A stretch of DNA of 64,000 nucleotides, taken from a virus. The position numbers and the translations under genes were made by a program. Below, piece by piece: positions 1 through 64,000 of this stretch (the first letter of the stretch is position 1; each line of letters starts with the position of its first letter). Location of the stretch: IMG/VR virus record IMGVR_UViG_3300029319_000012, positions 1 through 64,000 of that record; one strand, given 5' to 3'. Under the pieces are notes generated by a model that saw only the letters and a list, made by a program, of their open reading frames with translations, was not told the origin of the DNA and made no database searches.

Positions 1-92
1 TTTTCAGGTGGCGCAACAGAGCAAGGCTTGGCATCAGTGAATTGTGGTGCGGAGAAAAGCATTAGCGCTATGATAAATGTAAAGTGTTTCAT
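1..92 (-). CDS. Secreted protein, N-terminal part only (runs off the window)
   Basis: An open frame begins with ATG at 92 on the minus strand and stays open to base 1. The 30 visible residues start with two basic residues, then a hydrophobic core (FIIALMLFSAP) and a small-residue stretch ending TDA before KPC, which looks like a Sec signal peptide cleaved after the alanine. No clear Shine-Dalgarno sequence precedes the ATG. The mature part is outside the window, so the function cannot be judged. It lies downstream of another minus-strand membrane gene, and the two may be co-transcribed. The main doubt is that only 92 bases are visible. Confidence 0.5.
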   Translation of the reverse strand, partial: MKHFTFIIALMLFSAPQFTDAKPCSVAPPE

Positions 93-136
93 GATTATAA
101 TATAGTCATCAAAAACACCAAAGTCACTAAAAATAT

Positions 137-424
137 TCAGATAATGAATATCTGACTTAGATGCCAAGCTAAAACCCAAAGATAAAAAAGCCCAACCCAT
201 TTTAAAGTTTGGGGCTTATTTTTTGATAAAAAGTCAATTGCAACAGCAAATACTAAAATTTTTACAGAAGCAAATAAAAAGTGAGACTCCTGCAAAAGCC
301 AATTCATTATTGGGTTTAATTCTTCTGCCCCTCGCGATATTGAATACAATGTTAAGCCGCAATCTAAAAGATTGCCCACATGGCAAATAATAAGCCAACT
401 TAGCATAATTAATTGAGGTTGCAT
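137..424 (-). CDS. Small membrane protein resembling the DUF5658 type
   Basis: The 95-residue product has three hydrophobic segments (about residues 5-30, 48-65 and 74-92). Between the first two lies a pattern of an Asp followed by a Thr, then Gly, Glu and Asn-Pro (LLDCGLTLYS, then EELNP), and a Lys follows in the next helix. I associate that arrangement with DUF5658-like bacterial membrane proteins of unknown role. The frame could also start at TTG 427, but ATG 424 is preferred; neither has an obvious ribosome-binding site. It is divergent from the large + strand gene starting at 489. Function unknown; probably an inner-membrane protein made in the infected cell. Confidence 0.55.
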   Translation of the reverse strand: MQPQLIMLSWLIICHVGNLLDCGLTLYSISRGAEELNPIMNWLLQESHFLFASVKILVFAVAIDFLSKNKPQTLKWVGLFYLWVLAWHLSQIFII

Positions 425-465
425 CAATATTAACTATATTTAAATAAACGTTTATAATTAAAAAA

Positions 466-472
466 CTATTTA
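466..472 (+). promoter_or_regulatory. Recurrent CTATTTA box upstream of a gene start
   Basis: The sequence aaCTATTTA lies 16 bases before the ATG at 489, with AGAGG between as ribosome-binding site. The same heptamer sits just ahead of five other gene starts in this window. It may be a phage promoter element, but the leader would be very short. Read on the other strand it gives TAAATAG, which shares TAAATA with the T4 late box TATAAATA. Role unproven. Confidence 0.35.
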
Positions 473-488
473 ATTAGAGGATTTTACT

Positions 489-3400
489 ATGCGCATATCT
501 GATCAAGAACTTCAAAAAATTGTTTTAAAAGAATTTAAAAAGCTGACCTTAGTCGAGCAAAAACAACTTGACCCACAAATTGGTCAGGCAGCGGAGGATA
601 CCTTACAGTCTCTTGACAAATTAGCAGATGATCTTGAGCGCGCCTTGCAGGACCGGCTTGAATCAGAAGAAGTTATTGACTTTGTTGAGGGCTTTGAATT
701 AGTTTTAAGACTTGCTACAACAATTCCTAGATATCTCTCTAACTTTGTCCTTGGATTGTTAAAAGATTTAGGCGTTCCCGTAGTTGATGATATTCACGAT
801 GTTGCAAATGATCTAGCAAACGGTCTCATTGCCGATAAGCTTCTTATAAGAAAACTTTTAAAAAGCATTGAGTGTGTTATTTTATACGCTCAATACAAAT
901 ATGTTCTTTCTACCGGAGATCTTAAAAGAATTGCTGAAATCGCTGCGCAATTTCAACAAGCAACAGACAAGACTGACGCAATAGAACAAATGAAAAGATT
1001 AATTAATAGCAAAAGAAGAAGCGGTCTTAGAACAGCCTTCAATCGATTTGTCGTTAATCGGATGGGACCTTTTACTGTAAGGGAAGGCAAGTACGCGGTG
1101 GCGATTTCGATTACGAGTCGATATGCTCTTGGAATTAATGACTCAATGCTAGCAAGATTGGTTTCAATCTTTAACAGAGCGCGCGGCAGAGGAATAGCAA
1201 ATATTTCTTTGGCACAAACACAAAAGATCAGAAGTATTGTACAGCCGGGTCAAGGAGGCAAACTTGAAGAAATATTTGACATACTAGAAGAAATAGATGA
1301 AAGAGCCTACAAAACACGCGGACTGGCGACAGGACAGCGCATAGGTATAAAAGACATTAAAGATAAAGCCGAGTCTATAAAAAAAGAATTAGGAGATCCC
1401 AGATCTGATACCAGAGAAGCATCACTTCTAGACGACATAATTGGATCTGAAAATTTAGATGACGTGAAAAGAAATGTGCAAAAATACTCATTCCGAAATG
1501 CCAAGATCGTAAAGCGCATTAGTTTAAATGCGCCAGCTTACAATGCTGACAGCATATTACCGCCATTAACTCCAACACAGTCACCGCTAGAACAATATAA
1601 ATTTATTATAGTTGAAATACCACCAGAGCAGGGTGGCGCTGGCAAAAGAGTTGTTCTTCGTGTTACCGATTTTCGACAATCCGAAGCACTTGGTGTGGTT
1701 GGTGGTGCTTATTATGATGGCGCTCACTATAAATTGATGGATATGGATAATGTTGAACTTAGCAATCAATTAGAAAGATATATAGCAGAGAGAGCTAATG
1801 TGAGTGAGATAGACGCATCAAGCGTGAGAGAATTAAATGAAAGGTTTATAAACAACAGAACAATTGAAAAAGTTAATTTTTCAAGTGATTTTACATTTTC
1901 TCAAGAAGCAATAGATCAATTATACCTCAGCGTGACAGACAGGTTTGACCCTAACATTCAAGAAGTCATCATTGATGTAGAAAGCATAAAACAAGGAAGG
2001 CTTAATATAGCTGCAGATCAAGTTTTAAATTTAACAGATGAAAGAAGAGCTTTATTTAGTATGTTAAACTATGAATTTGCAGCTGCTGGCGCCATGGACC
2101 CTAGTTTTGAGCCAGAAAGGCAGTATTTTGGTTTTAATTTTGACCCTGAATCTGAAAATATTATAATAAACGATAGAAAACAAAGAATGCTTGATTTAGC
2201 CTTAGAGGAGCCTCGAAGGTCCGGACAAGGTAGAGAGAGGTTAAGCGCACAAGAACGGCAAAGGCGCGCACAAGAACGGCAAAGGCGCCAACAAGAAAAT
2301 AAAAATATTAAAGAGATAAACAAACAAATTGATGAACTTGTCAATGATAATAGGACGTCAAAAGACTCAACGTTTCTCGCGCGCGGATCTTCCAGAGAAG
2401 CGATATCATTTAAATTTGGTGATCTAAACGATCTAGCCATACAGTTGGAGCGCGTCAGCGAGGTTGATTCTGTTCACATGGATGAAGCAGGACGAGCTAT
2501 ATTTAATTTAGATTTTATTGATGAAACTGTGCGCGCCGCGATACCTGGAACAATTAAGCCAGGCAGTATAGCTAGCCTCATTGAGCTTAAGCGAGCTATA
2601 CTCAACATTAGAATTCTTCTTGATAAAGATGTAAAATTGTATAAAAAAGCTTTAGAAGATTTTCTTAGCAAAAACAAAGCTAAAGAACCTCCAGACCCAG
2701 CTAAAGTTGAAAAATTCATGAATAAGCAAGGTCTTCGCATGAATCCGCTAATTCAACAGATGGTATGCATGGAAATTTTAATAGAGCAGATAGATGAAGT
2801 TCAACTTAATGAAAAATTTGCAGTAAATATAGATAAAATGGTCGACAGGCTTAGATCAGCCTTAGAAACCTCTGAAATACAACGTGCGCTAGACGCCACC
2901 GAAGAAGGCCAGCGTCTTAGGATTGAGTTAGAAAGGAATTTTGAAAAACTAAAACAAGCAAGAGGTCCTAGGCAAGCTATGGACGCGCAGGTTAGCATAT
3001 TAAACTCAGTGATCAACAAGTCTAAAGTCTTGGCAGGAACAACTACTTTGCTGGTAGGAAAAGCACTGTTGATAAGTTTTGACGCCATAGCAATTGCTAG
3101 CGTACCATTTACTGCGTATGATGCATATACAACTCCAGGCACTCAAGGTGGAACGCTCGCCGCCGTCGGCGCCGGAATCATTTCAGCTGGCGCTCTTGCA
3201 ATCCCCTTTGCTCTTTATAAAGCAGCTGCAGTGGTAGGCGTCCCAGCTGGTATCGCTGTTGGCGGGACATTTATTGTTGGTGCTGTACTTGAGTTTATGG
3301 CTGAGAGCTATTTTTATAAAACGGGCTTAACTGGTAGAATTTCGCCTGAATCTTTCAACTGCAAATTTACAAAAACTCTTATGACTAGCGATGCAGGTGA

Positions 3401-4925
3401 AAAGCGCAAAATTAAATTAAGTAACGGAGAAGAAATAGAAGTTATTCAAGGTGCAGCGGCGCCAACTTGTTATGGCTTTATGAAAACTAGATCGCTCAGC
3501 GAAGCTGAGACTGAGCAAAAGTTGCAACAAAGCGATCTCGGCGAGCCTTTAGATTTTTATGTTTCAAGAGACTCTATGGGCAAAGTTGAATATGGTCAAG
3601 AAATTTTAAATCCTATACATCGTTTTATTTATAAAAGAATTAACCAAACATTGTATGAAGAAAATTTAAACCAAGAATATAAGGATGTATGGGAAGATTT
3701 TGATTTTCGAGTAATAGTTCAGCCTAATGATAGAGTTTCTTGGAAGAAAATGCTTTACTTTGATGAGCAAACAACTGATTTTGTAGCAAACGAAACCTGG
3801 CCAGGTTTATTTTATAATCATGTGTTTCAGCAGGGTGAGGAAAATAAACAGCCAATTATACGTAGAAAATCAACCTTGCTTTTACCAGGTAATCGCATTG
3901 GATGGCTAGACGCTGATGGCAATGGCTTTTTAGAATTAAATCCAAAAAGTGATTTTGTTATACAACTTAATACATTGTTGCAAAGAAGAGTTCAGCTAAA
4001 TAGTATGCGTACATTTAAAAATCCCTTTGTGGGATCAGCTACAGAAATTGCAAATAAATCTCAGGCTTTGATTAATCTTATGCAAGAGAAACAAGAAACG
4101 CTTGTAAAGAGTCTCATCGACCATTTTGAAGGACCAATTGCAAGAAGCGCAGAAGCTGGCTATTTACAAGCTTTGAAAGAACCCGTTCTTCTTCTTGGGG
4201 TGTCGGCAAAATATGTTTTTACAGAACTATACATGCGACAGGAATTACTAAAAGACTTAGATAAAATAAAAATTGATATACTATCAAACAATCAAGGCAT
4301 TGAAAAAGCTACAGATGAAAAATTAGATTTAATATTTGAAAGAGATTTAATTTTTACACACTGGTTAGGGTCTGGCGGGCGTGATAAATTAGGTGAAGGC
4401 GAAAAATCTTTAATGAAAGGCTATCTTAATGCATTGAAAAAAGTTGCAGATAAAATTTCTAGTTCGCAAGCAGGCGCAGTGACAGCAACAGGCGAGCCTT
4501 TTAAACAAGGTTCAGATGTTCAAGATGCCGTGACATCTGAATTAATTATCAGCGGGCTTCCTGATCTTCAAAATGCTTTAAGTGCGATTGTCAATGTATG
4601 GAATAACAAAATTTCTGTTAGGTCTAAAGGATCTAGCTATCTTGACGTTATAAGGCGAATACAAACGATGCTAACAAATAAGGGAGTGAAAATAAAACAG
4701 CAAAAGATAGCAAAAGATTTACTAATAGCTAAATTAAAAAGCACTAGCTTAATGATCCCAGATGAAGAGTTTATTGATATCATCAGAAGGCAACAATCCG
4801 AGCGCGGCGTTGAAAAAGCTAGGCGGGATGCTGATGTAAGACTGCAACAGAAGCGCGGTCCACGAAATCCAAAGGATGTATCGCCCATGGGCGCGGAAGC
4901 CGGCGGTGGTCCTCCTATACAATAA
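489..4925 (+). CDS. Giant protein (1478 aa) with packaging-tag-like N terminus and hydrophobic centre; probable virion or ejected protein
   Basis: I do not recognise the family. The first 16 residues, MRISDQELQKIVLKEF, line up with MKITKSQLKQIIKEEI at 24519 and MKITERELKQVIKEEI at 24742, so it probably shares their targeting tag. The protein is mostly charged and helical, with a low-complexity Arg/Gln stretch near residues 585-600 encoded by a 21-bp duplication. A strongly hydrophobic region of Ala, Gly, Val and Ile at about 848-937 could form two or three membrane segments. The C terminus is basic and then Gly/Pro rich. The start is ATG 489 with AGAGG upstream. Size, tag and hydrophobic centre suggest an internal head protein that enters or spans the host membrane on ejection; that is inference. 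Confidence 0.6.
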   Translation: MRISDQELQKIVLKEFKKLTLVEQKQLDPQIGQAAEDTLQSLDKLADDLERALQDRLESEEVIDFVEGFELVLRLATTIPRYLSNFVLGLLKDLGVPVVDDIHDVANDLANGLIADKLLIRKLLKSIECVILYAQYKYVLSTGDLKRIAEIAAQFQQATDKTDAIEQMKRLINSKRRSGLRTAFNRFVVNRMGPFTVREGKYAVAISITSRYALGINDSMLARLVSIFNRARGRGIANISLAQTQKIRSIVQPGQGGKLEEIFDILEEIDERAYKTRGLATGQRIGIKDIKDKAESIKKELGDPRSDTREASLLDDIIGSENLDDVKRNVQKYSFRNAKIVKRISLNAPAYNADSILPPLTPTQSPLEQYKFIIVEIPPEQGGAGKRVVLRVTDFRQSEALGVVGGAYYDGAHYKLMDMDNVELSNQLERYIAERANVSEIDASSVRELNERFINNRTIEKVNFSSDFTFSQEAIDQLYLSVTDRFDPNIQEVIIDVESIKQGRLNIAADQVLNLTDERRALFSMLNYEFAAAGAMDPSFEPERQYFGFNFDPESENIIINDRKQRMLDLALEEPRRSGQGRERLSAQERQRRAQERQRRQQENKNIKEINKQIDELVNDNRTSKDSTFLARGSSREAISFKFGDLNDLAIQLERVSEVDSVHMDEAGRAIFNLDFIDETVRAAIPGTIKPGSIASLIELKRAILNIRILLDKDVKLYKKALEDFLSKNKAKEPPDPAKVEKFMNKQGLRMNPLIQQMVCMEILIEQIDEVQLNEKFAVNIDKMVDRLRSALETSEIQRALDATEEGQRLRIELERNFEKLKQARGPRQAMDAQVSILNSVINKSKVLAGTTTLLVGKALLISFDAIAIASVPFTAYDAYTTPGTQGGTLAAVGAGIISAGALAIPFALYKAAAVVGVPAGIAVGGTFIVGAVLEFMAESYFYKTGLTGRISPESFNCKFTKTLMTSDAGEKRKIKLSNGEEIEVIQGAAAPTCYGFMKTRSLSEAETEQKLQQSDLGEPLDFYVSRDSMGKVEYGQEILNPIHRFIYKRINQTLYEENLNQEYKDVWEDFDFRVIVQPNDRVSWKKMLYFDEQTTDFVANETWPGLFYNHVFQQGEENKQPIIRRKSTLLLPGNRIGWLDADGNGFLELNPKSDFVIQLNTLLQRRVQLNSMRTFKNPFVGSATEIANKSQALINLMQEKQETLVKSLIDHFEGPIARSAEAGYLQALKEPVLLLGVSAKYVFTELYMRQELLKDLDKIKIDILSNNQGIEKATDEKLDLIFERDLIFTHWLGSGGRDKLGEGEKSLMKGYLNALKKVADKISSSQAGAVTATGEPFKQGSDVQDAVTSELIISGLPDLQNALSAIVNVWNNKISVRSKGSSYLDVIRRIQTMLTNKGVKIKQQKIAKDLLIAKLKSTSLMIPDEEFIDIIRRQQSERGVEKARRDADVRLQQKRGPRNPKDVSPMGAEAGGGPPIQ
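2247..2288 (+). repeat. 21-bp exact tandem duplication inside the 1478-aa gene
   Basis: Two adjacent copies of a 21-base unit beginning gcacaagaacggc encode AQERQRR twice. Both copies are identical at every base, so the duplication is recent or kept by slippage. It keeps the reading frame. Confidence 0.85.
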
Positions 4926-4935
4926 AGATCGGTAA

Positions 4936-5238
4936 CTAATTTGCGACTTTCAAAACAGTGTGCATTGGTCTGACAAACTTCGAATCAAACGTAAGCTCTG
5001 CGCCATCTTTTGTATAGTTAACAGCTACAATGCCTGGTCGACAACGCTTGATTGCGCTAGCGACTGCTGAGTTTGTTGCAAAAAAGCTTACCGTGCCTTC
5101 TTCTTTAATTTGTTGTTTATTCCAATTGATAACAACTTCTGCATCAGGATCCCCGCCACTATGAAAAAATTTCTCTTGAAGCATATTAAGAGTGTTTTCA
5201 AATTCTGGGTGATCTTTTTTGATTGTTTTGCCTTTCAT
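4936..5238 (-). CDS. Hypothetical protein, 100 aa
   Basis: Start chosen at ATG 5238 because AAAGGA lies six bases upstream; the longer frame to 5292 would begin at an ATG without such a site. The product starts MKGKTIKKDHPEF and is mixed alpha/beta in look, with no signal peptide, membrane segment or motif I recognise. It is one of the few minus-strand genes and ends 10 bases after the giant gene on the + strand, so the two converge. On its other side it diverges from the gene at 5306, and the 67 bases between hold both upstream regions. On the minus strand the 5238 leader contains TATAAT, a possible host-type -10 box. Confidence 0.6.
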   Translation of the reverse strand: MKGKTIKKDHPEFENTLNMLQEKFFHSGGDPDAEVVINWNKQQIKEEGTVSFFATNSAVASAIKRCRPGIVAVNYTKDGAELTFDSKFVRPMHTVLKVAN

Positions 5239-5281
5239 AATATTTCCTTTAAATAAAAGTTCTACAGGAACATTATAGAAA

Positions 5282-5288
5282 CTATTTA
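5282..5288 (+). promoter_or_regulatory. Recurrent CTATTTA box upstream of a gene start
   Basis: This box sits 17 bases before ATG 5306, with TTAGGAAA as ribosome-binding site between. It lies in the divergent spacer between 5238 (minus) and 5306 (plus). Its spacing to the start matches that of the boxes at 466, 16353 and 16773. Confidence 0.35.
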
Positions 5289-5305
5289 TCATTAGGAAAT
5301 CAAAA

Positions 5306-5635
5306 ATGAAAATCGCATGGAAAGAAACAGAAAGCCGCCTGATACAGGATATTTATTACCACGATAAGCTCATAGGTTCAGTAAAAAAGCAGTGGGCGGC
5401 AGAGAAATGGAAGGTTAGTCCAAACTTTAGTATAATTGCTAGCTTTTCAAGCGAACTAGATTCAATACATGACTCTGCTTATAAAGCAGGGCACGCTCTG
5501 GTGGAGATCTATGAAAGAGAAATTTTCTATGAACAAGTTGAGCACGATGATCCATTTGACATTGATGATGATTCAACTTGGGATGCCAGAGTAACGCAGC
5601 CAATTGATATGAGGAAAATGTGGTCAAAACCTTGA
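5306..5635 (+). CDS. Hypothetical acidic protein, 109 aa
   Basis: ATG 5306 follows AGGAAA by seven bases. The N-terminal two thirds (MKIAWKETESRLIQDIYYHD onwards) look alpha/beta, and the C-terminal third is acidic with a DIDDDSTWD stretch before a short basic tail. No signal peptide or membrane segment is visible and I do not recognise the family. It is followed after nine bases by the MopE/VWA lipoprotein gene, whose AGGT-type ribosome-binding site overlaps the stop region, so the two are probably co-transcribed. Confidence 0.55.
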   Translation: MKIAWKETESRLIQDIYYHDKLIGSVKKQWAAEKWKVSPNFSIIASFSSELDSIHDSAYKAGHALVEIYEREIFYEQVEHDDPFDIDDDSTWDARVTQPIDMRKMWSKP

Positions 5636-5644
5636 GGTAAAACA

Positions 5645-7543
5645 ATGATAAGAACAATCATAGCGCTATTAATCTTAATAATATCATTAAGTTGTAGTAA
5701 CTCGCAAAGCGAAGGCGCTAATTTGATTATTGAAGATTTGATTGTTGAGGACGTTACTGAAGAGGTTGAAGAGCAAGATGTTGTCGAAGAAGAGGAGGAC
5801 GTGCCACTGCTGGTTCCTAACGAATGTTTGGAATGTAAATGGTATTTTTGTCCTCCGTTGGATTCTGTCTGGCAAAATCAAATTTGCATGGATATTTGTA
5901 GCGATCCACCAACTTTGGTTTATGAATCTGGTTGCCAGCAATATATGGAGTGCGATCCAACGCAATACTTTATTGAGTCAATAGAGTGCACGACTAACAG
6001 CGGGTTTCCAGGTACACAGGATAAAGTTTGCGATAAAGGAAGAATCGTATATACCGATTGCGAAACAAGCTGCACAGAGGAGTCTTGCAATTATATTGAT
6101 GATGATTGTGATGGTCTTATTGATGAAGAGCAGCTAAATCAATGTGGAGATTGCGGCATTGTTCCTGCAGAAGTATGTGATAATATTGATAACAACTGCG
6201 ACGGCACGACTGATGAGGATCTAATTCGAGCATGTGCAACTGCATGCGGTAATGGTTATGAACTATGTGACGGTGGAATTTGGTCCTCTTGCTCTGCTGC
6301 GCAGCCATCACAAGAAATATGTGATGGATTTGATAATGATTGTGATGGAGAAGTTGATGAGGAGTTAGAGTGCATATGCACAGTTCAAGACGTTGGTGTC
6401 CTGTTCCCCTGCAAAGAAGAGCCTTTAATATGTGGCGAAGGTCTCAAGACATGTGAATGTGTTGACGATGCATGCACTGAAATTACAGTGACGCCTTGTT
6501 TTGCTTTATGCCATTGGTTTCCTCCACCAGATCCATCCACATGCGACCCATTGGTTGGTCAGATTGTTGAACAAGAAGAATGCAATAATTTTGATGAAAA
6601 TTGCAATCAACTCATTGATGAGAATCTTGTGGGCTCTTGTTACAGTGGACCTGAAGGCACGCTAATGCAAGGTATCTGTGTTCCTGGCATAATGACATGC
6701 GAAGCAGGAGAGTGGGGCTCTTATGTCGATGACGAGTTTAAAGTTAGCTATTGTGATGGTGAAATTACACCACAAGAAGAAATCTGCAATGGTCTAGATG
6801 ATAACTGCGATGGCATTACAGATTATGGCGAAGAAATGAAAGAGACAGATATTTTGTTTGTTATTGACTGGTCTGGCTCAATGAATGATGAAATTAGTGC
6901 AGTCTTAATTGCGCTTAATCAATTTGCGCAACATTATAGTGATGAGGACGTGCTGCAGTGGGGCGTCATTCGTGGACCGATTGCGGACAAAATGTCAGCG
7001 CCAGATGAGTATCTTGAGCTGACGCATAATCTTTCTGGCTTTTCTGATTTTCTTTCATCCATGGCAGCGCTAAACTTTGTTTCAACTATCGGCACAACAA
7101 TGGAGATGCTCCTTGATGCTGTGTACTTGTCTATTTCAAATATAACAACTAGCTTGCCAATTCCTATAGAAGACTTAGGCTGGAGAGGTGTTGTCAATCC
7201 AGGAGGCTATGGTAGCGTAGTCAAAGAGTCCAGCCCGCCACTTGCTGATTTTAAAATAAACTGGAGAGAAGATGTCGATAAAGTTATCATTGTGTTCAGT
7301 GATGAAAGACCTCAGAGCTATTTGGTTCCTCAAATTACAAAATCAGCACTCGAAGCAGCGATGATTGCCACACCACGTTTAAAATTATACACATTCTCTG
7401 CATATTCATTCTGGACGTGGGATGAGATGGCAATAGCGACAGGCGGCAAAGACTTTCAATTAACAAACAACCCAACTGAAATGTATAATAGTCTAATGGA
7501 GATCTTAGATGAAATTTGCATGGAGCCAACAGATGAGCAGTAA
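5645..7543 (+). CDS. Lipoprotein with five MopE-type acidic repeats and a VWA domain
   Basis: The 632-residue protein begins with a lipoprotein signal peptide ending in the lipobox ISLSC (Cys17). A very acidic linker (to about residue 52) follows, then a cysteine-rich region. It carries five copies of a C-x-x-x-D-x-x-C-(D/N) motif near residues 147, 178, 226, 313 and 381, for example VCDNIDNNCDG. This is the putative metal-binding motif named after MopE and common in myxobacterial surface proteins. A von Willebrand factor A domain fills about 400-620, with the MIDAS motif DWSGS near 408, a Thr in IGTTME and an Asp in FSDE. Known VWA domains bind ligands through a divalent metal. I infer an envelope-anchored binding protein, perhaps for adhesion or exclusion; its role in a phage is unclear. 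Confidence 0.75.
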   Translation: MIRTIIALLILIISLSCSNSQSEGANLIIEDLIVEDVTEEVEEQDVVEEEEDVPLLVPNECLECKWYFCPPLDSVWQNQICMDICSDPPTLVYESGCQQYMECDPTQYFIESIECTTNSGFPGTQDKVCDKGRIVYTDCETSCTEESCNYIDDDCDGLIDEEQLNQCGDCGIVPAEVCDNIDNNCDGTTDEDLIRACATACGNGYELCDGGIWSSCSAAQPSQEICDGFDNDCDGEVDEELECICTVQDVGVLFPCKEEPLICGEGLKTCECVDDACTEITVTPCFALCHWFPPPDPSTCDPLVGQIVEQEECNNFDENCNQLIDENLVGSCYSGPEGTLMQGICVPGIMTCEAGEWGSYVDDEFKVSYCDGEITPQEEICNGLDDNCDGITDYGEEMKETDILFVIDWSGSMNDEISAVLIALNQFAQHYSDEDVLQWGVIRGPIADKMSAPDEYLELTHNLSGFSDFLSSMAALNFVSTIGTTMEMLLDAVYLSISNITTSLPIPIEDLGWRGVVNPGGYGSVVKESSPPLADFKINWREDVDKVIIVFSDERPQSYLVPQITKSALEAAMIATPRLKLYTFSAYSFWTWDEMAIATGGKDFQLTNNPTEMYNSLMEILDEICMEPTDEQ

Positions 7544-7766
7544 AGAAAACCAAGTCTTAAACGAAATAATTATTGAGCTGGTTGAAGAGAATAGAGTTTT
7601 AGCTAAAAAGAATGATGAGCTACAAGACGAGGTTGATTCTCTTTGGTCCTTGATGGATGAACTTACAAAATCAGATGTTGAAAACTTTAGCCACCTTTTA
7701 AAAGAGCTAGGGTCAGATATTATTACGAAAACTTTAATGGTTACAAGAAAGAAAGCAGACTGCTGA
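7533..7766 (+). CDS. Small coiled-coil protein, 77 aa
   Basis: Start chosen at ATG 7533, which overlaps the last 11 bases of the lipoprotein gene; an upstream ATG at 7509 lies deeper in that gene. Residues 1-60 show heptad-like spacing of Leu, Ile and Val with many Glu and Lys (NEIIIELVEENRVLAKKNDE), so a coiled coil is likely. No membrane segment is present. Translation is probably coupled to the lipoprotein upstream. Function unknown; it could be a cytoplasmic partner or a small regulator. Confidence 0.55.
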   Translation: MSSKENQVLNEIIIELVEENRVLAKKNDELQDEVDSLWSLMDELTKSDVENFSHLLKELGSDIITKTLMVTRKKADC

Positions 7767-7776
7767 GGGCATATGA

Positions 7777-8382
7777 GTGAAAAAAAAGATATTATCAGTT
7801 TTAATTATCTTATTCTTTACTGTCAACTGTAACGTGCACGAAAATGTAATATTTTCCAACAGCTATGTCAAAATATATAAAAATTCTAGATGCAAACCAT
7901 CAGACGGCTTTCCGCAAATGATTATGATCCCATTTTTTCATAGAGCCACGCAGATTGTTCCTGATTGTCAAACTTACCCTAAACATAAAACCGCGCTGGC
8001 ATTAATGATTTTCTATCACAAATGGCAAGAATATTTTGGTGATGACGATTATAAAGTAAAAGAGCTTCTTAACAAAGTCATGGTCAAGTGGGGAAGACAC
8101 CTTCGAACAATTGAAGCTAGAGGGTTTGATTTGCACGGTGAGCCAATAACAAAAGCTACAATTCAAGGCATCGTGGAAACTGACACAATTATATGGGTCT
8201 GGCAAGCCTATGGTAAAATATCAGAGACTAGCTTAATGCATGAATTGGTTCATATTTCTCTCAAGGCAAGCATCGGCACAACTGATCCAGATCACGAAGG
8301 TCATGTTTATGAGGGCTGGACGCCAGCACATACGAGAATGATCGAAGAAGCCAAAGACATGCTTCGTGCGTTTAATATATAA
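7777..8382 (+). CDS. Lipoprotein zinc metallopeptidase (HELVH)
   Basis: The start is GTG 7777, supported by GAGG eight bases upstream and by the signal sequence it gives: three Lys, a hydrophobic core and then FTVNC with the lipid-attachment Cys18. The nearby ATG at 7774 is in another frame that soon stops. HELVH at residues 155-159 is the HExxH zinc motif of metallopeptidases, and acidic residues downstream could supply the third ligand. Total length is 201 residues. The product should be an outer- or inner-membrane-anchored peptidase facing the periplasm. It directly follows the MopE/VWA lipoprotein and a coiled-coil gene, so the three may form an envelope operon. Substrate unknown. Confidence 0.65.
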   Translation: MKKKILSVLIILFFTVNCNVHENVIFSNSYVKIYKNSRCKPSDGFPQMIMIPFFHRATQIVPDCQTYPKHKTALALMIFYHKWQEYFGDDDYKVKELLNKVMVKWGRHLRTIEARGFDLHGEPITKATIQGIVETDTIIWVWQAYGKISETSLMHELVHISLKASIGTTDPDHEGHVYEGWTPAHTRMIEEAKDMLRAFNI

Positions 8383-8386
8383 GCAT

Positions 8387-8393
8387 CTATTTA
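8387..8393 (+). promoter_or_regulatory. Recurrent CTATTTA box, only four bases from a start codon
   Basis: The box lies four bases before ATG 8398, without room for a ribosome-binding site. If it is a promoter, the message would be nearly leaderless. It is the weakest instance of the box, though it does fall between two genes. Confidence 0.25.
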
Positions 8394-8397
8394 TTAT

Positions 8398-9714
8398 ATG
8401 AAAAAATTATTTGAAAACTGGCGTAATTTTATCAATGAGCAAGACCTTACTCAAACTACGGAGGCGCCTAGAGACGGCGAATTAGTTCCCTTTCGAATCC
8501 GTGGCAAGAAAAAATCTTATAAAATTTTTAAATCCAATATTGATGATAGTGATGATGATCTACGAGTCTTTCCAATAGTAGCAAAAGGAGAAGCTCCCGA
8601 TGGTGGAGACATATATTTTAGAAATAAAAAAGAGGAAGAAGCGTGGTTTAAGTCAGGCGAAGTTATTCTAGCTGATCCTGATAATAAACAATTTAAGATT
8701 ACAAATGTTGAAACTAGATTGAGCGCAAAAAAATTCGTTGAAATATATGAAAAGACTCAAGAAGAACTAAAGTCACCTAAGGGATCTTTTGTTGAGATGC
8801 CTGGAGTTATATCTTGCTTAGATGGAAATTGCTATGAAAAAATGCTAACTTTAGGACATGTTAGTATGAAAAAGAAAGATCTTTTAAGAAAAATCAATGA
8901 TCTTCCAAAGTATAAATTGAGATCTAGAGCCAGAAAAAGTACAAAATTAATTGTATTGCACATATCCGAAACAAGCCATCCCCGAGGAACGCTCGGCGCG
9001 TTAACAGGAAAAAAAGCAAGCACAAACTACGAAGTTACCGAAGATGGAATCATATATGAATATGTTAGCCCTTATTCAGCTACAAATCATGGCGCGCCAG
9101 TAAACAATATCTCAATAGGTGTTGATTTTACTGGCAGGAGAAACAAGATTGGTGATAGTAGAACAGAGTTTTATAATTATGCAGGTTATGGTGCTAGAGA
9201 TCAAGAACCATTTAGTGCGGATCAAACCGCGCAAGGTGTTGCTTTAGTGTCAAAACTATGCGAAATGTTTGGCTTGCCACAAATAGTAGCTCCATATGAT
9301 TTTCGTATAATTCTTGTTAAATGTATAAAACAGCTATTAAAAGATTTTGGCGCCAGCCTCGAATTAAGAAAATCATTTGCTGCAGAAGGAATTAAAAAAA
9401 GTATAGAACACCATAACTACTTTAAAGTCTCTGATATACTTGAGCAAATGAATATTGGTATAGTACCTCACAAGGTAATTAATCCTGGACATGGCTGCCC
9501 AGGTCCTGGTTTTCCTTATAGCAAGTTTGGTAATGTTGCCGATGAAGACTATATTTTAAATGAGCTGAGAAGCATTATTGAAAACAAATATGAAAATGAT
9601 ATAGCTAAATTAATGAGTGACTTCACAGACAGAACACAAGTTGCAATGGTGTATAGAAGAAATAAACAAGCTAAAAAGCTAGCTGCAGCTAACAAGCAAG
9701 GTAAAACAAAATGA
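8398..9714 (+). CDS. N-acetylmuramoyl-L-alanine amidase (Amidase_2), 438 aa
   Basis: The central and C-terminal part (about residues 178-370) matches Amidase_2, zinc enzymes that cut the bond between MurNAc and L-Ala in peptidoglycan. Likely zinc ligands are His in IVLHISE (about 188), His in ATNHGAP (about 230) and His in GHGCPGPGFP (about 364); the last resembles the usual H-x-x-C/D-P-G-F motif. The N-terminal 170 residues form an unrecognised domain. The first residues, MKKLFENWRNFINEQ, resemble a short amphipathic N terminus also seen at 9711, which may be a head- or virion-targeting tag. It overlaps the Nudix gene by ATGA. Either a lysin or a virion-borne entry enzyme; the tag favours the latter, but weakly. 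Confidence 0.8.
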   Translation: MKKLFENWRNFINEQDLTQTTEAPRDGELVPFRIRGKKKSYKIFKSNIDDSDDDLRVFPIVAKGEAPDGGDIYFRNKKEEEAWFKSGEVILADPDNKQFKITNVETRLSAKKFVEIYEKTQEELKSPKGSFVEMPGVISCLDGNCYEKMLTLGHVSMKKKDLLRKINDLPKYKLRSRARKSTKLIVLHISETSHPRGTLGALTGKKASTNYEVTEDGIIYEYVSPYSATNHGAPVNNISIGVDFTGRRNKIGDSRTEFYNYAGYGARDQEPFSADQTAQGVALVSKLCEMFGLPQIVAPYDFRIILVKCIKQLLKDFGASLELRKSFAAEGIKKSIEHHNYFKVSDILEQMNIGIVPHKVINPGHGCPGPGFPYSKFGNVADEDYILNELRSIIENKYENDIAKLMSDFTDRTQVAMVYRRNKQAKKLAAANKQGKTK

Positions 9715-11270
9715 ATCCAATTATAGAAAAATGGAAACAATTTCTAAAAGAACAAGAAGAACAAGAGCCAGCACCAGTTTTAGATTTATCTAAAGAACTT
9801 GACTCTGGATTCTGTGATTTTAATCCTCTGATTAATCAATACGCTCAGTCGAGCCCAGATGGACTTGCAGAGATGCTTATATTTGTTGTAGCTACTCAGC
9901 AAATGCGCTGGTATGATGTTGTGCCCAAGTTTCCTTTGTTAATGCAACATCTTAGAGAAAAAGATATTTTGCTTGATCCTGAAGACGCATTTGTAAATGA
10001 TCAAGGCAAAACAATTTATAATATTCCAAAATCAATTGCGCAACTTACACTTGGACCTCGTAAAAATGCTATTCAATATATGTGGCAAAACAGAGAAAGT
10101 ATTTATTCTACTTTAAGACCAATGTTTGCAACTTATAATAAAGGTGGCGAGGATAGCTTAGCAAAAGAAGAAGCTCTTTTTAATATTTACTTAGAGTTTA
10201 TTAAGCTTCCAGGCTTGGGGCTTCCTAAGGCTGCTTTTGCTGCGCAGCTTATTGTTGGTCGTCTTGGCTGTATTGATTCGATTAACTTAAACTTATATAA
10301 AGGCTTGGACCCTGAGGGGCAGCTTATAACTTATGATAAAACCGGTCGTCCTTCGTTTAAAACTCCAGGCAAAACTAAAAAGACAGGTATCGTACAGATT
10401 ACGAAAGGCGGTGTTAAATTAGCGCAGAAGTATGTGCAATTTTTAAAGCATATCGCAGAAATGACAGGCACCACCGAAGCTAGCGTATCAAAACAGCTTT
10501 GGAACTCGTGGGTTGAGTTGGTCGCTCTTAAAATTAATAAGAAAGATGATATTACAGTTATCATGCCTGGTGGCAAAGAATACACTGTGCCAAATGACTA
10601 TTCTAAAAACATTTCAAAAGCTGATGTTAATCCTTCAGCTGCTTTCCGTAAAAAGTATATTGGTCGGATTACCGGCAAAGATATATCTCGACAGCACGAT
10701 CCAAGAAAGATGTTTGAGGGCGCAAAGAAATGGGACAGCTATGTTAAGGGCTTGATCAACGAAGCTTTGCCATATGGTGGCTATGAACCTGCTGCTATTG
10801 GTGGTGTCTCAAATCAAGGCACAACAATTCAACCACACGATACAAATGTGCAGACAGGAGTGGAGAAAGATACTTCAAAATCAATAAAAGCAGTAATGCA
10901 TCAAAATGGAAAAGTTCTTTTGCTTAAATGCAATGAGGATAAGCGAGGCTGGGATTTGCCAGGCGGTCACATTAAAGAGGATGAGAATCCACTGCAGGCG
11001 CTGCGTAGAGAGGTCTTTGAAGAAACAGGTTTACAGATTATCGACCCTAAAATAATACATGGCTATCAGCATGGTAAAAAAATGTTTGCAGAGGGCGGCT
11101 TTGGAGCCGGCGAGGTTATGCTGAGCAAAGAACACGACAGTCACGCATTCATGTCGATCAAAGAGATTAAAAAACAACGCATATCTGAAGCTTTTTTGAA
11201 GGCTATCGAGTTAGCCTTAGGTGAGAGCGCAGAAACTAGGAAGGTGAAAATTAAGATTAAAATGAGGTAA
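9711..11270 (+). CDS. Protein with C-terminal Nudix hydrolase domain, 519 aa
   Basis: The C-terminal part (about residues 394-510) is a Nudix domain. The Nudix box is complete: Gly-x5-Glu-x7-Arg-Glu-x-x-Glu-Glu-x-Gly, seen as GHIKEDE and then RREVFEETGL at about 418-440. Nudix enzymes hydrolyse nucleoside diphosphates linked to another group, and the Glu residues bind Mg. The N-terminal 350 residues are helical and unrecognised. The N terminus MNPIIEKWKQFLKEQ resembles the start of the amidase just upstream. The gene overlaps that amidase by four bases and is followed after three bases by the second amidase, so it is in a lysis-like operon. Substrate (NADH, ADP-ribose, dNTP, capped RNA) cannot be told from the sequence. 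Confidence 0.75.
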   Translation: MNPIIEKWKQFLKEQEEQEPAPVLDLSKELDSGFCDFNPLINQYAQSSPDGLAEMLIFVVATQQMRWYDVVPKFPLLMQHLREKDILLDPEDAFVNDQGKTIYNIPKSIAQLTLGPRKNAIQYMWQNRESIYSTLRPMFATYNKGGEDSLAKEEALFNIYLEFIKLPGLGLPKAAFAAQLIVGRLGCIDSINLNLYKGLDPEGQLITYDKTGRPSFKTPGKTKKTGIVQITKGGVKLAQKYVQFLKHIAEMTGTTEASVSKQLWNSWVELVALKINKKDDITVIMPGGKEYTVPNDYSKNISKADVNPSAAFRKKYIGRITGKDISRQHDPRKMFEGAKKWDSYVKGLINEALPYGGYEPAAIGGVSNQGTTIQPHDTNVQTGVEKDTSKSIKAVMHQNGKVLLLKCNEDKRGWDLPGGHIKEDENPLQALRREVFEETGLQIIDPKIIHGYQHGKKMFAEGGFGAGEVMLSKEHDSHAFMSIKEIKKQRISEAFLKAIELALGESAETRKVKIKIKMR

Positions 11271-11273
11271 AAA

Positions 11274-12107
11274 ATGAGTTGGTTAACAAACAGATATAAT
11301 AAAAAGTCGGCAAAGCGCTATGGATGGCATCCATCATGGTTTCGTTCAGAGTTGACTGAGTTTGATGAAAACCTCGTTCAAGCCATTAAAAGATTTCAAG
11401 ACGATCATGATCTAAGTGTTGATGGTAAAGTTGGTCCAAATACATTTCGACGCCTATTGGCTGAACGAGACTTAGAAGAAGCAGATAATTTTATTTTGTG
11501 CGACGGTCAACAAGTTGATATTGATTGGGATGTTAAAATTGACCTATTGCCTAAAAACTGCTATCGCACAAATAGAAACAGAAGAAAGCCCAACATGATT
11601 GTTACTCATTGGGATGCCACAACCTCTGCAGAGAGATGCAAAAGAGTTTTGCAAGCTCGTAATATTTCATCACATTTTTGTATTGATAACGATGGTGTAA
11701 TTTATCAGTATGTCGATACAAACCATACAGCTTGGCATGCCGGCAAAGTCAATCGCTATTCAGTTGGCATTGACTTTACAAACGCATATTACTTAAAATA
11801 TTCTGACTGGTATGAGAAAAAGGGATTCGGTGAAAGACCAATCTGCAAAGACAGCAAGGTGCATGGCAGAAGACTTAAGCCGCACTTGGGTTATTATCCA
11901 ATTCAAATTAGAGCATATAAAGAACTGGTCAAGACTTTGTGTGAGCATTACAATATTAATTATGCTACACCGCCAATCGATGCAGTTTGGGATAAAGCAG
12001 CAACTGGCAGGTACAATGGTATAGTTTCCCACTATCACCTAACAAGAAATAAGATTGACTGCGCAGGGTTGAACTTGCAAGAAATTGTTAAGCAGCTGCA
12101 GAAATAA
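11274..12107 (+). CDS. Endolysin: peptidoglycan-binding domain plus Amidase_2
   Basis: The 277-residue product has a PG_binding_1-like repeat at about 30-65 (AIKRFQDDHDLSVDGKVGP then FRRLL). An Amidase_2 domain with His in VTHWDA (about 110) and His in TAWHAG (about 153) runs from about 105 to 265. Near the end, SHYHLTRNKIDCAG takes the place of the usual zinc-ligand segment, with Cys where many members have Asp-Pro. It has no signal peptide, so export would need a holin or membrane damage; small one-helix membrane proteins are encoded just downstream at 12336 and 16375. This is the better candidate for the lysis endolysin of the two amidases here. Confidence 0.85.
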   Translation: MSWLTNRYNKKSAKRYGWHPSWFRSELTEFDENLVQAIKRFQDDHDLSVDGKVGPNTFRRLLAERDLEEADNFILCDGQQVDIDWDVKIDLLPKNCYRTNRNRRKPNMIVTHWDATTSAERCKRVLQARNISSHFCIDNDGVIYQYVDTNHTAWHAGKVNRYSVGIDFTNAYYLKYSDWYEKKGFGERPICKDSKVHGRRLKPHLGYYPIQIRAYKELVKTLCEHYNINYATPPIDAVWDKAATGRYNGIVSHYHLTRNKIDCAGLNLQEIVKQLQK

Positions 12108-12285
12108 CTTCTAGTCGATGTGCTCTAGCTATATCCACTAAAGCAAATCTTTTTGCAAAATCTTCATTTATCCAAATAATTTCGTATGATCGATTTCCAA
12201 CTTTTCTCTTAACAATTCCAACTGGTTTTTCTTTTTGTTTGTTGAGACCTTTTAATGTTACCAGGTCTCCGGTGTTTATATCCAA
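12088..12285 (-). CDS. Small basic protein, SH3/KOW-like, 65 aa
   Basis: A minus-strand frame starts at TTG 12285, with AGGGG nine bases upstream. It reads MDINTGDLVTLKGL, then KPVGIVKRKVG and YEIIWINEDFAKRF. Short beta strands with a Gly-Asp-Leu-Val opening resemble small SH3-like or KOW-like folds that many phages encode, but I cannot assign a family. Its end overlaps the endolysin end by 20 bases in convergent orientation. The good ribosome-binding site argues that it is real despite its size and TTG start. Confidence 0.5.
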   Translation of the reverse strand: MDINTGDLVTLKGLNKQKEKPVGIVKRKVGNRSYEIIWINEDFAKRFALVDIARAHRLEVISAAA

Positions 12286-12335
12286 AACATTTAACCCCTG
12301 TGCTTACTAATTATAATTACGGGAGTGCATGCTGT

Positions 12336-12551
12336 ATGTGCGAAAATAAATTTTTTAAAAAGCTTTTTATTTTTTCTTCGATATTTTTAATGCTCAGTTT
12401 GGTCGCCAACTCTGTTATTGTCTACGCAGCTTTTTCTACTGATCGAGAAAAAAGCACAGCGCAAGTAATCCAGAATCAACAAGAAAAAATTATTCATAAA
12501 CTAAAAAAGATGGATAAGAAAGTAAAAAAGCTAAGAGCTAAAAAGAAATGA
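12336..12551 (+). CDS. One-helix membrane protein with basic coiled tail, 71 aa (possible spanin- or holin-like)
   Basis: Start chosen at ATG 12336, ten bases after GGGAG, rather than the upstream ATG at 12255 that overlaps the minus-strand gene. The N terminus is short and basic (MCENKFFKKL), followed by one hydrophobic helix (about residues 11-34) and a charged, Lys-rich coiled tail (KIIHKLKKMDKKVKKLRAKK). An N-in single helix with an outer coiled tail is the layout of an inner-membrane spanin, and the endolysin gene is close upstream. No lipoprotein partner is nested in it. The spanin idea is inference. Its stop overlaps the next gene by ATGA. Confidence 0.55.
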   Translation: MCENKFFKKLFIFSSIFLMLSLVANSVIVYAAFSTDREKSTAQVIQNQQEKIIHKLKKMDKKVKKLRAKKK

Positions 12552-13585
12552 GTTTCTCCCAAGACGCAAAACAAATTGATCGTTTTTTTAGAGAACGTTC
12601 AAAAGTGCTAAAAGTTAATTTTGATAAAGTTAATTTTCAAACAGTCAATTCTGGCTCTGTCGCTGGAGCTGGAAGTTTTTTGGCTGTTGATGATGAAAAA
12701 AACTTAGTTTTGGCTAGTCCTGCAGCTGCAACTCAACCAGTAACAGCTTTAAACAATCAAGCAGTCAGTAGGCTAGTCACTATTGGTGCTACTACTACCG
12801 AACTAGATGGCGAGGCAAATTTAACTTATGACGGCACAACATTTGTTATCGATGACGATACAAGATTAAACGACAACCACAAGTTTCACTTTGGCACAAA
12901 CAGTGATGCCCATATCGAATATGATGAAGATGGAAATGATATCTTGATTATATCTGGATCTGCTCAAGGCATTGTCCTAAAAGGAACAAAAGTTGAAATA
13001 GATGGTGTGCTTGAGGGAGGATCACCGCTTAAAATTGGTGGCGAGGTACAATTTGTTTCAACAGGTGAAGCCTCCGCTTTTAATTTTGGACCAAATGGTG
13101 AATCAAAAATATTTTTTGGTGATGATTCATTTTTAACTTTATCTGGATCAACTACAGGAACTGTCATTTCTGGATCTTCCCTTACAATAGAAACAACTAA
13201 AGGTATGGGCGTGGGTGTTGTTGGTGATGCAATCACACATGCAATTACTCTTCCAAACAATGATGACTCGACAGGAAGAATAAAAGCAAACGCTTTTGTT
13301 TCATATTCGTCACAAAGATACAAGAAAGATATAAAAATTTTGAATGATCCGATGGAAGTTTTAAATAAAATTGAAGGCGTTTCATTTAAATGGAAAGATA
13401 CAGATCGTTTAGATTATGGTTTTATTGCTGAGGATGTTGGAAAAGTGTTACCGAATATTGTTTCTTGGGAAAACAATAAACGTGATGCTCAAGGCATGGA
13501 CTATCTAAAAATTATTTCTTTTCTGGTTGAGGCTGTAAAAAATCAACAAAAAGAAATAAATAAATTGAAACAAACAGTTAAGTAA
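12548..13585 (+). CDS. Tail fibre or spike protein with C-terminal S74 chaperone domain, 345 aa
   Basis: Residues 1-250 are rich in Thr, Ser, Gly and short beta repeats, as in fibre shafts. From about 251 the sequence SYSSQRYKKDIKIL, then YGFIAEDVGKVLP and FLVEAVKNQQKEINKL matches the peptidase S74 intramolecular chaperone. That domain trimerises fibres and cuts itself off through a Ser-Lys pair; the Ser before the QR and the Lys in KKDI fit. It shares this ending with the 852-residue fibre next door. ATG 12548 overlaps the stop of the small membrane protein. No intrinsic terminator is evident behind it. Confidence 0.85.
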   Translation: MSFSQDAKQIDRFFRERSKVLKVNFDKVNFQTVNSGSVAGAGSFLAVDDEKNLVLASPAAATQPVTALNNQAVSRLVTIGATTTELDGEANLTYDGTTFVIDDDTRLNDNHKFHFGTNSDAHIEYDEDGNDILIISGSAQGIVLKGTKVEIDGVLEGGSPLKIGGEVQFVSTGEASAFNFGPNGESKIFFGDDSFLTLSGSTTGTVISGSSLTIETTKGMGVGVVGDAITHAITLPNNDDSTGRIKANAFVSYSSQRYKKDIKILNDPMEVLNKIEGVSFKWKDTDRLDYGFIAEDVGKVLPNIVSWENNKRDAQGMDYLKIISFLVEAVKNQQKEINKLKQTVK

Positions 13586-13731
13586 AAACTAGTTATTTCT
13601 TATGTGCGACATTAGAGCAGTGTAACGTTTTTTATTGTTTTTTCTCAGTTGTAAAATCTACTTAATGTGTCAGGTGCATTCGTGTATCTGGCGTAAGATA
13701 AAATTTTACATTTTCATGGAGGAAAAATTTT

Positions 13732-16290
13732 ATGTCTAGTATTACTGCTACTCAGTTAGGTAAATTCCTAACTTTACAAAACAATTCAGGCTCGGCTGAT
13801 AGTACCGCGCCTGCAGGTGGTGTTGTTTTGTTCTCTTCTGGTTCCAACGCGGGCACCGGTTTAGATGCAAAGCTTTACCTACAAAAAGAAGGATCTGCTG
13901 ACGTTCACGAGGTCGGCGCGGATCTTAAGATTGCTGGTGATTCCGGCTCAAGCACTGTTTCTTTAGGTGCCGGTCAGACACTTACAGTCGCTGGTGCTGC
14001 TGCTAACGGTATTGACACTAGTGTTTCTGGGCAAACAGTCACAGTTGCATTGGATCTTAACGAGCTAGCTGCAAAAGCTAGTCCTGTTGGCGCTGACGCG
14101 CTTGGCTTAGTTGACAGCGCAGACGGCAACGCTACAAAGAAAGTTACAATCTCAAATCTTGCTGGTCTGATGGCTGGCACTGTAACCAGCACTGGTCTGG
14201 CTAACAGCTCTGGTGTTTTATCGCTTGATATTCAAAACATGACCGCAGCGGCTACTGTTGATGATGGCGATCTTGTTGTTATCGACGATGGCGCAGGTGG
14301 CACACTCAGAAAAATGACTCGTGCAAACTTTATTGAGTCTGCTGCTCTTGATAACATCGACATTGATGGTGGTGCTATTGATGGCGCTGCGATTGGCGCT
14401 AACGATCCATCTACTATTCAGGCAACAACTATTTCTGGTTCTTCTACTCTTAATGTTGTAGGCGTTTCTAGCTTTGGTCCAGCTGCTCAAACAACTATTT
14501 CTGCAGCTGGTGTTGTTTCCGGCTCTGGAGCATCGACACTTCACCAATTGACTGCTGATCGTGGTACTTTTACAGCACTTGTTGCTGACACATTGGATGT
14601 TAACACAATCAACAGCATAACATCGACTGTAAATGACCTTGAGGTCTCGGACAGAAGAATCGTTGCTGCCCTCGATGCAACATCTCTGCAGGCTGATGGC
14701 GGTGGTCTCCGAGTTGGTGGTGATGCATCCACCGCTGGTCACATGAGTATTCTCTACGATCACAGCAATACTGCTATGGACTTAAACGTTGGTGGATCGA
14801 CCATTGCGCTGCTCGATGCAAATGGTCTTGATGTAACTGGCGCCTTATCGGGCTCTGGTGATTCAACAATCCATAAAGTCACAATGGATCAATTGGTTGC
14901 TGCAACAGCTGATATCAATGGCGGCTCTATCGATGGAGCAACAATTGGTGCTGCCAGCCAATCTTCTGTCAAAGCAACAACTATTTCTGGATCAAGCACA
15001 CTTGGAGTTGCTGGTGTTGCTACTTTTGGTAGCGAGCGCCTAACAATTTCTGCTGTTGGTGTTCTTTCCGGTTCTGCTACAGCAACATTGCACAACGCTA
15101 CTTTAGACCAAGTTACAGTTGGATCTGCTGACATTAACGGCGGCAATATCGATGGCACTGCAATTGGTGCTACTAGCCAATCTTCTGTTAAAGCAACCAC
15201 ACTTTCTGGTTCGGGTGCTCTTTCTGTTGTAGGTGCTTCTAGTTTTGGTCCTGGCGCGCAGGCAGTGATTACCGCAGCAGGTGCCTTGACAGCCGCTTCT
15301 GCTACTCTTAATGGAAATCTTTCCGGCTCAGGCACTCTTATTATTGAAGGTGCTTCCAGCTTTGGTGCAGGTGCTCAGGCAACTATTTCTGCAGTCGGCG
15401 CGGCGGTTCTTGCTTCTGCAAAAGTTAGCGATCTTACAGACGGTCGTGTTGTTCTTGCTGGCACAAGTGGCGAGCTTGAGGACAGTGGTAACCTCACTTT
15501 TGATGGCTCTACATTAACTATTACTGGTGCTGTTTCAGGTTCAGGTAATATCAGTAGTGCAGCTGCTTTAAACGCAGCTAAAGGAGACTTTGGAGTTATC
15601 GGATCTGGTGCCAACCAAGGTGCTGCAGGCTCAAAAGTTGGATTTTTTGCTGGTAACCAAGGATCAGGCTTGGCTGCTCAAGGGTACTCCGCAGGCAACG
15701 GCGGCGTATCTGTTCTTGGCTCAAGTGGTAACATTCAAGCCGGCGGTAGCGGACTTTTTGAGAAAGGTCTCAATATTGGTCTTAATACTGCTAACCGCAG
15801 TGCGAACGCCGATGTTGTTTTCCACACTCAAACTGAAGACAACTTCTTTAAGCTTGATGTTGATCAAGATGATATTCGGATTGATGGTGCTAATATGCAA
15901 ATTGGCTTTGACAAAGATCCAGAGTCAGGTTACGCAATTGATGTTTCTGATTCTAGAACTCACAATAAAGTTCGAGCTGATGCTTTTGTCACTTACTCGG
16001 ATAGAAACCTCAAGACAGACATCACCCCAATGACTGATGCTCTTGATCGAGTTATGGCGCTTGAGCCAGTTAGATACGAAATGAAATCTGCCCCAGGCAA
16101 AGCTGATTTCGGATTTATCGCTCAGGACCTTGCAAAGGTTGCTCCAGAGGTTTGTGGATTTGACTCTAAAACTGGTGAAGGCAATGCTATCGACTACGGT
16201 CGTATGTCTGCGCTTCTCGCTGGTGCTGTCAAGTCGCAGCAGCTTCAAATTGAAGAGCTTAAGACAATTATCGCAAAATTACAAAAGTAA
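13732..16290 (+). CDS. Long repetitive tail fibre protein with S74 chaperone domain, 852 aa
   Basis: ATG 13732 follows a strong GGAGG site. The body is built from Gly/Ser/Ala/Thr-rich beta repeats; a unit with INGG-IDG-IGA, SSVKATTISGS and a SFG segment recurs three times between about residues 205 and 530. The C-terminal 100 residues (SDRNLKTDI from about 756, FGFIAQDLAKVAPE, AVKSQQLQIEEL) form an S74 self-cleaving chaperone. This type of chaperone is known from many phage fibres and from marine phages. The codon choice looks richer in G and C than in neighbouring genes, which suits a host-range gene that recombines. It ends at a strong terminator. Likely a host-recognition fibre or whisker. 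Confidence 0.85.
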   Translation: MSSITATQLGKFLTLQNNSGSADSTAPAGGVVLFSSGSNAGTGLDAKLYLQKEGSADVHEVGADLKIAGDSGSSTVSLGAGQTLTVAGAAANGIDTSVSGQTVTVALDLNELAAKASPVGADALGLVDSADGNATKKVTISNLAGLMAGTVTSTGLANSSGVLSLDIQNMTAAATVDDGDLVVIDDGAGGTLRKMTRANFIESAALDNIDIDGGAIDGAAIGANDPSTIQATTISGSSTLNVVGVSSFGPAAQTTISAAGVVSGSGASTLHQLTADRGTFTALVADTLDVNTINSITSTVNDLEVSDRRIVAALDATSLQADGGGLRVGGDASTAGHMSILYDHSNTAMDLNVGGSTIALLDANGLDVTGALSGSGDSTIHKVTMDQLVAATADINGGSIDGATIGAASQSSVKATTISGSSTLGVAGVATFGSERLTISAVGVLSGSATATLHNATLDQVTVGSADINGGNIDGTAIGATSQSSVKATTLSGSGALSVVGASSFGPGAQAVITAAGALTAASATLNGNLSGSGTLIIEGASSFGAGAQATISAVGAAVLASAKVSDLTDGRVVLAGTSGELEDSGNLTFDGSTLTITGAVSGSGNISSAAALNAAKGDFGVIGSGANQGAAGSKVGFFAGNQGSGLAAQGYSAGNGGVSVLGSSGNIQAGGSGLFEKGLNIGLNTANRSANADVVFHTQTEDNFFKLDVDQDDIRIDGANMQIGFDKDPESGYAIDVSDSRTHNKVRADAFVTYSDRNLKTDITPMTDALDRVMALEPVRYEMKSAPGKADFGFIAQDLAKVAPEVCGFDSKTGEGNAIDYGRMSALLAGAVKSQQLQIEELKTIIAKLQK
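14335..15330 (+). repeat. Degenerate repeats of roughly 220-550 bp spacing inside the fibre gene
   Basis: Segments encoding (D)INGGxIDGxxIGA start near 14360, 14908 and 15130, each followed by a conserved block that encodes SSVKATT(I/L)SGS and SFG-type turns. The last two share most bases across about 85 positions. They are in frame and encode the fibre shaft, so they may also serve for recombination between fibre genes. Confidence 0.7.
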
Positions 16291-16312
16291 TTTGATTAGA
16301 TAATTTTAATCT

Positions 16313-16345
16313 GGGGGGTCGGAGTGATCCGGCTCCCCTTTTTTT
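16313..16345 (+). terminator. Strong intrinsic terminator after the fibre gene
   Basis: A ten-pair stem (ggggggtcgg with ccggctcccc, two of the pairs G-T) closes a six-base loop agtgat and is followed by seven T. It lies 22 bases past the stop of the 852-residue fibre gene and just before the next promoter-like box, so it probably ends the fibre message. Confidence 0.85.
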
Positions 16346-16352
16346 ATTTTAA

Positions 16353-16359
16353 CTATTTA
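16353..16359 (+). promoter_or_regulatory. Recurrent CTATTTA box after a terminator
   Basis: AaCTATTTA lies eight bases after the T run of the terminator and 15 bases before ATG 16375, with TTAGAGG between. A start signal right after a terminator is what one would expect of a promoter. Confidence 0.4.
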
Positions 16360-16374
16360 TTTAGAGGCGAGCAC

Positions 16375-16605
16375 ATGACCAACGAAGTTAATTTACAAAC
16401 ACTAAAAGACTGGTTTACATTTGTTGTTGCGGTTGTTGCAACTGTTGCCGGTGTTATATTCTGGGTTCAGTCAATTAATGATCCAAAGTTTGAAAAAATA
16501 GAGAAAGATATCCAAACTTTAAGAAGCGATATAAAACAAATCAGAGACAACAACAATGAGATATTAAGAATTGTTGGTCGGCTTGAAGGCAAGCTAGAAA
16601 ATTAA
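16375..16605 (+). CDS. One-helix membrane protein with coiled coil, 76 aa
   Basis: Start chosen at ATG 16375, with GAGG nine bases upstream; the frame also extends back to GTG 16324, but that runs through the terminator. The protein has a hydrophobic helix at about 13-34 (FTFVVAVVATVAGVIFWV) and then a long charged coiled coil up to residue 76 (IEKDIQTLRSDIKQIRDNNN). Layout resembles the small one-helix protein at 12336 and also haemolysin-XhlA-like proteins, though in XhlA the helix is at the other end. A role in lysis as holin partner or spanin is possible. No family can be assigned. Confidence 0.6.
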   Translation: MTNEVNLQTLKDWFTFVVAVVATVAGVIFWVQSINDPKFEKIEKDIQTLRSDIKQIRDNNNEILRIVGRLEGKLEN

Positions 16606-16616
16606 TTATTATAATA

Positions 16617-16718
16617 TTATTTAGCTAAAAACTTTAAGAGCATAAAAGGCAAGCTAAATAGAAAAAAAGTAAAACGAATGCTAAAAATCCAAACTGCGAT
16701 GTAAATTGCAACGTCCAT
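16617..16718 (-). CDS. Very small hydrophobic protein, 33 aa
   Basis: On the minus strand GTGGAGG stands five bases before ATG 16718. The frame gives MDVAIYIAVWIFSIRF and ends with LLKFLAK before TAA, a single membrane helix with a basic end. It sits alone between the coiled-coil membrane gene and the nucleotidyltransferase gene and reads against both. The near-perfect ribosome-binding site is the main support. Function unknown; small hydrophobic phage peptides often act on the host membrane. Confidence 0.5.
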   Translation of the reverse strand: MDVAIYIAVWIFSIRFTFFLFSLPFMLLKFLAK

Positions 16719-16772
16719 TTTGTCCTCCACTTACATTATAATAACTATTTTTGCATAGTCAATTGTACCAAA

Positions 16773-16779
16773 CTATTTA
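16773..16779 (+). promoter_or_regulatory. Recurrent CTATTTA box upstream of the nucleotidyltransferase operon
   Basis: AaCTATTTA lies 15 bases before ATG 16795, with CTAGAGGT as ribosome-binding site between. Spacing matches the boxes at 466, 5282 and 16353. It heads a run of genes on the + strand that continues without large gaps to about 25600. Confidence 0.4.
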
Positions 16780-16794
16780 CCTAGAGGTAATTTT

Positions 16795-17736
16795 ATGAAA
16801 GTTGGTGATACTTTTAAACCAAAAAGCACTTTAAATCCAAAGATATGGGACCAAGAGCAGTTAAAAGGCGAAATTAGAGAGCGTCTAATGGAAATTGCCG
16901 GTGAGTTCTATGAGGGTCTTGATTTAAATGTCGCTGATATTGATGATATCACGTTTACTGGATCTCTTGCAAACTTTAATTACACAAAATTTTCTGATAT
17001 CGATCTTCATATCTTGATTGATTATAAAAAAATTGATGAAAATGAAGATCTAGTCAAAGAATACTTTAGAGCAAAGTCATCTTTGTGGAATCAAAAACAC
17101 AAAATCATGATAAATGGCTATGAAGTTGAAATTTATGTGCAAGATTCTGATGAGCCTCATCATTCATCAGGTGTTTATTCTGTTGAAAATGACGGATGGC
17201 TTGTTAAGCCAGTTAAATCTGACGTTGATTATGATGAAGAAGTTATTGACAAGAAGATTGATACGTTTGTTGGCAAGATTGAAGACGCGCTAGAGCTTTT
17301 TAAAGATAAAAAATATGAAGAAGCCCACGATTTTGCTAAAAGAACCTTTGAAAGAATCAAAAAATTCCGTCAAACTGGCTTGGAAAGGGAAGGTGAGTAC
17401 TCAACTGAAAACCTTACGTTTAAATATTTGAGAAATAATGGATATATTGAAGATATTTTGGATGTTCGAACACAATCTTATGATAAAATGAAGTCAATTG
17501 AAGGAGATTTTGGTAAAAAATATAAAATATTTGTTGATAAACCTAAAATTAAAGAGATTCATGGCTTTGATAGGTTAAATGAGCTTGAAAAGTTTCAAAA
17601 AAAGGTAAAAAGTCGACATCAGCGCATGAAAAAGCGTTTAATTGCACTTGGAAATCAAAAAACTGGGGCTGCTTACCCCGGCAAGCCAAATTATAAGCGT
17701 TCTAAGTCAGCCCCACCAGGCTTTGGAGGCACATGA
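16795..17736 (+). CDS. Pol-beta-superfamily nucleotidyltransferase, 313 aa
   Basis: The N-terminal half carries the superfamily signature: GSLANFNY at about 57-64 and SDIDLHI at 67-73, where the two Asp residues would bind metal, and a later Glu in VEIYVQ that could be the third acidic residue. Known members transfer nucleotides to proteins, RNAs or small molecules. The C-terminal half is helical and ends in a basic tail (KSRHQRMKKRLIALG, then a PG and KRSKSAPP stretch). It overlaps the next gene by four bases and leads a module with a HExxH protein and a ligase/cytidylyltransferase fusion. Target unknown; tRNA, an antibiotic-like small molecule or a host protein are all possible. Confidence 0.75.
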   Translation: MKVGDTFKPKSTLNPKIWDQEQLKGEIRERLMEIAGEFYEGLDLNVADIDDITFTGSLANFNYTKFSDIDLHILIDYKKIDENEDLVKEYFRAKSSLWNQKHKIMINGYEVEIYVQDSDEPHHSSGVYSVENDGWLVKPVKSDVDYDEEVIDKKIDTFVGKIEDALELFKDKKYEEAHDFAKRTFERIKKFRQTGLEREGEYSTENLTFKYLRNNGYIEDILDVRTQSYDKMKSIEGDFGKKYKIFVDKPKIKEIHGFDRLNELEKFQKKVKSRHQRMKKRLIALGNQKTGAAYPGKPNYKRSKSAPPGFGGT

Positions 17737-18842
17737 TGCATAAAATGTTCAATATTAAAGACATTTCAGGCAAGTGTGGACAAGCTGTGCGTCATGCCGG
17801 CGATTTTTTGCCTTATGCGCAGCAAAAATTAGGTTTTAACAAGCCTGTTGGCGTTAATTTTGTCTCAGACATGGAAAATGCCAAAGATCCTTTTGGAAAA
17901 ACAGCATATTACGACCCAAACAAGATGGAAATTACCGTTTATGTTGACAAAAGACACATAAAAGATATTTTACGATCACTTTCGCACGAATTGGTGCATC
18001 ATACACAAAATTGTCGTGGTGAATTTGATCGCGAGCATGAAACCGGACCCGGCTATGCACAAAGAGATCCACATATGCGCAAAATGGAAGCTGAAGCCTA
18101 CTTATTGGGTAACGGTTTTCTTTTTCGCGATTATGAAGACCAACTAAAGGAGAAAAAAACAATGGGACTCAAACTAGATGAAAATAAAGCTAATGAAGGC
18201 ATGGTGTATGAACCTGGCAGTCATAAGAGTTATAGTGGCACAAAACCCACAGATAAATCACTCAGCAGACTTAAAATGACTAGAACCAAACCGGCAGGAG
18301 ATGTTTCTTTGCCACCAAAAAAGAAAAAGCCGGCTGATCTTGACAAACTTCAAACAGAAGAAGAGATGGAGATGGTAAAGCATCCAAAAACAGGAAAAAT
18401 GGTTCCTAAATTTGCTGTTGACGGTGAAGGACCAAACGATGAGCTTTCTGAAGATAATCATGGTGATAAAAAGCCTAACATTGGCGACGAAAAGAAGCCT
18501 AACATTGGCGACGAAAAGAAAAAAAAGAAGCCAAAAAAGAGAGAAGGCGGCATGACTATTAGTAGACCTGGGGACATGACTGTCGGGTTAGAAGAAGGCG
18601 ACGAAGTTTCTGAAGAGCTAGGTCCAAAGGTGGCTACGCACAAAGGCAAGGCAGTTAAAAAGATCGTATCCCGAGGTGAGGTTGACACACACCCAGCATA
18701 TGATACACCGCAAGCTAAGCGTGCAAGACAGGGTAAAGGTAAATTAACAGTTGAGCCTGAAAAGAAAAAAAATGAAAACTGGGCAAAAGGCGATAAGCAC
18801 GAACTTCTTTTCGAAAGATTAGTTAAAAAGTGGGCTAAATAA
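17733..18842 (+). CDS. Zinc-peptidase-like protein (HELVH) with long basic linker, 369 aa
   Basis: Residues 1-135 contain SHELVHHTQ at about 84-92, a HExxH zinc motif, followed by an acidic patch and a Glu-rich helix (KMEAEAYLLG) that could supply the third ligand. Residues 145-330 are a low-complexity linker rich in Lys, Pro, Asp and Glu, with an exact 24-bp duplication. The end, KHELLFERLVKKWAK, is an amphipathic helix resembling the tags at other protein ends here. It has no signal peptide. I remember similar short peptidase domains from marine phages, but the substrate is unknown. Processing of head proteins is one possibility given the tag-like end; that is inference. Confidence 0.6.
   Translation: MMHKMFNIKDISGKCGQAVRHAGDFLPYAQQKLGFNKPVGVNFVSDMENAKDPFGKTAYYDPNKMEITVYVDKRHIKDILRSLSHELVHHTQNCRGEFDREHETGPGYAQRDPHMRKMEAEAYLLGNGFLFRDYEDQLKEKKTMGLKLDENKANEGMVYEPGSHKSYSGTKPTDKSLSRLKMTRTKPAGDVSLPPKKKKPADLDKLQTEEEMEMVKHPKTGKMVPKFAVDGEGPNDELSEDNHGDKKPNIGDEKKPNIGDEKKKKKPKKREGGMTISRPGDMTVGLEEGDEVSEELGPKVATHKGKAVKKIVSRGEVDTHPAYDTPQAKRARQGKGKLTVEPEKKKNENWAKGDKHELLFERLVKKWAK
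18471..18518 (+). repeat. 24-bp exact tandem duplication
   Basis: Two identical 24-base units starting aagcctaacattggcg encode KPNIGDEK twice in the linker of the HELVH protein. The period of eight codons is the same as in the triple repeat at 22976. Confidence 0.9.
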
Positions 18843-18853
18843 GAGGTAATTTT

Positions 18854-21628
18854 ATGGGCGGCGCTGCAGGACATATGGCACATCCATTTGATTGCCGCGA
18901 GGTAAGAAATGGTCAGGATTTAATTAATTTTTATGTAAAAACGGTTAATGCTATACCTCTTTACGAAGAAGAACCAAAAGAAAGCTCTGTTTCTGTTAAA
19001 TTAGACGGTGTTAATGCATCTTTTCGTCTTCAGAAGGCAAATAATCCTGCCGGTTTTATGTTTGTGATAGACAGAGGTGGAAAAACACCTGGAGCACGTA
19101 CAAAATATGATTTTGAAGGTGTAACTCCAGATAATGTGGTAAAAAGATTTGGAGGCAATAAAGATCATGGCATGGTTCAGGTTGTTAACCACATGTCAAA
19201 GATTCTAAATCATAATTTGATGGAATTAAAACCATATGTTGAGGCTTTGGGTATTTTTGAGCGCATGGGTCCTGATGGAGTCTTTTTTGATGCTGAATAT
19301 TATGCAAATGCAGACGATCCAAAAGGTCCAGACGCAGAAAGAGGCTATAAGCCAGTAAAAAACAGTGTTAATTATAATCAAAATTATATTGCCATTCATA
19401 GGCTTTCAGAATTTTATACTGAGACAAAAGAGACAAAAACAGGAAAAACAAGATCAAGGCGCCTTACAAGAGGTTTTTATTGGGAAACAGTTGCAGAAAT
19501 TAATGATCTCCTTAGGCAAAAAGATCAATTATTAGCCCAACGCCAAGACACTGTAGAGATTGACCAACTTATTGCTGCAAAAAACAACGAGCTAAAGGCA
19601 AAGAAGCAAGAACATCAAGAAGTGCTTAATAACCTTGCAAAAGCTATACAAACATATGCGACTGAATTAGACATGCCTTTTAATATATACACGAAGATTG
19701 GTGTTCGCTTTAAAGAGGGTTTGACCAGAGAAATAGTGTTAAAAAGGATTGAGGAGGCTCTCAATATAAGAGTTCCTTACAGCTATAAAAAAGTTAATGA
19801 GCAAATGAGTATTGGACCTGTTAAGATTAATGAACAAACAGGCGAGCTTGAAGGCAGAACTTTAAAAGAACTTCTTTTATCGGTTAAAACAAACCCTGCA
19901 CATGTTGCTTATTATCCAGATACTCCAGGATTTACCAAAGATGGTGAGTCAGTAAAAGGCAAAATACGTACCAAAGATGACTATATAGAAGACCCAAAAC
20001 AAAGCGCGTTTGCTCTTAAGATGTATCAAGATATTATGGTCACGGGGCATGAAACTGGTATTGGTCCATTTGATATAGGGAATAGCCCTCGTGATGCAGA
20101 GGCGATCAACAGTGCAGTCATTCTTTGGCATGCCGTGCGTCATATTGGTAAAGCCTTAAAGAAATCTATTACAACCGATGTAGATTTAGGCGTTGAAGGT
20201 GGAGATGAAAAACATGAAGGAATTGTTATACAATCGACAGAAATATGTGATGGCATTGCATTTAAATTTACTGGAGAATTTATTGTAGATAACAGATCAA
20301 GTGGTTTTGGTGTTGCCCCAAAAGGCAAAGATATACCTTCCGATTCGGCTGAGGCTTTATTTGAAACTAAGTTTAAATATGGTGAACTACTAGAAAGTTT
20401 TACAGTTGATACTCAAATTGTTGCAGAGCAAAAAGAAAGATATGCTATCATGATACCTGGCGGATTTAAGCCACCGACTGGTGGTCATTATAAAATGATT
20501 AAGCATTATGAAAAACAATCAGATGTTGAAAAAGTTTTTGTTGTAACTGGGTACAAATCACGTGGTGGAGTTACTTTGCAGCAAAGCAAACAAATATTTG
20601 AAATATATGGTGGGTTTTCTGATAAGGTTGTTTTTCTTACCAGCCGCGATGCATCAATAACATCATTTGGTGAGTGCTACGAACTAATAAAAGACCCGCA
20701 GTTTGTTGATCAATACTCACATTTAACTTTTTCAATTGGTGCATCCGACAAAGATGACGATGAAAAAAGAATCAGAGGTTTTCAAAGATACTTTGAAAAC
20801 AACAAAGGTCTAACCACAGCTAATATTGACTCATACCCTGCAGCGCCAGCATACGAAGTCAATGGTAAGCCAGCTTCAGCTTCACGCATGAGAAAAGCTT
20901 ATGATGATGGCAACTGGGAAGAGTTCAAGCGGATGCTTCCAGATGATAATTTTTATGATGATGTTGTGCAAGTGCTTAATAAACAAACAAATACAATTGA
21001 GCTTGAGGAGGGCGCTGAAAGCAAAGATTTTTTTACGATGAGCTACCTATTTTCTTTGGTTGACGAAGTTTTGCTTGAGAGAAAAAGCATGAACGACAAA
21101 GTAAGCGATAAAATAAGCTACCTGATGAAAAAAGAGAAAAAACCACAAGATCAGGCGGTTGCAATTGCACTTAGTATGAGAGATCGTGGAGAATTAGCTG
21201 AAAAAGAAGAAAAACAATGCGCGCTTAATGAAGAGGGTAAAGATTGTCCTGTGCACGGTAAAAAAGCATGCCCAACTCAAGAACATATCGCTGTGCAAGA
21301 ATTAGCTGTAAATGAGCAAGAGGAAGAGGTTGATACGGAGACCAGAGTACGACAATTAGCTGCTCCATTAATCGCTAGTCTTGGCTTGCCAGAAGACCAA
21401 TCAGAAAGAGCCTATGACGAACTAGTTAATTCTATAGTAGATCAAGTTACTGCACTTGAGACACAGAAACAAAAAGACCAAGAGGAAGTAGAAGCTAGGT
21501 TGGCAGCTGGGGATACAGCCGGATTAGCACAAGAGGTCTCTGGCGTTGGGTCTATAGCAGGATATTCAGTACCAAAAAAACATAGAAGGGGAAAAAAGCA
21601 TGAGCAAGGAATTATTAGAGGAGCGTAA
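18854..21628 (+). CDS. Fusion of ligase-like nucleotidyltransferase and cytidylyltransferase-like (HxGH) domains, 924 aa
   Basis: Residues 1-490 look like the covalent nucleotidyltransferase fold of RNA and DNA ligases: SVKLDGVNASF at about 46-56 gives the K-x-D-G motif with the likely adenylated Lys48, and HEGIVIQ near 454 and FKFTGEF soon after fit motifs IV and V. Residues 530-720 form a second domain with GGFKPPTGGHYK (about 535-546), a variant HxGH nucleotide-binding loop, and SASRMRKAYDDGNWEEF near 674, as in NMN or phosphopantetheine adenylyltransferases. The tail (740-924) has a helix LVDEVLLERKSM, a cysteine pair region and acidic stretches. ATG 18854 follows AGAGG. It could seal RNA or make or use NAD; which one cannot be read from sequence. 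Confidence 0.7.
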   Translation: MGGAAGHMAHPFDCREVRNGQDLINFYVKTVNAIPLYEEEPKESSVSVKLDGVNASFRLQKANNPAGFMFVIDRGGKTPGARTKYDFEGVTPDNVVKRFGGNKDHGMVQVVNHMSKILNHNLMELKPYVEALGIFERMGPDGVFFDAEYYANADDPKGPDAERGYKPVKNSVNYNQNYIAIHRLSEFYTETKETKTGKTRSRRLTRGFYWETVAEINDLLRQKDQLLAQRQDTVEIDQLIAAKNNELKAKKQEHQEVLNNLAKAIQTYATELDMPFNIYTKIGVRFKEGLTREIVLKRIEEALNIRVPYSYKKVNEQMSIGPVKINEQTGELEGRTLKELLLSVKTNPAHVAYYPDTPGFTKDGESVKGKIRTKDDYIEDPKQSAFALKMYQDIMVTGHETGIGPFDIGNSPRDAEAINSAVILWHAVRHIGKALKKSITTDVDLGVEGGDEKHEGIVIQSTEICDGIAFKFTGEFIVDNRSSGFGVAPKGKDIPSDSAEALFETKFKYGELLESFTVDTQIVAEQKERYAIMIPGGFKPPTGGHYKMIKHYEKQSDVEKVFVVTGYKSRGGVTLQQSKQIFEIYGGFSDKVVFLTSRDASITSFGECYELIKDPQFVDQYSHLTFSIGASDKDDDEKRIRGFQRYFENNKGLTTANIDSYPAAPAYEVNGKPASASRMRKAYDDGNWEEFKRMLPDDNFYDDVVQVLNKQTNTIELEEGAESKDFFTMSYLFSLVDEVLLERKSMNDKVSDKISYLMKKEKKPQDQAVAIALSMRDRGELAEKEEKQCALNEEGKDCPVHGKKACPTQEHIAVQELAVNEQEEEVDTETRVRQLAAPLIASLGLPEDQSERAYDELVNSIVDQVTALETQKQKDQEEVEARLAAGDTAGLAQEVSGVGSIAGYSVPKKHRRGKKHEQGIIRGA

Positions 21629-22457
21629 GCTCAGATCTTTAATTAGAAAAGCAATAAAACTAAGAAAATCGCAACTGACTGAAAACAACTTACTTAAATC
21701 TGATGAAGAAAAGCTAAGGCAAGTTATTAGACGAATGCTAGCTGAGGGTAGTGATATTGATGCAGATACAGAGCCAGCCCCTTACGAATCAACTGCCTTA
21801 TCGGCTCTTGCTGATGCATTTAACCAAATATTACCCGTTTTAAAAACTGGTTTGCGAAAATTAAGAAAACCAGAAGAAAGACGTTCATATAGAGCACACA
21901 TCTTGCAAAAGTTTAAATCAATGTTTGATAATTTTGAAGGATTGGATGCTCAACAAGCGATGGGTGAAGGTGACTTGACAGAACAAGAAAAAGACGTCAA
22001 AATTAAAATTGACAATCGTCCCGATGACGCAATGATTGTTCCAGATATTGAGAAAGAACGCTTTAAGCCTGAAGAAGAGCCAGAGCTTGAGCCTGATGAT
22101 GCTGATGTTGATCAACTAGCTATCTCTACTGAAGACCCTACCGGAGCTAGGTTTGCTTTTAGCACAATCAACAATTCAAACATTGAAAAACTGCTTGGTG
22201 ACAAGAGAAAGCTTCTGCCCTCTGATGAGTACAGAGAAGAGTATAAAAACTATGCTTTATATAACGTTGATCTTTGGCTTTTAACTTACGAAAAGGAATT
22301 AGCAGACGAGCTTGGTACAGAGCCGGCATTTACTGATGTTGTAACTCCTAAGCCAGAGGGCGCACAGGTTTCAGCCAGAGCAGCTGCTCAGGATACTCCT
22401 GATTTGCCTGATATTGACGATATAGAAATTCCAGAGCCAGAACAACAGGCTGTCTAA
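21600..22457 (+). CDS. Tag-bearing charged protein, 285 aa
   Basis: The gene starts inside the end of the ligase fusion gene, at ATG 21600 after AGGGG. The N-terminal 60 residues hold two amphipathic segments (LLEERKLRSLIRKAIKL and EEKLRQVIRRMLAEG) that resemble the shared L-x-x-I-I-x-E-E tag. A helical region follows (ALADAFNQILPVL to about 120), then a long acidic stretch with VKIKIDNRPDDAMIVP, and an acidic Pro-rich tail. I do not recognise the family. Position next to basic tagged proteins suggests a head-associated or scaffold-like role, which is inference. Confidence 0.55.
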   Translation: MSKELLEERKLRSLIRKAIKLRKSQLTENNLLKSDEEKLRQVIRRMLAEGSDIDADTEPAPYESTALSALADAFNQILPVLKTGLRKLRKPEERRSYRAHILQKFKSMFDNFEGLDAQQAMGEGDLTEQEKDVKIKIDNRPDDAMIVPDIEKERFKPEEEPELEPDDADVDQLAISTEDPTGARFAFSTINNSNIEKLLGDKRKLLPSDEYREEYKNYALYNVDLWLLTYEKELADELGTEPAFTDVVTPKPEGAQVSARAAAQDTPDLPDIDDIEIPEPEQQAV

Positions 22458-22819
22458 TGTGGGAAAGTAAAAGAAGTAGGTTTAAAAGACCAGACCGTGA
22501 TTTCTATAGTATTTCTAATAAATTAAAATCTCAAAATAAGATTAATGAAAATTTTGAGATTATGCTGTCTTCTTTAACCTTGGAAGAGATTATCGCACTC
22601 AGGCTTGAGTTAGCTGCTAAGGTAGTTAATTTTAAGCTATATGGGCTAAATCTTTGGCAAAACTTACCAGAATTAGTTAAAGATGCAGTGCTTAAGTATG
22701 TCTACTCAGCTGCGAGAACAAAAGGCGAGATGGCTGCTTTTTTAGGATTAGATCGATCAACATTAAAAAAGCTCTTAAAAAAACATAATACGTCTAGTTA
22801 TTTTGACAAAAGCCAGTAA
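22457..22819 (+). CDS. Putative DNA-binding protein with helix-turn-helix, 120 aa
   Basis: TAATG links the start at 22457 to the stop of the gene before. The last third (AARTKGEMAAFLGLDRSTLKKLLKKH split over two helices) resembles the helix-turn-helix of Fis-like or NtrC-tail proteins, where the second helix would enter the DNA groove. The first 30 residues are basic. I am fairly sure of the fold but not of a family. It may regulate transcription in the infected cell, or coat DNA as its neighbours may do. Confidence 0.55.
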   Translation: MWESKRSRFKRPDRDFYSISNKLKSQNKINENFEIMLSSLTLEEIIALRLELAAKVVNFKLYGLNLWQNLPELVKDAVLKYVYSAARTKGEMAAFLGLDRSTLKKLLKKHNTSSYFDKSQ

Positions 22820-22850
22820 ATATTATTGAGTTAGTTAGTTGGCTTTTTAA

Positions 22851-22857
22851 CTATTTA
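22851..22857 (+). promoter_or_regulatory. Recurrent CTATTTA box ahead of the basic-protein gene
   Basis: AaCTATTTA lies 10 bases before ATG 22868 and four before ATG 22862. No clear ribosome-binding site fits between, unlike at 466 or 16353. Confidence 0.3.
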
Positions 22858-22867
22858 AAGTATGACC

Positions 22868-23467
22868 ATGCAAATAACAAAAGAAATTCTGCAAGAGCTT
22901 ATTAAGGAGGAGGTTGATAACTCCTTAGAAGAAAAACGCAAGCGAAGTAGAAAAAGAACTAAGAAGCGTAAAAAGTCAAAAGTTAAAAAACGTAAGTCTT
23001 CAAAAGTTAAAAAACGTAAGTCTTCAAAAGTTAAAAAACGTAAGTCTTCTGGCAAAAAAGATGCATGTTATTACAAAGTTAAATCCAGGTATAGCGTTTG
23101 GCCATCTGCATATGCTTCTGGTGCCCTTGTTAGATGTCGAAAAGTAGGCGCTAAGAACTGGGGTAATAAATCAAAGAAAAACGAAAATTTGCAAGAAGAG
23201 CTAGTGTCGTCTGAAATTCAAGCACTACATAGCAAAATGAAAGATCGCTATGAAGAGCTTAAAGCAAAAAAAGAAAAAAGTCGAGAAGAAGAGCGCAATG
23301 AGCTTAGAATGAAAAAAGCCTTAGATGATCCTGGCTTAAAGCAAGCATTGGCTGACGATAGAAAAAGACAAAGCTTGCTGGACTTGTTTAATTTCAATCT
23401 TGACGAAATCATCTCAGAAGTGATTGATGAAGTGTTGGCTGAAAAAAAAAATCTAAAGAACGGCTAA
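22868..23467 (+). CDS. Tagged, extremely basic protein with SKVKKRKS repeats (first part of a likely frameshifted gene)
   Basis: Start chosen at ATG 22868 (in frame with ATG 22862) because MQITKEILQELIKEEV then aligns with the shared tag. Next come Lys/Arg runs including three SKVKKRKS repeats (about residues 37-60), a short cysteine domain (DACYYKVKSRY, PSAYASGALVRCRKVG at about 65-95) that I recall from other marine phages, and a charged coiled region. The zero frame stops at 23465 just after ten A. The -1 frame continues at once with conserved sequence to 23802, so the true product may be a roughly 310-residue protein. Likely a nucleic-acid-binding virion or internal head protein (inference). 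Confidence 0.65.
   Translation: MQITKEILQELIKEEVDNSLEEKRKRSRKRTKKRKKSKVKKRKSSKVKKRKSSKVKKRKSSGKKDACYYKVKSRYSVWPSAYASGALVRCRKVGAKNWGNKSKKNENLQEELVSSEIQALHSKMKDRYEELKAKKEKSREEERNELRMKKALDDPGLKQALADDRKRQSLLDLFNFNLDEIISEVIDEVLAEKKNLKNG
22976..23047 (+). repeat. Three exact 24-bp tandem copies
   Basis: The unit tcaaaagttaaaaaacgtaa plus gtct occurs three times in a row without a mismatch and encodes SKVKKRKS each time. The lack of drift suggests recent slippage. The basic repeats resemble histone-tail-like DNA-binding segments. Confidence 0.95.
23443..23449 (+). other. Candidate -1 frameshift site A AAA AAA within ten A
   Basis: The zero frame reads GCT GAA AAA AAA AAT and stops 13 bases after the A run, at 23465. 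In the -1 frame a TGA at 23440-23442 bounds the open region, so a shift must occur in the A run itself. Past it the -1 frame reads KSKERLKNLSEDPK into the 23491 protein. The heptamer is the classic slippery form. Slippage of RNA polymerase on ten A would give the same product. Confidence 0.6.
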
Positions 23468-23490
23468 AGAATCTTTCTGAGGATCCAAAA

Positions 23491-23802
23491 GTGGGCACAG
23501 GCAAGAAGCCAAAAGGCTCTGGTCGTCGTTTATATACAGATGAAGATCCTAGTGATACTGTAAGTGTAAAATTTACATCAGCGAGTGCTGTGCAAGATAC
23601 TCTTGCAAAAAAGTCTTTTAAATCAAAGTCTCACAAAAGACAATCACAAATTATAAATCTAATTAAACAAAGAGCTTGTGTTGCAGCAGGACGAGCTAAA
23701 GATCCAGAAAAAAAGAAAAAATTAAGATCGGCATGTGAATATGCAAAAAAACGAGCTGAAGCTTCAAAACGCAAAACTAAAAGAATGAGAAAAAAGAAAT
23801 GA
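23491..23802 (+). CDS. Basic protein, 103 aa; probably the -1 frame part of the gene at 22868
   Basis: Counting from GTG 23491 the product starts MGTGKKPKGSGRRLYTDED, but the same frame is open back to 23443 and that upstream part (SKERLKNLSEDPK) looks like natural protein sequence. No ribosome-binding site precedes the GTG; GAGGA at 23479 is poorly spaced. The protein has a VKFTSASAVQDTL segment, a helical part IINLIKQRACVAAGRAKD and a very basic tail ending in Lys/Arg. I recall this domain from other marine phages, often in longer proteins that include the cysteine domain found upstream. Its stop overlaps the next gene by ATGA. Confidence 0.65.
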   Translation: MGTGKKPKGSGRRLYTDEDPSDTVSVKFTSASAVQDTLAKKSFKSKSHKRQSQIINLIKQRACVAAGRAKDPEKKKKLRSACEYAKKRAEASKRKTKRMRKKK

Positions 23803-24326
23803 TTACGCTTGATGAATTTATAGAAATTGTTCGCGAAGAGTTGGATGGTGTGTTATCCGAAAAATGTGAAAAAGGCTATAAAACTCATCCAAAGCGCAAA
23901 ACTAAAATTATGTTTGGTCAACGATATAGAAATTGTGTTAAAGCCGAACACCGGCAAATTGATTTAACAGAAGAAGAACTAGAAGAAATAAGACAGCTGC
24001 TTGAATCTGATAAAGATCTTGAAGAGAGCCTTAAAGATTGGTTTGAAAAGTCTAGAGGGACAACTAAATCAGGAAAAAAAGTAGGAGGCTGGGTTCAAGT
24101 TGGTGGTAAGTATGATGGTGCACCCTGTGCAAAGCAACCAGGGCAGAAAACAAAACCAAAATGTGTTTCTTCTGCAAAAAGAAGAAGCATGTCAAAGAAA
24201 GAGAGAGAATCAGCTGCTAGAAGAAAAAGAAAAAAGGATTCGAATCCCGATAGAAAAGGCAAGCCGATAAACGTCTCCACTGATCCACAAAGAAAACGAA
24301 AGAAAAAGAAAAAAAAGAAGGGATAG
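23799..24326 (+). CDS. Tagged basic protein with cysteine motif, 175 aa
   Basis: Residues 1-22 (MITLDEFIEIVREELDGV then LSEK) fit the shared amphipathic tag. A first Cys pair lies in KCEKGYK and YRNCVKAEH. The second half has DWFEKSRGT, GGWVQVGGKYDG, APCAKQPGQKTKPKC and then many Arg/Lys, with RKRKKDSNPDRKGK. I remember this second domain as a recurrent small domain in marine phage genomes, of unknown role; the spaced Cys residues could bind a metal. It ends in a run of nine Lys codons and is linked by ATGA to the gene upstream. A DNA-associated internal protein is likely, as inference. Confidence 0.6.
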   Translation: MITLDEFIEIVREELDGVLSEKCEKGYKTHPKRKTKIMFGQRYRNCVKAEHRQIDLTEEELEEIRQLLESDKDLEESLKDWFEKSRGTTKSGKKVGGWVQVGGKYDGAPCAKQPGQKTKPKCVSSAKRRSMSKKERESAARRKRKKDSNPDRKGKPINVSTDPQRKRKKKKKKKG

Positions 24327-24330
24327 CAAA

Positions 24331-24519
24331 ATGTGCCTGATATGTGTTGAGCTAGCAAAAAATACACTAACTTCAATTGAAGCTAAAAGAAATTTTGCTG
24401 AAATGAGATCTCAAATTGACGAGCAGCACCAATCAGAAGTATTACAACGCATACAAATGAAAGAGGACGAAGAAAACATTATTGATGTTTATTTAAGGTA
24501 CGAAGCAGATACAGATTAA
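24331..24519 (+). CDS. Small conserved-looking protein, 62 aa
   Basis: ATG 24331 follows AAGGGA. The product begins MCLICVELAKNTLTSIEA and is helical and acidic in the second half (SEVLQRIQMKEDEENI). A very similar N-terminal Cys-x-x-Cys start is familiar to me from small marine phage proteins, but there is no known function. The stop TAA overlaps the ATG of the next gene (taATGaag). Confidence 0.55.
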   Translation: MCLICVELAKNTLTSIEAKRNFAEMRSQIDEQHQSEVLQRIQMKEDEENIIDVYLRYEADTD

Positions 24520-24740
24520 TGAAGATTACAAAGTCACAATTAAAACAAATAATAAAAGAGGAAATTAGCCTAGTTGATACTGTTGATGATTATCACATGA
24601 TGTTATTGAAAACAGCAGAAAGATATGCAAAATTAGCAGAGGCTTATCCAGATAAAGATTTTATGCTAACTCAAATACGTAATCTGCATGCTATGTTTGC
24701 AAATATGGAAAAAAGATTTTTAACAAACAAAGGGCTTTAA
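24519..24740 (+). CDS. Small tagged protein, 73 aa
   Basis: The first 16 residues, MKITKSQLKQIIKEEI, are the clearest form of the tag shared by several proteins here. The rest is a short helical domain (LLKTAERYAKLAEAYPDKD, then LHAMFANMEKRFL) with no motif I know. The tag and the small size recall the internal proteins of T4, which carry an N-terminal head-targeting peptide that the prohead protease removes after Glu. It is followed by a one-base gap and a second tagged gene. Confidence 0.6.
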   Translation: MKITKSQLKQIIKEEISLVDTVDDYHMMLLKTAERYAKLAEAYPDKDFMLTQIRNLHAMFANMEKRFLTNKGL

Positions 24741-24741
24741 A

Positions 24742-25200
24742 ATGAAAATTACAGAACGAGAACTAAAACAAGTAATAAAAGAAGAAATTGATATTCTCTT
24801 AAAAGAAGAAGACTTGCTTGAGCACCTTCAACATGGAGCTGTTTTAGAAGATGGCACTCCTGTTTGTGAAGCCTGCTTGTTTGAAACTATCTCTCCAGCT
24901 CTTTGTGAATGTCCTGATCTTATACCAGAGGCAAAGTATCGCGGTCGTAAAGTAAAGCTAAACAAAATTATGCGTGGCGATGTCAAGAAATTTAAAGTCT
25001 TTGTTAAAGATCCTAAAACTGGTAAAATTAAAAAAGTTAATTTTGGTCATGGTGGTAAAAGTGCAAAACGCAAAGGTGAAAAAACTATGAGAATTCGTAA
25101 GTCAAACCCTAAAGCACGAAAAAACTTTAGAGCTAGACATAATTGCAAGAATCCAGGTCCAAAAACCAAAGCAAGATACTGGGCATGTAGAACTTGGTAA
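24742..25200 (+). CDS. Tagged basic protein with conserved C-terminal domain, 152 aa
   Basis: Residues 1-16 (MKITERELKQVIKEEI) repeat the tag, and an acidic stretch follows. A cysteine cluster lies at about 39-53 (VCEACLF, LCECPD). The C-terminal 90 residues are basic: KYRGRKVKLNKIMRGDVKKF, then KVNFGHGG, MRIRKSNPKARKNFRARHNC and GPKTKARYWACRTW. I recall this ending from virion proteins of marine T4-like phages, sometimes next to or fused with head proteins. Conserved Cys and His could bind zinc. A structural or DNA-packing role in the head is likely, though not shown. Confidence 0.65.
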   Translation: MKITERELKQVIKEEIDILLKEEDLLEHLQHGAVLEDGTPVCEACLFETISPALCECPDLIPEAKYRGRKVKLNKIMRGDVKKFKVFVKDPKTGKIKKVNFGHGGKSAKRKGEKTMRIRKSNPKARKNFRARHNCKNPGPKTKARYWACRTW

Positions 25201-25201
25201 A

Positions 25202-25615
25202 ATGAAAATTATAATTAAAATTATTAAAAAAATTAAAAATATGGTTTGTCCACCTGCTACGCAGGATGTTGCATTAAATACAAAAAATAGAAATGCTACC
25301 AGAAAGAATCATATGTATGGACCGTTGAATGTAGAAGAGCCCGGTGATTACTGGAAAAAGCTAGCTGAAAAATGGGACACGACTGAAAAAGCAGCAAAGA
25401 AATCGACATGTGGTGTTTGTGTTGCATTTGATATATCTCCTAGAATGAATGAATGTATGCCTGGTCCTGTTTCTGATGCATCTGGTAGACTAGGCTATTG
25501 TTGGATGCATCATTTTAAGTGCCACTCTGCAAGGTCATGTGACACTTGGGCTATGGGTGGACCAATTAAAGATAATAGCAAGTCTTATGATTGGCAACAA
25601 AAAAATAAATTTTAG
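25202..25615 (+). CDS. Cysteine-rich protein resembling high-potential iron-sulfur proteins, 137 aa
   Basis: A short basic lead (MKIIIKIIKKIKN) is followed by CPPATQDVALNT, NHMYGPLNVEEPGDYW and then TCGVCVAFDISPRMNEC, GYCWMHHFKC and SCDTWA. The spacing of C-x-x-C, a later Cys and a Gly-Tyr-Cys-Trp recalls the cluster-binding part of HiPIP-like proteins, which hold a 4Fe-4S centre. I recognise the protein as recurrent in marine phages, always with unknown role. The iron-sulfur idea is inference; a zinc site is the alternative. It follows the tagged gene by one base and is the last of the basic block. Confidence 0.5.
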   Translation: MKIIIKIIKKIKNMVCPPATQDVALNTKNRNATRKNHMYGPLNVEEPGDYWKKLAEKWDTTEKAAKKSTCGVCVAFDISPRMNECMPGPVSDASGRLGYCWMHHFKCHSARSCDTWAMGGPIKDNSKSYDWQQKNKF

Positions 25616-25679
25616 TATATTATTAACTCTTAATTAGAATTATGATAATTTATTATTTACATATATTAATAGGTTATTA

Positions 25680-25687
25680 TATAAATT
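25680..25687 (+). promoter_or_regulatory. Possible T4-type late promoter (TATAAATT)
   Basis: The octamer differs from the T4 late box TATAAATA at the last base and stands 31 bases before the TTG start at 25719. The surrounding 100 bases are gene-free and very AT-rich, so chance matches are easy. Presence of a gp55-like sigma factor in the window makes it worth noting. Confidence 0.3.
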
Positions 25688-25718
25688 AATACTAAGAATA
25701 TTAAATAAGGAGTTAATT

Positions 25719-26039
25719 TTGGAAGAGACAGAAGAAATTAAACCTGCTATTAAACCAGGTAAACCATGGAAAAATGAAGGATATTATATTTCCTTTGAAG
25801 AAGCTGATGCAGTAAGACAAAAGCTTAATCGTATATGGGAAGGTAATGATCAGCATAAAGGTATGCAAGTTAAAGTTAAATGGTCTAGTGCTAAGCAAAA
25901 ATTTATGGTTAAAACTAGATTACATCCAGACTTTGAGCCAGTAAAAGAAATAAAGGAAACTAAAAACAATGGGAAAGGTAAACGACGAAATAAAAAAAAT
26001 ACAGATCGAACAAAATTTGACCCTACCGCAAGTGTTTGA
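25719..26039 (+). CDS. Small basic protein, 106 aa, TTG start
   Basis: TTG 25719 follows AAGGAG by eight bases, which is the only good site. The product has an acidic start (MEETEEIK), KPGKPWKNEGYYISFEEAD, KVKWSSAKQKFMVKTR and a basic tail. It looks like a small alpha/beta domain that handles nucleic acid, but I cannot name it. The next small gene (25969) begins inside its 3' end. Confidence 0.6.
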   Translation: MEETEEIKPAIKPGKPWKNEGYYISFEEADAVRQKLNRIWEGNDQHKGMQVKVKWSSAKQKFMVKTRLHPDFEPVKEIKETKNNGKGKRRNKKNTDRTKFDPTASV

Positions 26040-26139
26040 AAAGTATCCTCACTTAGCAAATCTTCAATATGAAGAGATGCAAGAAGAAAAAAATTTAAAA
26101 GAAAATAGTTCGAACAAGAAACAACTTCTTTTAGATTGA
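25969..26139 (+). CDS. Small helical protein, 56 aa
   Basis: ATG 25969, with AAAGGA 11 bases upstream, gives MGKVNDEIKKIQIEQNLTLP, QVFEKYPHLANLQYEEMQEE and a polar tail. It overlaps the end of the TTG-start gene in another frame and stops with TGA at 26137-26139, so the tRNA begins at the very next base. Composition is like real phage proteins rather than a chance frame. Function unknown. Confidence 0.5.
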   Translation: MGKVNDEIKKIQIEQNLTLPQVFEKYPHLANLQYEEMQEEKNLKENSSNKKQLLLD

Positions 26140-26216
26140 TGGCTCGTAGCTCAGATGGTTAGAGCGCGGCTCTTATAAGGTCGTAGTCGTGGGTTCAAAT
26201 CCCACCGAGCCAACCA
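26140..26216 (+). tRNA. tRNA-Ile with anticodon UAU (reads AUA)
   Basis: The 77 bases fold as a full cloverleaf: acceptor TGGCTCG/CGAGCCA, D stem GCTC/GAGC with GG in the loop, anticodon stem CGGCT/GGTCG with two wobble pairs, loop CTTATAA, variable TAGTC and T stem GTGGG/CCCAC with TTCAAAT. The discriminator is A and CCA is encoded at 26214-26216. The anticodon is TAT at 26174-26176. Most bacteria read AUA with a lysidine-modified CAU tRNA, so a UAU tRNA is unusual. It would help read the many AUA codons of this phage. Confidence 0.92.
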
Positions 26217-26234
26217 TTTGTATTAGTTAAGTCT

Positions 26235-26255
26235 ACTTACCTTAGGAGGGTAAGT
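26235..26255 (+). promoter_or_regulatory. Hairpin with the ribosome-binding site in its loop
   Basis: ACTTACC pairs perfectly with GGTAAGT around the loop TTAGGAG, so the AGGAGG site for TTG 26257 is partly in the stem and partly in the loop. A short T run follows. It may control translation or release the tRNA transcript. Confidence 0.45.
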
Positions 26256-26256
26256 T

Positions 26257-26523
26257 TTGACAATAATTGAGTGCGAAGAGTGTGAATCAAAGCTAGTGTC
26301 TTCAAACTATAGCACTCAAAATGCATGTCAAACTTGTCAATGTGGAAATATACAAATTATTTTTATTGATAGTGTTCCCCCTTCAAAACTAAAAGGCTTA
26401 GTGACTGTCAGGTATCGTAATTCTTATCCAAAAATATACGAGATATCTGAAGGCGAAAAGTATAGAAAACAAAGAGAAGAAGAAAGACTTAAAAAAACAA
26501 AAAAATTAGGCTTTCAAAATTAA
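26257..26523 (+). CDS. Small zinc-ribbon-like protein, 88 aa, TTG start
   Basis: The start is TTG 26257 after AGGAGG, the best ribosome-binding site nearby. CEECE near residue 6 and CQTCQCG at about 24-30 give four or five cysteines spaced as in a zinc ribbon. Beta-rich sequence follows, and then a Lys/Arg/Glu helix at the end (YRKQREEERLKKTKKL). Zinc ribbons in phage proteins often bind nucleic acid or RNA polymerase, but no specific family is clear. The tRNA ends 40 bases upstream. Confidence 0.55.
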   Translation: MTIIECEECESKLVSSNYSTQNACQTCQCGNIQIIFIDSVPPSKLKGLVTVRYRNSYPKIYEISEGEKYRKQREEERLKKTKKLGFQN

Positions 26524-26541
26524 TTGTGATATACTTACTTT

Positions 26542-26560
26542 AGAGCCATATGGCTCTTTT
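26542..26560 (+). terminator. Weak intrinsic terminator
   Basis: AGAGCC and GGCTCT form a six-pair stem around ATAT and are followed by three further T. It lies about 19 bases after the zinc-ribbon gene. Confidence 0.4.
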
Positions 26561-26594
26561 GTTGCAACATTCTGTTGTAGTGGAGAAGTGTATC

Positions 26595-26723
26595 ATGAGT
26601 TTAATCAAAACTCTTGACAAGGGTTATTTCTTTATTCGCGAGACCATACTAACAGCACGAGACGTAGTTATGTTTTTGCTTATGTTAGCGTATCTTTTGA
26701 TCGTTGTAAGAACTAGCCTTTAA
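26595..26723 (+). CDS. Very small membrane protein, 42 aa
   Basis: GTGGAG lies nine bases before ATG 26595. The frame reads MSLIKTLDKGYFFIRETIL, a hydrophobic helix VVMFLLMLAYLLIVV and a short end RTSL. Its TAA abuts the stop of the minus-strand protease. A single membrane helix with a basic N terminus is typical of small phage membrane peptides. Function unknown. Confidence 0.5.
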   Translation: MSLIKTLDKGYFFIRETILTARDVVMFLLMLAYLLIVVRTSL

Positions 26724-27431
26724 TCAAGGAAACTTTATAAAATTCCAAAGTCGTTCGTAGGTAGCTGAAATAGTGACATGGTGAAATCTGTAATGAACAG
26801 AGTGAATCATGCCAACTATTTCGCCGTTAATATTTAGAATCGCACTTCCAGACGAACCCCCCATGGTCGGAATACTATAGAAAGAGTGCCCTTGGTCGTT
26901 TCCAAAATATCTACCTTGAAACATGGGCACCATTTCACCAATCATGATGCCTCCCGGTCCTGCCAAATTATAAACTAGTTCGCCATATTCTGGTCGCTTC
27001 TTAGCTAATTTTAAGGCTGGTAAATCTAAATCAACCTCTACCCCTTGCATGAGGCATATGTCATGTTTTGTATCAAATTTAATGGTTTTTACAATATATT
27101 CTTTTTCTGTCCTATCAATTGCTTTAACATACCAATCACCACCTGAAGCTTCGATTAATTCAAATAATTTTTGCTGACATACATGAGCTGCGGTTAAAAC
27201 AGTTTTCTTTTTTCTGTGTGTAACGATTGCACCAGAGCCTGATGATATTAGTGAATATCCATCACAAGTCATGGACATATCGTCACACTCTCCTAGTCTG
27301 CCCCAAGCTTCTAATTTTACGACTGATTTTTTAACAGTTTGCGCAGTCTTAATTATACTACTTTGCATACTGCAACTATTTATTAAGAAAGCTGCAAGTA
27401 GTATATAAAGGGACATTGCAAATTTTTTCAT
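26724..27431 (-). CDS. Lipoprotein trypsin-like serine protease, 235 aa
   Basis: A lipoprotein signal peptide (MKKFAMSLYILLAAFLINSC, lipid Cys20) leads a chymotrypsin-fold protease. The catalytic triad is visible: His83 in TAAHVC, Asp124 in KHDICLM and Ser194 in GGSSGS. Length and the lack of a PDZ domain make it a minimal S1-type enzyme. It is on the minus strand, divergent from phoH with 35 bases between their start codons. It would sit in the host envelope and could cut envelope proteins, for example receptors or competing phage components. No family closer than trypsin-like can be given. Confidence 0.75.
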   Translation of the reverse strand: MKKFAMSLYILLAAFLINSCSMQSSIIKTAQTVKKSVVKLEAWGRLGECDDMSMTCDGYSLISSGSGAIVTHRKKKTVLTAAHVCQQKLFELIEASGGDWYVKAIDRTEKEYIVKTIKFDTKHDICLMQGVEVDLDLPALKLAKKRPEYGELVYNLAGPGGIMIGEMVPMFQGRYFGNDQGHSFYSIPTMGGSSGSAILNINGEIVGMIHSVHYRFHHVTISATYERLWNFIKFP

Positions 27432-27466
27432 TATGAATTAACTAGTTTTTGATAATAGAGTAAAGC

Positions 27467-28774
27467 ATGAAAAAAACTTACATCCTTGATACAAACGTCT
27501 TATTGACCAATTCAAAATCGATTTTTGAGTATAAAAACAATGATATCGTCATTCCTTTGAAAGTTCTTGACGAAATTGACAAGCATAAAAAACGCCATGA
27601 TGGTGTTGGGTTGAACGCTAGATCAACAATTAGAGTTCTTGATGATTTAAGAAGCAAAGGCAATTTACATAAAGGCGTTAGGATAGATAAAGGACTAGGG
27701 ATAATTTCTGTCAGAGGATATGACTTTGAAGATGTCCCATTGGCATGTGATGTTACAAGCGCAGATAATCAAATTATTACAACTGCTCTGACTGAAAAAA
27801 AGAACAACCCAAAAAAGAAAGTTATTCTAGTGTCAAGAGATATCAACATGAGAGTCAAATGTGATGCACTTGAAATCTTAACTGAAGATTACATCCCAGA
27901 AAAAGTTATCACAGATCATAATGAATTATTTTCAGGCTTCTCTCAACATTTAATTGACGATCAAATCATTGATAGATTTTATTCTGGAGAAGACATATAC
28001 CTAGACGAGGGCACGCACAATTATAATTCAAATCAATTTGTTATGCTTGTTTCGAGTTCAAATGAAAAAAAGACAGCTTTGGCAAAATTTGTTTCTAAAG
28101 ATCTGCCTCTTAAGAAAGTTATTGAGAGAAACAGTGGCACTTGGGGTCTCAAGCCTAGAAATAAAGAGCAGATGTTTGCTTTGGATGTTTTGCTTGATCC
28201 AGAAATTCCGATTATAACTCTTATTGGCAAAGCAGGTTGCGGCAAAACATTATTAGCTATTGCTGCTGGCTTAGATCAAGTACTTGATCAAGAAATATAT
28301 AAGAAATTAGTTGTCACAAGACCTGTGCAGCCTCTTGGAAAAGATATTGGCTATTTACCAGGCACAATGGAAGAAAAAATGCAGCCATGGCTGATGCCAA
28401 TTCAAGACAATATTGAGTTTCTAATGAATGGCAAGAAAGATAGCATGAATCATTTTTTCGAAGATAAGACAATATCTGTTGAGGCGTTAACTTATATCCG
28501 AGGCAGATCTATATCAAACGCATTTATTATTGTTGATGAAGCACAGAACTTAACAACCCATGAGCTTAAGACTATAATTACTAGAGTTGGTGAAAATACA
28601 AAAATTGTTCTTACAGGAGATGTAGAACAAATAGATAATGTTTACTTAGACGCAACCACTAACGGCTTGTCTTACGCAATTGAAAAATTTAAAAAACACA
28701 CACTTGCAGCTCACATGACTCTTGTAAAAGGAGAGAGATCAAAGGTTGCAACTTTAGCATCAAAGGTATTATAA
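27467..28774 (+). CDS. phoH: PIN-PhoH fusion ATPase
   Basis: Residues 1-140 form a PIN nuclease domain (ILDTNVLL at the start, VTSADNQI and VLVSRDINMR later, with the expected Asp residues). Residues 210-435 are the PhoH ATPase: Walker A IGKAGCGKTLL near 251 and Walker B FIIVDEAQN near 349, then TGDVEQID. This PIN-PhoH layout is the PhoH2 type, linked in bacteria to RNA unwinding and cleavage; PhoH genes are common in marine phages. ATG 27467 lacks a strong ribosome-binding site. The stop overlaps the next ATG. Whether phosphate controls it cannot be seen: no obvious PhoB box was found upstream. Confidence 0.85.
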   Translation: MKKTYILDTNVLLTNSKSIFEYKNNDIVIPLKVLDEIDKHKKRHDGVGLNARSTIRVLDDLRSKGNLHKGVRIDKGLGIISVRGYDFEDVPLACDVTSADNQIITTALTEKKNNPKKKVILVSRDINMRVKCDALEILTEDYIPEKVITDHNELFSGFSQHLIDDQIIDRFYSGEDIYLDEGTHNYNSNQFVMLVSSSNEKKTALAKFVSKDLPLKKVIERNSGTWGLKPRNKEQMFALDVLLDPEIPIITLIGKAGCGKTLLAIAAGLDQVLDQEIYKKLVVTRPVQPLGKDIGYLPGTMEEKMQPWLMPIQDNIEFLMNGKKDSMNHFFEDKTISVEALTYIRGRSISNAFIIVDEAQNLTTHELKTIITRVGENTKIVLTGDVEQIDNVYLDATTNGLSYAIEKFKKHTLAAHMTLVKGERSKVATLASKVL

Positions 28775-29082
28775 TGGAAACTATCGACGCAAAACAATTT
28801 GAAAGAACCCCTATTTTAGACGAAACAGTTGAGCCAGAGAATGATCTTAAAAATACTCTGGTTGAATATGTTGGTGAAAAACTGAACCCTCAAGACATGA
28901 ATGTCACAGTTGAGATGATTGTGAACGTTATGGCTGATGAATTTCCAGAATTTGTTTTGGCATTAGCAGAGGAAAACTGGGTGCGGGGATACCAACAAGC
29001 GCTAGATGATGTTGAATCTGGTCGAAAAATGATGGAAGAAGAAAAAAATGAAAAAGAAAGATCTTGCAAATTATGTGAGTGA
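28774..29082 (+). CDS. Small acidic protein, 102 aa
   Basis: ATG 28774 overlaps the phoH stop, so translation is probably coupled. The product is acidic and helical: YVGEKLNPQDMNVTVEMI then VMADEFPEFVLALAEENW and GYQQALDDVESG. A similar helical pattern occurs in unknown proteins near phoH in marine phages, as far as I remember. It ends with ERSCKLCE, a C-x-x-C. The next gene starts inside its 3' end. Function unknown. Confidence 0.6.
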   Translation: METIDAKQFERTPILDETVEPENDLKNTLVEYVGEKLNPQDMNVTVEMIVNVMADEFPEFVLALAEENWVRGYQQALDDVESGRKMMEEEKNEKERSCKLCE

Positions 29083-29743
29083 GCAAAACAGTAAATTAAA
29101 AAATCAAAAAATTGGAAAATTTGAAATATTTTTTAAGGACGCTTTTGATAAGCAGTTTGACTATGCAAAAGCTTTTAAGTCTGTAGATTTTATGCTTCCT
29201 GATCATTTTTTAGAGCTAATCGACATTGTTTATGTTGGAAGCTTTGATCATTTTAAAAATGGCTCGTATAATGCTGCTTATGAAAATGGCGCAGTTTACG
29301 TCAGCAATCTACAAGATAATGTTAAAGACTTAATCGACGACTTGATACATGAAATAGCGCATGCTGTTGAGGAAGCGTATGATCATGAAGTTTATTCAGA
29401 TAAAATGATACAAAAAAACTTCCTAGCAAAACGAAAAAAAATAGAATCAATTTTAGATTATGAGGGCTATGATTTAAGTGGTGTTGATTTTATGAACCCA
29501 TATTACTCAAAAAACATGGATATATTTTTAAGAGACGAGGTAGGCTATGAAACGCTACATAATTTAATACCAGGTTTGTTCTTAGCTCCTTATTCAATTT
29601 CATCTTTACGAGAGTATTTCGCCAGGGGATTCGAAGAATTTTATTTAGGAAAACTACATGACTTAAAGACAACTTGTCCCTATATTTTTAATAAAATTGT
29701 TAGCCTGCATGATAACAAGGAAAGAGAAGAGTATGAATTTTAA
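29048..29743 (+). CDS. Zinc metallopeptidase of anthrax lethal factor-like type, 231 aa
   Basis: HEIAHAVEEAY at about 101-111 holds HExxH, and the downstream segment SLREYFARGFEEFY at about 184-197 supplies the Glu-x-Phe-Ala pattern that I associate with lethal-factor-like peptidases, where it would give the third ligand. The first 90 residues are an unrecognised alpha/beta part. No signal peptide is present, so it should act in the cytoplasm or in the virion. It overlaps both neighbouring genes. Substrate unknown. Confidence 0.6.
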   Translation: MKKKDLANYVSEQNSKLKNQKIGKFEIFFKDAFDKQFDYAKAFKSVDFMLPDHFLELIDIVYVGSFDHFKNGSYNAAYENGAVYVSNLQDNVKDLIDDLIHEIAHAVEEAYDHEVYSDKMIQKNFLAKRKKIESILDYEGYDLSGVDFMNPYYSKNMDIFLRDEVGYETLHNLIPGLFLAPYSISSLREYFARGFEEFYLGKLHDLKTTCPYIFNKIVSLHDNKEREEYEF

Positions 29744-30065
29744 TATTAAAAGAGAAAAAAATCAAATAATTGTATGTGTTAACCTAGAGCCTAAAAAAAT
29801 GCTTGGAGACAAAAGAATTAGAGTTGGCATGCCAACTGTATTAGATTTGATCAAAGATAATTTTACTTTTGGAAAAAATGAATCACTTGGATCTTGCATT
29901 AAATTAGCAGGCTTAGATAACTCAGACTCACAGCGATGCTGTGGCGAATGGATTTTTACAATCAACAAGCCGCAAGAAATTAAATCGAAGCCAGCAAAGC
30001 AAGCAAAAGCTAGCGCCACTCAACAGCCTACAAAGCTTAAATCAAAAGTAAAAGTGAGTAAGTAG
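29733..30065 (+). CDS. Hypothetical protein, 110 aa
   Basis: Start chosen at ATG 29733, which overlaps the peptidase gene by 11 bases and has an AAGAGAAG site; a longer frame to 29697 is less likely. The first 80 residues are alpha/beta with GSCIKLAGLDNSDSQRCCGE near the end, and the last 25 are basic and Ala-rich. I do not recognise it. It overlaps the GTG of the nuclease gene by one base. Confidence 0.5.
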   Translation: MNFNIKREKNQIIVCVNLEPKKMLGDKRIRVGMPTVLDLIKDNFTFGKNESLGSCIKLAGLDNSDSQRCCGEWIFTINKPQEIKSKPAKQAKASATQQPTKLKSKVKVSK

Positions 30066-30832
30066 TGAGACAGCACATATCTTTTTCTGAGTTAAAAATA
30101 TGGAATGACTGCGCCTTCAAGCACAAGCTGGTTTATTTGGATGGCATCAAAGAGTTTAAAGGCAGCGAGCACACAGCATTTGGTACTGCAATGCATTATG
30201 TTTGTGAGAATGTTTTTGATGAAAGCAATGACTTGCAAAATATATTTCAAACTAAATTTCTTAATGAACTTAAATCTCTTAAAGCAGATAATGTTCCTCT
30301 AAATAAAAATTTGGTAGAAAATATGCGTAAGCAAGGTAATAAGATGCTTTCTTATATTTTACCTGCTGTTAAAAAAACATTTGGATCATTTGAAGTTATT
30401 TCTATAGAAGAAGATTTATATATACCAATTGAGCAAGATCTTCACTTTAAAGGGTTTATCGATCTGGTTCTTAAGGTTGGTGATACATACCATGTTATTG
30501 ACTGGAAGACTTGTTCTTGGGGTTGGGACGCTCGGCGCAAGGCAGATCGCATGACAACATATCAGCTAACACTGTATAAGCATTTTTTTGCTAAGAAGCA
30601 CAATATTGATGTCGATAAAATTGAAACTCACTTCGCTTTGCTTAAAAGAACGGCAAAGACGGACAACGTTGAGATATTTCGTGTTACCAGTGGACAAAAG
30701 AAAATACAAAATGCTATTAAACTTCTGGATAAAGCTGTTTATAATATAAAAAATTCAAAGTTTATAAAGAACAAGCTATCTTGTACTTCCGGCTTTGGAT
30801 GTGAATTTTATAAAACACAATATTGCAGGTAG
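30065..30832 (+). CDS. PD-(D/E)XK nuclease with likely iron-sulfur cysteines, 255 aa
   Basis: GTG 30065 starts a protein with SFSELKIWNDC at the N terminus, a typical opening for RecB/Cas4-like nucleases. GFIDLVLK near 131 and VIDWKT near 144 supply the metal-binding Asp and the D-x-K. A Gln-rich helix (TTYQLTLYKHF) follows. Four cysteines, Cys16 and Cys240, 246 and 254, match the layout of the 4Fe-4S cluster of Cas4 and AddB, which ties the two ends of the fold. It probably processes DNA ends during phage replication, recombination or packaging. It is the last gene before the glycan block. Confidence 0.75.
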   Translation: MRQHISFSELKIWNDCAFKHKLVYLDGIKEFKGSEHTAFGTAMHYVCENVFDESNDLQNIFQTKFLNELKSLKADNVPLNKNLVENMRKQGNKMLSYILPAVKKTFGSFEVISIEEDLYIPIEQDLHFKGFIDLVLKVGDTYHVIDWKTCSWGWDARRKADRMTTYQLTLYKHFFAKKHNIDVDKIETHFALLKRTAKTDNVEIFRVTSGQKKIQNAIKLLDKAVYNIKNSKFIKNKLSCTSGFGCEFYKTQYCR

Positions 30833-30838
30833 GTTAAA

Positions 30839-32089
30839 ATGTCTAAAAAAATTAAAGTGTTCGTTATTTCTGATCACCCTTACTCTCCGTCAGGTGTTGG
30901 AACACAAACACGCTACATGGTAGAGAGCTTATTAGCAACTGGTAACTATCAGTTTATTTGTTTCGGCGGCGCCATTAAGCACAATGATTACAAACCTCAA
31001 AAAACTGATAAGTGGGGAGATGACTTGCTTATCTTTCCGGTAGATGGCTATGGAACACAAGATTCAGTTCGATCGATTATAATGACTGAAAAACCAGATA
31101 TGCTCTGGTTCATGACAGATCCTAGATTCTTTCCATGGCTATGGGAAATGGAAGATGAAATTAGGTCTCTGATTCCTATGATTTATTACCATGTATGGGA
31201 TAATTATCCATATCCCATGTATAATAAAGTTTGGTACGACTCAACTGATGTTGTTGCATGTATATCAAAACTAACTCATGATATTGTTTCAACAGTTTCA
31301 CCTGAAGTTGATTCTTTTTATATGCCACATGCAGTAAACACTGAATTCTTTAAGCCTTTATCTGAAGAAGATCGATCTGAACTTAGAAAGAACATGGATA
31401 TACCAGACGACAAGTTTGTTGTGTTTTGGAATAATCGGAATGCAAGAAGAAAGCAGCCTGCTACTTTAATTTTCTTGTTTAAAGAATTTTTAGATAAGGT
31501 TGGGCATGATAAAGCTAAATTAATTATGCATACTGACCCGACAGATATCAACGGACCAAACTTGGTTGCTGTTATTAACAATCTAGGATTAAATCAAGGT
31601 CAAGTACAGTTTTCGACTCAGAAACTAGAATTTCCGCAACTAGCTGCAATCTATAATATTGCAGATGTCACTGTTAATGTTTCAGACGCTGAGGGCTTTG
31701 GGTTGTCGACCCTAGAGTCTTTATGCTGCGGTCGCCCAATTATTGTTAATATGACTGGTGGGTTAAAAGATCAAGTAACTGATGGTGAGAATTGGTATGG
31801 CATTGGTATTGAGCCAAGATCAAAGTCAGTAATTGGCTCGCAAGATATACCATATATCTATGAAGATAGATTTGTTGGGGAAGATTTTGTTGATGCGCTT
31901 ACACAGATGTATAACATGACAAAAGAAGAGCGTCTTGAGTTGGGTGAGAAGTGTCATGAGTTTGCAAATAAAAACTTTAACTTTGAAGACTATTGCACAA
32001 AATGGGATGAGAAGCTGAGAGAAGTACATGCAAAATATGGCTCTTGGGGAGAAAGAGAATATCAATCATGGGAGATGTTAGAGGTTTAA
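30839..32089 (+). CDS. Glycosyltransferase, GT-B fold (GT4-like), 416 aa
   Basis: The N-terminal domain starts with KVFVISDHPYSPSGVGTQTR, as in GT4 enzymes. The C-terminal domain carries VSDAEGFGLSTLESLCCGRP at about 283-302, the acidic E-x7-E sugar-nucleotide motif. GT4 enzymes move sugars from nucleotide donors with retention. It has no membrane segment, so it would act in the cytoplasm. It follows the nuclease by six bases and is first in a thirteen-gene glycan block. Acceptor and donor are unknown. Confidence 0.8.
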   Translation: MSKKIKVFVISDHPYSPSGVGTQTRYMVESLLATGNYQFICFGGAIKHNDYKPQKTDKWGDDLLIFPVDGYGTQDSVRSIIMTEKPDMLWFMTDPRFFPWLWEMEDEIRSLIPMIYYHVWDNYPYPMYNKVWYDSTDVVACISKLTHDIVSTVSPEVDSFYMPHAVNTEFFKPLSEEDRSELRKNMDIPDDKFVVFWNNRNARRKQPATLIFLFKEFLDKVGHDKAKLIMHTDPTDINGPNLVAVINNLGLNQGQVQFSTQKLEFPQLAAIYNIADVTVNVSDAEGFGLSTLESLCCGRPIIVNMTGGLKDQVTDGENWYGIGIEPRSKSVIGSQDIPYIYEDRFVGEDFVDALTQMYNMTKEERLELGEKCHEFANKNFNFEDYCTKWDEKLREVHAKYGSWGEREYQSWEMLEV

Positions 32090-32090
32090 T

Positions 32091-33350
32091 ATGAAAAAAG
32101 TTTTATTAAAAGCACCATTGTTAACACAAAGTGGATATGGGCATCACGGAAGAACAGTATTGAGGGCACTACAGACTCGCCCAGATTTGTTTGATATTTA
32201 CATAATCCCAATGACTTGGGGGCATACCAGCTGGCTTCCAGATGCATCAGCTGAAAGAGTATGGATTGATTCAAATATTAAAAAGACAATTGAGTATATG
32301 AAAGCTGGAGGTCAGTTTGACATGTCTCTTCAAGTGTCAATCCCGCCTGAGTGGGAAAAGCTAGCGCCTATAAATATTGGCATCACGGCTGGCATTGAGA
32401 CAGATAAAGTTGCTCCACAGTGGATAGAAAAAGGAAATTTAATGGACAAAATTATTACAATTTCCAAGCATTCAGTTGACAGTTATAAAGATACAGTCTA
32501 TAAAGCACAAGATAATCAAACTGGTAAAGAGTTTGATTACCGCCTAGTAGCACCAATAGAATACGTTTCTTATCCCGTATTAAAAGCTGAACCAGCAAAA
32601 ATTGACTTAGATTTGCAGACTGATTTCAATTTTTTAGCCGTTGCACAGATGGGACCTAGAAAAAATCTAATTGCAACAGTCAGAGCTTTTGTTGAAAAAT
32701 TTAAGGACAATGAGAATGTTGGCTTAATTATAAAAACTAACATTGCTAAAAACTCAAAAATTGACAGAATCAATTCGCATGCTCAACTAAAAGCAATGGT
32801 TGATCAATTTGGCGAGAAAAAATGCAAGGTTTACATTGTACATGGAAGGCTTTCAGATCAAGAGATGGCTGCGCTCTATACGCATCCTAAAATTAAAGCC
32901 TTGGTTTCAACAACTCATGGCGAAGGATTTGGGTTGCCGCTCTTTGAAGCAGCTTACTATGGCTTGCCTGTTCTGGCAACTGACTGGTCAGGACATACAG
33001 ATTTTCTGTACAAAACTATTAAACAGAAAAATGGCAATACAAAAACAAAACATATGTTTGGAAGAATTACACATACTCTCAGACCAATCCAGAAAGAAGC
33101 GGTGTGGGATGGCGTACTAATGCAAGATTCTCAGTGGGCATACGCAGAAATTGGCTCTGTAAAAATGAACATGGAAGAAGTATATAAAGATCATGGCAGA
33201 TTTAAAAAGCGCGCCAAAGAACTGCAAAATTGGATTAGTAAAGAATTCAGTGAGAAAAAACAATATGCTGAATATATAGAACAGATAAACTCGGTCGGCT
33301 CTGAACTAGATGAAGAGATTGACGACTTGTTTGCACAAATGGCAGTATAA
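32091..33350 (+). CDS. Glycosyltransferase, GT-B fold (GT4-like), 419 aa
   Basis: It begins MKKVLLKAPLLTQSGYGHHG, a donor-side Gly-rich loop, and has the C-terminal motif STTHGEGFGLPLFEAAYYGLP (about 276-296) with the E-x7-E pair. In the middle, NFLAVAQMGPRKNL fits the linker of GT4 enzymes. Only one base separates it from the gene upstream. It is related in fold to the gene before but not a close copy. Sugar specificity unknown. Confidence 0.8.
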   Translation: MKKVLLKAPLLTQSGYGHHGRTVLRALQTRPDLFDIYIIPMTWGHTSWLPDASAERVWIDSNIKKTIEYMKAGGQFDMSLQVSIPPEWEKLAPINIGITAGIETDKVAPQWIEKGNLMDKIITISKHSVDSYKDTVYKAQDNQTGKEFDYRLVAPIEYVSYPVLKAEPAKIDLDLQTDFNFLAVAQMGPRKNLIATVRAFVEKFKDNENVGLIIKTNIAKNSKIDRINSHAQLKAMVDQFGEKKCKVYIVHGRLSDQEMAALYTHPKIKALVSTTHGEGFGLPLFEAAYYGLPVLATDWSGHTDFLYKTIKQKNGNTKTKHMFGRITHTLRPIQKEAVWDGVLMQDSQWAYAEIGSVKMNMEEVYKDHGRFKKRAKELQNWISKEFSEKKQYAEYIEQINSVGSELDEEIDDLFAQMAV

Positions 33351-33351
33351 A

Positions 33352-34995
33352 ATGATAATATTTGTTTGCGACGCTTTTGTAGAACAATACACAGGCGGTG
33401 CGGAACTAACAACACAAGCTATTATTGATGCATCCTCATATCCTGTAATGAGGGTGCTTTCTAATAAAGTAACGCCTGAATTAATGAGCCAACACAGTGA
33501 CTCATATTGGGTTTTTGGTAATTTTTCTAACTTAGCTCCTCAATGCATTGTTTATGCAATTAAAAATTTAGACTATTCAATTATTGAATATGATTATAAG
33601 TTTTGTAAATATAGATCAATTAAGAAGCATAAAAAGATAGAAAACGTTTGTAATTGTCATAATGAAAGAATAGGCAAGATGGTGTCTACTTTTCTGGCTA
33701 AGTCAAAGTTGAATTTTTGGATGTCACAAAAACAGCTTGATACGTACAAAGAAATATTTCCATTTTTAAAAGGAAACAATGTTGTATTGAGTTCAGTTTT
33801 TTCTGAGTCTACACTGGAGCATCTTGTACACTTAAATTTGAGCATAAAAAAGAAAAAAATTAAAAAAGAGAAGTGGCTAATTCTTGATTCACCTTCTTGG
33901 ATTAAAGGTAGGGATGTAGCCGTACATTATGCAAAACATAATAATCTTGACTATGAGTTGGTTTGGGGCTTAAGTTATCCACAAATGCTTTTAAAACTAG
34001 CGGAGGCAAAAGGTATAATCTTTTTACCTTTGGCGGCTGATACTTGTCCGCGTTTTGTAATTGAAGCTAAAATGTTAGGATGTGATCTTATTCTCAATGA
34101 GGATGTTCAGCATAAAAACGAGCCATGGTTTGATAATCCTCGATCTACCTACGAGTACTTATCAACCAGGGCAGACTTCTTCTGGGATAAGATAGAAAAG
34201 ATAGCTTCAAAAAATCTTGGCTTTTCTGTGCCAGAAAAAAATACCGACAGCCACATTAAGTTAATCGTGCCATTTTATAATGCTGGAGCATGGCTTAAAA
34301 ACTGCATTGATAGTTTAAAAAAGCAAGCCAATACAAACTTTGAATGCATAATGATTGACGATATGTCGACAGATAATTCAGTGAAAATAGCTAAAAAACA
34401 CATTGATTCTGATAGTAGATTTAAGCTAATAGTAAATAAAGAAAAGCGTTATGCGCTTGGTAATATATGTCATGCTATTGAAAATGCTGAGTGTAATGAT
34501 GATGATATAATTGTCTTGCTGGATGGTGACGACTGGCTAGCTTCATCTCAGTCATTAAGTATATTGTCTTCTGAATATTCAAAAGAGAAATGTTTGATGA
34601 CTTATGGCAGTTATATTTATAGTCCATCTTCCATGAAAGGTGTTGAGCCATCAGCGTATTCTGATGATGTTATACAGAATAATTTGTTTAGAGAGGATCA
34701 TTGGCGAGCGTCGCACTTAAGAAGCTTTAAATATAAGCTCTGGAAGCATTTAAATCACAACGATTTAAAAGATGAGCAAGGTGAATATTACAAAATGACT
34801 TATGACCAAGCGATTATGTTGCCGCTTTTAGAGATGGCTGGAGATCGATCTCATTACATTGATCAAATATTATACGTGTACAACAAAGAAAACCCCTTAA
34901 GCATCGACAAGAACAAGGCACAAGAGCAATATAATCTAGCTTTAAAAATAAGAAATAAGAAGAAATATGATAAACTAGATGAAAGTATACTTTGA
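33352..34995 (+). CDS. Two-domain glycosyltransferase: GT-B-like N part and GT2 (GT-A) C part, 547 aa
   Basis: Start chosen at ATG 33352, right after the stop of the gene upstream; a longer frame from 33310 overlaps it. Residues 1-290 resemble a GT-B enzyme with weak motifs (VCDAFVEQYTGGAEL). Residues 300-547 are a GT2 domain: LIVPFYNAGAWLKNCIDSL, IDDMSTDNS and LLDGDDWL, where the DGD is the D-x-D metal site for the nucleotide sugar. The fusion could add two sugars in turn, or the first part may bind the acceptor. Related fusions are common in polysaccharide clusters. Confidence 0.75.
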   Translation: MIIFVCDAFVEQYTGGAELTTQAIIDASSYPVMRVLSNKVTPELMSQHSDSYWVFGNFSNLAPQCIVYAIKNLDYSIIEYDYKFCKYRSIKKHKKIENVCNCHNERIGKMVSTFLAKSKLNFWMSQKQLDTYKEIFPFLKGNNVVLSSVFSESTLEHLVHLNLSIKKKKIKKEKWLILDSPSWIKGRDVAVHYAKHNNLDYELVWGLSYPQMLLKLAEAKGIIFLPLAADTCPRFVIEAKMLGCDLILNEDVQHKNEPWFDNPRSTYEYLSTRADFFWDKIEKIASKNLGFSVPEKNTDSHIKLIVPFYNAGAWLKNCIDSLKKQANTNFECIMIDDMSTDNSVKIAKKHIDSDSRFKLIVNKEKRYALGNICHAIENAECNDDDIIVLLDGDDWLASSQSLSILSSEYSKEKCLMTYGSYIYSPSSMKGVEPSAYSDDVIQNNLFREDHWRASHLRSFKYKLWKHLNHNDLKDEQGEYYKMTYDQAIMLPLLEMAGDRSHYIDQILYVYNKENPLSIDKNKAQEQYNLALKIRNKKKYDKLDESIL

Positions 34996-35878
34996 AAATG
35001 TTAATTTTAGAAGCTTATCTGGACCAAATTCATTTGCTAATAAGTTAGCAAAATACCTTTTGCAATCTGGTGTTGAAATCGTTGATTCTGTTGCAGAGTC
35101 AGATAAGAGGCTTTGTTTTATAGAGACTCGCGACTATGGCTGCAAAAAGCCAATCATACAAAGATTAGATGGGATATATTTTAATCTATTGCAAGATTAT
35201 AAAGCGCAAAATTCTAATATTCAACAAACGTTTAAACACTCAAGTGCAGTGGTTTATCAAACAAGCTTCAATCAAAAATTAATAAATAAGTTTTTTGGTG
35301 TGCACGAAAAATCAGTTGTAATACCAAATGGAGCTGACTTAAAAAAAATTGAAGCAATTCCTGCTTTAGTGCATACTAAGCTTGACAAGTTTAAAAGCAT
35401 TTGGAGCTGTGCGTCTCATTGGCGTCCACATAAAAGATTAGATGATAATATCAGGTATTTTTTAGAACACTCTAGCTTAGACGAGTGCCTGGTCGTTGCA
35501 GGCGATACAAACAAAAATTATGTTAAGAATGATAGAATTTTTTATATTGGCTCAGTTTCACACGAAAAATTGATATCTCTTTATAAAGCGTCCAAATATT
35601 TTATTCACTTATCTTGGCTAGATCATTGCCCAAATGTTGTTGTTGACGCTCGTGCATCAGGTTGTCAAGTGATTTGCTCTTCAGCAGGTGGCACTGTTGA
35701 GATTGCTGGAGAAAATGCAGTTGTTATTGAAGAGGATGAGTGGGATTTTAAACCAGTGAGGCTTTATGACCCACCTCCATTAAATTTTGATAAAAAAGTA
35801 AAAAACACCCATAATTCAGATTATAATATGGAAACTGTAGCCGCAGCCTACAAAAATTTTATGGAGTCCGTTATATGA
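34979..35878 (+). CDS. Glycosyltransferase, GT4-like, 299 aa
   Basis: The start at 34979 overlaps the upstream gene by 17 bases. Motifs of a GT-B enzyme are present: SGPNSFANKLAKYL near the start, VVIPNGADL near 113, a CASHWRPHKR segment, and HCPNVVVDARASGCQVI at about 217-233 in place of the E-x7-E region. The protein is short for GT4 (usual near 370). It overlaps the aminotransferase gene by ATGA. Sugar unknown. Confidence 0.75.
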   Translation: MKVYFENVNFRSLSGPNSFANKLAKYLLQSGVEIVDSVAESDKRLCFIETRDYGCKKPIIQRLDGIYFNLLQDYKAQNSNIQQTFKHSSAVVYQTSFNQKLINKFFGVHEKSVVIPNGADLKKIEAIPALVHTKLDKFKSIWSCASHWRPHKRLDDNIRYFLEHSSLDECLVVAGDTNKNYVKNDRIFYIGSVSHEKLISLYKASKYFIHLSWLDHCPNVVVDARASGCQVICSSAGGTVEIAGENAVVIEEDEWDFKPVRLYDPPPLNFDKKVKNTHNSDYNMETVAAAYKNFMESVI

Positions 35879-36966
35879 AAGTAGATTTGTTAGACTTAAC
35901 CAGACAATATCAAAAAATCAAACATGAAGTCGACCCGGTGGTAGATTTCATTATCACATCGCAAAGGTTTATTAATGGTCCAGTTGTTGAAACATTCCAA
36001 GAAAATTTTGCAAAATATTGCGATACAAAATATGCTGTTGGCTGCAGCTCTGGCACTGATGCCTTACTTATGTCCTTAACAGCTTTGGATATTGGTCGTG
36101 GAGATGAAGTTATAACAACTCCATTTACTTTTTTTTCAACGGTTGAAGTCATTGTAAGACGAGGTGCGAAGCCAGTATTTGTCGATATTCAAGAAGATAC
36201 TTTTAATATTGATGTCGAACAGTTAGAAAAAGCAATAACTAAAAAAACAAAGGCAATTATTCCAGTGCACATCTTTGGTCAATGTGCCGACATGGATCGA
36301 ATAATGTCAATTGCCGAAAAACATAACTTGCACGTTATAGAAGATGCCGCGCAGGCAATTAGTGCTTTGTGGCAAGGCAAAAAAGCTGGCTCAATTGGCA
36401 CAACCGGTTGCTTTAGTTTTTTCCCCTCAAAAAACCTTGGAGGTTTTGGCGATGGCGGAATGGTTACAACAAACGATGAAACTTTATATAATAAGATGCT
36501 TCAAATTAGACAGCATGGAATTAGCCTAACAGAGAGATATAAATATGATTACCTTGGAGGTAATTTTAGATTAGATGCTCTACAAGCAGGAGTTCTAGAT
36601 GTTAAGTTAAGACATATTGATGAATGGTCAAATGCAAGAAGACAAAATGCAGAGTATTATTATAATCATTTAAAAAGCTATAATTTGCCTTTTGTTGACG
36701 ATCGCGGACATCATATATACAATCAATTTGTAATTAAAACTGACAATCGCAATGACGTTATTGAAAAACTTAAGGAAGCACAAATCGGCTATGGAATTTA
36801 TTATCCTAATGCGATACATTTACAAAAGCCGATGAAGTATTTAAAATATAAAAAAGGCTCACTGCCAGTTTGTGAGAAAGTTTGCGAGCAGGTTTTAGCG
36901 CTTCCTATATATCCTGATCTTCTTCAGGAAGAGCTAGAGTACGTCGCTTATGTAATGGAGAAGTAG
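35875..36966 (+). CDS. DegT/DnrJ/EryC1-type PLP aminotransferase, 363 aa
   Basis: The family pattern is complete: CSSGTDALLMSL near 58, IEDAAQAISA near 155 and CFSFFPSKNLGGFGDGG near 180 with the PLP-binding Lys186. Such enzymes add an amino group to keto-sugar nucleotides, giving amino sugars for surface glycans. The next gene encodes a Gfo/Idh/MocA oxidoreductase, the same pairing as WbpE and WbpB in making 3-amino sugars. That pairing is the best functional clue here. Confidence 0.9.
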   Translation: MKVDLLDLTRQYQKIKHEVDPVVDFIITSQRFINGPVVETFQENFAKYCDTKYAVGCSSGTDALLMSLTALDIGRGDEVITTPFTFFSTVEVIVRRGAKPVFVDIQEDTFNIDVEQLEKAITKKTKAIIPVHIFGQCADMDRIMSIAEKHNLHVIEDAAQAISALWQGKKAGSIGTTGCFSFFPSKNLGGFGDGGMVTTNDETLYNKMLQIRQHGISLTERYKYDYLGGNFRLDALQAGVLDVKLRHIDEWSNARRQNAEYYYNHLKSYNLPFVDDRGHHIYNQFVIKTDNRNDVIEKLKEAQIGYGIYYPNAIHLQKPMKYLKYKKGSLPVCEKVCEQVLALPIYPDLLQEELEYVAYVMEK

Positions 36967-37836
36967 ATGAATGTAATGGTTGTCGGTTGCGGCGCAATGG
37001 GTAAAAAACATGTCAGTGTTTTAAAACAAATCTCTGACACTAAAGTTTTCATGGTTGATCCAGCGTCAAGTGACCTGGAGGTTTTTTCTAGCATTGATGC
37101 TGTTTTATCAAAAAATAAAATTGATTTTGCTGTTATCGCTACGCCAACTAAAACACATTACGATATAGCTTGTCAATTATTACAGAGCAAGATAAGTGTT
37201 TTAATTGAAAAGCCTGTGTTTCATGATTTAGTTGACAAAGAGCAGCTACTTAATTTAGCATCTAAAAATAATTGTAAGCTGGCAGTAGGGCACATTGAAA
37301 GGTTTAATCCGGCAGTGGTTGCACTAAAAAATGAGCTGGCAAATCAAAAAGTATTACATGCAAAATTTGAACGTCTTAGCCCATTTCCTAATCGTGTTAT
37401 GGACGTGGGAGTCAAGCTAGACTTAGCTATTCATGATGTTGACTTGATTAATTTTATTTTACCAAGCAAGATAAAATCTTGTACTAGCGGTAAAACAAGA
37501 GCATTCGCTGATAATGAAGATACAGCAGCTTTCCTTTTTAATCTTGAAGATGGCTCAACCGCTAGTGTATTGACCAGCTGGTTATCACCGTTTAGAAGAA
37601 GAGGTATAGAGGTTTTAACCGACAAAAATTTTTATGAAGTTGATTTAATCAATCAAACAGCAATAAGAAGAACTGCGCACACATGCAATTCTCATACCTC
37701 ACATAATGTTTTTATAAACAAGCATAATGCTCTGAAGGTTCAGCTGGAGTCTTTTATGAGTTACGTTAAAAACAATGAAATTGGAAATCTAGCAACGATA
37801 GAGGATGGTTATGAAGCTTTAGGGTACGTACTATGA
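36967..37836 (+). CDS. Gfo/Idh/MocA-type oxidoreductase, 289 aa
   Basis: The N terminus MNVMVVGCGAMGKKH gives the G-x-G-x-x-G nucleotide loop. IEKPVF at about 80-85 is the conserved E-K-P, and VGHIERFNP is the next family motif. The protein directly abuts the aminotransferase gene. Known members oxidise or reduce sugar rings with NAD(P); in WbpB the product feeds the WbpE aminotransferase. The family is certain; the sugar is inferred. Confidence 0.85.
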   Translation: MNVMVVGCGAMGKKHVSVLKQISDTKVFMVDPASSDLEVFSSIDAVLSKNKIDFAVIATPTKTHYDIACQLLQSKISVLIEKPVFHDLVDKEQLLNLASKNNCKLAVGHIERFNPAVVALKNELANQKVLHAKFERLSPFPNRVMDVGVKLDLAIHDVDLINFILPSKIKSCTSGKTRAFADNEDTAAFLFNLEDGSTASVLTSWLSPFRRRGIEVLTDKNFYEVDLINQTAIRRTAHTCNSHTSHNVFINKHNALKVQLESFMSYVKNNEIGNLATIEDGYEALGYVL

Positions 37837-38723
37837 AAGGCTGTATAAATATTATTTCGTCTAGAAAGCTTTGCATAGAGCACTGTCTAAGATCTTTGTG
37901 GGAGGGCTACAACCACAAACATGAATACCCAACTTATGTTTATTACTTTGATGATATATACGATGATTTAAGCTTTCAAAAACAAATAAAAGAAAGCATC
38001 AGCCAGAACATTCATTTTGTCTCAGTGCCTTATAGAACACCGGACTTTATTGATGAATCGGACATGTTTTACAATAGGCAGGATATATCATATGTGCGCA
38101 ATTCTTTTTCAATAAACAGAAAAGGATACTTACACATGTGTAATTTTACAAGCAACATGTATGGATATGAAAATACTGAGTTGGAAAAATATGATTTTAT
38201 CATGACACATGATGATGAATCAGGTTATGATAAATTAATGCCTTATGATCCTTTTGATGTTTTGGAGCAAGAAGGATACCAAATTGGTGCTTTTTTTGTT
38301 GGTCAAAGATTAAAAAATGGTCAGCCGCACCAAGGGCATTTAGATACAAGGGTTGGCTTGTGGGATTTTACAAAAAGATTTTTGATTGATAATGATATTG
38401 ACCCTAAATCAAAGTCTTTAGCTGATCTTCTAGTTGACTCGCAGGCACACAATAATTTTCATTTTCTAGAGTGGTGTGATACATATGTGATTAAAAACAC
38501 TGCTTTTCAAACAGATTTGTGGAAAAAATGGATTAGTGCTGTTAATAAGAGCGGCGGCATATATAAGTATCGATGGGGTGACAACGAGATCATCAGCTTG
38601 TTTGCTCACATGCTGCAAGATAAAATTTATAATTTTGGTGCAGTTCGTGATGGGATTCATAATCAAGGCAAGTTTAGGTATTTGCAAGATTATGCTCCGG
38701 GAGTTAGAGATCTCAGCAGGTAA
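37833..38723 (+). CDS. Glycosyltransferase resembling family GT15 (KRE2/MNT1 type), 296 aa
   Basis: A central part, CNFTSNMYGYENTELEKYDF then IMTHDDES and YDPF (about 102-141), and a later SGGIYKYRWGDNEIISLFA (about 240-258) match the most typical blocks of yeast alpha-1,2-mannosyltransferases. There the first block leads to an acidic metal site and the second is a GGF-x-E-R-W-G-D motif. Here the Glu-Arg is Lys-Tyr-Arg, and DDE replaces the usual acidic triplet. GT15 is mainly fungal, so a phage copy is odd. The match is by eye and the enzyme could be a remote GT-A type. Confidence 0.5.
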   Translation: MKGCINIISSRKLCIEHCLRSLWEGYNHKHEYPTYVYYFDDIYDDLSFQKQIKESISQNIHFVSVPYRTPDFIDESDMFYNRQDISYVRNSFSINRKGYLHMCNFTSNMYGYENTELEKYDFIMTHDDESGYDKLMPYDPFDVLEQEGYQIGAFFVGQRLKNGQPHQGHLDTRVGLWDFTKRFLIDNDIDPKSKSLADLLVDSQAHNNFHFLEWCDTYVIKNTAFQTDLWKKWISAVNKSGGIYKYRWGDNEIISLFAHMLQDKIYNFGAVRDGIHNQGKFRYLQDYAPGVRDLSR

Positions 38724-38725
38724 TT

Positions 38726-39673
38726 ATGAAAATACTATACATAGACCCAGTTGTCAAGACAGCTACATCAGCAAACTATCATTATTATGATGGTGTTTAT
38801 GACGAACTAATAAAAGAACATCAAGTTGCGTTACTGGCTCATGTTCCAGCCAACGTTAAAGATATATGTAGACACAATAACTTTGAGCCAGATTTTGTTG
38901 TTTTTGGATTAGGGTGGTTTAATCATAAATATTTTAACAAAATTCAAGGTCTAGATTATCCATCGGCATGTGTATTATTCAAGCCGCAAAATGAATTAAA
39001 AGAAAAGCTTGATTTTTGCAAAATAAACAGTATTGATGTTTTATTAACACCAAATCCTGATTTTGCAGGATACGAAAATATAACTGGTGTTAAATCTATG
39101 CTCTTTCCATATGGATTTGATGCTGATACGTTTTACGATAGAGGTCTAAAAAAAGAATATGATGTTGGTTTTTCTGGTGCGTTGCACGAAAATAAACATT
39201 ATCCACCGGGTGCTTTTCCTGTTGAGAATATTAGAACGAAAATAGGTGGTCTTCTTAATGACAATCACGATATCAACGTTTTCTGGAGTTCAAGTGATTC
39301 TCAGCCGGCTAGAATACCTAGCTATGAAGAATATTCAAAAAAAATTAACAGCTCTAAAATATGGATAGCCACCCAAGCAGCGTTTGGTGATATAACACCA
39401 AGATACTATGAGGTTGCTGCATCCGGTGCTTTGCTGTTTTGTCAAAAAATACCACAGCAATATGAACATATTTTTAAAAACGGTTATAATTGTATTGAGT
39501 TTAATCATGATTTAAGTGATTTTAACAAAAAATTAACTTATTATCTTAACAATGATAGTGAAAGACGCTCAATTGTTAATAATGCTCTAGAGTTTTTTCA
39601 TGACAAATATCAGTGGAAAAACAGAGCAAGTGAGCTAATCACAGTAATGCAAGAAGTGATCGATGGACAATAA
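38726..39673 (+). CDS. Glycosyltransferase with Glyco_trans_1_2-like C domain, 315 aa
   Basis: The C-terminal part (RYYEVAASGALLFCQKIPQQ, NGYNCIEFNHDL then DSERRSIVNNALEFFHDKY) is typical of the one-domain GT-B group often annotated Glyco_trans_1_2. The N-terminal half has VGFSGALHENKHYP before it. No D-x-D is needed in this fold. It follows the GT15-like gene by two bases and overlaps the radical SAM gene by 11. Sugar unknown. Confidence 0.7.
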   Translation: MKILYIDPVVKTATSANYHYYDGVYDELIKEHQVALLAHVPANVKDICRHNNFEPDFVVFGLGWFNHKYFNKIQGLDYPSACVLFKPQNELKEKLDFCKINSIDVLLTPNPDFAGYENITGVKSMLFPYGFDADTFYDRGLKKEYDVGFSGALHENKHYPPGAFPVENIRTKIGGLLNDNHDINVFWSSSDSQPARIPSYEEYSKKINSSKIWIATQAAFGDITPRYYEVAASGALLFCQKIPQQYEHIFKNGYNCIEFNHDLSDFNKKLTYYLNNDSERRSIVNNALEFFHDKYQWKNRASELITVMQEVIDGQ

Positions 39674-40517
39674 ACAAATATTCAAACAAAATTTAAAAAT
39701 GATTGAAATAGAAATTTATTCCTATTGCAACCGAGTTTGTTGGTTCTGCCCAAATTCTTTTATTGATAGAAGAAGTGAAAATAAATTTATGTCGGAAAGC
39801 GATTATTTAGATTTGCTGAATCAACTAGCTGAAATTGATTATTCAGGTGAAGTAGCGTATAGTCGATATAATGAGCCCTTGGCTAACAGGCAGGTGTTTG
39901 TTGAAAGAGTCAAGCAAGCTAGGCAGATATTACCAAATGCTATATTAAAGACAAATACAAATGGCGATTATGTTACAAGAGATTACATTGAAGAGTTAGC
40001 TGAAGTTGGATTTAATCAGCTTTGGATTCAGCAGTATTTAGCGAATGAAGAGAGATACGATCATAAAAAGATGTATGATAGAATTCATAAAAAAATAAAA
40101 AAGCTAGGCTTGCCGGCAACTGAGCTAACAAATATACAAGGCTGCAAACTAGAATATGACTTGTCGTATAAAGAAATGACAATACACATTAGGGCGAGAA
40201 ATTTTGAGCTAGATGGATCGAGTCGAGGAGACACAGTTCCAATTGCTGATGATTATCAGAGAACACAAAGATGCATGCAAGTTTCTGATAATATGTATAT
40301 AGATTATAATGGAAGCGTAATGGTTTGCTGTGCTTTACGCTCAGACGTGCCGGGACAAGAAAGCGGTATAATGGGGCATATTAGCGACGGAAAGCTGTGG
40401 GATATTCATGTTAATGATAGCTATTCTTCATGGAGAGAACATCATAAAGAGGATGGACCTAAAGAGGGTTTTTGTAGAACGTGTCGAGATAGCGTGAAGC
40501 CGACTTATGAGCAATAA
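39663..40517 (+). CDS. Radical SAM enzyme with SPASM-like C-terminal cysteines, 284 aa
   Basis: Residues 19-26 (CNRVCWFC) are the C-x3-C-x2-C that binds the 4Fe-4S cluster and SAM. The C terminus has MVCCALRSD and FCRTCRDS, extra cysteines as in SPASM or twitch domains that bind further clusters. Such enzymes modify peptides or sugars by radical chemistry. Its place inside the glycan block suggests a sugar or glycopeptide substrate. The stop overlaps a very short frame at 40507. Confidence 0.8.
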   Translation: MDNKQIFKQNLKMIEIEIYSYCNRVCWFCPNSFIDRRSENKFMSESDYLDLLNQLAEIDYSGEVAYSRYNEPLANRQVFVERVKQARQILPNAILKTNTNGDYVTRDYIEELAEVGFNQLWIQQYLANEERYDHKKMYDRIHKKIKKLGLPATELTNIQGCKLEYDLSYKEMTIHIRARNFELDGSSRGDTVPIADDYQRTQRCMQVSDNMYIDYNGSVMVCCALRSDVPGQESGIMGHISDGKLWDIHVNDSYSSWREHHKEDGPKEGFCRTCRDSVKPTYEQ

Positions 40518-40572
40518 TAGAAAGTTGCAGGAAATGTTGCCAATTGAAGAATACGATTTAATGGACAAATAA
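40507..40572 (+). CDS. Possible very short frame, 21 aa, after the radical SAM gene
   Basis: ATG 40507 gives MSNNRKLQEMLPIEEYDLMD and ends in Lys before TAA. It overlaps the radical SAM stop but has no ribosome-binding site of its own. It may be the remnant of a longer gene or a leader, as 39 non-coding bases follow before the methyltransferase. Weak. Confidence 0.2.
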   Translation: MSNNRKLQEMLPIEEYDLMDK

Positions 40573-40611
40573 ATTTAGTTGTTATACGAAGGTCATAGAA
40601 CAGGAAAATAA

Positions 40612-41265
40612 ATGAAAATGCAAAAACATCAAACATATTGGCAAGAAAGCTTGGCTGAGCAAGATCTTAAAAAGTGGCTTGGAAATAGTAAAACTTTGCA
40701 CAATGCTTATGTATTTGACCGCATACGCCGATATAAATCTGTTATAGATTGCGGCGCAGGAGTTTTCAGTCAGCATCAATTAATAACTGAATTCAATTTA
40801 GACATAAGATATGTTGGGACTGAAATAACAAAAAGGTTTGTTGATATCGGAATTGAAAAGGGAATAGAGGTATATCACTGTTCAGTTGAAAAAATGAACG
40901 TCCCTGATCAGTACTGTGAAGTTGCTATATGTTTATCAGTTCTTAATCACCAATTAGACTTTAAAAATTCAATCATGGAATTGCTAAGAGTTGCAGAAAA
41001 AGAAGTCATAATTAGTTTTTTTAAGCCCTTTGTAGAAGCGCCCGACACTTGCGGAGAAATACTAAAAAATAAAAATAAATATCCAATTATAAACATGGAT
41101 AAAAATATAGGTGTATCAATTCAAAGACATAAAAAATTTATTTATACTTTTTTTTCAAAAAGGGCAATTGAAAAATTTTTAGATAATTTGCCGGTAAAAT
41201 ATTTTTTTGAAGTTTTGGAAGATCACACAATAATGCTTCACATAATAAAACAGGAAGATAAATGA
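40612..41265 (+). CDS. SAM-dependent methyltransferase-like protein, 217 aa
   Basis: VIDCGAGVFSQHQLI at about 44-58 fits the SAM-binding motif I, YVGTEIT follows, and CLSVLNHQLDF near 104 fits the post-II region. These are class I Rossmann methyltransferase features. ATG 40612 follows CAGGAAAATAA. In a glycan block it probably methylates a sugar or a phosphoglycan, but no substrate motif is visible. It overlaps the next gene by ATGA. Confidence 0.7.
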   Translation: MKMQKHQTYWQESLAEQDLKKWLGNSKTLHNAYVFDRIRRYKSVIDCGAGVFSQHQLITEFNLDIRYVGTEITKRFVDIGIEKGIEVYHCSVEKMNVPDQYCEVAICLSVLNHQLDFKNSIMELLRVAEKEVIISFFKPFVEAPDTCGEILKNKNKYPIINMDKNIGVSIQRHKKFIYTFFSKRAIEKFLDNLPVKYFFEVLEDHTIMLHIIKQEDK

Positions 41266-42053
41266 AAGTAGCAGTATTAATAACAGGACAGTTAAGAGAC
41301 TATAAAGTTAATTGCATTAATCATGTCAAGCATTTATTAGAGCCAAACAACGCAGATGTGTTTGGCTATATATGCACAAAAAATACTTTGCATTCGTGTG
41401 GTCAGTCTTTAGAGCAGAAATATTATTTAACAAATGAATATCAAGAAGAAGAAATAAAAACTAGCCTATCTGAAATTTATGGTGATCACCTAAAAGATAT
41501 TGTTGTTGATTCAAATGAAAAACTGCCAGATGATAATTTTGGCACTCTAGGCTATTTCAGGACCAGAATGCAAAATCAGATCGATAACATTGCGAAGGGA
41601 TATGAATTAGCAAAAAACTATTCGAAAAATAATAATTTTGAATACGATGTTATTATTAGATGTCGCCCAGATAACTCTGTATATTTGAGTCCAGTTGATG
41701 TTTCTAAAATTCAGTTTAAAGACGATTTAATCTACAGCACAGTTTTTATGCCATCTGGTCATAGAGATTTGTGCTTTTTTGCTATGTCAAATCCTCAAAC
41801 ATTTGAAAAGTATATTACATATAAGTATTTGGACGGCGAAGACGCTAGCAGGACAGACAGTAATTTTAAATGCACCGAACATGCATGGGAGGACTACTTA
41901 GTTTCAATGGGCGTTCAGGTTGCCTATGTTCAGGATATTTGTCGTCCATTTACTGGATTTTATAAAGATCGACCGGTCTCTGATTTTCCTTATAGAGTAA
42001 AAGATGCAAAATTAATTGATGCTGAGGGCAACTTTGTTGATCAGGTAATATAA
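41262..42053 (+). CDS. Putative glycosyltransferase (WavE-like), 263 aa
   Basis: The start MKVAVLITGQLRDYK and the middle DVIIRCRPDNSVYLSP resemble surface-glycan proteins annotated as WavE-like or as unknown glycosyltransferases; the Arg-x-Arg-Pro-Asp is typical. It has no signal peptide. The family is uncertain. Location and start favour a transferase in the same pathway as its neighbours. Confidence 0.5.
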   Translation: MKVAVLITGQLRDYKVNCINHVKHLLEPNNADVFGYICTKNTLHSCGQSLEQKYYLTNEYQEEEIKTSLSEIYGDHLKDIVVDSNEKLPDDNFGTLGYFRTRMQNQIDNIAKGYELAKNYSKNNNFEYDVIIRCRPDNSVYLSPVDVSKIQFKDDLIYSTVFMPSGHRDLCFFAMSNPQTFEKYITYKYLDGEDASRTDSNFKCTEHAWEDYLVSMGVQVAYVQDICRPFTGFYKDRPVSDFPYRVKDAKLIDAEGNFVDQVI

Positions 42054-42054
42054 T

Positions 42055-42894
42055 ATGATTTTTCTTCACCTTACAAATGGCTTCGGCAATAACTTGTTTC
42101 AATACATCGCTGCTCGTTTGCTAGCAGAGAAGCACAACAAAAAACTAATTGTCATACCACCTAGTAAAACTTACTATGGCACGGATGAACTAAAAAAAAT
42201 AAATGTGCAGTTTTCGTCAGCTGAAAGAAAGGGCAACTTGGCTCATGTTAATGATACTAACTACTTAGCTGCCTTCAAGCCAGAATACTCTGAATTTTCT
42301 TTTGTTATGTGTGGGTACTTTGAAGACTATCGTTATTATATTGATCATATTGAAAAAATAAAAACTTGGTTTCCACAGCCATCTGAAGCAAATAATAAAG
42401 ATCTCGTTATTCATTTACGTGCAGGGGACAGGCTTTTTTATAAGAATGAGTTCGATACAAAGCCAACTGCTGAGCATTTTAAAAATGCAATAAAAAACTT
42501 TAATTTTGATGGTTTACATATTGTCTCTGATATGCCAAAATGGGAGCATATAAATACTAAAGATTTAAACCATATGAGTTTTCATTATAATGTACCAAAA
42601 AAACAAAGAGTAGAAGCACAAAAATCTGTTGACTACTTTAATTCTCTTGTTGATTGCTTTTCAAAATATAATCCTGTTTTTAAAAAGAGAAGCGTGGCTG
42701 ATGATTTTCAGTTTATTAGGGGCTTTAAAAATATTTTATTTCAACACGGCACCATGAGCTGGTGGGCTGCTGCTTTAAGTGAAGCCGAAAGAGTGGGTGT
42801 TTACGGTCCCTGGCGTCCATGGAAAGGCGCCTCAAACAAAAATTTAAGCAATGTGCCAATTGATAGTTGGTTTAAGTGGGGTGAGGATGTCTGA
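42055..42894 (+). CDS. Fucosyltransferase-like glycosyltransferase (GT11-like), 279 aa
   Basis: GFGNNLFQYIAARLLAE near the N terminus, VIHLRAGD near 120 and FQHGTMSWWAAALSEA near 229 are the motifs of the alpha-1,2/alpha-1,6 fucosyltransferase superfamily, where the H-x-R-x-G-D binds the GDP sugar. No GDP-fucose synthesis gene was recognised in the window, so the donor might come from the host. It overlaps the epimerase gene by eight bases. Confidence 0.75.
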   Translation: MIFLHLTNGFGNNLFQYIAARLLAEKHNKKLIVIPPSKTYYGTDELKKINVQFSSAERKGNLAHVNDTNYLAAFKPEYSEFSFVMCGYFEDYRYYIDHIEKIKTWFPQPSEANNKDLVIHLRAGDRLFYKNEFDTKPTAEHFKNAIKNFNFDGLHIVSDMPKWEHINTKDLNHMSFHYNVPKKQRVEAQKSVDYFNSLVDCFSKYNPVFKKRSVADDFQFIRGFKNILFQHGTMSWWAAALSEAERVGVYGPWRPWKGASNKNLSNVPIDSWFKWGEDV

Positions 42895-43765
42895 TAAAAA
42901 AAGATGCTTGGTGACAGGACACAAAGGATACATTGGTTCTAAGCTATACAACAAGCTACAAAACATGGGTCATGAGGTTTTAGGGATTGATTTAGTTGAT
43001 GGCGATGATCTATGCATGCTTAATTCTAACGATCATGCAAAGTATTTTAATTTTCAACCAGAGTATATATTTCATTTAGCATGCTGGCCACGTGTTGGAT
43101 TCAGTATTGAAAACCCTGTAGCAACTATGAAAAATAATGTAATGGCTGGAACAGTCTTATTAGATTATGCAAAAAAAGTGGGCGCCAAAAGAGTTATTTA
43201 CTCTAGTTCTTCATCGATTCTTGGCAACGGTCAAGGACCTGAAAGTCCATATGCGCTACAAAAAATGGTTACAGAGGTTGAGTGCAAGTTATACGCTTCC
43301 CTTTATGATATTGACACAGTTTCTTTGCGTTATTTTAACGTTTACTCAGAAGATCAACAAGCAGATGGTCCATATGCAACAGCCATATGCAATTGGATGA
43401 AGTATATTAAAGAAGATAAAACACCATTTATTACAGGTGATGGAGAGCAGCGACGAGACATGTTGCATGTTGACGATGCTATCTCTGCCAATATATTTGC
43501 CATGGAAAGAGGTGAAAACTTTAATGGCGGCGTATATGATGTTGGTACCGGAAACAACATATCGCTAAACGAAGTAAAGCATATTGTAAATGGCTTCTTC
43601 CCTGATGTATCTTTTGAATACCGTGACGATAGACCAAATGAAGTTAGAGAAACAAAAGCTTTAATTTATCCATTAAAACAATTAGGTTGGCAAACCAATA
43701 TTACAATTGAATCAGGAATATCTAGTTGTTTTGAAAATCTAAAACAGGAGTTAGAAAATGTATAA
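42887..43765 (+). CDS. NAD-dependent epimerase/dehydratase (extended SDR), 292 aa
   Basis: Start chosen at ATG 42887, after GAGG; a longer frame from 42851 is in the gene upstream. LVTGHKGYIG near residue 8 is the NAD-binding loop. The catalytic Tyr-x3-Lys lies in SPYALQKM near 120, and RRDMLHVDDAI is the usual later motif. It acts on a sugar nucleotide, for example UDP-glucose type epimerisation. It is the last gene of the glycan block. Confidence 0.85.
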   Translation: MSDKKRCLVTGHKGYIGSKLYNKLQNMGHEVLGIDLVDGDDLCMLNSNDHAKYFNFQPEYIFHLACWPRVGFSIENPVATMKNNVMAGTVLLDYAKKVGAKRVIYSSSSSILGNGQGPESPYALQKMVTEVECKLYASLYDIDTVSLRYFNVYSEDQQADGPYATAICNWMKYIKEDKTPFITGDGEQRRDMLHVDDAISANIFAMERGENFNGGVYDVGTGNNISLNEVKHIVNGFFPDVSFEYRDDRPNEVRETKALIYPLKQLGWQTNITIESGISSCFENLKQELENV

Positions 43766-43934
43766 ACTATCAGACGAAGCGCTCGGAGCTGTTATGCTCG
43801 CGCTACAAAATTCATTAATGCATCAAACGGATATTGTCCCAGTTTTAAAGAACTTTGATTTTAAGCCCGATGACAAAAGCGAGCTTTATGTGATGAATCC
43901 GCCTATTCTTAAAATGGATCATCCAGAAGAATGA
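43758..43934 (+). CDS. Small protein, 58 aa
   Basis: ATG 43758 follows AGGAGTTAG and overlaps the epimerase stop by eight bases. The product begins MYKLSDEALGAVMLALQNSL and ends KMDHPEE. It has amphipathic helices and no membrane segment. The good ribosome-binding site and tight overlaps with both neighbours argue that it is real. Similar small genes occur near the late sigma gene in marine phages, as far as I recall. Function unknown. Confidence 0.6.
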   Translation: MYKLSDEALGAVMLALQNSLMHQTDIVPVLKNFDFKPDDKSELYVMNPPILKMDHPEE

Positions 43935-44197
43935 TGCCAAAATACATCTATAAGTGTAAAAATTGCGATAGTCTTTTAACTTTTTATCATTCTGTATCTG
44001 AAAACAGATCAGACTGCACAGAGTGTGGAACAAAAGATATTTTAGTTAAAACACCGCCAAATTTTATGCTGTATAAAGATGTTGATCAAAATAAGAAAGT
44101 CGGAGATGAAGTTAAAAAATCAATTGAGGACTTTAGATCCGATCTTGAAGATGAGAAGCAGAGGTTAAGAGAGAGTGTTTGGCAACCAGATGATTAA
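43931..44197 (+). CDS. FmdB-like zinc-ribbon protein, 88 aa
   Basis: The start ATG 43931 overlaps the gene before by four bases. YKCKNCDSLLTFYHSV then DCTECGTK gives two C-x-x-C pairs spaced as in FmdB-type zinc ribbons. A charged helix follows to the end. Such small ribbons sit in many bacterial regulators; in a phage next to a late sigma gene it could bind RNA polymerase or nucleic acid, which is inference. Confidence 0.65.
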   Translation: MMPKYIYKCKNCDSLLTFYHSVSENRSDCTECGTKDILVKTPPNFMLYKDVDQNKKVGDEVKKSIEDFRSDLEDEKQRLRESVWQPDD

Positions 44198-44582
44198 ATA
44201 TGGATTAGCGGCATCTGTCATTATCAATGCTGTTTTTTTAATGTATGTGCTTGGTGTAGTTTATTTTTTGCTATACGTGAGTGCTTTAATTAATATTTTA
44301 TTAATTGTTTACTGTGTAACTCTTTTAAGAAAAGAAAATAGACTCAGGGATGATGTCATGTCAATTTTTAAGTCTATAGAGGAATTTTCAGATCATTTAG
44401 ATAATTTATATTCTCTAGAGACTTTTTATGGGGATGAAACCATTCAAGGCTTAATCGACCACTCTAGAGGTGTCATTAATGATATTGTCAATATGCAAGA
44501 AAAATATTATGATGACGTAGAAGTTGAGGAAATTAAGTATGACGAAGCCCAAGAGGACGCGCCGGAAAAGGACAACGAATAG
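44175..44582 (+). CDS. Membrane protein with coiled tail, 135 aa
   Basis: The frame opens at GTG 44175; ATG 44190 (MIKYGLAASV) is an alternative, and neither has a strong ribosome-binding site. Two hydrophobic helices cover about residues 7-50. The rest is a charged helical domain (SIEEFSDHLDNLYSLETFYG) with an acidic end. It overlaps the sigma gene by 44 bases. A small membrane protein at this place is familiar to me from cyanophage-like genomes, where it is unnamed. Confidence 0.55.
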   Translation: MFGNQMIKYGLAASVIINAVFLMYVLGVVYFLLYVSALINILLIVYCVTLLRKENRLRDDVMSIFKSIEEFSDHLDNLYSLETFYGDETIQGLIDHSRGVINDIVNMQEKYYDDVEVEEIKYDEAQEDAPEKDNE

Positions 44583-45240
44583 GTACTTTACCAAAGTACA
44601 TGAAGACGCAATAATTAAATATGCTTTAACAGACTCTAGAGCTGTTAGATCTGATTTATATATTGAGTTTATCGAGCCAGCTTTTCACGAGATGGTAGAA
44701 AAGATTGTTTTTACATATAAGTTTAATAATCTACCAAACATTGATTATTTAAAAGATGATTGTAAAATATGGCTAATGACAATCCTTGATAAGTATGATC
44801 CTAACAGAAAGTCAAAAGCGTTCTCTTATTTTAGTGTTATTACAAAAAATTGGTTTATTCATAAAGTAAAGCAAAACTCTAAAAAACTTAAAAGAGATCT
44901 TAAGTATGAAGATCTAACTAAAGAAACAGAGATTAAAGAGTTAATTGTAGAAAATACTTATGAATCTGACAGAGAAGAAAGAGAATTTTGGATGCATCTT
45001 TTTCAAGAGATGGAAAGTTGGGAAAAGCTTAAGCTTAAAGATAATGAGAAAAAAGTACTTGATGCCATAAAAATTCTATTTGACAGCATTGAACAAATTG
45101 AGATTTTTAACAAAAAAGCTATTTACCTATACATGAGAGAAATCACAGGGTTGAATACAAAACAGATTGTCAATAACCTGAATAGAATCAGAAAAAGGTA
45201 TAGGAGCTTTGTTGTCGAATGGCAAAAGGGAAACATATAG
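44539..45240 (+). CDS. Late-transcription sigma factor resembling T4 gp55, 233 aa
   Basis: Start chosen at ATG 44539 after GAGG rather than TTG 44524. The basic N terminus leads into a helical sigma-like core: YLKDDCKIWLMTILDKYDPN, then KAFSYFSVITKNWFIHKVKQ, a segment that resembles the region-2 part of T4 gp55 and relatives, and a later helical end (ITGLNTKQIVNNLNRIRKR). T4 gp55 replaces the host sigma and reads TATAAATA. Length is somewhat above T4 gp55 (185). It should switch on the virion genes that follow. The gene overlaps both neighbours. Confidence 0.75.
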   Translation: MTKPKRTRRKRTTNRYFTKVHEDAIIKYALTDSRAVRSDLYIEFIEPAFHEMVEKIVFTYKFNNLPNIDYLKDDCKIWLMTILDKYDPNRKSKAFSYFSVITKNWFIHKVKQNSKKLKRDLKYEDLTKETEIKELIVENTYESDREEREFWMHLFQEMESWEKLKLKDNEKKVLDAIKILFDSIEQIEIFNKKAIYLYMREITGLNTKQIVNNLNRIRKRYRSFVVEWQKGNI

Positions 45241-45515
45241 ATTCTGACGAATATATCAATGAAGCGATTGATAACGTTAGGAAAGACCGCGCTATGGCTT
45301 CGACTTTGCTTATAGAGGTCATGAAGCTTCTTAAGTCAGATGAAAACAAGCATCAATACTCTGGTCCTGTTGCAGCAAAATATTTAGAAACACTGCAGCG
45401 CTCAAATGAGCAGCTTGTTAAGCTAGCTTCATTAATGTCAAAAAAAGAAGCAGCAGTGGCAGACATGTCTTCTATTGATAAATCTGACATATATGATATG
45501 ATCAAAGAGGATTAG
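45219..45515 (+). CDS. Small helical protein, 98 aa
   Basis: It starts inside the end of the sigma gene and ends two bases before the start of the 1367-residue protein. The sequence is helical with a conserved-looking middle (YSGPVAAKYLETLQRSNEQL) and an acidic end. No motif is recognised. The position between late sigma and virion genes might suit a transcription partner or a packaging protein, but I have no evidence for either. Confidence 0.55.
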   Translation: MAKGKHIDSDEYINEAIDNVRKDRAMASTLLIEVMKLLKSDENKHQYSGPVAAKYLETLQRSNEQLVKLASLMSKKEAAVADMSSIDKSDIYDMIKED

Positions 45516-45517
45516 AT

Positions 45518-48500
45518 GTGTCAAGAACAGTAGAAAATTGGGATTTTGCCAGGGTTCATGATTTTGGAATGATCAATAAGATCAATTCATCTATTCTAAG
45601 GTCCAGATACAACCCAAGAAACGGCGGCTTTGAAGAAGTTAAAAAGCTAATCAGCAGGCAATATGAATTTAATATTTTGCCTGAGCACCATGGTCCACAT
45701 TTAGCAGTTGTCCTTAAAGTGTTAAATGATGGCGCAGACGGCATTTATGCTAGAACAAAAAGCTATAGAAGTTTTTTAAGCGATGATTCGCCCGGCGGGG
45801 CAGGTACAAATCCAAATTTAGTCTTCAGTGAATTAAATCGATCTTTAGGACCAGACGGCGCAAAGCGCAATTTAACTCGTGTTATAGCAAAAGTGCCTGA
45901 TTATGATATCGACTTGCCATGGCCAGAAACAGCCTTTGATCGCAGAGCCTTAAATCTTCATGGTGAATATTGGGCACAATCAACAGACAAACAGTTTAGT
46001 AATCTAAAAGCCGGTCAAGTAATATTAGTTGTTTTTAATAACACGACAATTCGCTCCGCTGCAGCCGATGGAGAATATTCTGGTTTGATTGTTGGCGTCC
46101 CCACTGCCAGGTTTATGAATAGTCTTGCTTTTGCTTCAAACAATGCGGTCTCTTCATTTGAGCCTGTAAACTGCCCTAGCCCACGGCTTTTAATTGGACC
46201 AACTGGAAAAAAAGTTGTTGTTGAAACAAAATCTGATATGCCTACTAGGTTTTTACAAAATATTAAAAGTAAAATAAAAACAGGTATTTATGGAGATGGC
46301 ACGATACAAACAAAAACACATTTTTCTAATTGCTTAAGTGCCTTTACAATTTCTCACAAAAACAAAATTAACAGCCCAGCCCCTGGTCCATCAAGTGCTT
46401 TTATATGGGTTGGGCACCTTAGATCAAATGGACCATTGGATTTGCTTGACAGGGCAATGTCTAAGGGCAGAGAAACAATTATATACGCACCAAGGCACTT
46501 TGATATTAATGCACCATTTGAGATAAAATATTATCTTCATGATTTTGCTGGTTTTGGTCGAGCATGGATTGAGGGTCCAGATACAGCGATTGATAAAGCT
46601 GCCAAGGCAGACCCTGAGCTTGGCGGTCCTAACGATTTTGTAACAAAAATCGCCCCTGCTATTAATGACATGATTAAAGATAAAAGAAACTTTATTTTAG
46701 TCATACCAGAACTTATGCATTCTATGGGCTTTGGAACGGGCAATACAGAAACTGGCAGGGTCAGCGCCCTAGCAAACGGTGAACTATTTTCTGATGGCAA
46801 TCATCCTTTTAAGCCAGAGTTTATTCCTCAAGAACGCTTGAGGTCAACTCCTCTAATGACGGATCCACAAATGCGGGCTGCAGTGTTTGGGTACTTAAAC
46901 ACAATGTCTGCAAAAGTTGGTGAAAAGCTGTCAACAATAACCCTGCTAACAGGACGATCAGTTTCCTCTTTTACAGCTGGCTATACATCTGGAGATTTTC
47001 AAAATTTTCATTCAGATGTTTTAGAAATATTGGAGCAATATTTAGGGGTAGATTATTCTTTATTAGATTACACACACCTAATCGGAGATAATGCCGGCGC
47101 ACTTACAATAGCCTCAATGGGTTCAACAATAGCTGCCAGCGAAAGCCACAATGCAGGACAAGATTCTTTCAACAGCATGATTGCAGCTGCTAAAGTTAGG
47201 AGGATTGATTTTATTGACAGAGGCAGTGCCAATCAGACACTTGGCTTGTTTGAAAAAGCACCACCAGTCCAGTTTTATGAAGATTTTTTAAGCAATCTTA
47301 GCACGCCCTTGGAATTTAATTATGTTACTTTTCACAAAGGCGGCTCTTCTGTTGGTGCTTCTAGAACATTTTTCGATTTGTTGCCACCAGAAATTCACGT
47401 TAATGAGTTTTCAACGAATTACACTGCTGGCGTCGATGGCTTTGCTTTTTCTTTGAATAATGGTCCTGGAACTATTAATTTATTATTGCATAAGCCATCC
47501 AGCGGCGCCTCCACAGATGCAGCTACAGGGCTGTGCTTTTCCTATAAAAGTGATAATGACCAGGCGCCAGTTCGTCCAGCTGGTTCTTACACTTATCAAC
47601 AGCCCTCAACCACACCAAATCATGCTGGCGCTCTGCAGAGATCATCAGGAAACCGCGAGGTTGCAGAAAGATTAGAAAAAATTACCAATCGAAACGTTAT
47701 TTTATCTTATTTTGAAACAGCGCTGCAGAGAATATCAACTAACGGATTAGCTGCTTTTTGCAACGATGACGAAAGTGTCCCACAAAATCAGTTAGTATAT
47801 CAAAAATATTGCGAAAATGGTATAGTAAATACACAGCAGGGTGGCATTTTTGCGATAGATCATTCATCTTGGATTGAAAATCGGTTTGGTCAATTAAAAG
47901 ACAATTATTTTCTTATTCCATTTTATACACAACTGAGTCAAATAAACTCTGAGGACGATTTCAAAGCACAAATAGAAGAATATAAAGCTGCTCTAGAAGA
48001 AGCTAAAAAAGAAATAAAAGAGTCGCCTGAAATTAACACATCAGTTGTTCCTGCGTTGGCATCGCTTAACGGAGCTACTATAAAAAAACGTTATGATTTA
48101 TTAAAAACTTTTAATAAGGATTATTGGACTTCAGGCGGCGCGTATCAGTTTATGCTGGGGGTTGATAGTTTTAACAGTGCAGACGAAGCAACATCGTTAT
48201 TGGATCCAGCCGGCGGTTTTATTGGCGAAGTTTTATACGCTAATGCAAAAGCAGAAGCTTATGAAGAGATGGTTAAAGCTTTGGAGTCAAAAAAAGAAGA
48301 TTTTGCAGAGCGCAATAAAGACCAAAGAGTTGCAACCAGTTTTGATTGTAAGCCAAATTCGAAAAGAATCAGCGAGCTGGGCGTTCGTCGACAAGGAAAC
48401 GAAGGAAAAGTTGGAGACTCAGTTGATGTAGGCTGTTCTGGTCTTACCGTTCAAACTATTCGCGGAGCTTTTAGAAATACTAGAGATATTGTTTCATTTC

Positions 48501-49621
48501 TGCCTTATACTCCATCCTCTAGCGATTTTGAACCATTTGAAAAAATATCTAACGTAAGAGTTTCAAAAAACAATACTGGCATAAAAGAGAAAATTTCACA
48601 AAAATATTCTGAGTTTGGCAAAACTGCAGAGGCTGCAGATTTTAAAGGAATAGAAACAATTGTTAGAGTTAAAGATAACGCACAAGGAAGAATAGGAGCT
48701 GGATCTAAACGAAGTGTAAAAGTGTTTGGCTGCATAGCAAGATTAATTTCTGAATCTTGGGCAGAGGCTACTAGGCGATCTGGCTACTTGCCGTTCAGAG
48801 CTGTTAATGGGCTGGTGGGCGATCTTGGCGTTGAAGGAATAACTGCGTATTCAAGGGGCGTTTCCCCTTTTGCTTACGGGCTAGCTATAACAATTGATCC
48901 TTTTTTATGCCTTAGCGTGTCACCTGAAAATATGACTAATTCAATATGGACTGGTGCTTGGACTCCAAGCTTAACAAGCACAAAGGTGGTGGTTGAGCAG
49001 TTAATGGAGTACGGTGTTTTTAAAACAGCTTCTGTTGATAATTTTAGAAAACTAGCTTTCACAAATGTTGCATCAAGGCAACTACGAGATGTTGGGGCAC
49101 TCAATCAAGCTTTTGTTGAAGGTGCCTATAACGTAGATATTGATGATATTAACAAATTGATGCAGCTAGCAAATGATAATAGTATTGGCGCTTATGGCAA
49201 GATATCAAGAGATGCCGCAGGCTCATCAATTTGTCCTGTGATGGCAAATCCAACCAAGTGGATGGTTGAGTTTTGTGAAAGAAGTGGGATGAGATGGTAC
49301 AATTCTTTCTTTTTAAAGAAAAGATGGAATCAAGGATCAAAAAAATGGATTGATATTCAAGCTGGGACGGCAAATGATTTTACCAGCAGAGAAAAAAACT
49401 TTTTAAGTAGAGTGTATGATATTCCAAATATCGTTGAAAGAGTTAGAGCTGTATCTGTTGATTTTAGAAAACCATATCATAGAATAGATAAGCATGCTCA
49501 ATTCATGTTTACGGATTTAAGAACACCATATATTCCATTTTCAGAAATTGTGCAAGCTAAGAATGCGGTTGATGCTATGGCACGTGCCTTCGCTGCACGA
49601 GATCGCGCGTTAGCAGATTGA
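45518..49621 (+). CDS. Large probable virion protein, 1367 aa
   Basis: The start is GTG 45518. I do not recognise the family. The middle part has mixed sequence with many Gly, Asn and Ser and an Asp-Asn-rich stretch, and no signal peptide or membrane helix. Around residues 1100-1130 the segment AVNGLVGDLGVEGITAYSRG then SPFAYGLAITIDPF resembles the S-x-H-x3-G-x-A-x-x-D block of M15 peptidases, with Phe in place of the zinc-binding His; a later WYNSFFLKKRW fits the end of that fold. If true, it is a dead or changed peptidase used as a structural part. It heads the tail/baseplate-like block that ends with gp25 and gp6. Confidence 0.55.
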   Translation: MSRTVENWDFARVHDFGMINKINSSILRSRYNPRNGGFEEVKKLISRQYEFNILPEHHGPHLAVVLKVLNDGADGIYARTKSYRSFLSDDSPGGAGTNPNLVFSELNRSLGPDGAKRNLTRVIAKVPDYDIDLPWPETAFDRRALNLHGEYWAQSTDKQFSNLKAGQVILVVFNNTTIRSAAADGEYSGLIVGVPTARFMNSLAFASNNAVSSFEPVNCPSPRLLIGPTGKKVVVETKSDMPTRFLQNIKSKIKTGIYGDGTIQTKTHFSNCLSAFTISHKNKINSPAPGPSSAFIWVGHLRSNGPLDLLDRAMSKGRETIIYAPRHFDINAPFEIKYYLHDFAGFGRAWIEGPDTAIDKAAKADPELGGPNDFVTKIAPAINDMIKDKRNFILVIPELMHSMGFGTGNTETGRVSALANGELFSDGNHPFKPEFIPQERLRSTPLMTDPQMRAAVFGYLNTMSAKVGEKLSTITLLTGRSVSSFTAGYTSGDFQNFHSDVLEILEQYLGVDYSLLDYTHLIGDNAGALTIASMGSTIAASESHNAGQDSFNSMIAAAKVRRIDFIDRGSANQTLGLFEKAPPVQFYEDFLSNLSTPLEFNYVTFHKGGSSVGASRTFFDLLPPEIHVNEFSTNYTAGVDGFAFSLNNGPGTINLLLHKPSSGASTDAATGLCFSYKSDNDQAPVRPAGSYTYQQPSTTPNHAGALQRSSGNREVAERLEKITNRNVILSYFETALQRISTNGLAAFCNDDESVPQNQLVYQKYCENGIVNTQQGGIFAIDHSSWIENRFGQLKDNYFLIPFYTQLSQINSEDDFKAQIEEYKAALEEAKKEIKESPEINTSVVPALASLNGATIKKRYDLLKTFNKDYWTSGGAYQFMLGVDSFNSADEATSLLDPAGGFIGEVLYANAKAEAYEEMVKALESKKEDFAERNKDQRVATSFDCKPNSKRISELGVRRQGNEGKVGDSVDVGCSGLTVQTIRGAFRNTRDIVSFLPYTPSSSDFEPFEKISNVRVSKNNTGIKEKISQKYSEFGKTAEAADFKGIETIVRVKDNAQGRIGAGSKRSVKVFGCIARLISESWAEATRRSGYLPFRAVNGLVGDLGVEGITAYSRGVSPFAYGLAITIDPFLCLSVSPENMTNSIWTGAWTPSLTSTKVVVEQLMEYGVFKTASVDNFRKLAFTNVASRQLRDVGALNQAFVEGAYNVDIDDINKLMQLANDNSIGAYGKISRDAAGSSICPVMANPTKWMVEFCERSGMRWYNSFFLKKRWNQGSKKWIDIQAGTANDFTSREKNFLSRVYDIPNIVERVRAVSVDFRKPYHRIDKHAQFMFTDLRTPYIPFSEIVQAKNAVDAMARAFAARDRALAD

Positions 49622-49661
49622 TCATTTTACAATAATTTTTTCATAGGATATAATAAACAGC

Positions 49662-51020
49662 ATGCCCTCTAACATATCAATAACACAGGCGCAAAAGTCA
49701 TCAGCTGATGGTCCAGTTTCTGTAACAAGAGTTTCAGTGACAGACGCTAGCGGACAACCAACTGCAGCTTTGACTACAACTTCAAAACAAAAAGCAGACA
49801 AGTTTGTTAATGAACAGCTTGATAAACATCCAGATGCTACAATAAACAATACACCCGCTGATGAATATAAACAAGAATCTGAGGCAAATCAAAATTTACC
49901 ACAGATATCACCCCCGCCTGCACCAGCACCAGCTCCTGAGCAAGGTCTAGGCGAAGAGAGCATATATGATGAAGCGCAAGGATCGTTCCCCGGTCCCCGT
50001 GGCGAAGAAACTACAAGACCGCCTGCGCTCACAAAACAAACAAGATTTACTGCTGGTGTGCATCCAGACAGACTTCAAAGCTATGACAGATTAACTGAGG
50101 CAGAAAAAGTTAAGTTTGGGGTAAATGGTGCATGCGGAAATATAAAAATGCAACCAAAATGCCATAGACCAAAAGCATTTAATGAAGAGGTCTTTAGAAA
50201 CCCTGATGGGAATGCGTTTATTGTTCTTGGAAGCGACCGCCCCGGTCGAAAACACACAGGCTATGGAGGCGCCGCTCATACTCAAACAGATGCAATTGAT
50301 ATATGTGTTGGCTTAGGAGGACCTAATCCGTATGAATACAGAAAGGCATATAATTCTGAAACGCGCAAAATGGAATATAAACTAAAAGAAACAAACCCTA
50401 ATTTTTTTGAGGATGCTGCAAGAATTTATTTAAGCCAAAAAACTGATGTTGACAGAAACTTTGGTCTAAGACAATTTAAAGGAAAATCAAACGATTATGA
50501 TGCACCAGCCGGCGCAACTGGCGCTAAGTCTGCTATCGGAGTAAAAGCAGATCATATTAGAGTTATTGGGCGTGAGACAATTGATATTGTAACAGGCACC
50601 GACAGTAAAAATTCTGCAGGTGGTGATATAAATGGTGAAAAAACTGGCATCAATATTGTTGCCAATAATCAATATGATACCTTGCAACCAATGGTGCTAG
50701 GAACAAATGCAACATTGGCTTTTGACAGTCTGGCAGATAAAGTTGCAGAGCTAGCTACAATTGTTGAGGCATTTACAGAGTATCAGCTAGAGTACAATAA
50801 TGTAATTGCTACACACGACCATATCTCGCCTTTTTTTGGAATTCCAACAACCCAATCTAAACAATTGTTACAGTCAATATTTAGCACAACTTTTAAATTT
50901 TTTAACAATACTAAAATGAGCATAATCAAGCATTTAACAAATTTATCTGGGTTTAAATCAAAATATTTGCGAGACAGTGGTAAATACTTTATACAAAGCG
51001 ATAATAATAAAACAAATTAA
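49662..51020 (+). CDS. Probable baseplate or spike protein, 452 aa
   Basis: ATG 49662 follows AGGATATAATAAAC. A Thr/Ser and Pro-rich part (to about residue 135, with repeated PAPAPAP) leads into a domain with NGACGNIKMQPKCHRP and VLGSDRPGRKHTGY. The later segment with IKADHIRVIGRE, TIDIVTGT and TGINIVANN is the kind of short beta pattern seen in gp5-like spikes. T4-like phages place gp5 close to gp25 and gp6, and this gene sits ahead of them with one giant gene between. The call is inference from place and pattern. Confidence 0.4.
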   Translation: MPSNISITQAQKSSADGPVSVTRVSVTDASGQPTAALTTTSKQKADKFVNEQLDKHPDATINNTPADEYKQESEANQNLPQISPPPAPAPAPEQGLGEESIYDEAQGSFPGPRGEETTRPPALTKQTRFTAGVHPDRLQSYDRLTEAEKVKFGVNGACGNIKMQPKCHRPKAFNEEVFRNPDGNAFIVLGSDRPGRKHTGYGGAAHTQTDAIDICVGLGGPNPYEYRKAYNSETRKMEYKLKETNPNFFEDAARIYLSQKTDVDRNFGLRQFKGKSNDYDAPAGATGAKSAIGVKADHIRVIGRETIDIVTGTDSKNSAGGDINGEKTGINIVANNQYDTLQPMVLGTNATLAFDSLADKVAELATIVEAFTEYQLEYNNVIATHDHISPFFGIPTTQSKQLLQSIFSTTFKFFNNTKMSIIKHLTNLSGFKSKYLRDSGKYFIQSDNNKTN

Positions 51021-51032
51021 TCAGGAACATTC

Positions 51033-54000
51033 ATGCCAACACCAACAATAGATGAAGCTATAGTGGGATTTGCTAACGTTGTAGCATCTATCTCAGAACT
51101 GCTAGACACTCCTGGGCAGGGGAATCAAGTGCTGTGGGGCATACCGATCGGAACAGCACAAGATCTAGATTGGGACGACTCTCTACCCTTTCCAATGACA
51201 ATTAATCAGCCTGAAGTTTCTTTTATGGGCTTCGATGATCTAGATGAACAAGAGCAAGAGTTTGCTAGCACTCAGGCGCTAAAAGAGGAGTTTATTCTTA
51301 TATTTAAGGCGATTCGCGCAACCGCAGCTCTGATTATACAAGACGATAAAGCAATAACATTGCCTGCTCCTGCGCTAGAGGCACTAGGCATTACCCCTCT
51401 GCCAAAAAACATAAGCTCTTTTCAACAAAATATTATACCAAAAGTAAAAACATTTGTTGAAGATCTAAAAATAATGCAAGAAAATTATTATTTTTCTGCC
51501 AACCAAGACGAGCTGAATGAAGCCTTTACCCCCGCTCCTGGAGTTGAAATATTTAGTCAGATTTCATCTATTTTAGACCCTGACGGTGCTATTCTTGAGT
51601 TTCTAGGTCTTTTCGGTACAACTGTCAGCCTTTTGCCTGATGTAAGATCAATATCTACTACATCATCTCCTGCAAACTCAGTTTTTCTAACTGATTCTGA
51701 GCTTGAACGCTCACTAGGTTTTTTTGGTAACGCGCCTGATTACTATATTGGATTTTTATTATCACCAAAAAGATCTGGTATATTTGATGATCCAAATAAT
51801 CCAGACAAAAAATTTGTACGAAATAATGGCTATATACCAGCTAGGCGCTCGCCTTTTGCAGAGACTGGTTTTCGTGAAGAGCATGGCTGGGATAAGCCGG
51901 TTACACAGCACTATGATGATATCAACGGTCTTGTAGACATAGTTGGAGGAACTTTTGATTCGAATGGTATTGAAATACCATTGGGTACAGCTGTATACGT
52001 AACTGAAATTGTTGAAGGTGCTGAAGGCTTGTGGGTTGGTTTTGTTCCATTCCCAAATGCTCAATTTACAGAGCAACAAATTAAAAATCTAACGTTAGAT
52101 TACAAGTATATCCTGTACACAAGACCAGAGTTTATCAGAAAATCTGAAAACAGCGCTAATTTAAGTCCTGAGCCGTTACTAAAATATAATCCATCTTCAA
52201 CAATATCAAATTCACAATTAGAAGCAGCTTACGATCAGGTAGGGTCTGGTGTTGTTAAGACTTTGCATACTGCTAATAAATTAGCAAACGAGCAGTCAAA
52301 AGAATTTTTTGATCCTCAAGGTCAATCTTTTAGCTGGACATCTCTAAAGAAGATGGATTTTTTCTTGCAATATGTTGATTTTGGCTTTTACAATGAAAAA
52401 GAATATAGAGAAATCATTGCACCGCAAGGTCCTGATGGTTCTGGTCCGAGGGGTCCTCTGCTTCGCCCTGATATTCTAGAATCTAATACCAGATATAAGT
52501 TTTCATCAGGATATTATTATTTTATTGTTGGCGATGGATCAACACCTCAGTTAGTTGCAACATCATCTGACGCAAATCCAACAAGCTATACAGCAGATGG
52601 AGTGCCAGTTGGTCTTTCGGATGATGAAGCCGAAGCAATAAGGGCAGGGAACTTAGGTGTTGTCAGCGAACAAACAAGAAATGCAGCGTTTAATGATTTA
52701 TTGCGCGCCCTTGGAAAAGATACCACGCCATCAGCTCTTTTAAATTCTATAAAAAATAAATATTTTGCTGAGATTTCAAGTGCTGTTAATCCATCATCAA
52801 TTAGTGACAGCAATCAAAGGGTGTTGTATGCTGTACCAGCATCGTACATTGAGCCTTTACCGGATTCAAAAGCAGCATATGATGAAGATTTCCTACCAGG
52901 CTCTCAGTTTTTAGGTGGAAAAAATTATATAGCAAACATAAAACTACAAGACTTTATTGTAGAGAATGAATCTGGAACATCAGCAGAAGGTGCGTCTGAG
53001 CAGACTGAGCATGTAAAAAGTATTGTGGCAAAATTAGAAGAATTTTCTAAGCAAGTACAGATATTTGAAGATAACGGTGGAACTGTTTTAAATCCAAAAA
53101 GCTTGCCATTTGACATGCAAACTCAAATTGATGCGTTTAAAAAATTACCAACTATCCTTAGGGCGTTTCTACAAAGACAAGCAGCGCCCTATTCTGATAG
53201 CAGCGATTTGCTTGATTCTCTTATTGCAGAGTCTATAACAGATCCTGAATCTAATCACAGGCTAGAAATTGGCTTAAAAGATAATGGAAAGCTTGGAGAA
53301 GATGTGAGGCTGACAATATCTTATGTTCTTTTTATACCTGACCCAGAATCTCAATCAACACTACGCTCAGCAATCACAGCTAGATCATCTTTTATTGACA
53401 TATTTGATGCTGAAACTAATGCCCCAACTGGTATTGGCTTTATATTAAGAAGGGGGCTAGACTTTCTTAGAAACGAAATTGCAGGGCTCGATGTTTCAAC
53501 AGGATTAGTTGCAGACGCATCAACTGGTCAAGCGATAGACGAATTATCGACTCTTAATGATCAATCGTCTGTGATGGGAACAAGATCTTTATTTTATTTA
53601 ATGCATGCTGATTACATAAAAGATTTTTCTAGAAATGATGCTAGCGATGATCCTGTAAACAAGGCTAATAAATGGGTTTACGACTTGCAAGAAATTACAG
53701 TGCCACCTTTATTAATATGGTACAGCAAAAAAGCAAGTGCTGCTAATGAAAAGCCAGATTGCTCTGAATTATATGAAAAGCTTCAAAGGCTTGGACCAAA
53801 CCCAACAGAAGAAGAGCTTCTTATTCAAGAGACCTACTATCGCGATTGTTTAGACTATCATTATGATAAATTTAAAAAACCAACTCCAGCAACTGGCTTA
53901 AGAACTTCAAGGGTAAGCCTAGAGTCAGCGATGGATAAGATGTCAAATTCAAAAACAGGCGGCATGTCTAAAGAGGGCATGATTGTTTATCGAGCATTTT

Positions 54001-57000
54001 TAAACCACCTAGACCCCCAAGGCATTATGAGTTTGATGATGGCATGTTTTCAGCATAAACTTGGCTTGCCACTAACCGCAGAAGCTATATGTGAATATGC
54101 TATTACAAAATTAGTTGAAGCTGACTTCCTTGGTTTTAGTAAAGCTGTTAACGATTTTAGTCCAGTACTAGCTGCAGCTCTAGGGTTGACACCGACTTTT
54201 GTTGATCCAGCAAAAAGAAAAGAACTTGAAGATAAGATTGATAAGAATTTATCAACAATCGCAGAAAATTTTGATGATGCCATGACTGCCGATGGCAAGC
54301 AGCCTCCTGATGAGCAAGCCTCAACTCGTGTTGGACCACTTGGACCAGTTGTTGATGATAGCTTTGCTGGCACAGAAGTAGCTACCGCGCTAGCTATTTT
54401 GTACGCACAAACAGAAGTACAGGAATCAATATTAGGCAATGATCCAAATGTAGCGGGAATTACCGAAGCCATTGAAGCTCTACGTAGGGCTGAATTAAAA
54501 GAATATAGAATTGATTTAGTACCAGCGTTTAGAGCTAATCAAGACGCTCAAGCCGAGCTTGAAGCATATGAGCGAGTTCAAATCGAGCGAGAGAGAAAAA
54601 AATTATTAGACTCTGGCTATAGCTCAAGACAAACTGATTCTATTTTAATTCTAAATGGTTTGCTGCGACCATCACCAACACAGATCGATGGTTTTTTAAC
54701 CGGACCAAACAATGTTTTTGATTCTGGTACTCGCGCTACAGACTTTTTAAATAAAACAGTTAGACCAGGCAGGATAGATGGTAGTCTTTCAACCGGTGCA
54801 CCAGGTCTACAATCTGCTGCACAAGGTCTTCAAGAGGCGAAAGCATGGGTTAGCTGGGCAAAAAGGATTGTTGATCTAGGTGCAATTTGCGAAGCAGTTG
54901 TTGGACCACTACTTAAATTGCCTGGAAATCTTCTTAAAGGCGACGGCGAAGGGTTCTTTGACGACTATGCTCGTCGACTCCAGAAATATTTTGATTTTCC
55001 TAAGCCAAAATTTAATTTACCGGACAACTTGCCAGTTGATAATCGAGTTGGAGACTATAATAAAAAGCTTCTAGAGGCGTTTTTGGGTATGATTGGCATG
55101 ATGCTTGGACAAGTTGCCAACGCACTTTTAAGAGATCTGCTAGAGCGATGCTTTGAAGAAGAGGATCCTCAGTCTGCTGGTAGCCCTGTTGATAGCACGC
55201 CAGCATTAGATATCCCAAGCTTGCAAAATAGAATCGCTCCGTTAATTCCAAATGCGCCAAGGGCAGATATTTTAGCTTGGCTGACTGCCTTGTTAGACCG
55301 ATTAAACAAAGCACAACTTTGTTCTTTATTGCGAAGAGAAGCTTCAACCCGTCTTTTAAATTTCTGTGTTGATTACACTAGAACAAGTCATCCGCTAGTC
55401 TATCAGTCAGGTATTGACTCAAGTGAGCAAATAAAGAATATATTTGCAATCCTTGGTGAGGAAGTTGGGCTAGATATCTGCAATACAATAGAAGCCGTCG
55501 AGGCTGTCTTAACAGAAGATGCTTGTGGAAAAGTAGAATACAATACTGATGACAGAATTAATTCGCTCATGGAAGCTGGATTAACACAAAAAGAAGCACA
55601 GCTTCAAACATTCAGAGAGCTGCAAGCGTTCAAGGATAAGATCTTCGACTTAGGAGAATTTTTATTCCCCAATAACAATCCATTAGAAAACAAGCTGCCT
55701 GATATTTGTGGACCAAATGGGTTCTTTGTTTTGCCACCAGCCATCAAGACATCAATGAAAAAGATAACTGATAACATGCTGGCTCAAGTTAAAGGCGCGC
55801 TTATATCTGATATGGCTGATCTAAAGTTTTTAACGCTTCCACCAAAAGCCATAACAGCAGCCAACAATCCAGATCAACTATTGGGATCTTTTGCAGATTT
55901 TACTAAAAATGCAAGAGATCCTTATAAGAAACTACTTTTTGCTTATGTCGGTCCTGGCAGAGTACAGTCAGTGGACGGAGATAATTTTAATATTGATTAT
56001 GGAGGCATGCCAAATTATCAGCTTTGCTATAATGAGTCAGTCCATTACAATATGATTCATGTACCAAAGAGTCAAAGTGAAGTTGTTGATCAAATAATAA
56101 GTGATCGTGTTGATAAATTTATTGCCGATCAAAAACAAAAAGCTCTCAACAATTTATATACTTCTCTAAATACCTATGAATCCGTTACTCTAGAAGCATT
56201 CGAGGCGCTTGTTGCAACTGGCGATGGTGATCTAGACGAAGGACTTAAATTTATTGTTGATCAAGCATTTGAATATTTTCTTGGCAACTCACATATTTCA
56301 CTTCAAATTGGTGATGATGGAAAATACCACCCACACGACACCACAGCCGAAAACCTTCAAGGCAGTCTTGAGGACGCTATAAGACAAAGAATTCAAGGCA
56401 CTGTGGGACCTGAAGGCTCAGCTTTATACGAGCAGACCGTGCATAAGCAAGGCGATGGAGATCAATCTAATATTTATGTTGGTGGAGATTTATCACATGA
56501 AATATATTATGGTGGTATGAATAACACCTCTCCACCATCGTTAATAAAAAATTTAAAGTTTACCGATGAGTTTACAATACTTGGAATGCCATTCATGATA
56601 CAAGGTTCGGATAAATACCCAGATAATACAATTTTAATTGGAAAAGGTGATGCTGGTGAAGACGGTAAGAGTTTCCAGACTGATTACGGCGGCGGCGGTG
56701 CGAATCGAGATTTAAGTGTTTATACAACCGGATCTTTTCAGACATTTGAATCAGACGTTGATTTGGAGCCTTTGCCAGAAGGAAGTGGGGTGGGAAGTTA
56801 TGCTCAAGAGGTAAGAAGATTAATTCAGGAAAGAAGTAGCGCTTTATCCACTGGAAATAGCCTTTTAAGGGTTACATACGATAGCCCTGCAGCAGAACTT
56901 TTGAGCGCTCCAGGCTTTGTTCCGATAAATATTTCAACCCTCCTGCGCGAGTTTCCTCAAGATTTTATTTATGCTAAATCGTCTGGTCCACTCCTCGCTG

Positions 57001-60000
57001 AAAATTTTGAGGACTACTCAGAAGAGCATGCATCGTTTGTTGCAAAGTTTCCTGCTGTTTTTACAAATTTATCTAATGCTTTGCAAGAGTATATGGAAAA
57101 AAATGACCTTTTAAGTGTAAAGACAAAGGACTTAGCAGAGGGAACGTCACAAAACGGCGCGGAAGTAGTAGGTGCTCTCGGTTCGCCCGTGCAGATGACA
57201 GGGGAAGGTGAGGTAGTAGAACTCGGCGACGGGGAAACAACGATACTTTATGGACCTGCACCAAATGATTTTACTGGATTTAACTCCAGCATAATTGATG
57301 GAATATCAGACCATATCAAAAGTCAATTTGCTAAAGATTTAAAGCCCATGGGTTTGGAAAACTTTATTTATTCTCATGAAATGCTAGTACATGGTCAAAA
57401 GTCAAAATATAGACCAGCCGCAGTGCTTGAAGATACTCTAGAGAGAGGTCCTGGCACTTCCTGGGGATTGAAAGCAACACCAGCTGTAAATCATGCAAAA
57501 ACTGAAAAAGATGACCTTAGAGCAATATTTTCTAATTTTGGCTCAAGTCTTTCAAGGACTTATTTTTCTTTAGATACAAAATTAAAAGATATTTCACCCA
57601 ATAGAAATCATTGGTATGGCATGCTCATGGCTTTTACTGGTGTTCAGCTCGATGGCGCTATTGACAATCTTAATAAATACAATATGGATAGCCACCCTGG
57701 CAGCTACGAGGATGAAGGCGATACAGATAGATACTTTGAAGAATTAAAGATGTTTAGAGCTAGCCCAGGATTAAGATTTATAACTGAACACATAGCTTAT
57801 GTAAATGATAAAGATCACAATATTATTGATGCATTTATGGAGTTTACTTTAGGTGAAGCTTCAGGCATCACTGAAGAAAGAGTGTCTGCCATTTATCCTA
57901 ATTTAAAAGGCATTGTTGGCAATATAAAAGGCGTTATGCTAACAAAAATGAGATTTTTCTGCGACACAGTTACCTATGAGGGTCACGATAGAAGATTTTT
58001 ACATGATGCAGGCGCAGCTGTTGGTCAGATGGACTCAATCCCAAGAGAGCCAAAGCCAAAAGATGATTCTGAATCATACGATGGAAACAAGCTTTATCCA
58101 TCAATAATGCCCTTGGCGATTCTTTATGAAGAGGTGTTTAGAGACCCAACTAACGCATGGAATCAAGATGCAGATACTTTATTAAACCTGTACTCTATGG
58201 ACACGGAGCCTGTTAGCGAAGAATTAAAAGAGGCTTTAGAAAATTACAGTCCAAGTGGCTTCCCTCCATACTTTGGCTTTAAAGAGAATGGTATGGAAGA
58301 TTATATTTTGGGCAGGGCTGATAATGACTTCGCGCTGGCTTTAGAATCTTATCATTCATTTAACCCTAATACAATAAAATTAGATCTTCCAGTTAGAAAT
58401 ATTTCAGTGTTAAGTGTTGATGCAGGTGAAACAACAAAAAGAATCACAGATTTGTTTTCAGATTTAGGTTCAGGAATTGATGCAGCTAATGATGATCCAG
58501 AGTTAAAAGCAGAACTTTCTACGGTTAGTGAGCAACTAGGCTTGCTTTCAGTCAATAGTTCAATGATATATCAAAATTTTGATTCTGATGTATCATTAAG
58601 CACTTTATATCCTGATTATAAAGATGCATATTTCTTTGGTAAGGGCAAATTTGTTGAGTCAGATTTTGATAGCTTCTATTATGCCGTCGCTGAGCCCAGC
58701 AACAGCGATTCTGCACTTGTTAGAAAATTAAATAATGCTAAATATAATTTTAATATCTATAGATCTCAAGGGCTCGACATGGGTCAGAATGTTAGCAACT
58801 TATTGACTAATATTTACACAATTGATCCGCCACTCAATCCGCCATACGAAAATTTTCTACCTAAAAAAGAGATTGTTGACACATATATTGAAACGATATA
58901 TCCATCCGAGCTTAATTATACTAATCAAATTACTCACGGGGCAGATAAGATCGTGATCGCAACAACTCCTGATAATCAAACGGCGGGCTTTTCAACTGTG
59001 CCAGATTTGCTTCCAAATATGACTGGCAAACTCCCTCCTGAAGACCCAATTACAAGACTATTTCATCATGATAAAAACACAAGAGCAAAAATATTTGGTC
59101 GCTTGATTACAAAAAAACTTGAAAAAGCATTTTTAGATAATGGAGGAACAGTAAATCAAGATGCCTTAGCTTATATCGAACACAACCTTTCTTCATACGG
59201 ATATTCTGCAATGAAGATGGCTTATTCAAATCAAGCTTTTGCAAAGTTAAAATCCTCTAGGCTCAATACTAGAAAAATGTTGCGCAAGATTTGGGATAAA
59301 ATTTTACAGCTGCCAGAAAATAGCTCTGCAAGTCAAGAATGTAAAGATCTTTTTGATCGAATCAATCTTTCAACAACAAAAGATTTAATTAAGACAAATA
59401 CAGACTTTTTCAATGTTTCAAAGGTCAAAAATTTAATACTAGATTCGTTTGAAAAGGCAGCATGTCGCGATGTATTTAATCCTGAAACACCAAGAGACAG
59501 CGCAGCTCGCAATGCACTTCTTGAGGGATCGATTATTGTTTTAATAAAAGTTTACTGTCTAGAGATGTGTCTAGCAAGTGTTTTTGCTTGGGACAGTTTT
59601 AATCTGCGAGACGTATTTTCCAGTAAATTAATGACCAGAGTAATAGTGCAAAATATTAAAGAAGGCATTGTAACAAGCCCAAGAGCCATATCGTTTGACG
59701 ATATTGCAAACGTGGCTAGCCAATATCTAATAAAAAAGATACCTAAGTATGATCAATACTACGCTGGTATAATACCTCAAAGCCCTTTTGAGAAAATGGT
59801 TGAAATGGAGGCTAATGACTTAGCTGGTACAATCCAGAACATGTTGCCCAATAGCAATCCCCTTACAACAGATCTAACGATTGATTTAGTTAAAAATTCT
59901 GATCCCGATTTTGCTGTGTCGTTTGATACAAAGTTTCCAAGTTTTGTGGAGAACGAAGGGCAGTTTTTATATGCCCTAAGTAAACTTCTTAGTGAGACCG

Positions 60001-62489
60001 AGCCGGTTGATTATGTTGTTGGGGCAAGGATAACAAACAACCCATATACAATAAACATTGGACGCAATATTAAATCAGCCACGGTTAGTAATATGGCGTA
60101 TATTACTGATAATATTAATCAGTTTTTTGATAAGCATATAAATGATTCATATAACGATAAGGCAGATTTTTTTGGAAGCAGTCTTCCAAAAACAACACCA
60201 AGCCAGCGCGATTACTTTTATTCATTACCTGTAAAAACTATATATAATAATAATCCTGGAGATTTAAGTTTTGGCGGCATAGAGCGTTTTGTTTCGAATA
60301 GTACAGAAGTGCAGCAATACAAGAATTCTGTTAATAACATTTTCGCTTTTGATGATACCGCACCAAGCCCACTACCTCCACCGCCTTCAGGGGGAACAAA
60401 TGCAGCTCCTGGCGCGATTACTAGAACGCGAGAAAGACTATCTTCTATTTTTCAAGGGGCTAGCCCTTGGAGCAAGGAAAATATTCACGAATTTTTAGTT
60501 CCAAACGAAATCAATTCAAAATTAGGTAATTTTATTTTCCAACCGTTTGTTAAGATTGTAGAGCAAGATAATATTAACAAATTTTCTGTTGTTGAGTATC
60601 TAGATCCAGTAACAAAAGTGCCTTGTGACTCTCCAGGTATTTTAAATATCATTCCTGGAGCACAAATATTGCCTATTCTAGAAGATTATCGATCTGGAAA
60701 TAATCAATACAATTGTCATCTCTATGGCTATGTTCCCTTGAATGTCTGGACAGATTTTTATCAAAATGTATTTTTAACACAAATTGAAGAGGAGCCCTCT
60801 GGTAGATTAAAAAAATTATTTGCTAGATATGGACTTGAGCCATTCTTTAAAAGTATAGAGATCGGCATTCGAATGACTTATATAGCTTCGCACCCAATTG
60901 AATTTAAGTTTTCAGGATTTAATTACGCAGATTTTGTAAATGAAAATATATCACCCTCAGCGCTAGAAAAAACAAAAAGCATTATATCTACTAGAGCAAC
61001 AAGAGTTTATGGTCAGCCAACCACTGGGATTGGCGTGGATGAAAATGGCGCAGTCACTACACTTGTTAACGAAATGCATGTCCCTATCGTTGAAGTGTCA
61101 AGAGAATTAAAGTTCTCTAAAAGAGGCTTTATTGTTGAGGGTAACCTAGAGAGCCAACCTTATTCAAAGCTAGGAAGTTATTTATTGCTTGATGCATCCA
61201 CTGTTAGCACAATTAATGAGTTTATTATGGATATGAGCACAGTCGATTCAACTAATGAGCAATTTAATATGATTGATATTCTTTCAGATGTGGAAGATGT
61301 ACAAGCTATTGCCGGTCTTGTTAAAAGCTTTGGTAATAATTTTTCACAACTATTCTATAAAGATTTAGCACAAGAATTGATAGATAACTTAAAAGCAACA
61401 GCAGAGTTTAAACTAATATTTGATCATTTATTGCCGATAAAAGATTATTCAGCGCTCGCTTTCTTGTATGGGGGAGATAGCCTTAGTCCGCTGATTAAAG
61501 AATCATCAATCATACTTGAACAGACAAAAAATACTCTTAACAATATTGTTGATTCATTATTTAATGACGATCAATTTGATTTAAATCCTGATATTTTAAC
61601 TGCTAGATTAGAAGACACCTTAAAAGCTGACCAGACTGATACCAGGGGTAAAGGTACTGATTTAGAAAAAGAAATAGCGAAAATAATATTAAGAACGCCA
61701 CTTTTAGTTCTTAAAGGCTTTGTCGAGGTAACAGATCCCGCTATCATATTAGCTAAATTAATTATTGACATTGCTAATAGTGTTCAGCAAGCAGCAATCG
61801 CAGCTGCAGAAGCTGCTTTGAATGCTGCAAAACAAGCAGCACGTGGAGCCTTAAGGGAATCAGAGAATGCCAAGTCGCAAACAGAAATTCAAGTTCGCGT
61901 CGCTGCATCACTAGCACAATCAACTTATGACTCAGGAATAAAAGACTCTCTAGAGTCGCTTGGTCATGCAGACGCTGTTACTTTTGATGTTAGCGCTGAT
62001 GCTATCAGCGATTGGCAAGACACAGTGAAAGTAAATGATAGTCAAAAAGCAGAAATAAAAGCAAAGGCAGAGGAAGATCCTGAAACTTATGAGGCTATTT
62101 TAGCTTTCATTGAAACGGTTGAATCTCTAGAGGAGCTAATAGAAGTTTTTGTAGAGTTAGAAGAAACTGTAGAAACTTTAAAAGAAAAAGTTGCACAAAT
62201 TCAAAATGAAATAGATACAAAATTAGCTGAAGCAAAGAAGATCCTAAAAGATATTTTTGCTTCTCCATTCCTGCTTCCAGGGCTATGGGCAGCAATGGTG
62301 CCAACCATGGTGCCTCTTGGAGGTGGTTTAATTCCACCGCCACCTGGCTTGTTTGTACCAACGCCACCGAGTACCATCCCTGGTATGATTTATTTAGCAA
62401 TACTATTTATAGATGGAGTAGAGCAAGCTATACATAATTCTACGCAAAACACCAACAACGAAGATAATAATTGCAGTGATGAACTGTAG
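51033..62489 (+). CDS. Giant structural protein, 3818 aa
   Basis: An 11.5-kb frame starting at ATG 51033 after AGGA, without internal stops, fills the space between the spike-like gene and gp25. No whole-protein family is known to me. Visible parts are repeated Gly/Asn/Asp-rich alpha/beta segments, a KAYVGPGRVQS-like beta stretch near 1640, a Pro run (PSPLPPPPSGG) near 3110, a long Ala-rich coiled coil (AAIAAAEAALNAAKQAARG) near 3590 and a Pro/Gly-rich hydrophobic C terminus (MVPLGGGLIPPPPG). Size and place make a tail, baseplate or tape-like virion protein likely. Marine T4-like phages are known to carry giant genes of this kind near the wedge genes. Its true role needs structural data. Confidence 0.6.
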   Translation: MPTPTIDEAIVGFANVVASISELLDTPGQGNQVLWGIPIGTAQDLDWDDSLPFPMTINQPEVSFMGFDDLDEQEQEFASTQALKEEFILIFKAIRATAALIIQDDKAITLPAPALEALGITPLPKNISSFQQNIIPKVKTFVEDLKIMQENYYFSANQDELNEAFTPAPGVEIFSQISSILDPDGAILEFLGLFGTTVSLLPDVRSISTTSSPANSVFLTDSELERSLGFFGNAPDYYIGFLLSPKRSGIFDDPNNPDKKFVRNNGYIPARRSPFAETGFREEHGWDKPVTQHYDDINGLVDIVGGTFDSNGIEIPLGTAVYVTEIVEGAEGLWVGFVPFPNAQFTEQQIKNLTLDYKYILYTRPEFIRKSENSANLSPEPLLKYNPSSTISNSQLEAAYDQVGSGVVKTLHTANKLANEQSKEFFDPQGQSFSWTSLKKMDFFLQYVDFGFYNEKEYREIIAPQGPDGSGPRGPLLRPDILESNTRYKFSSGYYYFIVGDGSTPQLVATSSDANPTSYTADGVPVGLSDDEAEAIRAGNLGVVSEQTRNAAFNDLLRALGKDTTPSALLNSIKNKYFAEISSAVNPSSISDSNQRVLYAVPASYIEPLPDSKAAYDEDFLPGSQFLGGKNYIANIKLQDFIVENESGTSAEGASEQTEHVKSIVAKLEEFSKQVQIFEDNGGTVLNPKSLPFDMQTQIDAFKKLPTILRAFLQRQAAPYSDSSDLLDSLIAESITDPESNHRLEIGLKDNGKLGEDVRLTISYVLFIPDPESQSTLRSAITARSSFIDIFDAETNAPTGIGFILRRGLDFLRNEIAGLDVSTGLVADASTGQAIDELSTLNDQSSVMGTRSLFYLMHADYIKDFSRNDASDDPVNKANKWVYDLQEITVPPLLIWYSKKASAANEKPDCSELYEKLQRLGPNPTEEELLIQETYYRDCLDYHYDKFKKPTPATGLRTSRVSLESAMDKMSNSKTGGMSKEGMIVYRAFLNHLDPQGIMSLMMACFQHKLGLPLTAEAICEYAITKLVEADFLGFSKAVNDFSPVLAAALGLTPTFVDPAKRKELEDKIDKNLSTIAENFDDAMTADGKQPPDEQASTRVGPLGPVVDDSFAGTEVATALAILYAQTEVQESILGNDPNVAGITEAIEALRRAELKEYRIDLVPAFRANQDAQAELEAYERVQIERERKKLLDSGYSSRQTDSILILNGLLRPSPTQIDGFLTGPNNVFDSGTRATDFLNKTVRPGRIDGSLSTGAPGLQSAAQGLQEAKAWVSWAKRIVDLGAICEAVVGPLLKLPGNLLKGDGEGFFDDYARRLQKYFDFPKPKFNLPDNLPVDNRVGDYNKKLLEAFLGMIGMMLGQVANALLRDLLERCFEEEDPQSAGSPVDSTPALDIPSLQNRIAPLIPNAPRADILAWLTALLDRLNKAQLCSLLRREASTRLLNFCVDYTRTSHPLVYQSGIDSSEQIKNIFAILGEEVGLDICNTIEAVEAVLTEDACGKVEYNTDDRINSLMEAGLTQKEAQLQTFRELQAFKDKIFDLGEFLFPNNNPLENKLPDICGPNGFFVLPPAIKTSMKKITDNMLAQVKGALISDMADLKFLTLPPKAITAANNPDQLLGSFADFTKNARDPYKKLLFAYVGPGRVQSVDGDNFNIDYGGMPNYQLCYNESVHYNMIHVPKSQSEVVDQIISDRVDKFIADQKQKALNNLYTSLNTYESVTLEAFEALVATGDGDLDEGLKFIVDQAFEYFLGNSHISLQIGDDGKYHPHDTTAENLQGSLEDAIRQRIQGTVGPEGSALYEQTVHKQGDGDQSNIYVGGDLSHEIYYGGMNNTSPPSLIKNLKFTDEFTILGMPFMIQGSDKYPDNTILIGKGDAGEDGKSFQTDYGGGGANRDLSVYTTGSFQTFESDVDLEPLPEGSGVGSYAQEVRRLIQERSSALSTGNSLLRVTYDSPAAELLSAPGFVPINISTLLREFPQDFIYAKSSGPLLAENFEDYSEEHASFVAKFPAVFTNLSNALQEYMEKNDLLSVKTKDLAEGTSQNGAEVVGALGSPVQMTGEGEVVELGDGETTILYGPAPNDFTGFNSSIIDGISDHIKSQFAKDLKPMGLENFIYSHEMLVHGQKSKYRPAAVLEDTLERGPGTSWGLKATPAVNHAKTEKDDLRAIFSNFGSSLSRTYFSLDTKLKDISPNRNHWYGMLMAFTGVQLDGAIDNLNKYNMDSHPGSYEDEGDTDRYFEELKMFRASPGLRFITEHIAYVNDKDHNIIDAFMEFTLGEASGITEERVSAIYPNLKGIVGNIKGVMLTKMRFFCDTVTYEGHDRRFLHDAGAAVGQMDSIPREPKPKDDSESYDGNKLYPSIMPLAILYEEVFRDPTNAWNQDADTLLNLYSMDTEPVSEELKEALENYSPSGFPPYFGFKENGMEDYILGRADNDFALALESYHSFNPNTIKLDLPVRNISVLSVDAGETTKRITDLFSDLGSGIDAANDDPELKAELSTVSEQLGLLSVNSSMIYQNFDSDVSLSTLYPDYKDAYFFGKGKFVESDFDSFYYAVAEPSNSDSALVRKLNNAKYNFNIYRSQGLDMGQNVSNLLTNIYTIDPPLNPPYENFLPKKEIVDTYIETIYPSELNYTNQITHGADKIVIATTPDNQTAGFSTVPDLLPNMTGKLPPEDPITRLFHHDKNTRAKIFGRLITKKLEKAFLDNGGTVNQDALAYIEHNLSSYGYSAMKMAYSNQAFAKLKSSRLNTRKMLRKIWDKILQLPENSSASQECKDLFDRINLSTTKDLIKTNTDFFNVSKVKNLILDSFEKAACRDVFNPETPRDSAARNALLEGSIIVLIKVYCLEMCLASVFAWDSFNLRDVFSSKLMTRVIVQNIKEGIVTSPRAISFDDIANVASQYLIKKIPKYDQYYAGIIPQSPFEKMVEMEANDLAGTIQNMLPNSNPLTTDLTIDLVKNSDPDFAVSFDTKFPSFVENEGQFLYALSKLLSETEPVDYVVGARITNNPYTINIGRNIKSATVSNMAYITDNINQFFDKHINDSYNDKADFFGSSLPKTTPSQRDYFYSLPVKTIYNNNPGDLSFGGIERFVSNSTEVQQYKNSVNNIFAFDDTAPSPLPPPPSGGTNAAPGAITRTRERLSSIFQGASPWSKENIHEFLVPNEINSKLGNFIFQPFVKIVEQDNINKFSVVEYLDPVTKVPCDSPGILNIIPGAQILPILEDYRSGNNQYNCHLYGYVPLNVWTDFYQNVFLTQIEEEPSGRLKKLFARYGLEPFFKSIEIGIRMTYIASHPIEFKFSGFNYADFVNENISPSALEKTKSIISTRATRVYGQPTTGIGVDENGAVTTLVNEMHVPIVEVSRELKFSKRGFIVEGNLESQPYSKLGSYLLLDASTVSTINEFIMDMSTVDSTNEQFNMIDILSDVEDVQAIAGLVKSFGNNFSQLFYKDLAQELIDNLKATAEFKLIFDHLLPIKDYSALAFLYGGDSLSPLIKESSIILEQTKNTLNNIVDSLFNDDQFDLNPDILTARLEDTLKADQTDTRGKGTDLEKEIAKIILRTPLLVLKGFVEVTDPAIILAKLIIDIANSVQQAAIAAAEAALNAAKQAARGALRESENAKSQTEIQVRVAASLAQSTYDSGIKDSLESLGHADAVTFDVSADAISDWQDTVKVNDSQKAEIKAKAEEDPETYEAILAFIETVESLEELIEVFVELEETVETLKEKVAQIQNEIDTKLAEAKKILKDIFASPFLLPGLWAAMVPTMVPLGGGLIPPPPGLFVPTPPSTIPGMIYLAILFIDGVEQAIHNSTQNTNNEDNNCSDEL

Positions 62490-62501
62490 AGGTTTAAGCA
62501 A

Positions 62502-62903
62502 ATGTCTGGAATAGGTCCAAAGTTACCATTATCACGAGATGTAGAAGAAGGTTTTTATGTTTCTAATAAAACGTATGCTGAGCAAATAAAGCAAAATTTC
62601 AAAAACTTACTTTTAACATCACCTGGCGAACGAGCCATGAATCCTGATTTTGGAGTTGGTCTAAGGGATGTGTTGTTTGAGCCAAGACCGGTTGCAATTA
62701 ACAAGATTAAGCAAAGAGTTAATCAGCAAACGAAAAAGTACTTGCCATTCCTTGTGATAGAAGAATTAAACTTTGACCAAGGCGGCGATGACCAGTTTCA
62801 TGTTGACTCAAACATACTTTCTATTGAAATACGTTTTTCTGTACCAAGTTTAAATTTAAATTCTTCAATAATTTTAAATTCTGAGGATAATTATAGCACA
62901 TGA
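62502..62903 (+). CDS. 25: Baseplate wedge protein, gp25-like
   Basis: The 133-residue protein has the family core LLLTSPGERAMNPDFGVGL then LRDVLFEP at about 37-62, which is the GPW_gp25 signature of contractile-tail baseplates. GAGG stands nine bases before ATG 62502. T4 gp25 is 132 residues long and joins the wedge to the tube-sheath start. It overlaps gp6 by ATGA, the order expected in T4-like phages. Confidence 0.9.
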   Translation: MSGIGPKLPLSRDVEEGFYVSNKTYAEQIKQNFKNLLLTSPGERAMNPDFGVGLRDVLFEPRPVAINKIKQRVNQQTKKYLPFLVIEELNFDQGGDDQFHVDSNILSIEIRFSVPSLNLNSSIILNSEDNYST

Positions 62904-64000
62904 AAGATGAAACTAAAAAACTAATAAGATATACCAATAGAGACTTTAACTCTATTAAGCGTGGCTTGGTCGATTATGCTAAAAGATACTATCCAGATGT
63001 GTATAAAGACTTTTCTGAAGCATCATTCGGCTCGTTAATGCTCGATACTGTTTCTTATATTGGCGATGTTTTGTCTTTTTATCTAGATTATCAAGCAAAT
63101 GAGTCGTTCCTTGATACAGCTATTGAGTACAACAATGTGTTAAGATTAGCAGAGCAAGTAGGCTACAAAGAGCATCTAAGCTCAAACTCTTTTGGTGTGC
63201 TAACAATGTATGTTATATGCCCAGTTGATGTAGACGGTTCTGGTCCAGATTTAGATTACTTGCCAGTTTTGAACAAAGGATCAAAATTTTCAACTACAGC
63301 TGGTCAGATATTTACGTTGGTTGATGATGTTAACTTTGCTGATCCAAACAACGAGGCTGTTGTTGCAACACAAGACAACGACGGCGCACAGACTGCGTTT
63401 GCTATTAAGGCATATGGAAATGTTATTTCTGGCGAGCTTACAGAGACAACCGTGAACGTTGGAGCATTTAAAAGATTTTTGAACATCCCAATCACTGAGC
63501 CAAATATAACAGAAGTTGTTTCAGTTGTTGATTCAGAGGGTCATGAGTATTTTGAGGTTGACTATCTTTCGCAAGACGTTGTTTATAGGTCTGTTGTTAA
63601 TAAAGACCCTGATACACGAGAAACAACACCAAACATCATAATAACAACATCGGTACCGAGGCGATATACTGTAAGTAAAAAGTTTGGTCAAGTCTCATTA
63701 AAGTTTGGCTATGGTTCTGAGGATACGTTAAAAGCAGATGCAGTGACTCACCCTGCAAATGTTGTTTTAAAGCGCCATGGCAGAGATTATGATTCAGATC
63801 TTTCATTTGATCCAGCTAAGCTTATCCAGACTGATAAGTTTGGTATTTCGCCAGCCAACACAACAATGACAATTGTCTATAGGACCAATACTTCTGACAA
63901 CAATAATGTTGCTAGTAGGGCTCTAAATACTGTTACTCTTCCTTTAATGACTTTTGGAGCAAATGCAACAGATGCGTCAAAAAGAAGTCTTGTTTCAAAC
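62900..64000 (+). CDS. 6: Baseplate wedge protein, gp6-like (truncated by the window end)
   Basis: ATG 62900 overlaps the gp25 stop. The first 367 residues are visible and open to the last base. The N-terminal part, YTNRDFNSIKRGLVDYAKRY then SLMLDTVSYIGDVLSFYLDY, is typical of the gp6/J-like baseplate family. Later residues are Gly/Asn/Asp rich beta sequence. In T4, gp6 forms the core ring of the wedge. The rest of the gene lies beyond the window. Confidence 0.85.
   Translation, partial: MKDETKKLIRYTNRDFNSIKRGLVDYAKRYYPDVYKDFSEASFGSLMLDTVSYIGDVLSFYLDYQANESFLDTAIEYNNVLRLAEQVGYKEHLSSNSFGVLTMYVICPVDVDGSGPDLDYLPVLNKGSKFSTTAGQIFTLVDDVNFADPNNEAVVATQDNDGAQTAFAIKAYGNVISGELTETTVNVGAFKRFLNIPITEPNITEVVSVVDSEGHEYFEVDYLSQDVVYRSVVNKDPDTRETTPNIIITTSVPRRYTVSKKFGQVSLKFGYGSEDTLKADAVTHPANVVLKRHGRDYDSDLSFDPAKLIQTDKFGISPANTTMTIVYRTNTSDNNNVASRALNTVTLPLMTFGANATDASKRSLVSN

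What the first reader, a model, noticed from the sequence alone, without database searches (positions are those of the whole stretch)
21600..25200. Shared amphipathic N-terminal tag on several small basic proteins, a candidate packaging signal
Seen directly: MKITKSQLKQIIKEEI (24519), MKITERELKQVIKEEI (24742), MQITKEILQELIKEEV (22868), MITLDEFIEIVREELDG (23799) and MRISDQELQKIVLKEF (489) align with each other over about 16 residues, while the rest of each protein differs. Weaker forms appear at 21600, 8398 and 9711. T4 internal proteins carry an N-terminal peptide of similar length (MKTYQEFI-type, ending near Glu) that targets them into the prohead and is cut off by gp21. Inference: these proteins form a set packed in the head and injected with DNA, with the DNA-binding ones filling the head and enzymes such as the amidase and Nudix joining them.
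Basis: partly seen in the sequence, partly recalled or inferred. Interest (0 to 1): 0.75.

Follow-up and report, generated by a model that had tools for sequence, protein, structure and literature searches.

The report
Two N-terminal head-packaging tags in phages
A family of mostly marine T4-like phages puts one of two short, interchangeable N-terminal tags on up to about 26 unrelated proteins per genome, and the tags look like signals that load those proteins into the phage head and are then cut off, so the set of proteins a phage probably injects can be read from sequence alone.

Summary
The window's phage (106,405-bp record) carries two tags: A, MKITKxxLKQIIKEE (22868, 24519, 24742 and 94844; 23799 with one residue missing), and B, MKKLFENWxxFLNE (8398 amidase, 93378, 93941; a variant on the Nudix protein 9711). 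21600 is not a tag; 489 is borderline. Related viral records give 626 tagged ORFs in about 400 body clusters, up to 26 per genome, almost only at the start of genes. Only two pattern-A hits occurred in 257 Gb of prokaryote genomes, both apparently phage DNA. Both tags end with [I/L/V]-x-E at residues 12-14, the cut site of T4 prohead protease gp21, at the spacing of the T4 capsid-targeting sequence. The phage encodes a gp21-type protease. All 28 tagged records holding a whole portal gene encode one too, though this follows the lineage. Homologous bodies carry tag A in one phage and B in another. Recognisable cargo is enzymes such as Nudix, kinases, acetyltransferases and an exonuclease. Best reading: a greatly expanded T4-type capsid-targeting system with two interchangeable tags. 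Packaging, cleavage and injection are inferred; no virion proteome was found.

The parts
24519..24740 (+). 73-aa protein, tag A at residues 1-14/16 (MKITKSQLKQIIKEEI; predicted cut after E14, base 24560)
   Evidence: profile score 51.8 against null 99.9% = -14.8
24742..25200 (+). 152-aa basic protein, tag A (MKITERELKQVIKEEI); body family phrog_7595
   Evidence: score 38.6; homologues in L142 and the 305-kb contig C5 also carry tag A; phrog_7595 E 3.6e-11
22868..23467 (+). 199-aa Lys/Arg-rich protein, tag A variant (MQITKEILQELIKEEV); body shares the cyanophage module KKDACY..WPSAYASGALVKCRKVG
   Evidence: score 19.9; homologue in G001/L009 also tagged; body match in 365 phage records
23799..24326 (+). 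175-aa basic protein, tag A with one residue deleted after Met (M-ITLDEFIEIVREELDG); body phrog_727
   Evidence: similarity rank 5 of 1,641 untagged N-termini; homologue in G001 starts MKITIEEIREMVKQQI; phrog_727 E 1.5e-38
8398..9714 (+). 438-aa Amidase_2 protein with tag B (MKKLFENWRNFINEQ)
   Evidence: B score 42.5; PF01510 E 1.2e-8
9711..11270 (+). 519-aa protein with C-terminal Nudix domain and a tag B variant (MNPIIEKWKQFLKEQ)
   Evidence: B score 7.5; homologue of residues 1-351 in L075 has MKFLFESWRMFLEQE; PF00293 E 1.9e-13
489..4925 (+). 1478-aa protein, borderline tag A (MRISDQELQKIVLKEF, Glu shifted by one)
   Evidence: score -12.0, just above the 99.9% null; no homologue found to test it
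23491..23802 (+). 103-aa basic protein, no tag here; homologous module lies behind tag B in L374 and L148
25202..25615 (+). 137-aa protein, no tag here; homologues in G024, L142, L374, G001 and L148 carry tag B
21600..22457 (+).
   Evidence: A score -50.4; homologues begin untagged, one start unclear

Best explanation
Tags A and B are capsid-targeting sequences of the T4 internal-protein kind. During late infection the tag, probably an amphipathic helix, docks each cargo protein onto the prohead core. The gp21-type protease (G000 102244-102864) then cuts after Glu14, frees the cargo inside the head, DNA is packaged around it, and the cargo enters the next host with the DNA. Either tag can be put on almost any protein, so these phages load many different proteins, among them likely host-takeover or counter-defence enzymes. 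Shown by sequence: the tags, their position, the cut-site motif, the protease, the swapping, and the cargo domains. Inferred: docking, cleavage, packaging and injection.
For: (1) 90 tag-A and 41 tag-B hits at gene starts against 6 and 1 at about 7,800 internal Met codons in 10 genomes. (2) Choosing N-termini on residues 1-11 (A) or 1-8 (B) only, and leaving out those matched by the fetch patterns, residue 14 is Glu in 198/228 (A) and 61/80 (B), with I/L/V at residue 12 in 225/228 and 71/80. (3) T4 gp21 cuts after L/I-x-E; in T4 IPIII, targeting depends on residues 4 and 7 and processing on 8 and 10 (PMC9026906). IPIII begins MKTYQEFIAE, so Y4-F7-I8-E10 matches W8-F11-L12-E14 of tag B and L8-I11-I12-E14 of tag A in spacing. 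(4) A gp21-family protease is in this genome (E 5.5e-32) and in 28/28 tagged records with a whole portal gene, against 4/22 ThyX-chosen control records; 28/41 vs 4/22, p = 2e-4. (5) Major capsid proteins of 11 relatives share a propeptide ending LL[KR]E, and most of the proteases have LxE near residue 8, like T4 gp21 LIE-9. (6) Ten body clusters carry tag A in some phages and B in others, e.g. a P-loop kinase, 64% identical over 210 aa. (7) The small core-like protein beside the protease has an N-terminal helix resembling tag A in 7 genomes. (8) Cargo domains: Nudix, AAA/guanylate kinase, GNAT, RNase_T-type exonuclease, thioredoxin; weaker Pkinase, ART-PolyVal and S-AdoMet lyase matches; 116 tagged proteins align only in the tag.
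Against: No virion proteome or isolate of this clade was found, and the nearest isolate examined (Microcystis phage Mel-JY01, about half of its genome read) shows no repeated tag. The protease association follows phage lineage, so it is not independent evidence. Neither tag is alignable to the T4 signal beyond spacing (T4 IPIII scores -22.9 with B and -52.1 with A). Short L-x-E motifs are common in general. Thirteen tagged records of 60 kb or more lack the protease; 12 of them also lack any portal match and the 13th has a portal cut off by its end, so they look like fragments, but this is not proven.
Confidence: 0.82

Rival explanations
1. The tag is a docking helix for a phage or host partner in the cytoplasm (for instance RNA polymerase or a replication complex), and the proteins are never packaged.
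For: Tag A looks like an amphipathic helix; a few cargo domains (exonuclease, guanylate kinase) could act in the cytoplasm.
Against: It does not explain Glu14 preceded by I/L/V at 12 in both tags, the match in spacing to the T4 signal, or the resemblance of tag A to the protein beside the protease.
Confidence: 0.1
2. The shared N-terminus is a DNA module (promoter, ribosome-binding site and first codons) spread by recombination, with no function as a peptide.
For: In the window's genome the tag-B genes share CTATTTATTAT-like DNA 11 bases before the start; identical residues use the same codon somewhat more often than codon usage predicts.
Against: Identical residues still use the same codon in only 0.45-0.65 of cases against 0.35-0.49 expected, so the protein is conserved after synonymous sites have drifted; no upstream motif is shared across genomes; swapping of A and B keeps the peptide features but not the DNA.
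Confidence: 0.04
3. The tag targets cargo into the prohead but is not cut; Glu14 belongs to the helix and the L-x-E match is coincidental.
For: Tag A keeps Glu at 15 as well (313/385) and often a further L-x-E near residue 22, which fits a longer helix too.
Against: Tag B conservation fades after residue 14; the same I/L-x-E lies at the same place in two unlike tags; the capsid protein propeptide of the clade ends in LL[KR]E.
Confidence: 0.04

Closest known systems
T4 internal proteins IPI, IPII, IPIII and Alt with their capsid-targeting sequence and gp21 protease
   Same: Short N-terminal peptide on otherwise unrelated proteins, L/I-x-E cut site, gp21-family protease in the genome, key residues at the same spacing, a diverse cargo
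   Different: Two different tags in one genome, 14 rather than 10 residues, no sequence identity beyond spacing, up to about 26 proteins per genome against four in T4, roughly 400 body clusters, tag swapping, and strings of modules behind one tag
P1 DarB N-terminal packaging signal
   Same: N-terminal signal that directs an injected defence protein, and a reporter, to the head (PMC9024508)
   Different: One large protein; residues 6-10 implicated and 30 residues sufficient; no repeated tag on many genes
phiKZ/SPN3US head propeptides
   Same: Ejected head proteins processed after a Glu by a T4-related prohead protease (PMC10052503)
   Different: Most propeptides there are over 100 residues and no shared short tag is described; 42 head proteins are reported as not cleaved
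phrog_727 protein of cyanophages (P-SSM2 PSSM2_123)
   Same: Same basic Cys-containing modules as the bodies of 22868 and 23799
   Different: In P-SSM2 it is one untagged protein between gp15 and gp16

Membership tests
T4-type capsid-targeting sequence | Same short peptide at the extreme N-terminus of proteins with unrelated remainders | tested here: met
   116 tagged proteins align only in the tag, K2 and E14 nearly invariant; start against internal counts
T4-type capsid-targeting sequence | Ends in the gp21 cut site L/I-x-E | tested here: met
   Residues 12-14 in both tags; rule from PMC9026906
T4-type capsid-targeting sequence | Hydrophobic/aromatic targeting residues 3 and 6 positions before the cut Glu (T4 F7, Y4) | tested here: met
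   Tag B F11/W8, tag A I11/L8; T4 sequence from the record
T4-type capsid-targeting sequence | Phage encodes a gp21-family (S77) prohead protease | tested here: met
   G000 102325-102768 domain, E 5.5e-32
T4-type capsid-targeting sequence | Detectable sequence similarity to the T4 peptide itself | tested here: not met
   T4 IPIII scores -52 (A) and -23 (B); only the spacing agrees. This is not required of the kind, as T4 IPI itself differs
T4-type capsid-targeting sequence | Peptide is sufficient for entry into proheads | not testable with these tools
   Needs tag-reporter fusions
T4-type capsid-targeting sequence | Peptide is removed in mature virions | not testable with these tools
   Needs virion mass spectrometry
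T4-type capsid-targeting sequence | Cargo is ejected into the host | not testable with these tools
   Only suggested by cargo domains

The most novel reading that the evidence does not exclude
An uncultured clade of mostly marine T4-like phages runs a general protein-delivery system: two interchangeable head-loading tags carry dozens of enzymes per virion, tags are moved onto new genes by recombination, some cargo is made as strings behind one tag and cut apart by the head protease, and tag A copies a helix of the prohead core.
Probability: 0.45. Interest if true: 0.88.

Novelty: new variant of a known kind. Interest (0 to 1): 0.78.

Why it matters
If true, the injected proteins of a widespread group of uncultured phages can be listed from sequence: any gene that begins with tag A or B. 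That would turn some 400 mostly unannotated protein clusters into candidates for host takeover and counter-defence, give two new packaging signals for loading foreign proteins into phage heads, and show that the T4 internal-protein scheme, four proteins in T4, has grown into a large and fast-changing cargo set elsewhere.

Tried and rejected
21600 as a tagged protein (rejected). A shared upstream promoter for all tagged genes: found only for tag-B genes of this genome, not across genomes. S78-type protease in tagged records without S77: none. gp23 (PF07068) in those records: none, in line with fragments. tblastn of the bare tags against phage isolates gave nothing, probably because the query is too short, so absence from isolates is not shown. 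Literature searches with the tag strings and with capsid-targeting terms found no earlier description in the held library, which does not cover most subscription journals. Isolates: parts of immuto_2-6A (first 50 kb; used only as one of the control sequences) and Mel-JY01 (about half) were fetched; Mel-JY01 shows no repeated tag. ADP-ribosyltransferase guesses by eye for G001:93254 and G031:113844 were not supported by Pfam.
Full report
What the record is. The window is bases 1-64000 of a 106,405-base virus record. Its right end holds terminase (96934), portal (98524), a gp21-family Peptidase_S77 prohead protease (102244-102864), a 129-aa protein (102866), a scaffold-like protein (104093) and a gp23-type capsid protein cut by the contig end. 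It is a T4-like myovirus with no close isolate: the best portal match among 50,697 phage records is 44% identical.

Checking the observation. Both of those look like phage DNA in marine MAGs: L374 holds seven tagged genes in 8 kb, and NHDW01000006.1 (305,838 bases) holds 26 tag-A genes, 19 of them in one run, and a gp21-type protease. A second pattern, MKK-L-[LF]-E-N-W-x-x-[FY]-[LIV]-x-E, matched 37 stretches, several on contigs that also carry tag A. A profile built without the window's genome finds 4 tag-A and 4 tag-B genes in it (threshold 5) and no internal matches. Over ten genomes, tag hits fall at gene starts (90 A, 41 B) and hardly ever at internal Met codons (6 and 1 of about 7,800). 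The count per record is 8 in this one, 21 in G031, 16 in G040, 23 in G005, 25 in G021 and 26 in the 305-kb contig.

24519, 24742 and 22868 are tag A. 23799 is tag A with one residue missing after Met. 489 is borderline. 21600 is not tagged. The amidase (8398) and Nudix (9711) proteins carry the second tag, B, as do 93378 and 93941 outside the window. A further tag A begins at 94844. Related records add tags to homologues of window proteins that lack them here (25202, 23491, and 16795 in G031 and G040).

The cut site. N-termini were chosen by residues 1-11 (A) or 1-8 (B) alone, and those matched by the fetch patterns were dropped. Residue 12 is I/L/V in 225/228 (A) and 71/80 (B), and residue 14 is Glu in 198/228 and 61/80. 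In tag B conservation largely stops there. T4 gp21 cuts after L/I-x-E. In the T4 IPIII signal, residues 4 and 7 matter for targeting and 8 and 10 for processing (PMC9026906). T4 IPIII and IPII begin MKTYQEFIAE. Shifted by four, Y4-F7-I8-E10 falls on W8-F/Y11-L12-E14 of tag B and on L8-I11-I12-E14 of tag A. The capsid proteins of 11 relatives share a propeptide motif ending LL[KR]E, and most of their proteases have LxE near residue 8, as reported for T4 gp21 (LIE-9). So the L/I-x-E rule probably holds for this clade.

Protease and lineage. Of 41 tagged records of at least 60 kb, 28 have the S77 protease. These are the same 28 that have a whole portal gene; the only other portal match is cut off by a contig end. 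Of 22 control records chosen by a ThyX motif, 4 have it (p = 2e-4). The tagged phages are related, so this is consistent with, but not independent proof of, a link. A variant lineage (MKITRRQLRR) is mostly seen as fragments; one 160-kb member (G074) and the 305-kb contig have S77.

Interchangeable tags. 626 tagged ORFs fall into about 400 body clusters, 271 of them singletons. Ten clusters carry tag A in some phages and tag B in others. Examples are a P-loop kinase (L070 A, L123 B, 64% identical over 210 aa) and a small protein (L102 A, L057 B, 75%). Two unlike peptides that replace each other on the same body most likely do the same job. Within a genome, identical tag residues use the same codon only somewhat more often than codon usage predicts, so the peptide rather than the DNA is kept.

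Cargo. 116 diverse tagged proteins share nothing but the tag. Recognised domains are Nudix, AAA_33 and guanylate kinase, GNAT acetyltransferase, an RNase_T-type exonuclease, pentapeptide repeats, thioredoxin and nucleotidyltransferase; Pkinase, ART-PolyVal and S-AdoMet lyase matches are weak. None of the listed matches is a tail, sheath or terminase protein; one match, to a PHROG labelled portal that also matches the window's Nudix domain, reflects a Nudix domain in that family. Such enzymes fit early action in the host, as known for T4 Alt, but this is inference. The small basic proteins of the window (22868, 23491, 23799, 25202) have homologues strung together behind one tag B in L148, L142 and G024, which fits a common destination. 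P-SSM2 has a single untagged protein made of the same modules, in its neck/terminase region.

How it may work. The 129-aa protein beside the protease has an N-terminal helix that ranks among the closest untagged N-termini to tag A in each of seven genomes. A tag that copies a core-protein helix could enter the growing core by the same contacts and be released when the protease cuts after Glu14. The contact itself is inferred.

Standing. The evidence makes a T4-type head-loading tag the best explanation (0.82). It remains a sequence-based claim until a virion is examined. No earlier description was found in the held library.

Noticed in passing
window 8387, and record positions 93367, 93930, 104075: CTATTTAT/CTACTTAT-type element 11 bases before three tag-B start codons, with no Shine-Dalgarno in between, and also before the scaffold-like gene. 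Possibly a shared late signal.
   Followed up: partly
record position 103259-103492 (outside the window): Small ORF in the head gene cluster, between the core-like protein and the scaffold, that looks like ribosomal protein bS21; Mel-JY01 has an annotated RpsU at the same place.
   Followed up: no
window 30839-43765: Long run of sugar-related genes: glycosyltransferases, an aminotransferase, a radical SAM protein, a probable fucosyltransferase and an epimerase (by eye).
   Followed up: no
window 26140-26216: tRNA-Ile with anticodon TAT, an unusual choice for bacteria, which normally read AUA with a modified CAT anticodon.
   Followed up: no
G024 146356-148323 (L313), L148, L142, L072: Proteins that string several small basic modules behind one tag; the G024 one also has an internal tag A, so the head protease might cut it into pieces.
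   Followed up: partly
L375 / NHDW01000006.1 (L378-L393): A 305,838-base contig filed under a Methylococcaceae MAG (TMED69) carries a T4-type portal, S77 protease and capsid protein and 26 tag-A genes, so it appears to be a misbinned jumbo phage.
   Followed up: yes
window 18854-21628: 924-aa protein conserved in relatives, starting MGGAAGHM..FD, with a possible ligase-like K-x-DG motif and a GGFKPPTGGHY nucleotidyltransferase-like motif (by eye; homologues).
   Followed up: no
window 5645-7543: 632-aa probable lipoprotein with repeated CDG.DNDCDG-type motifs and a possible von Willebrand A-like region (by eye).
   Followed up: no
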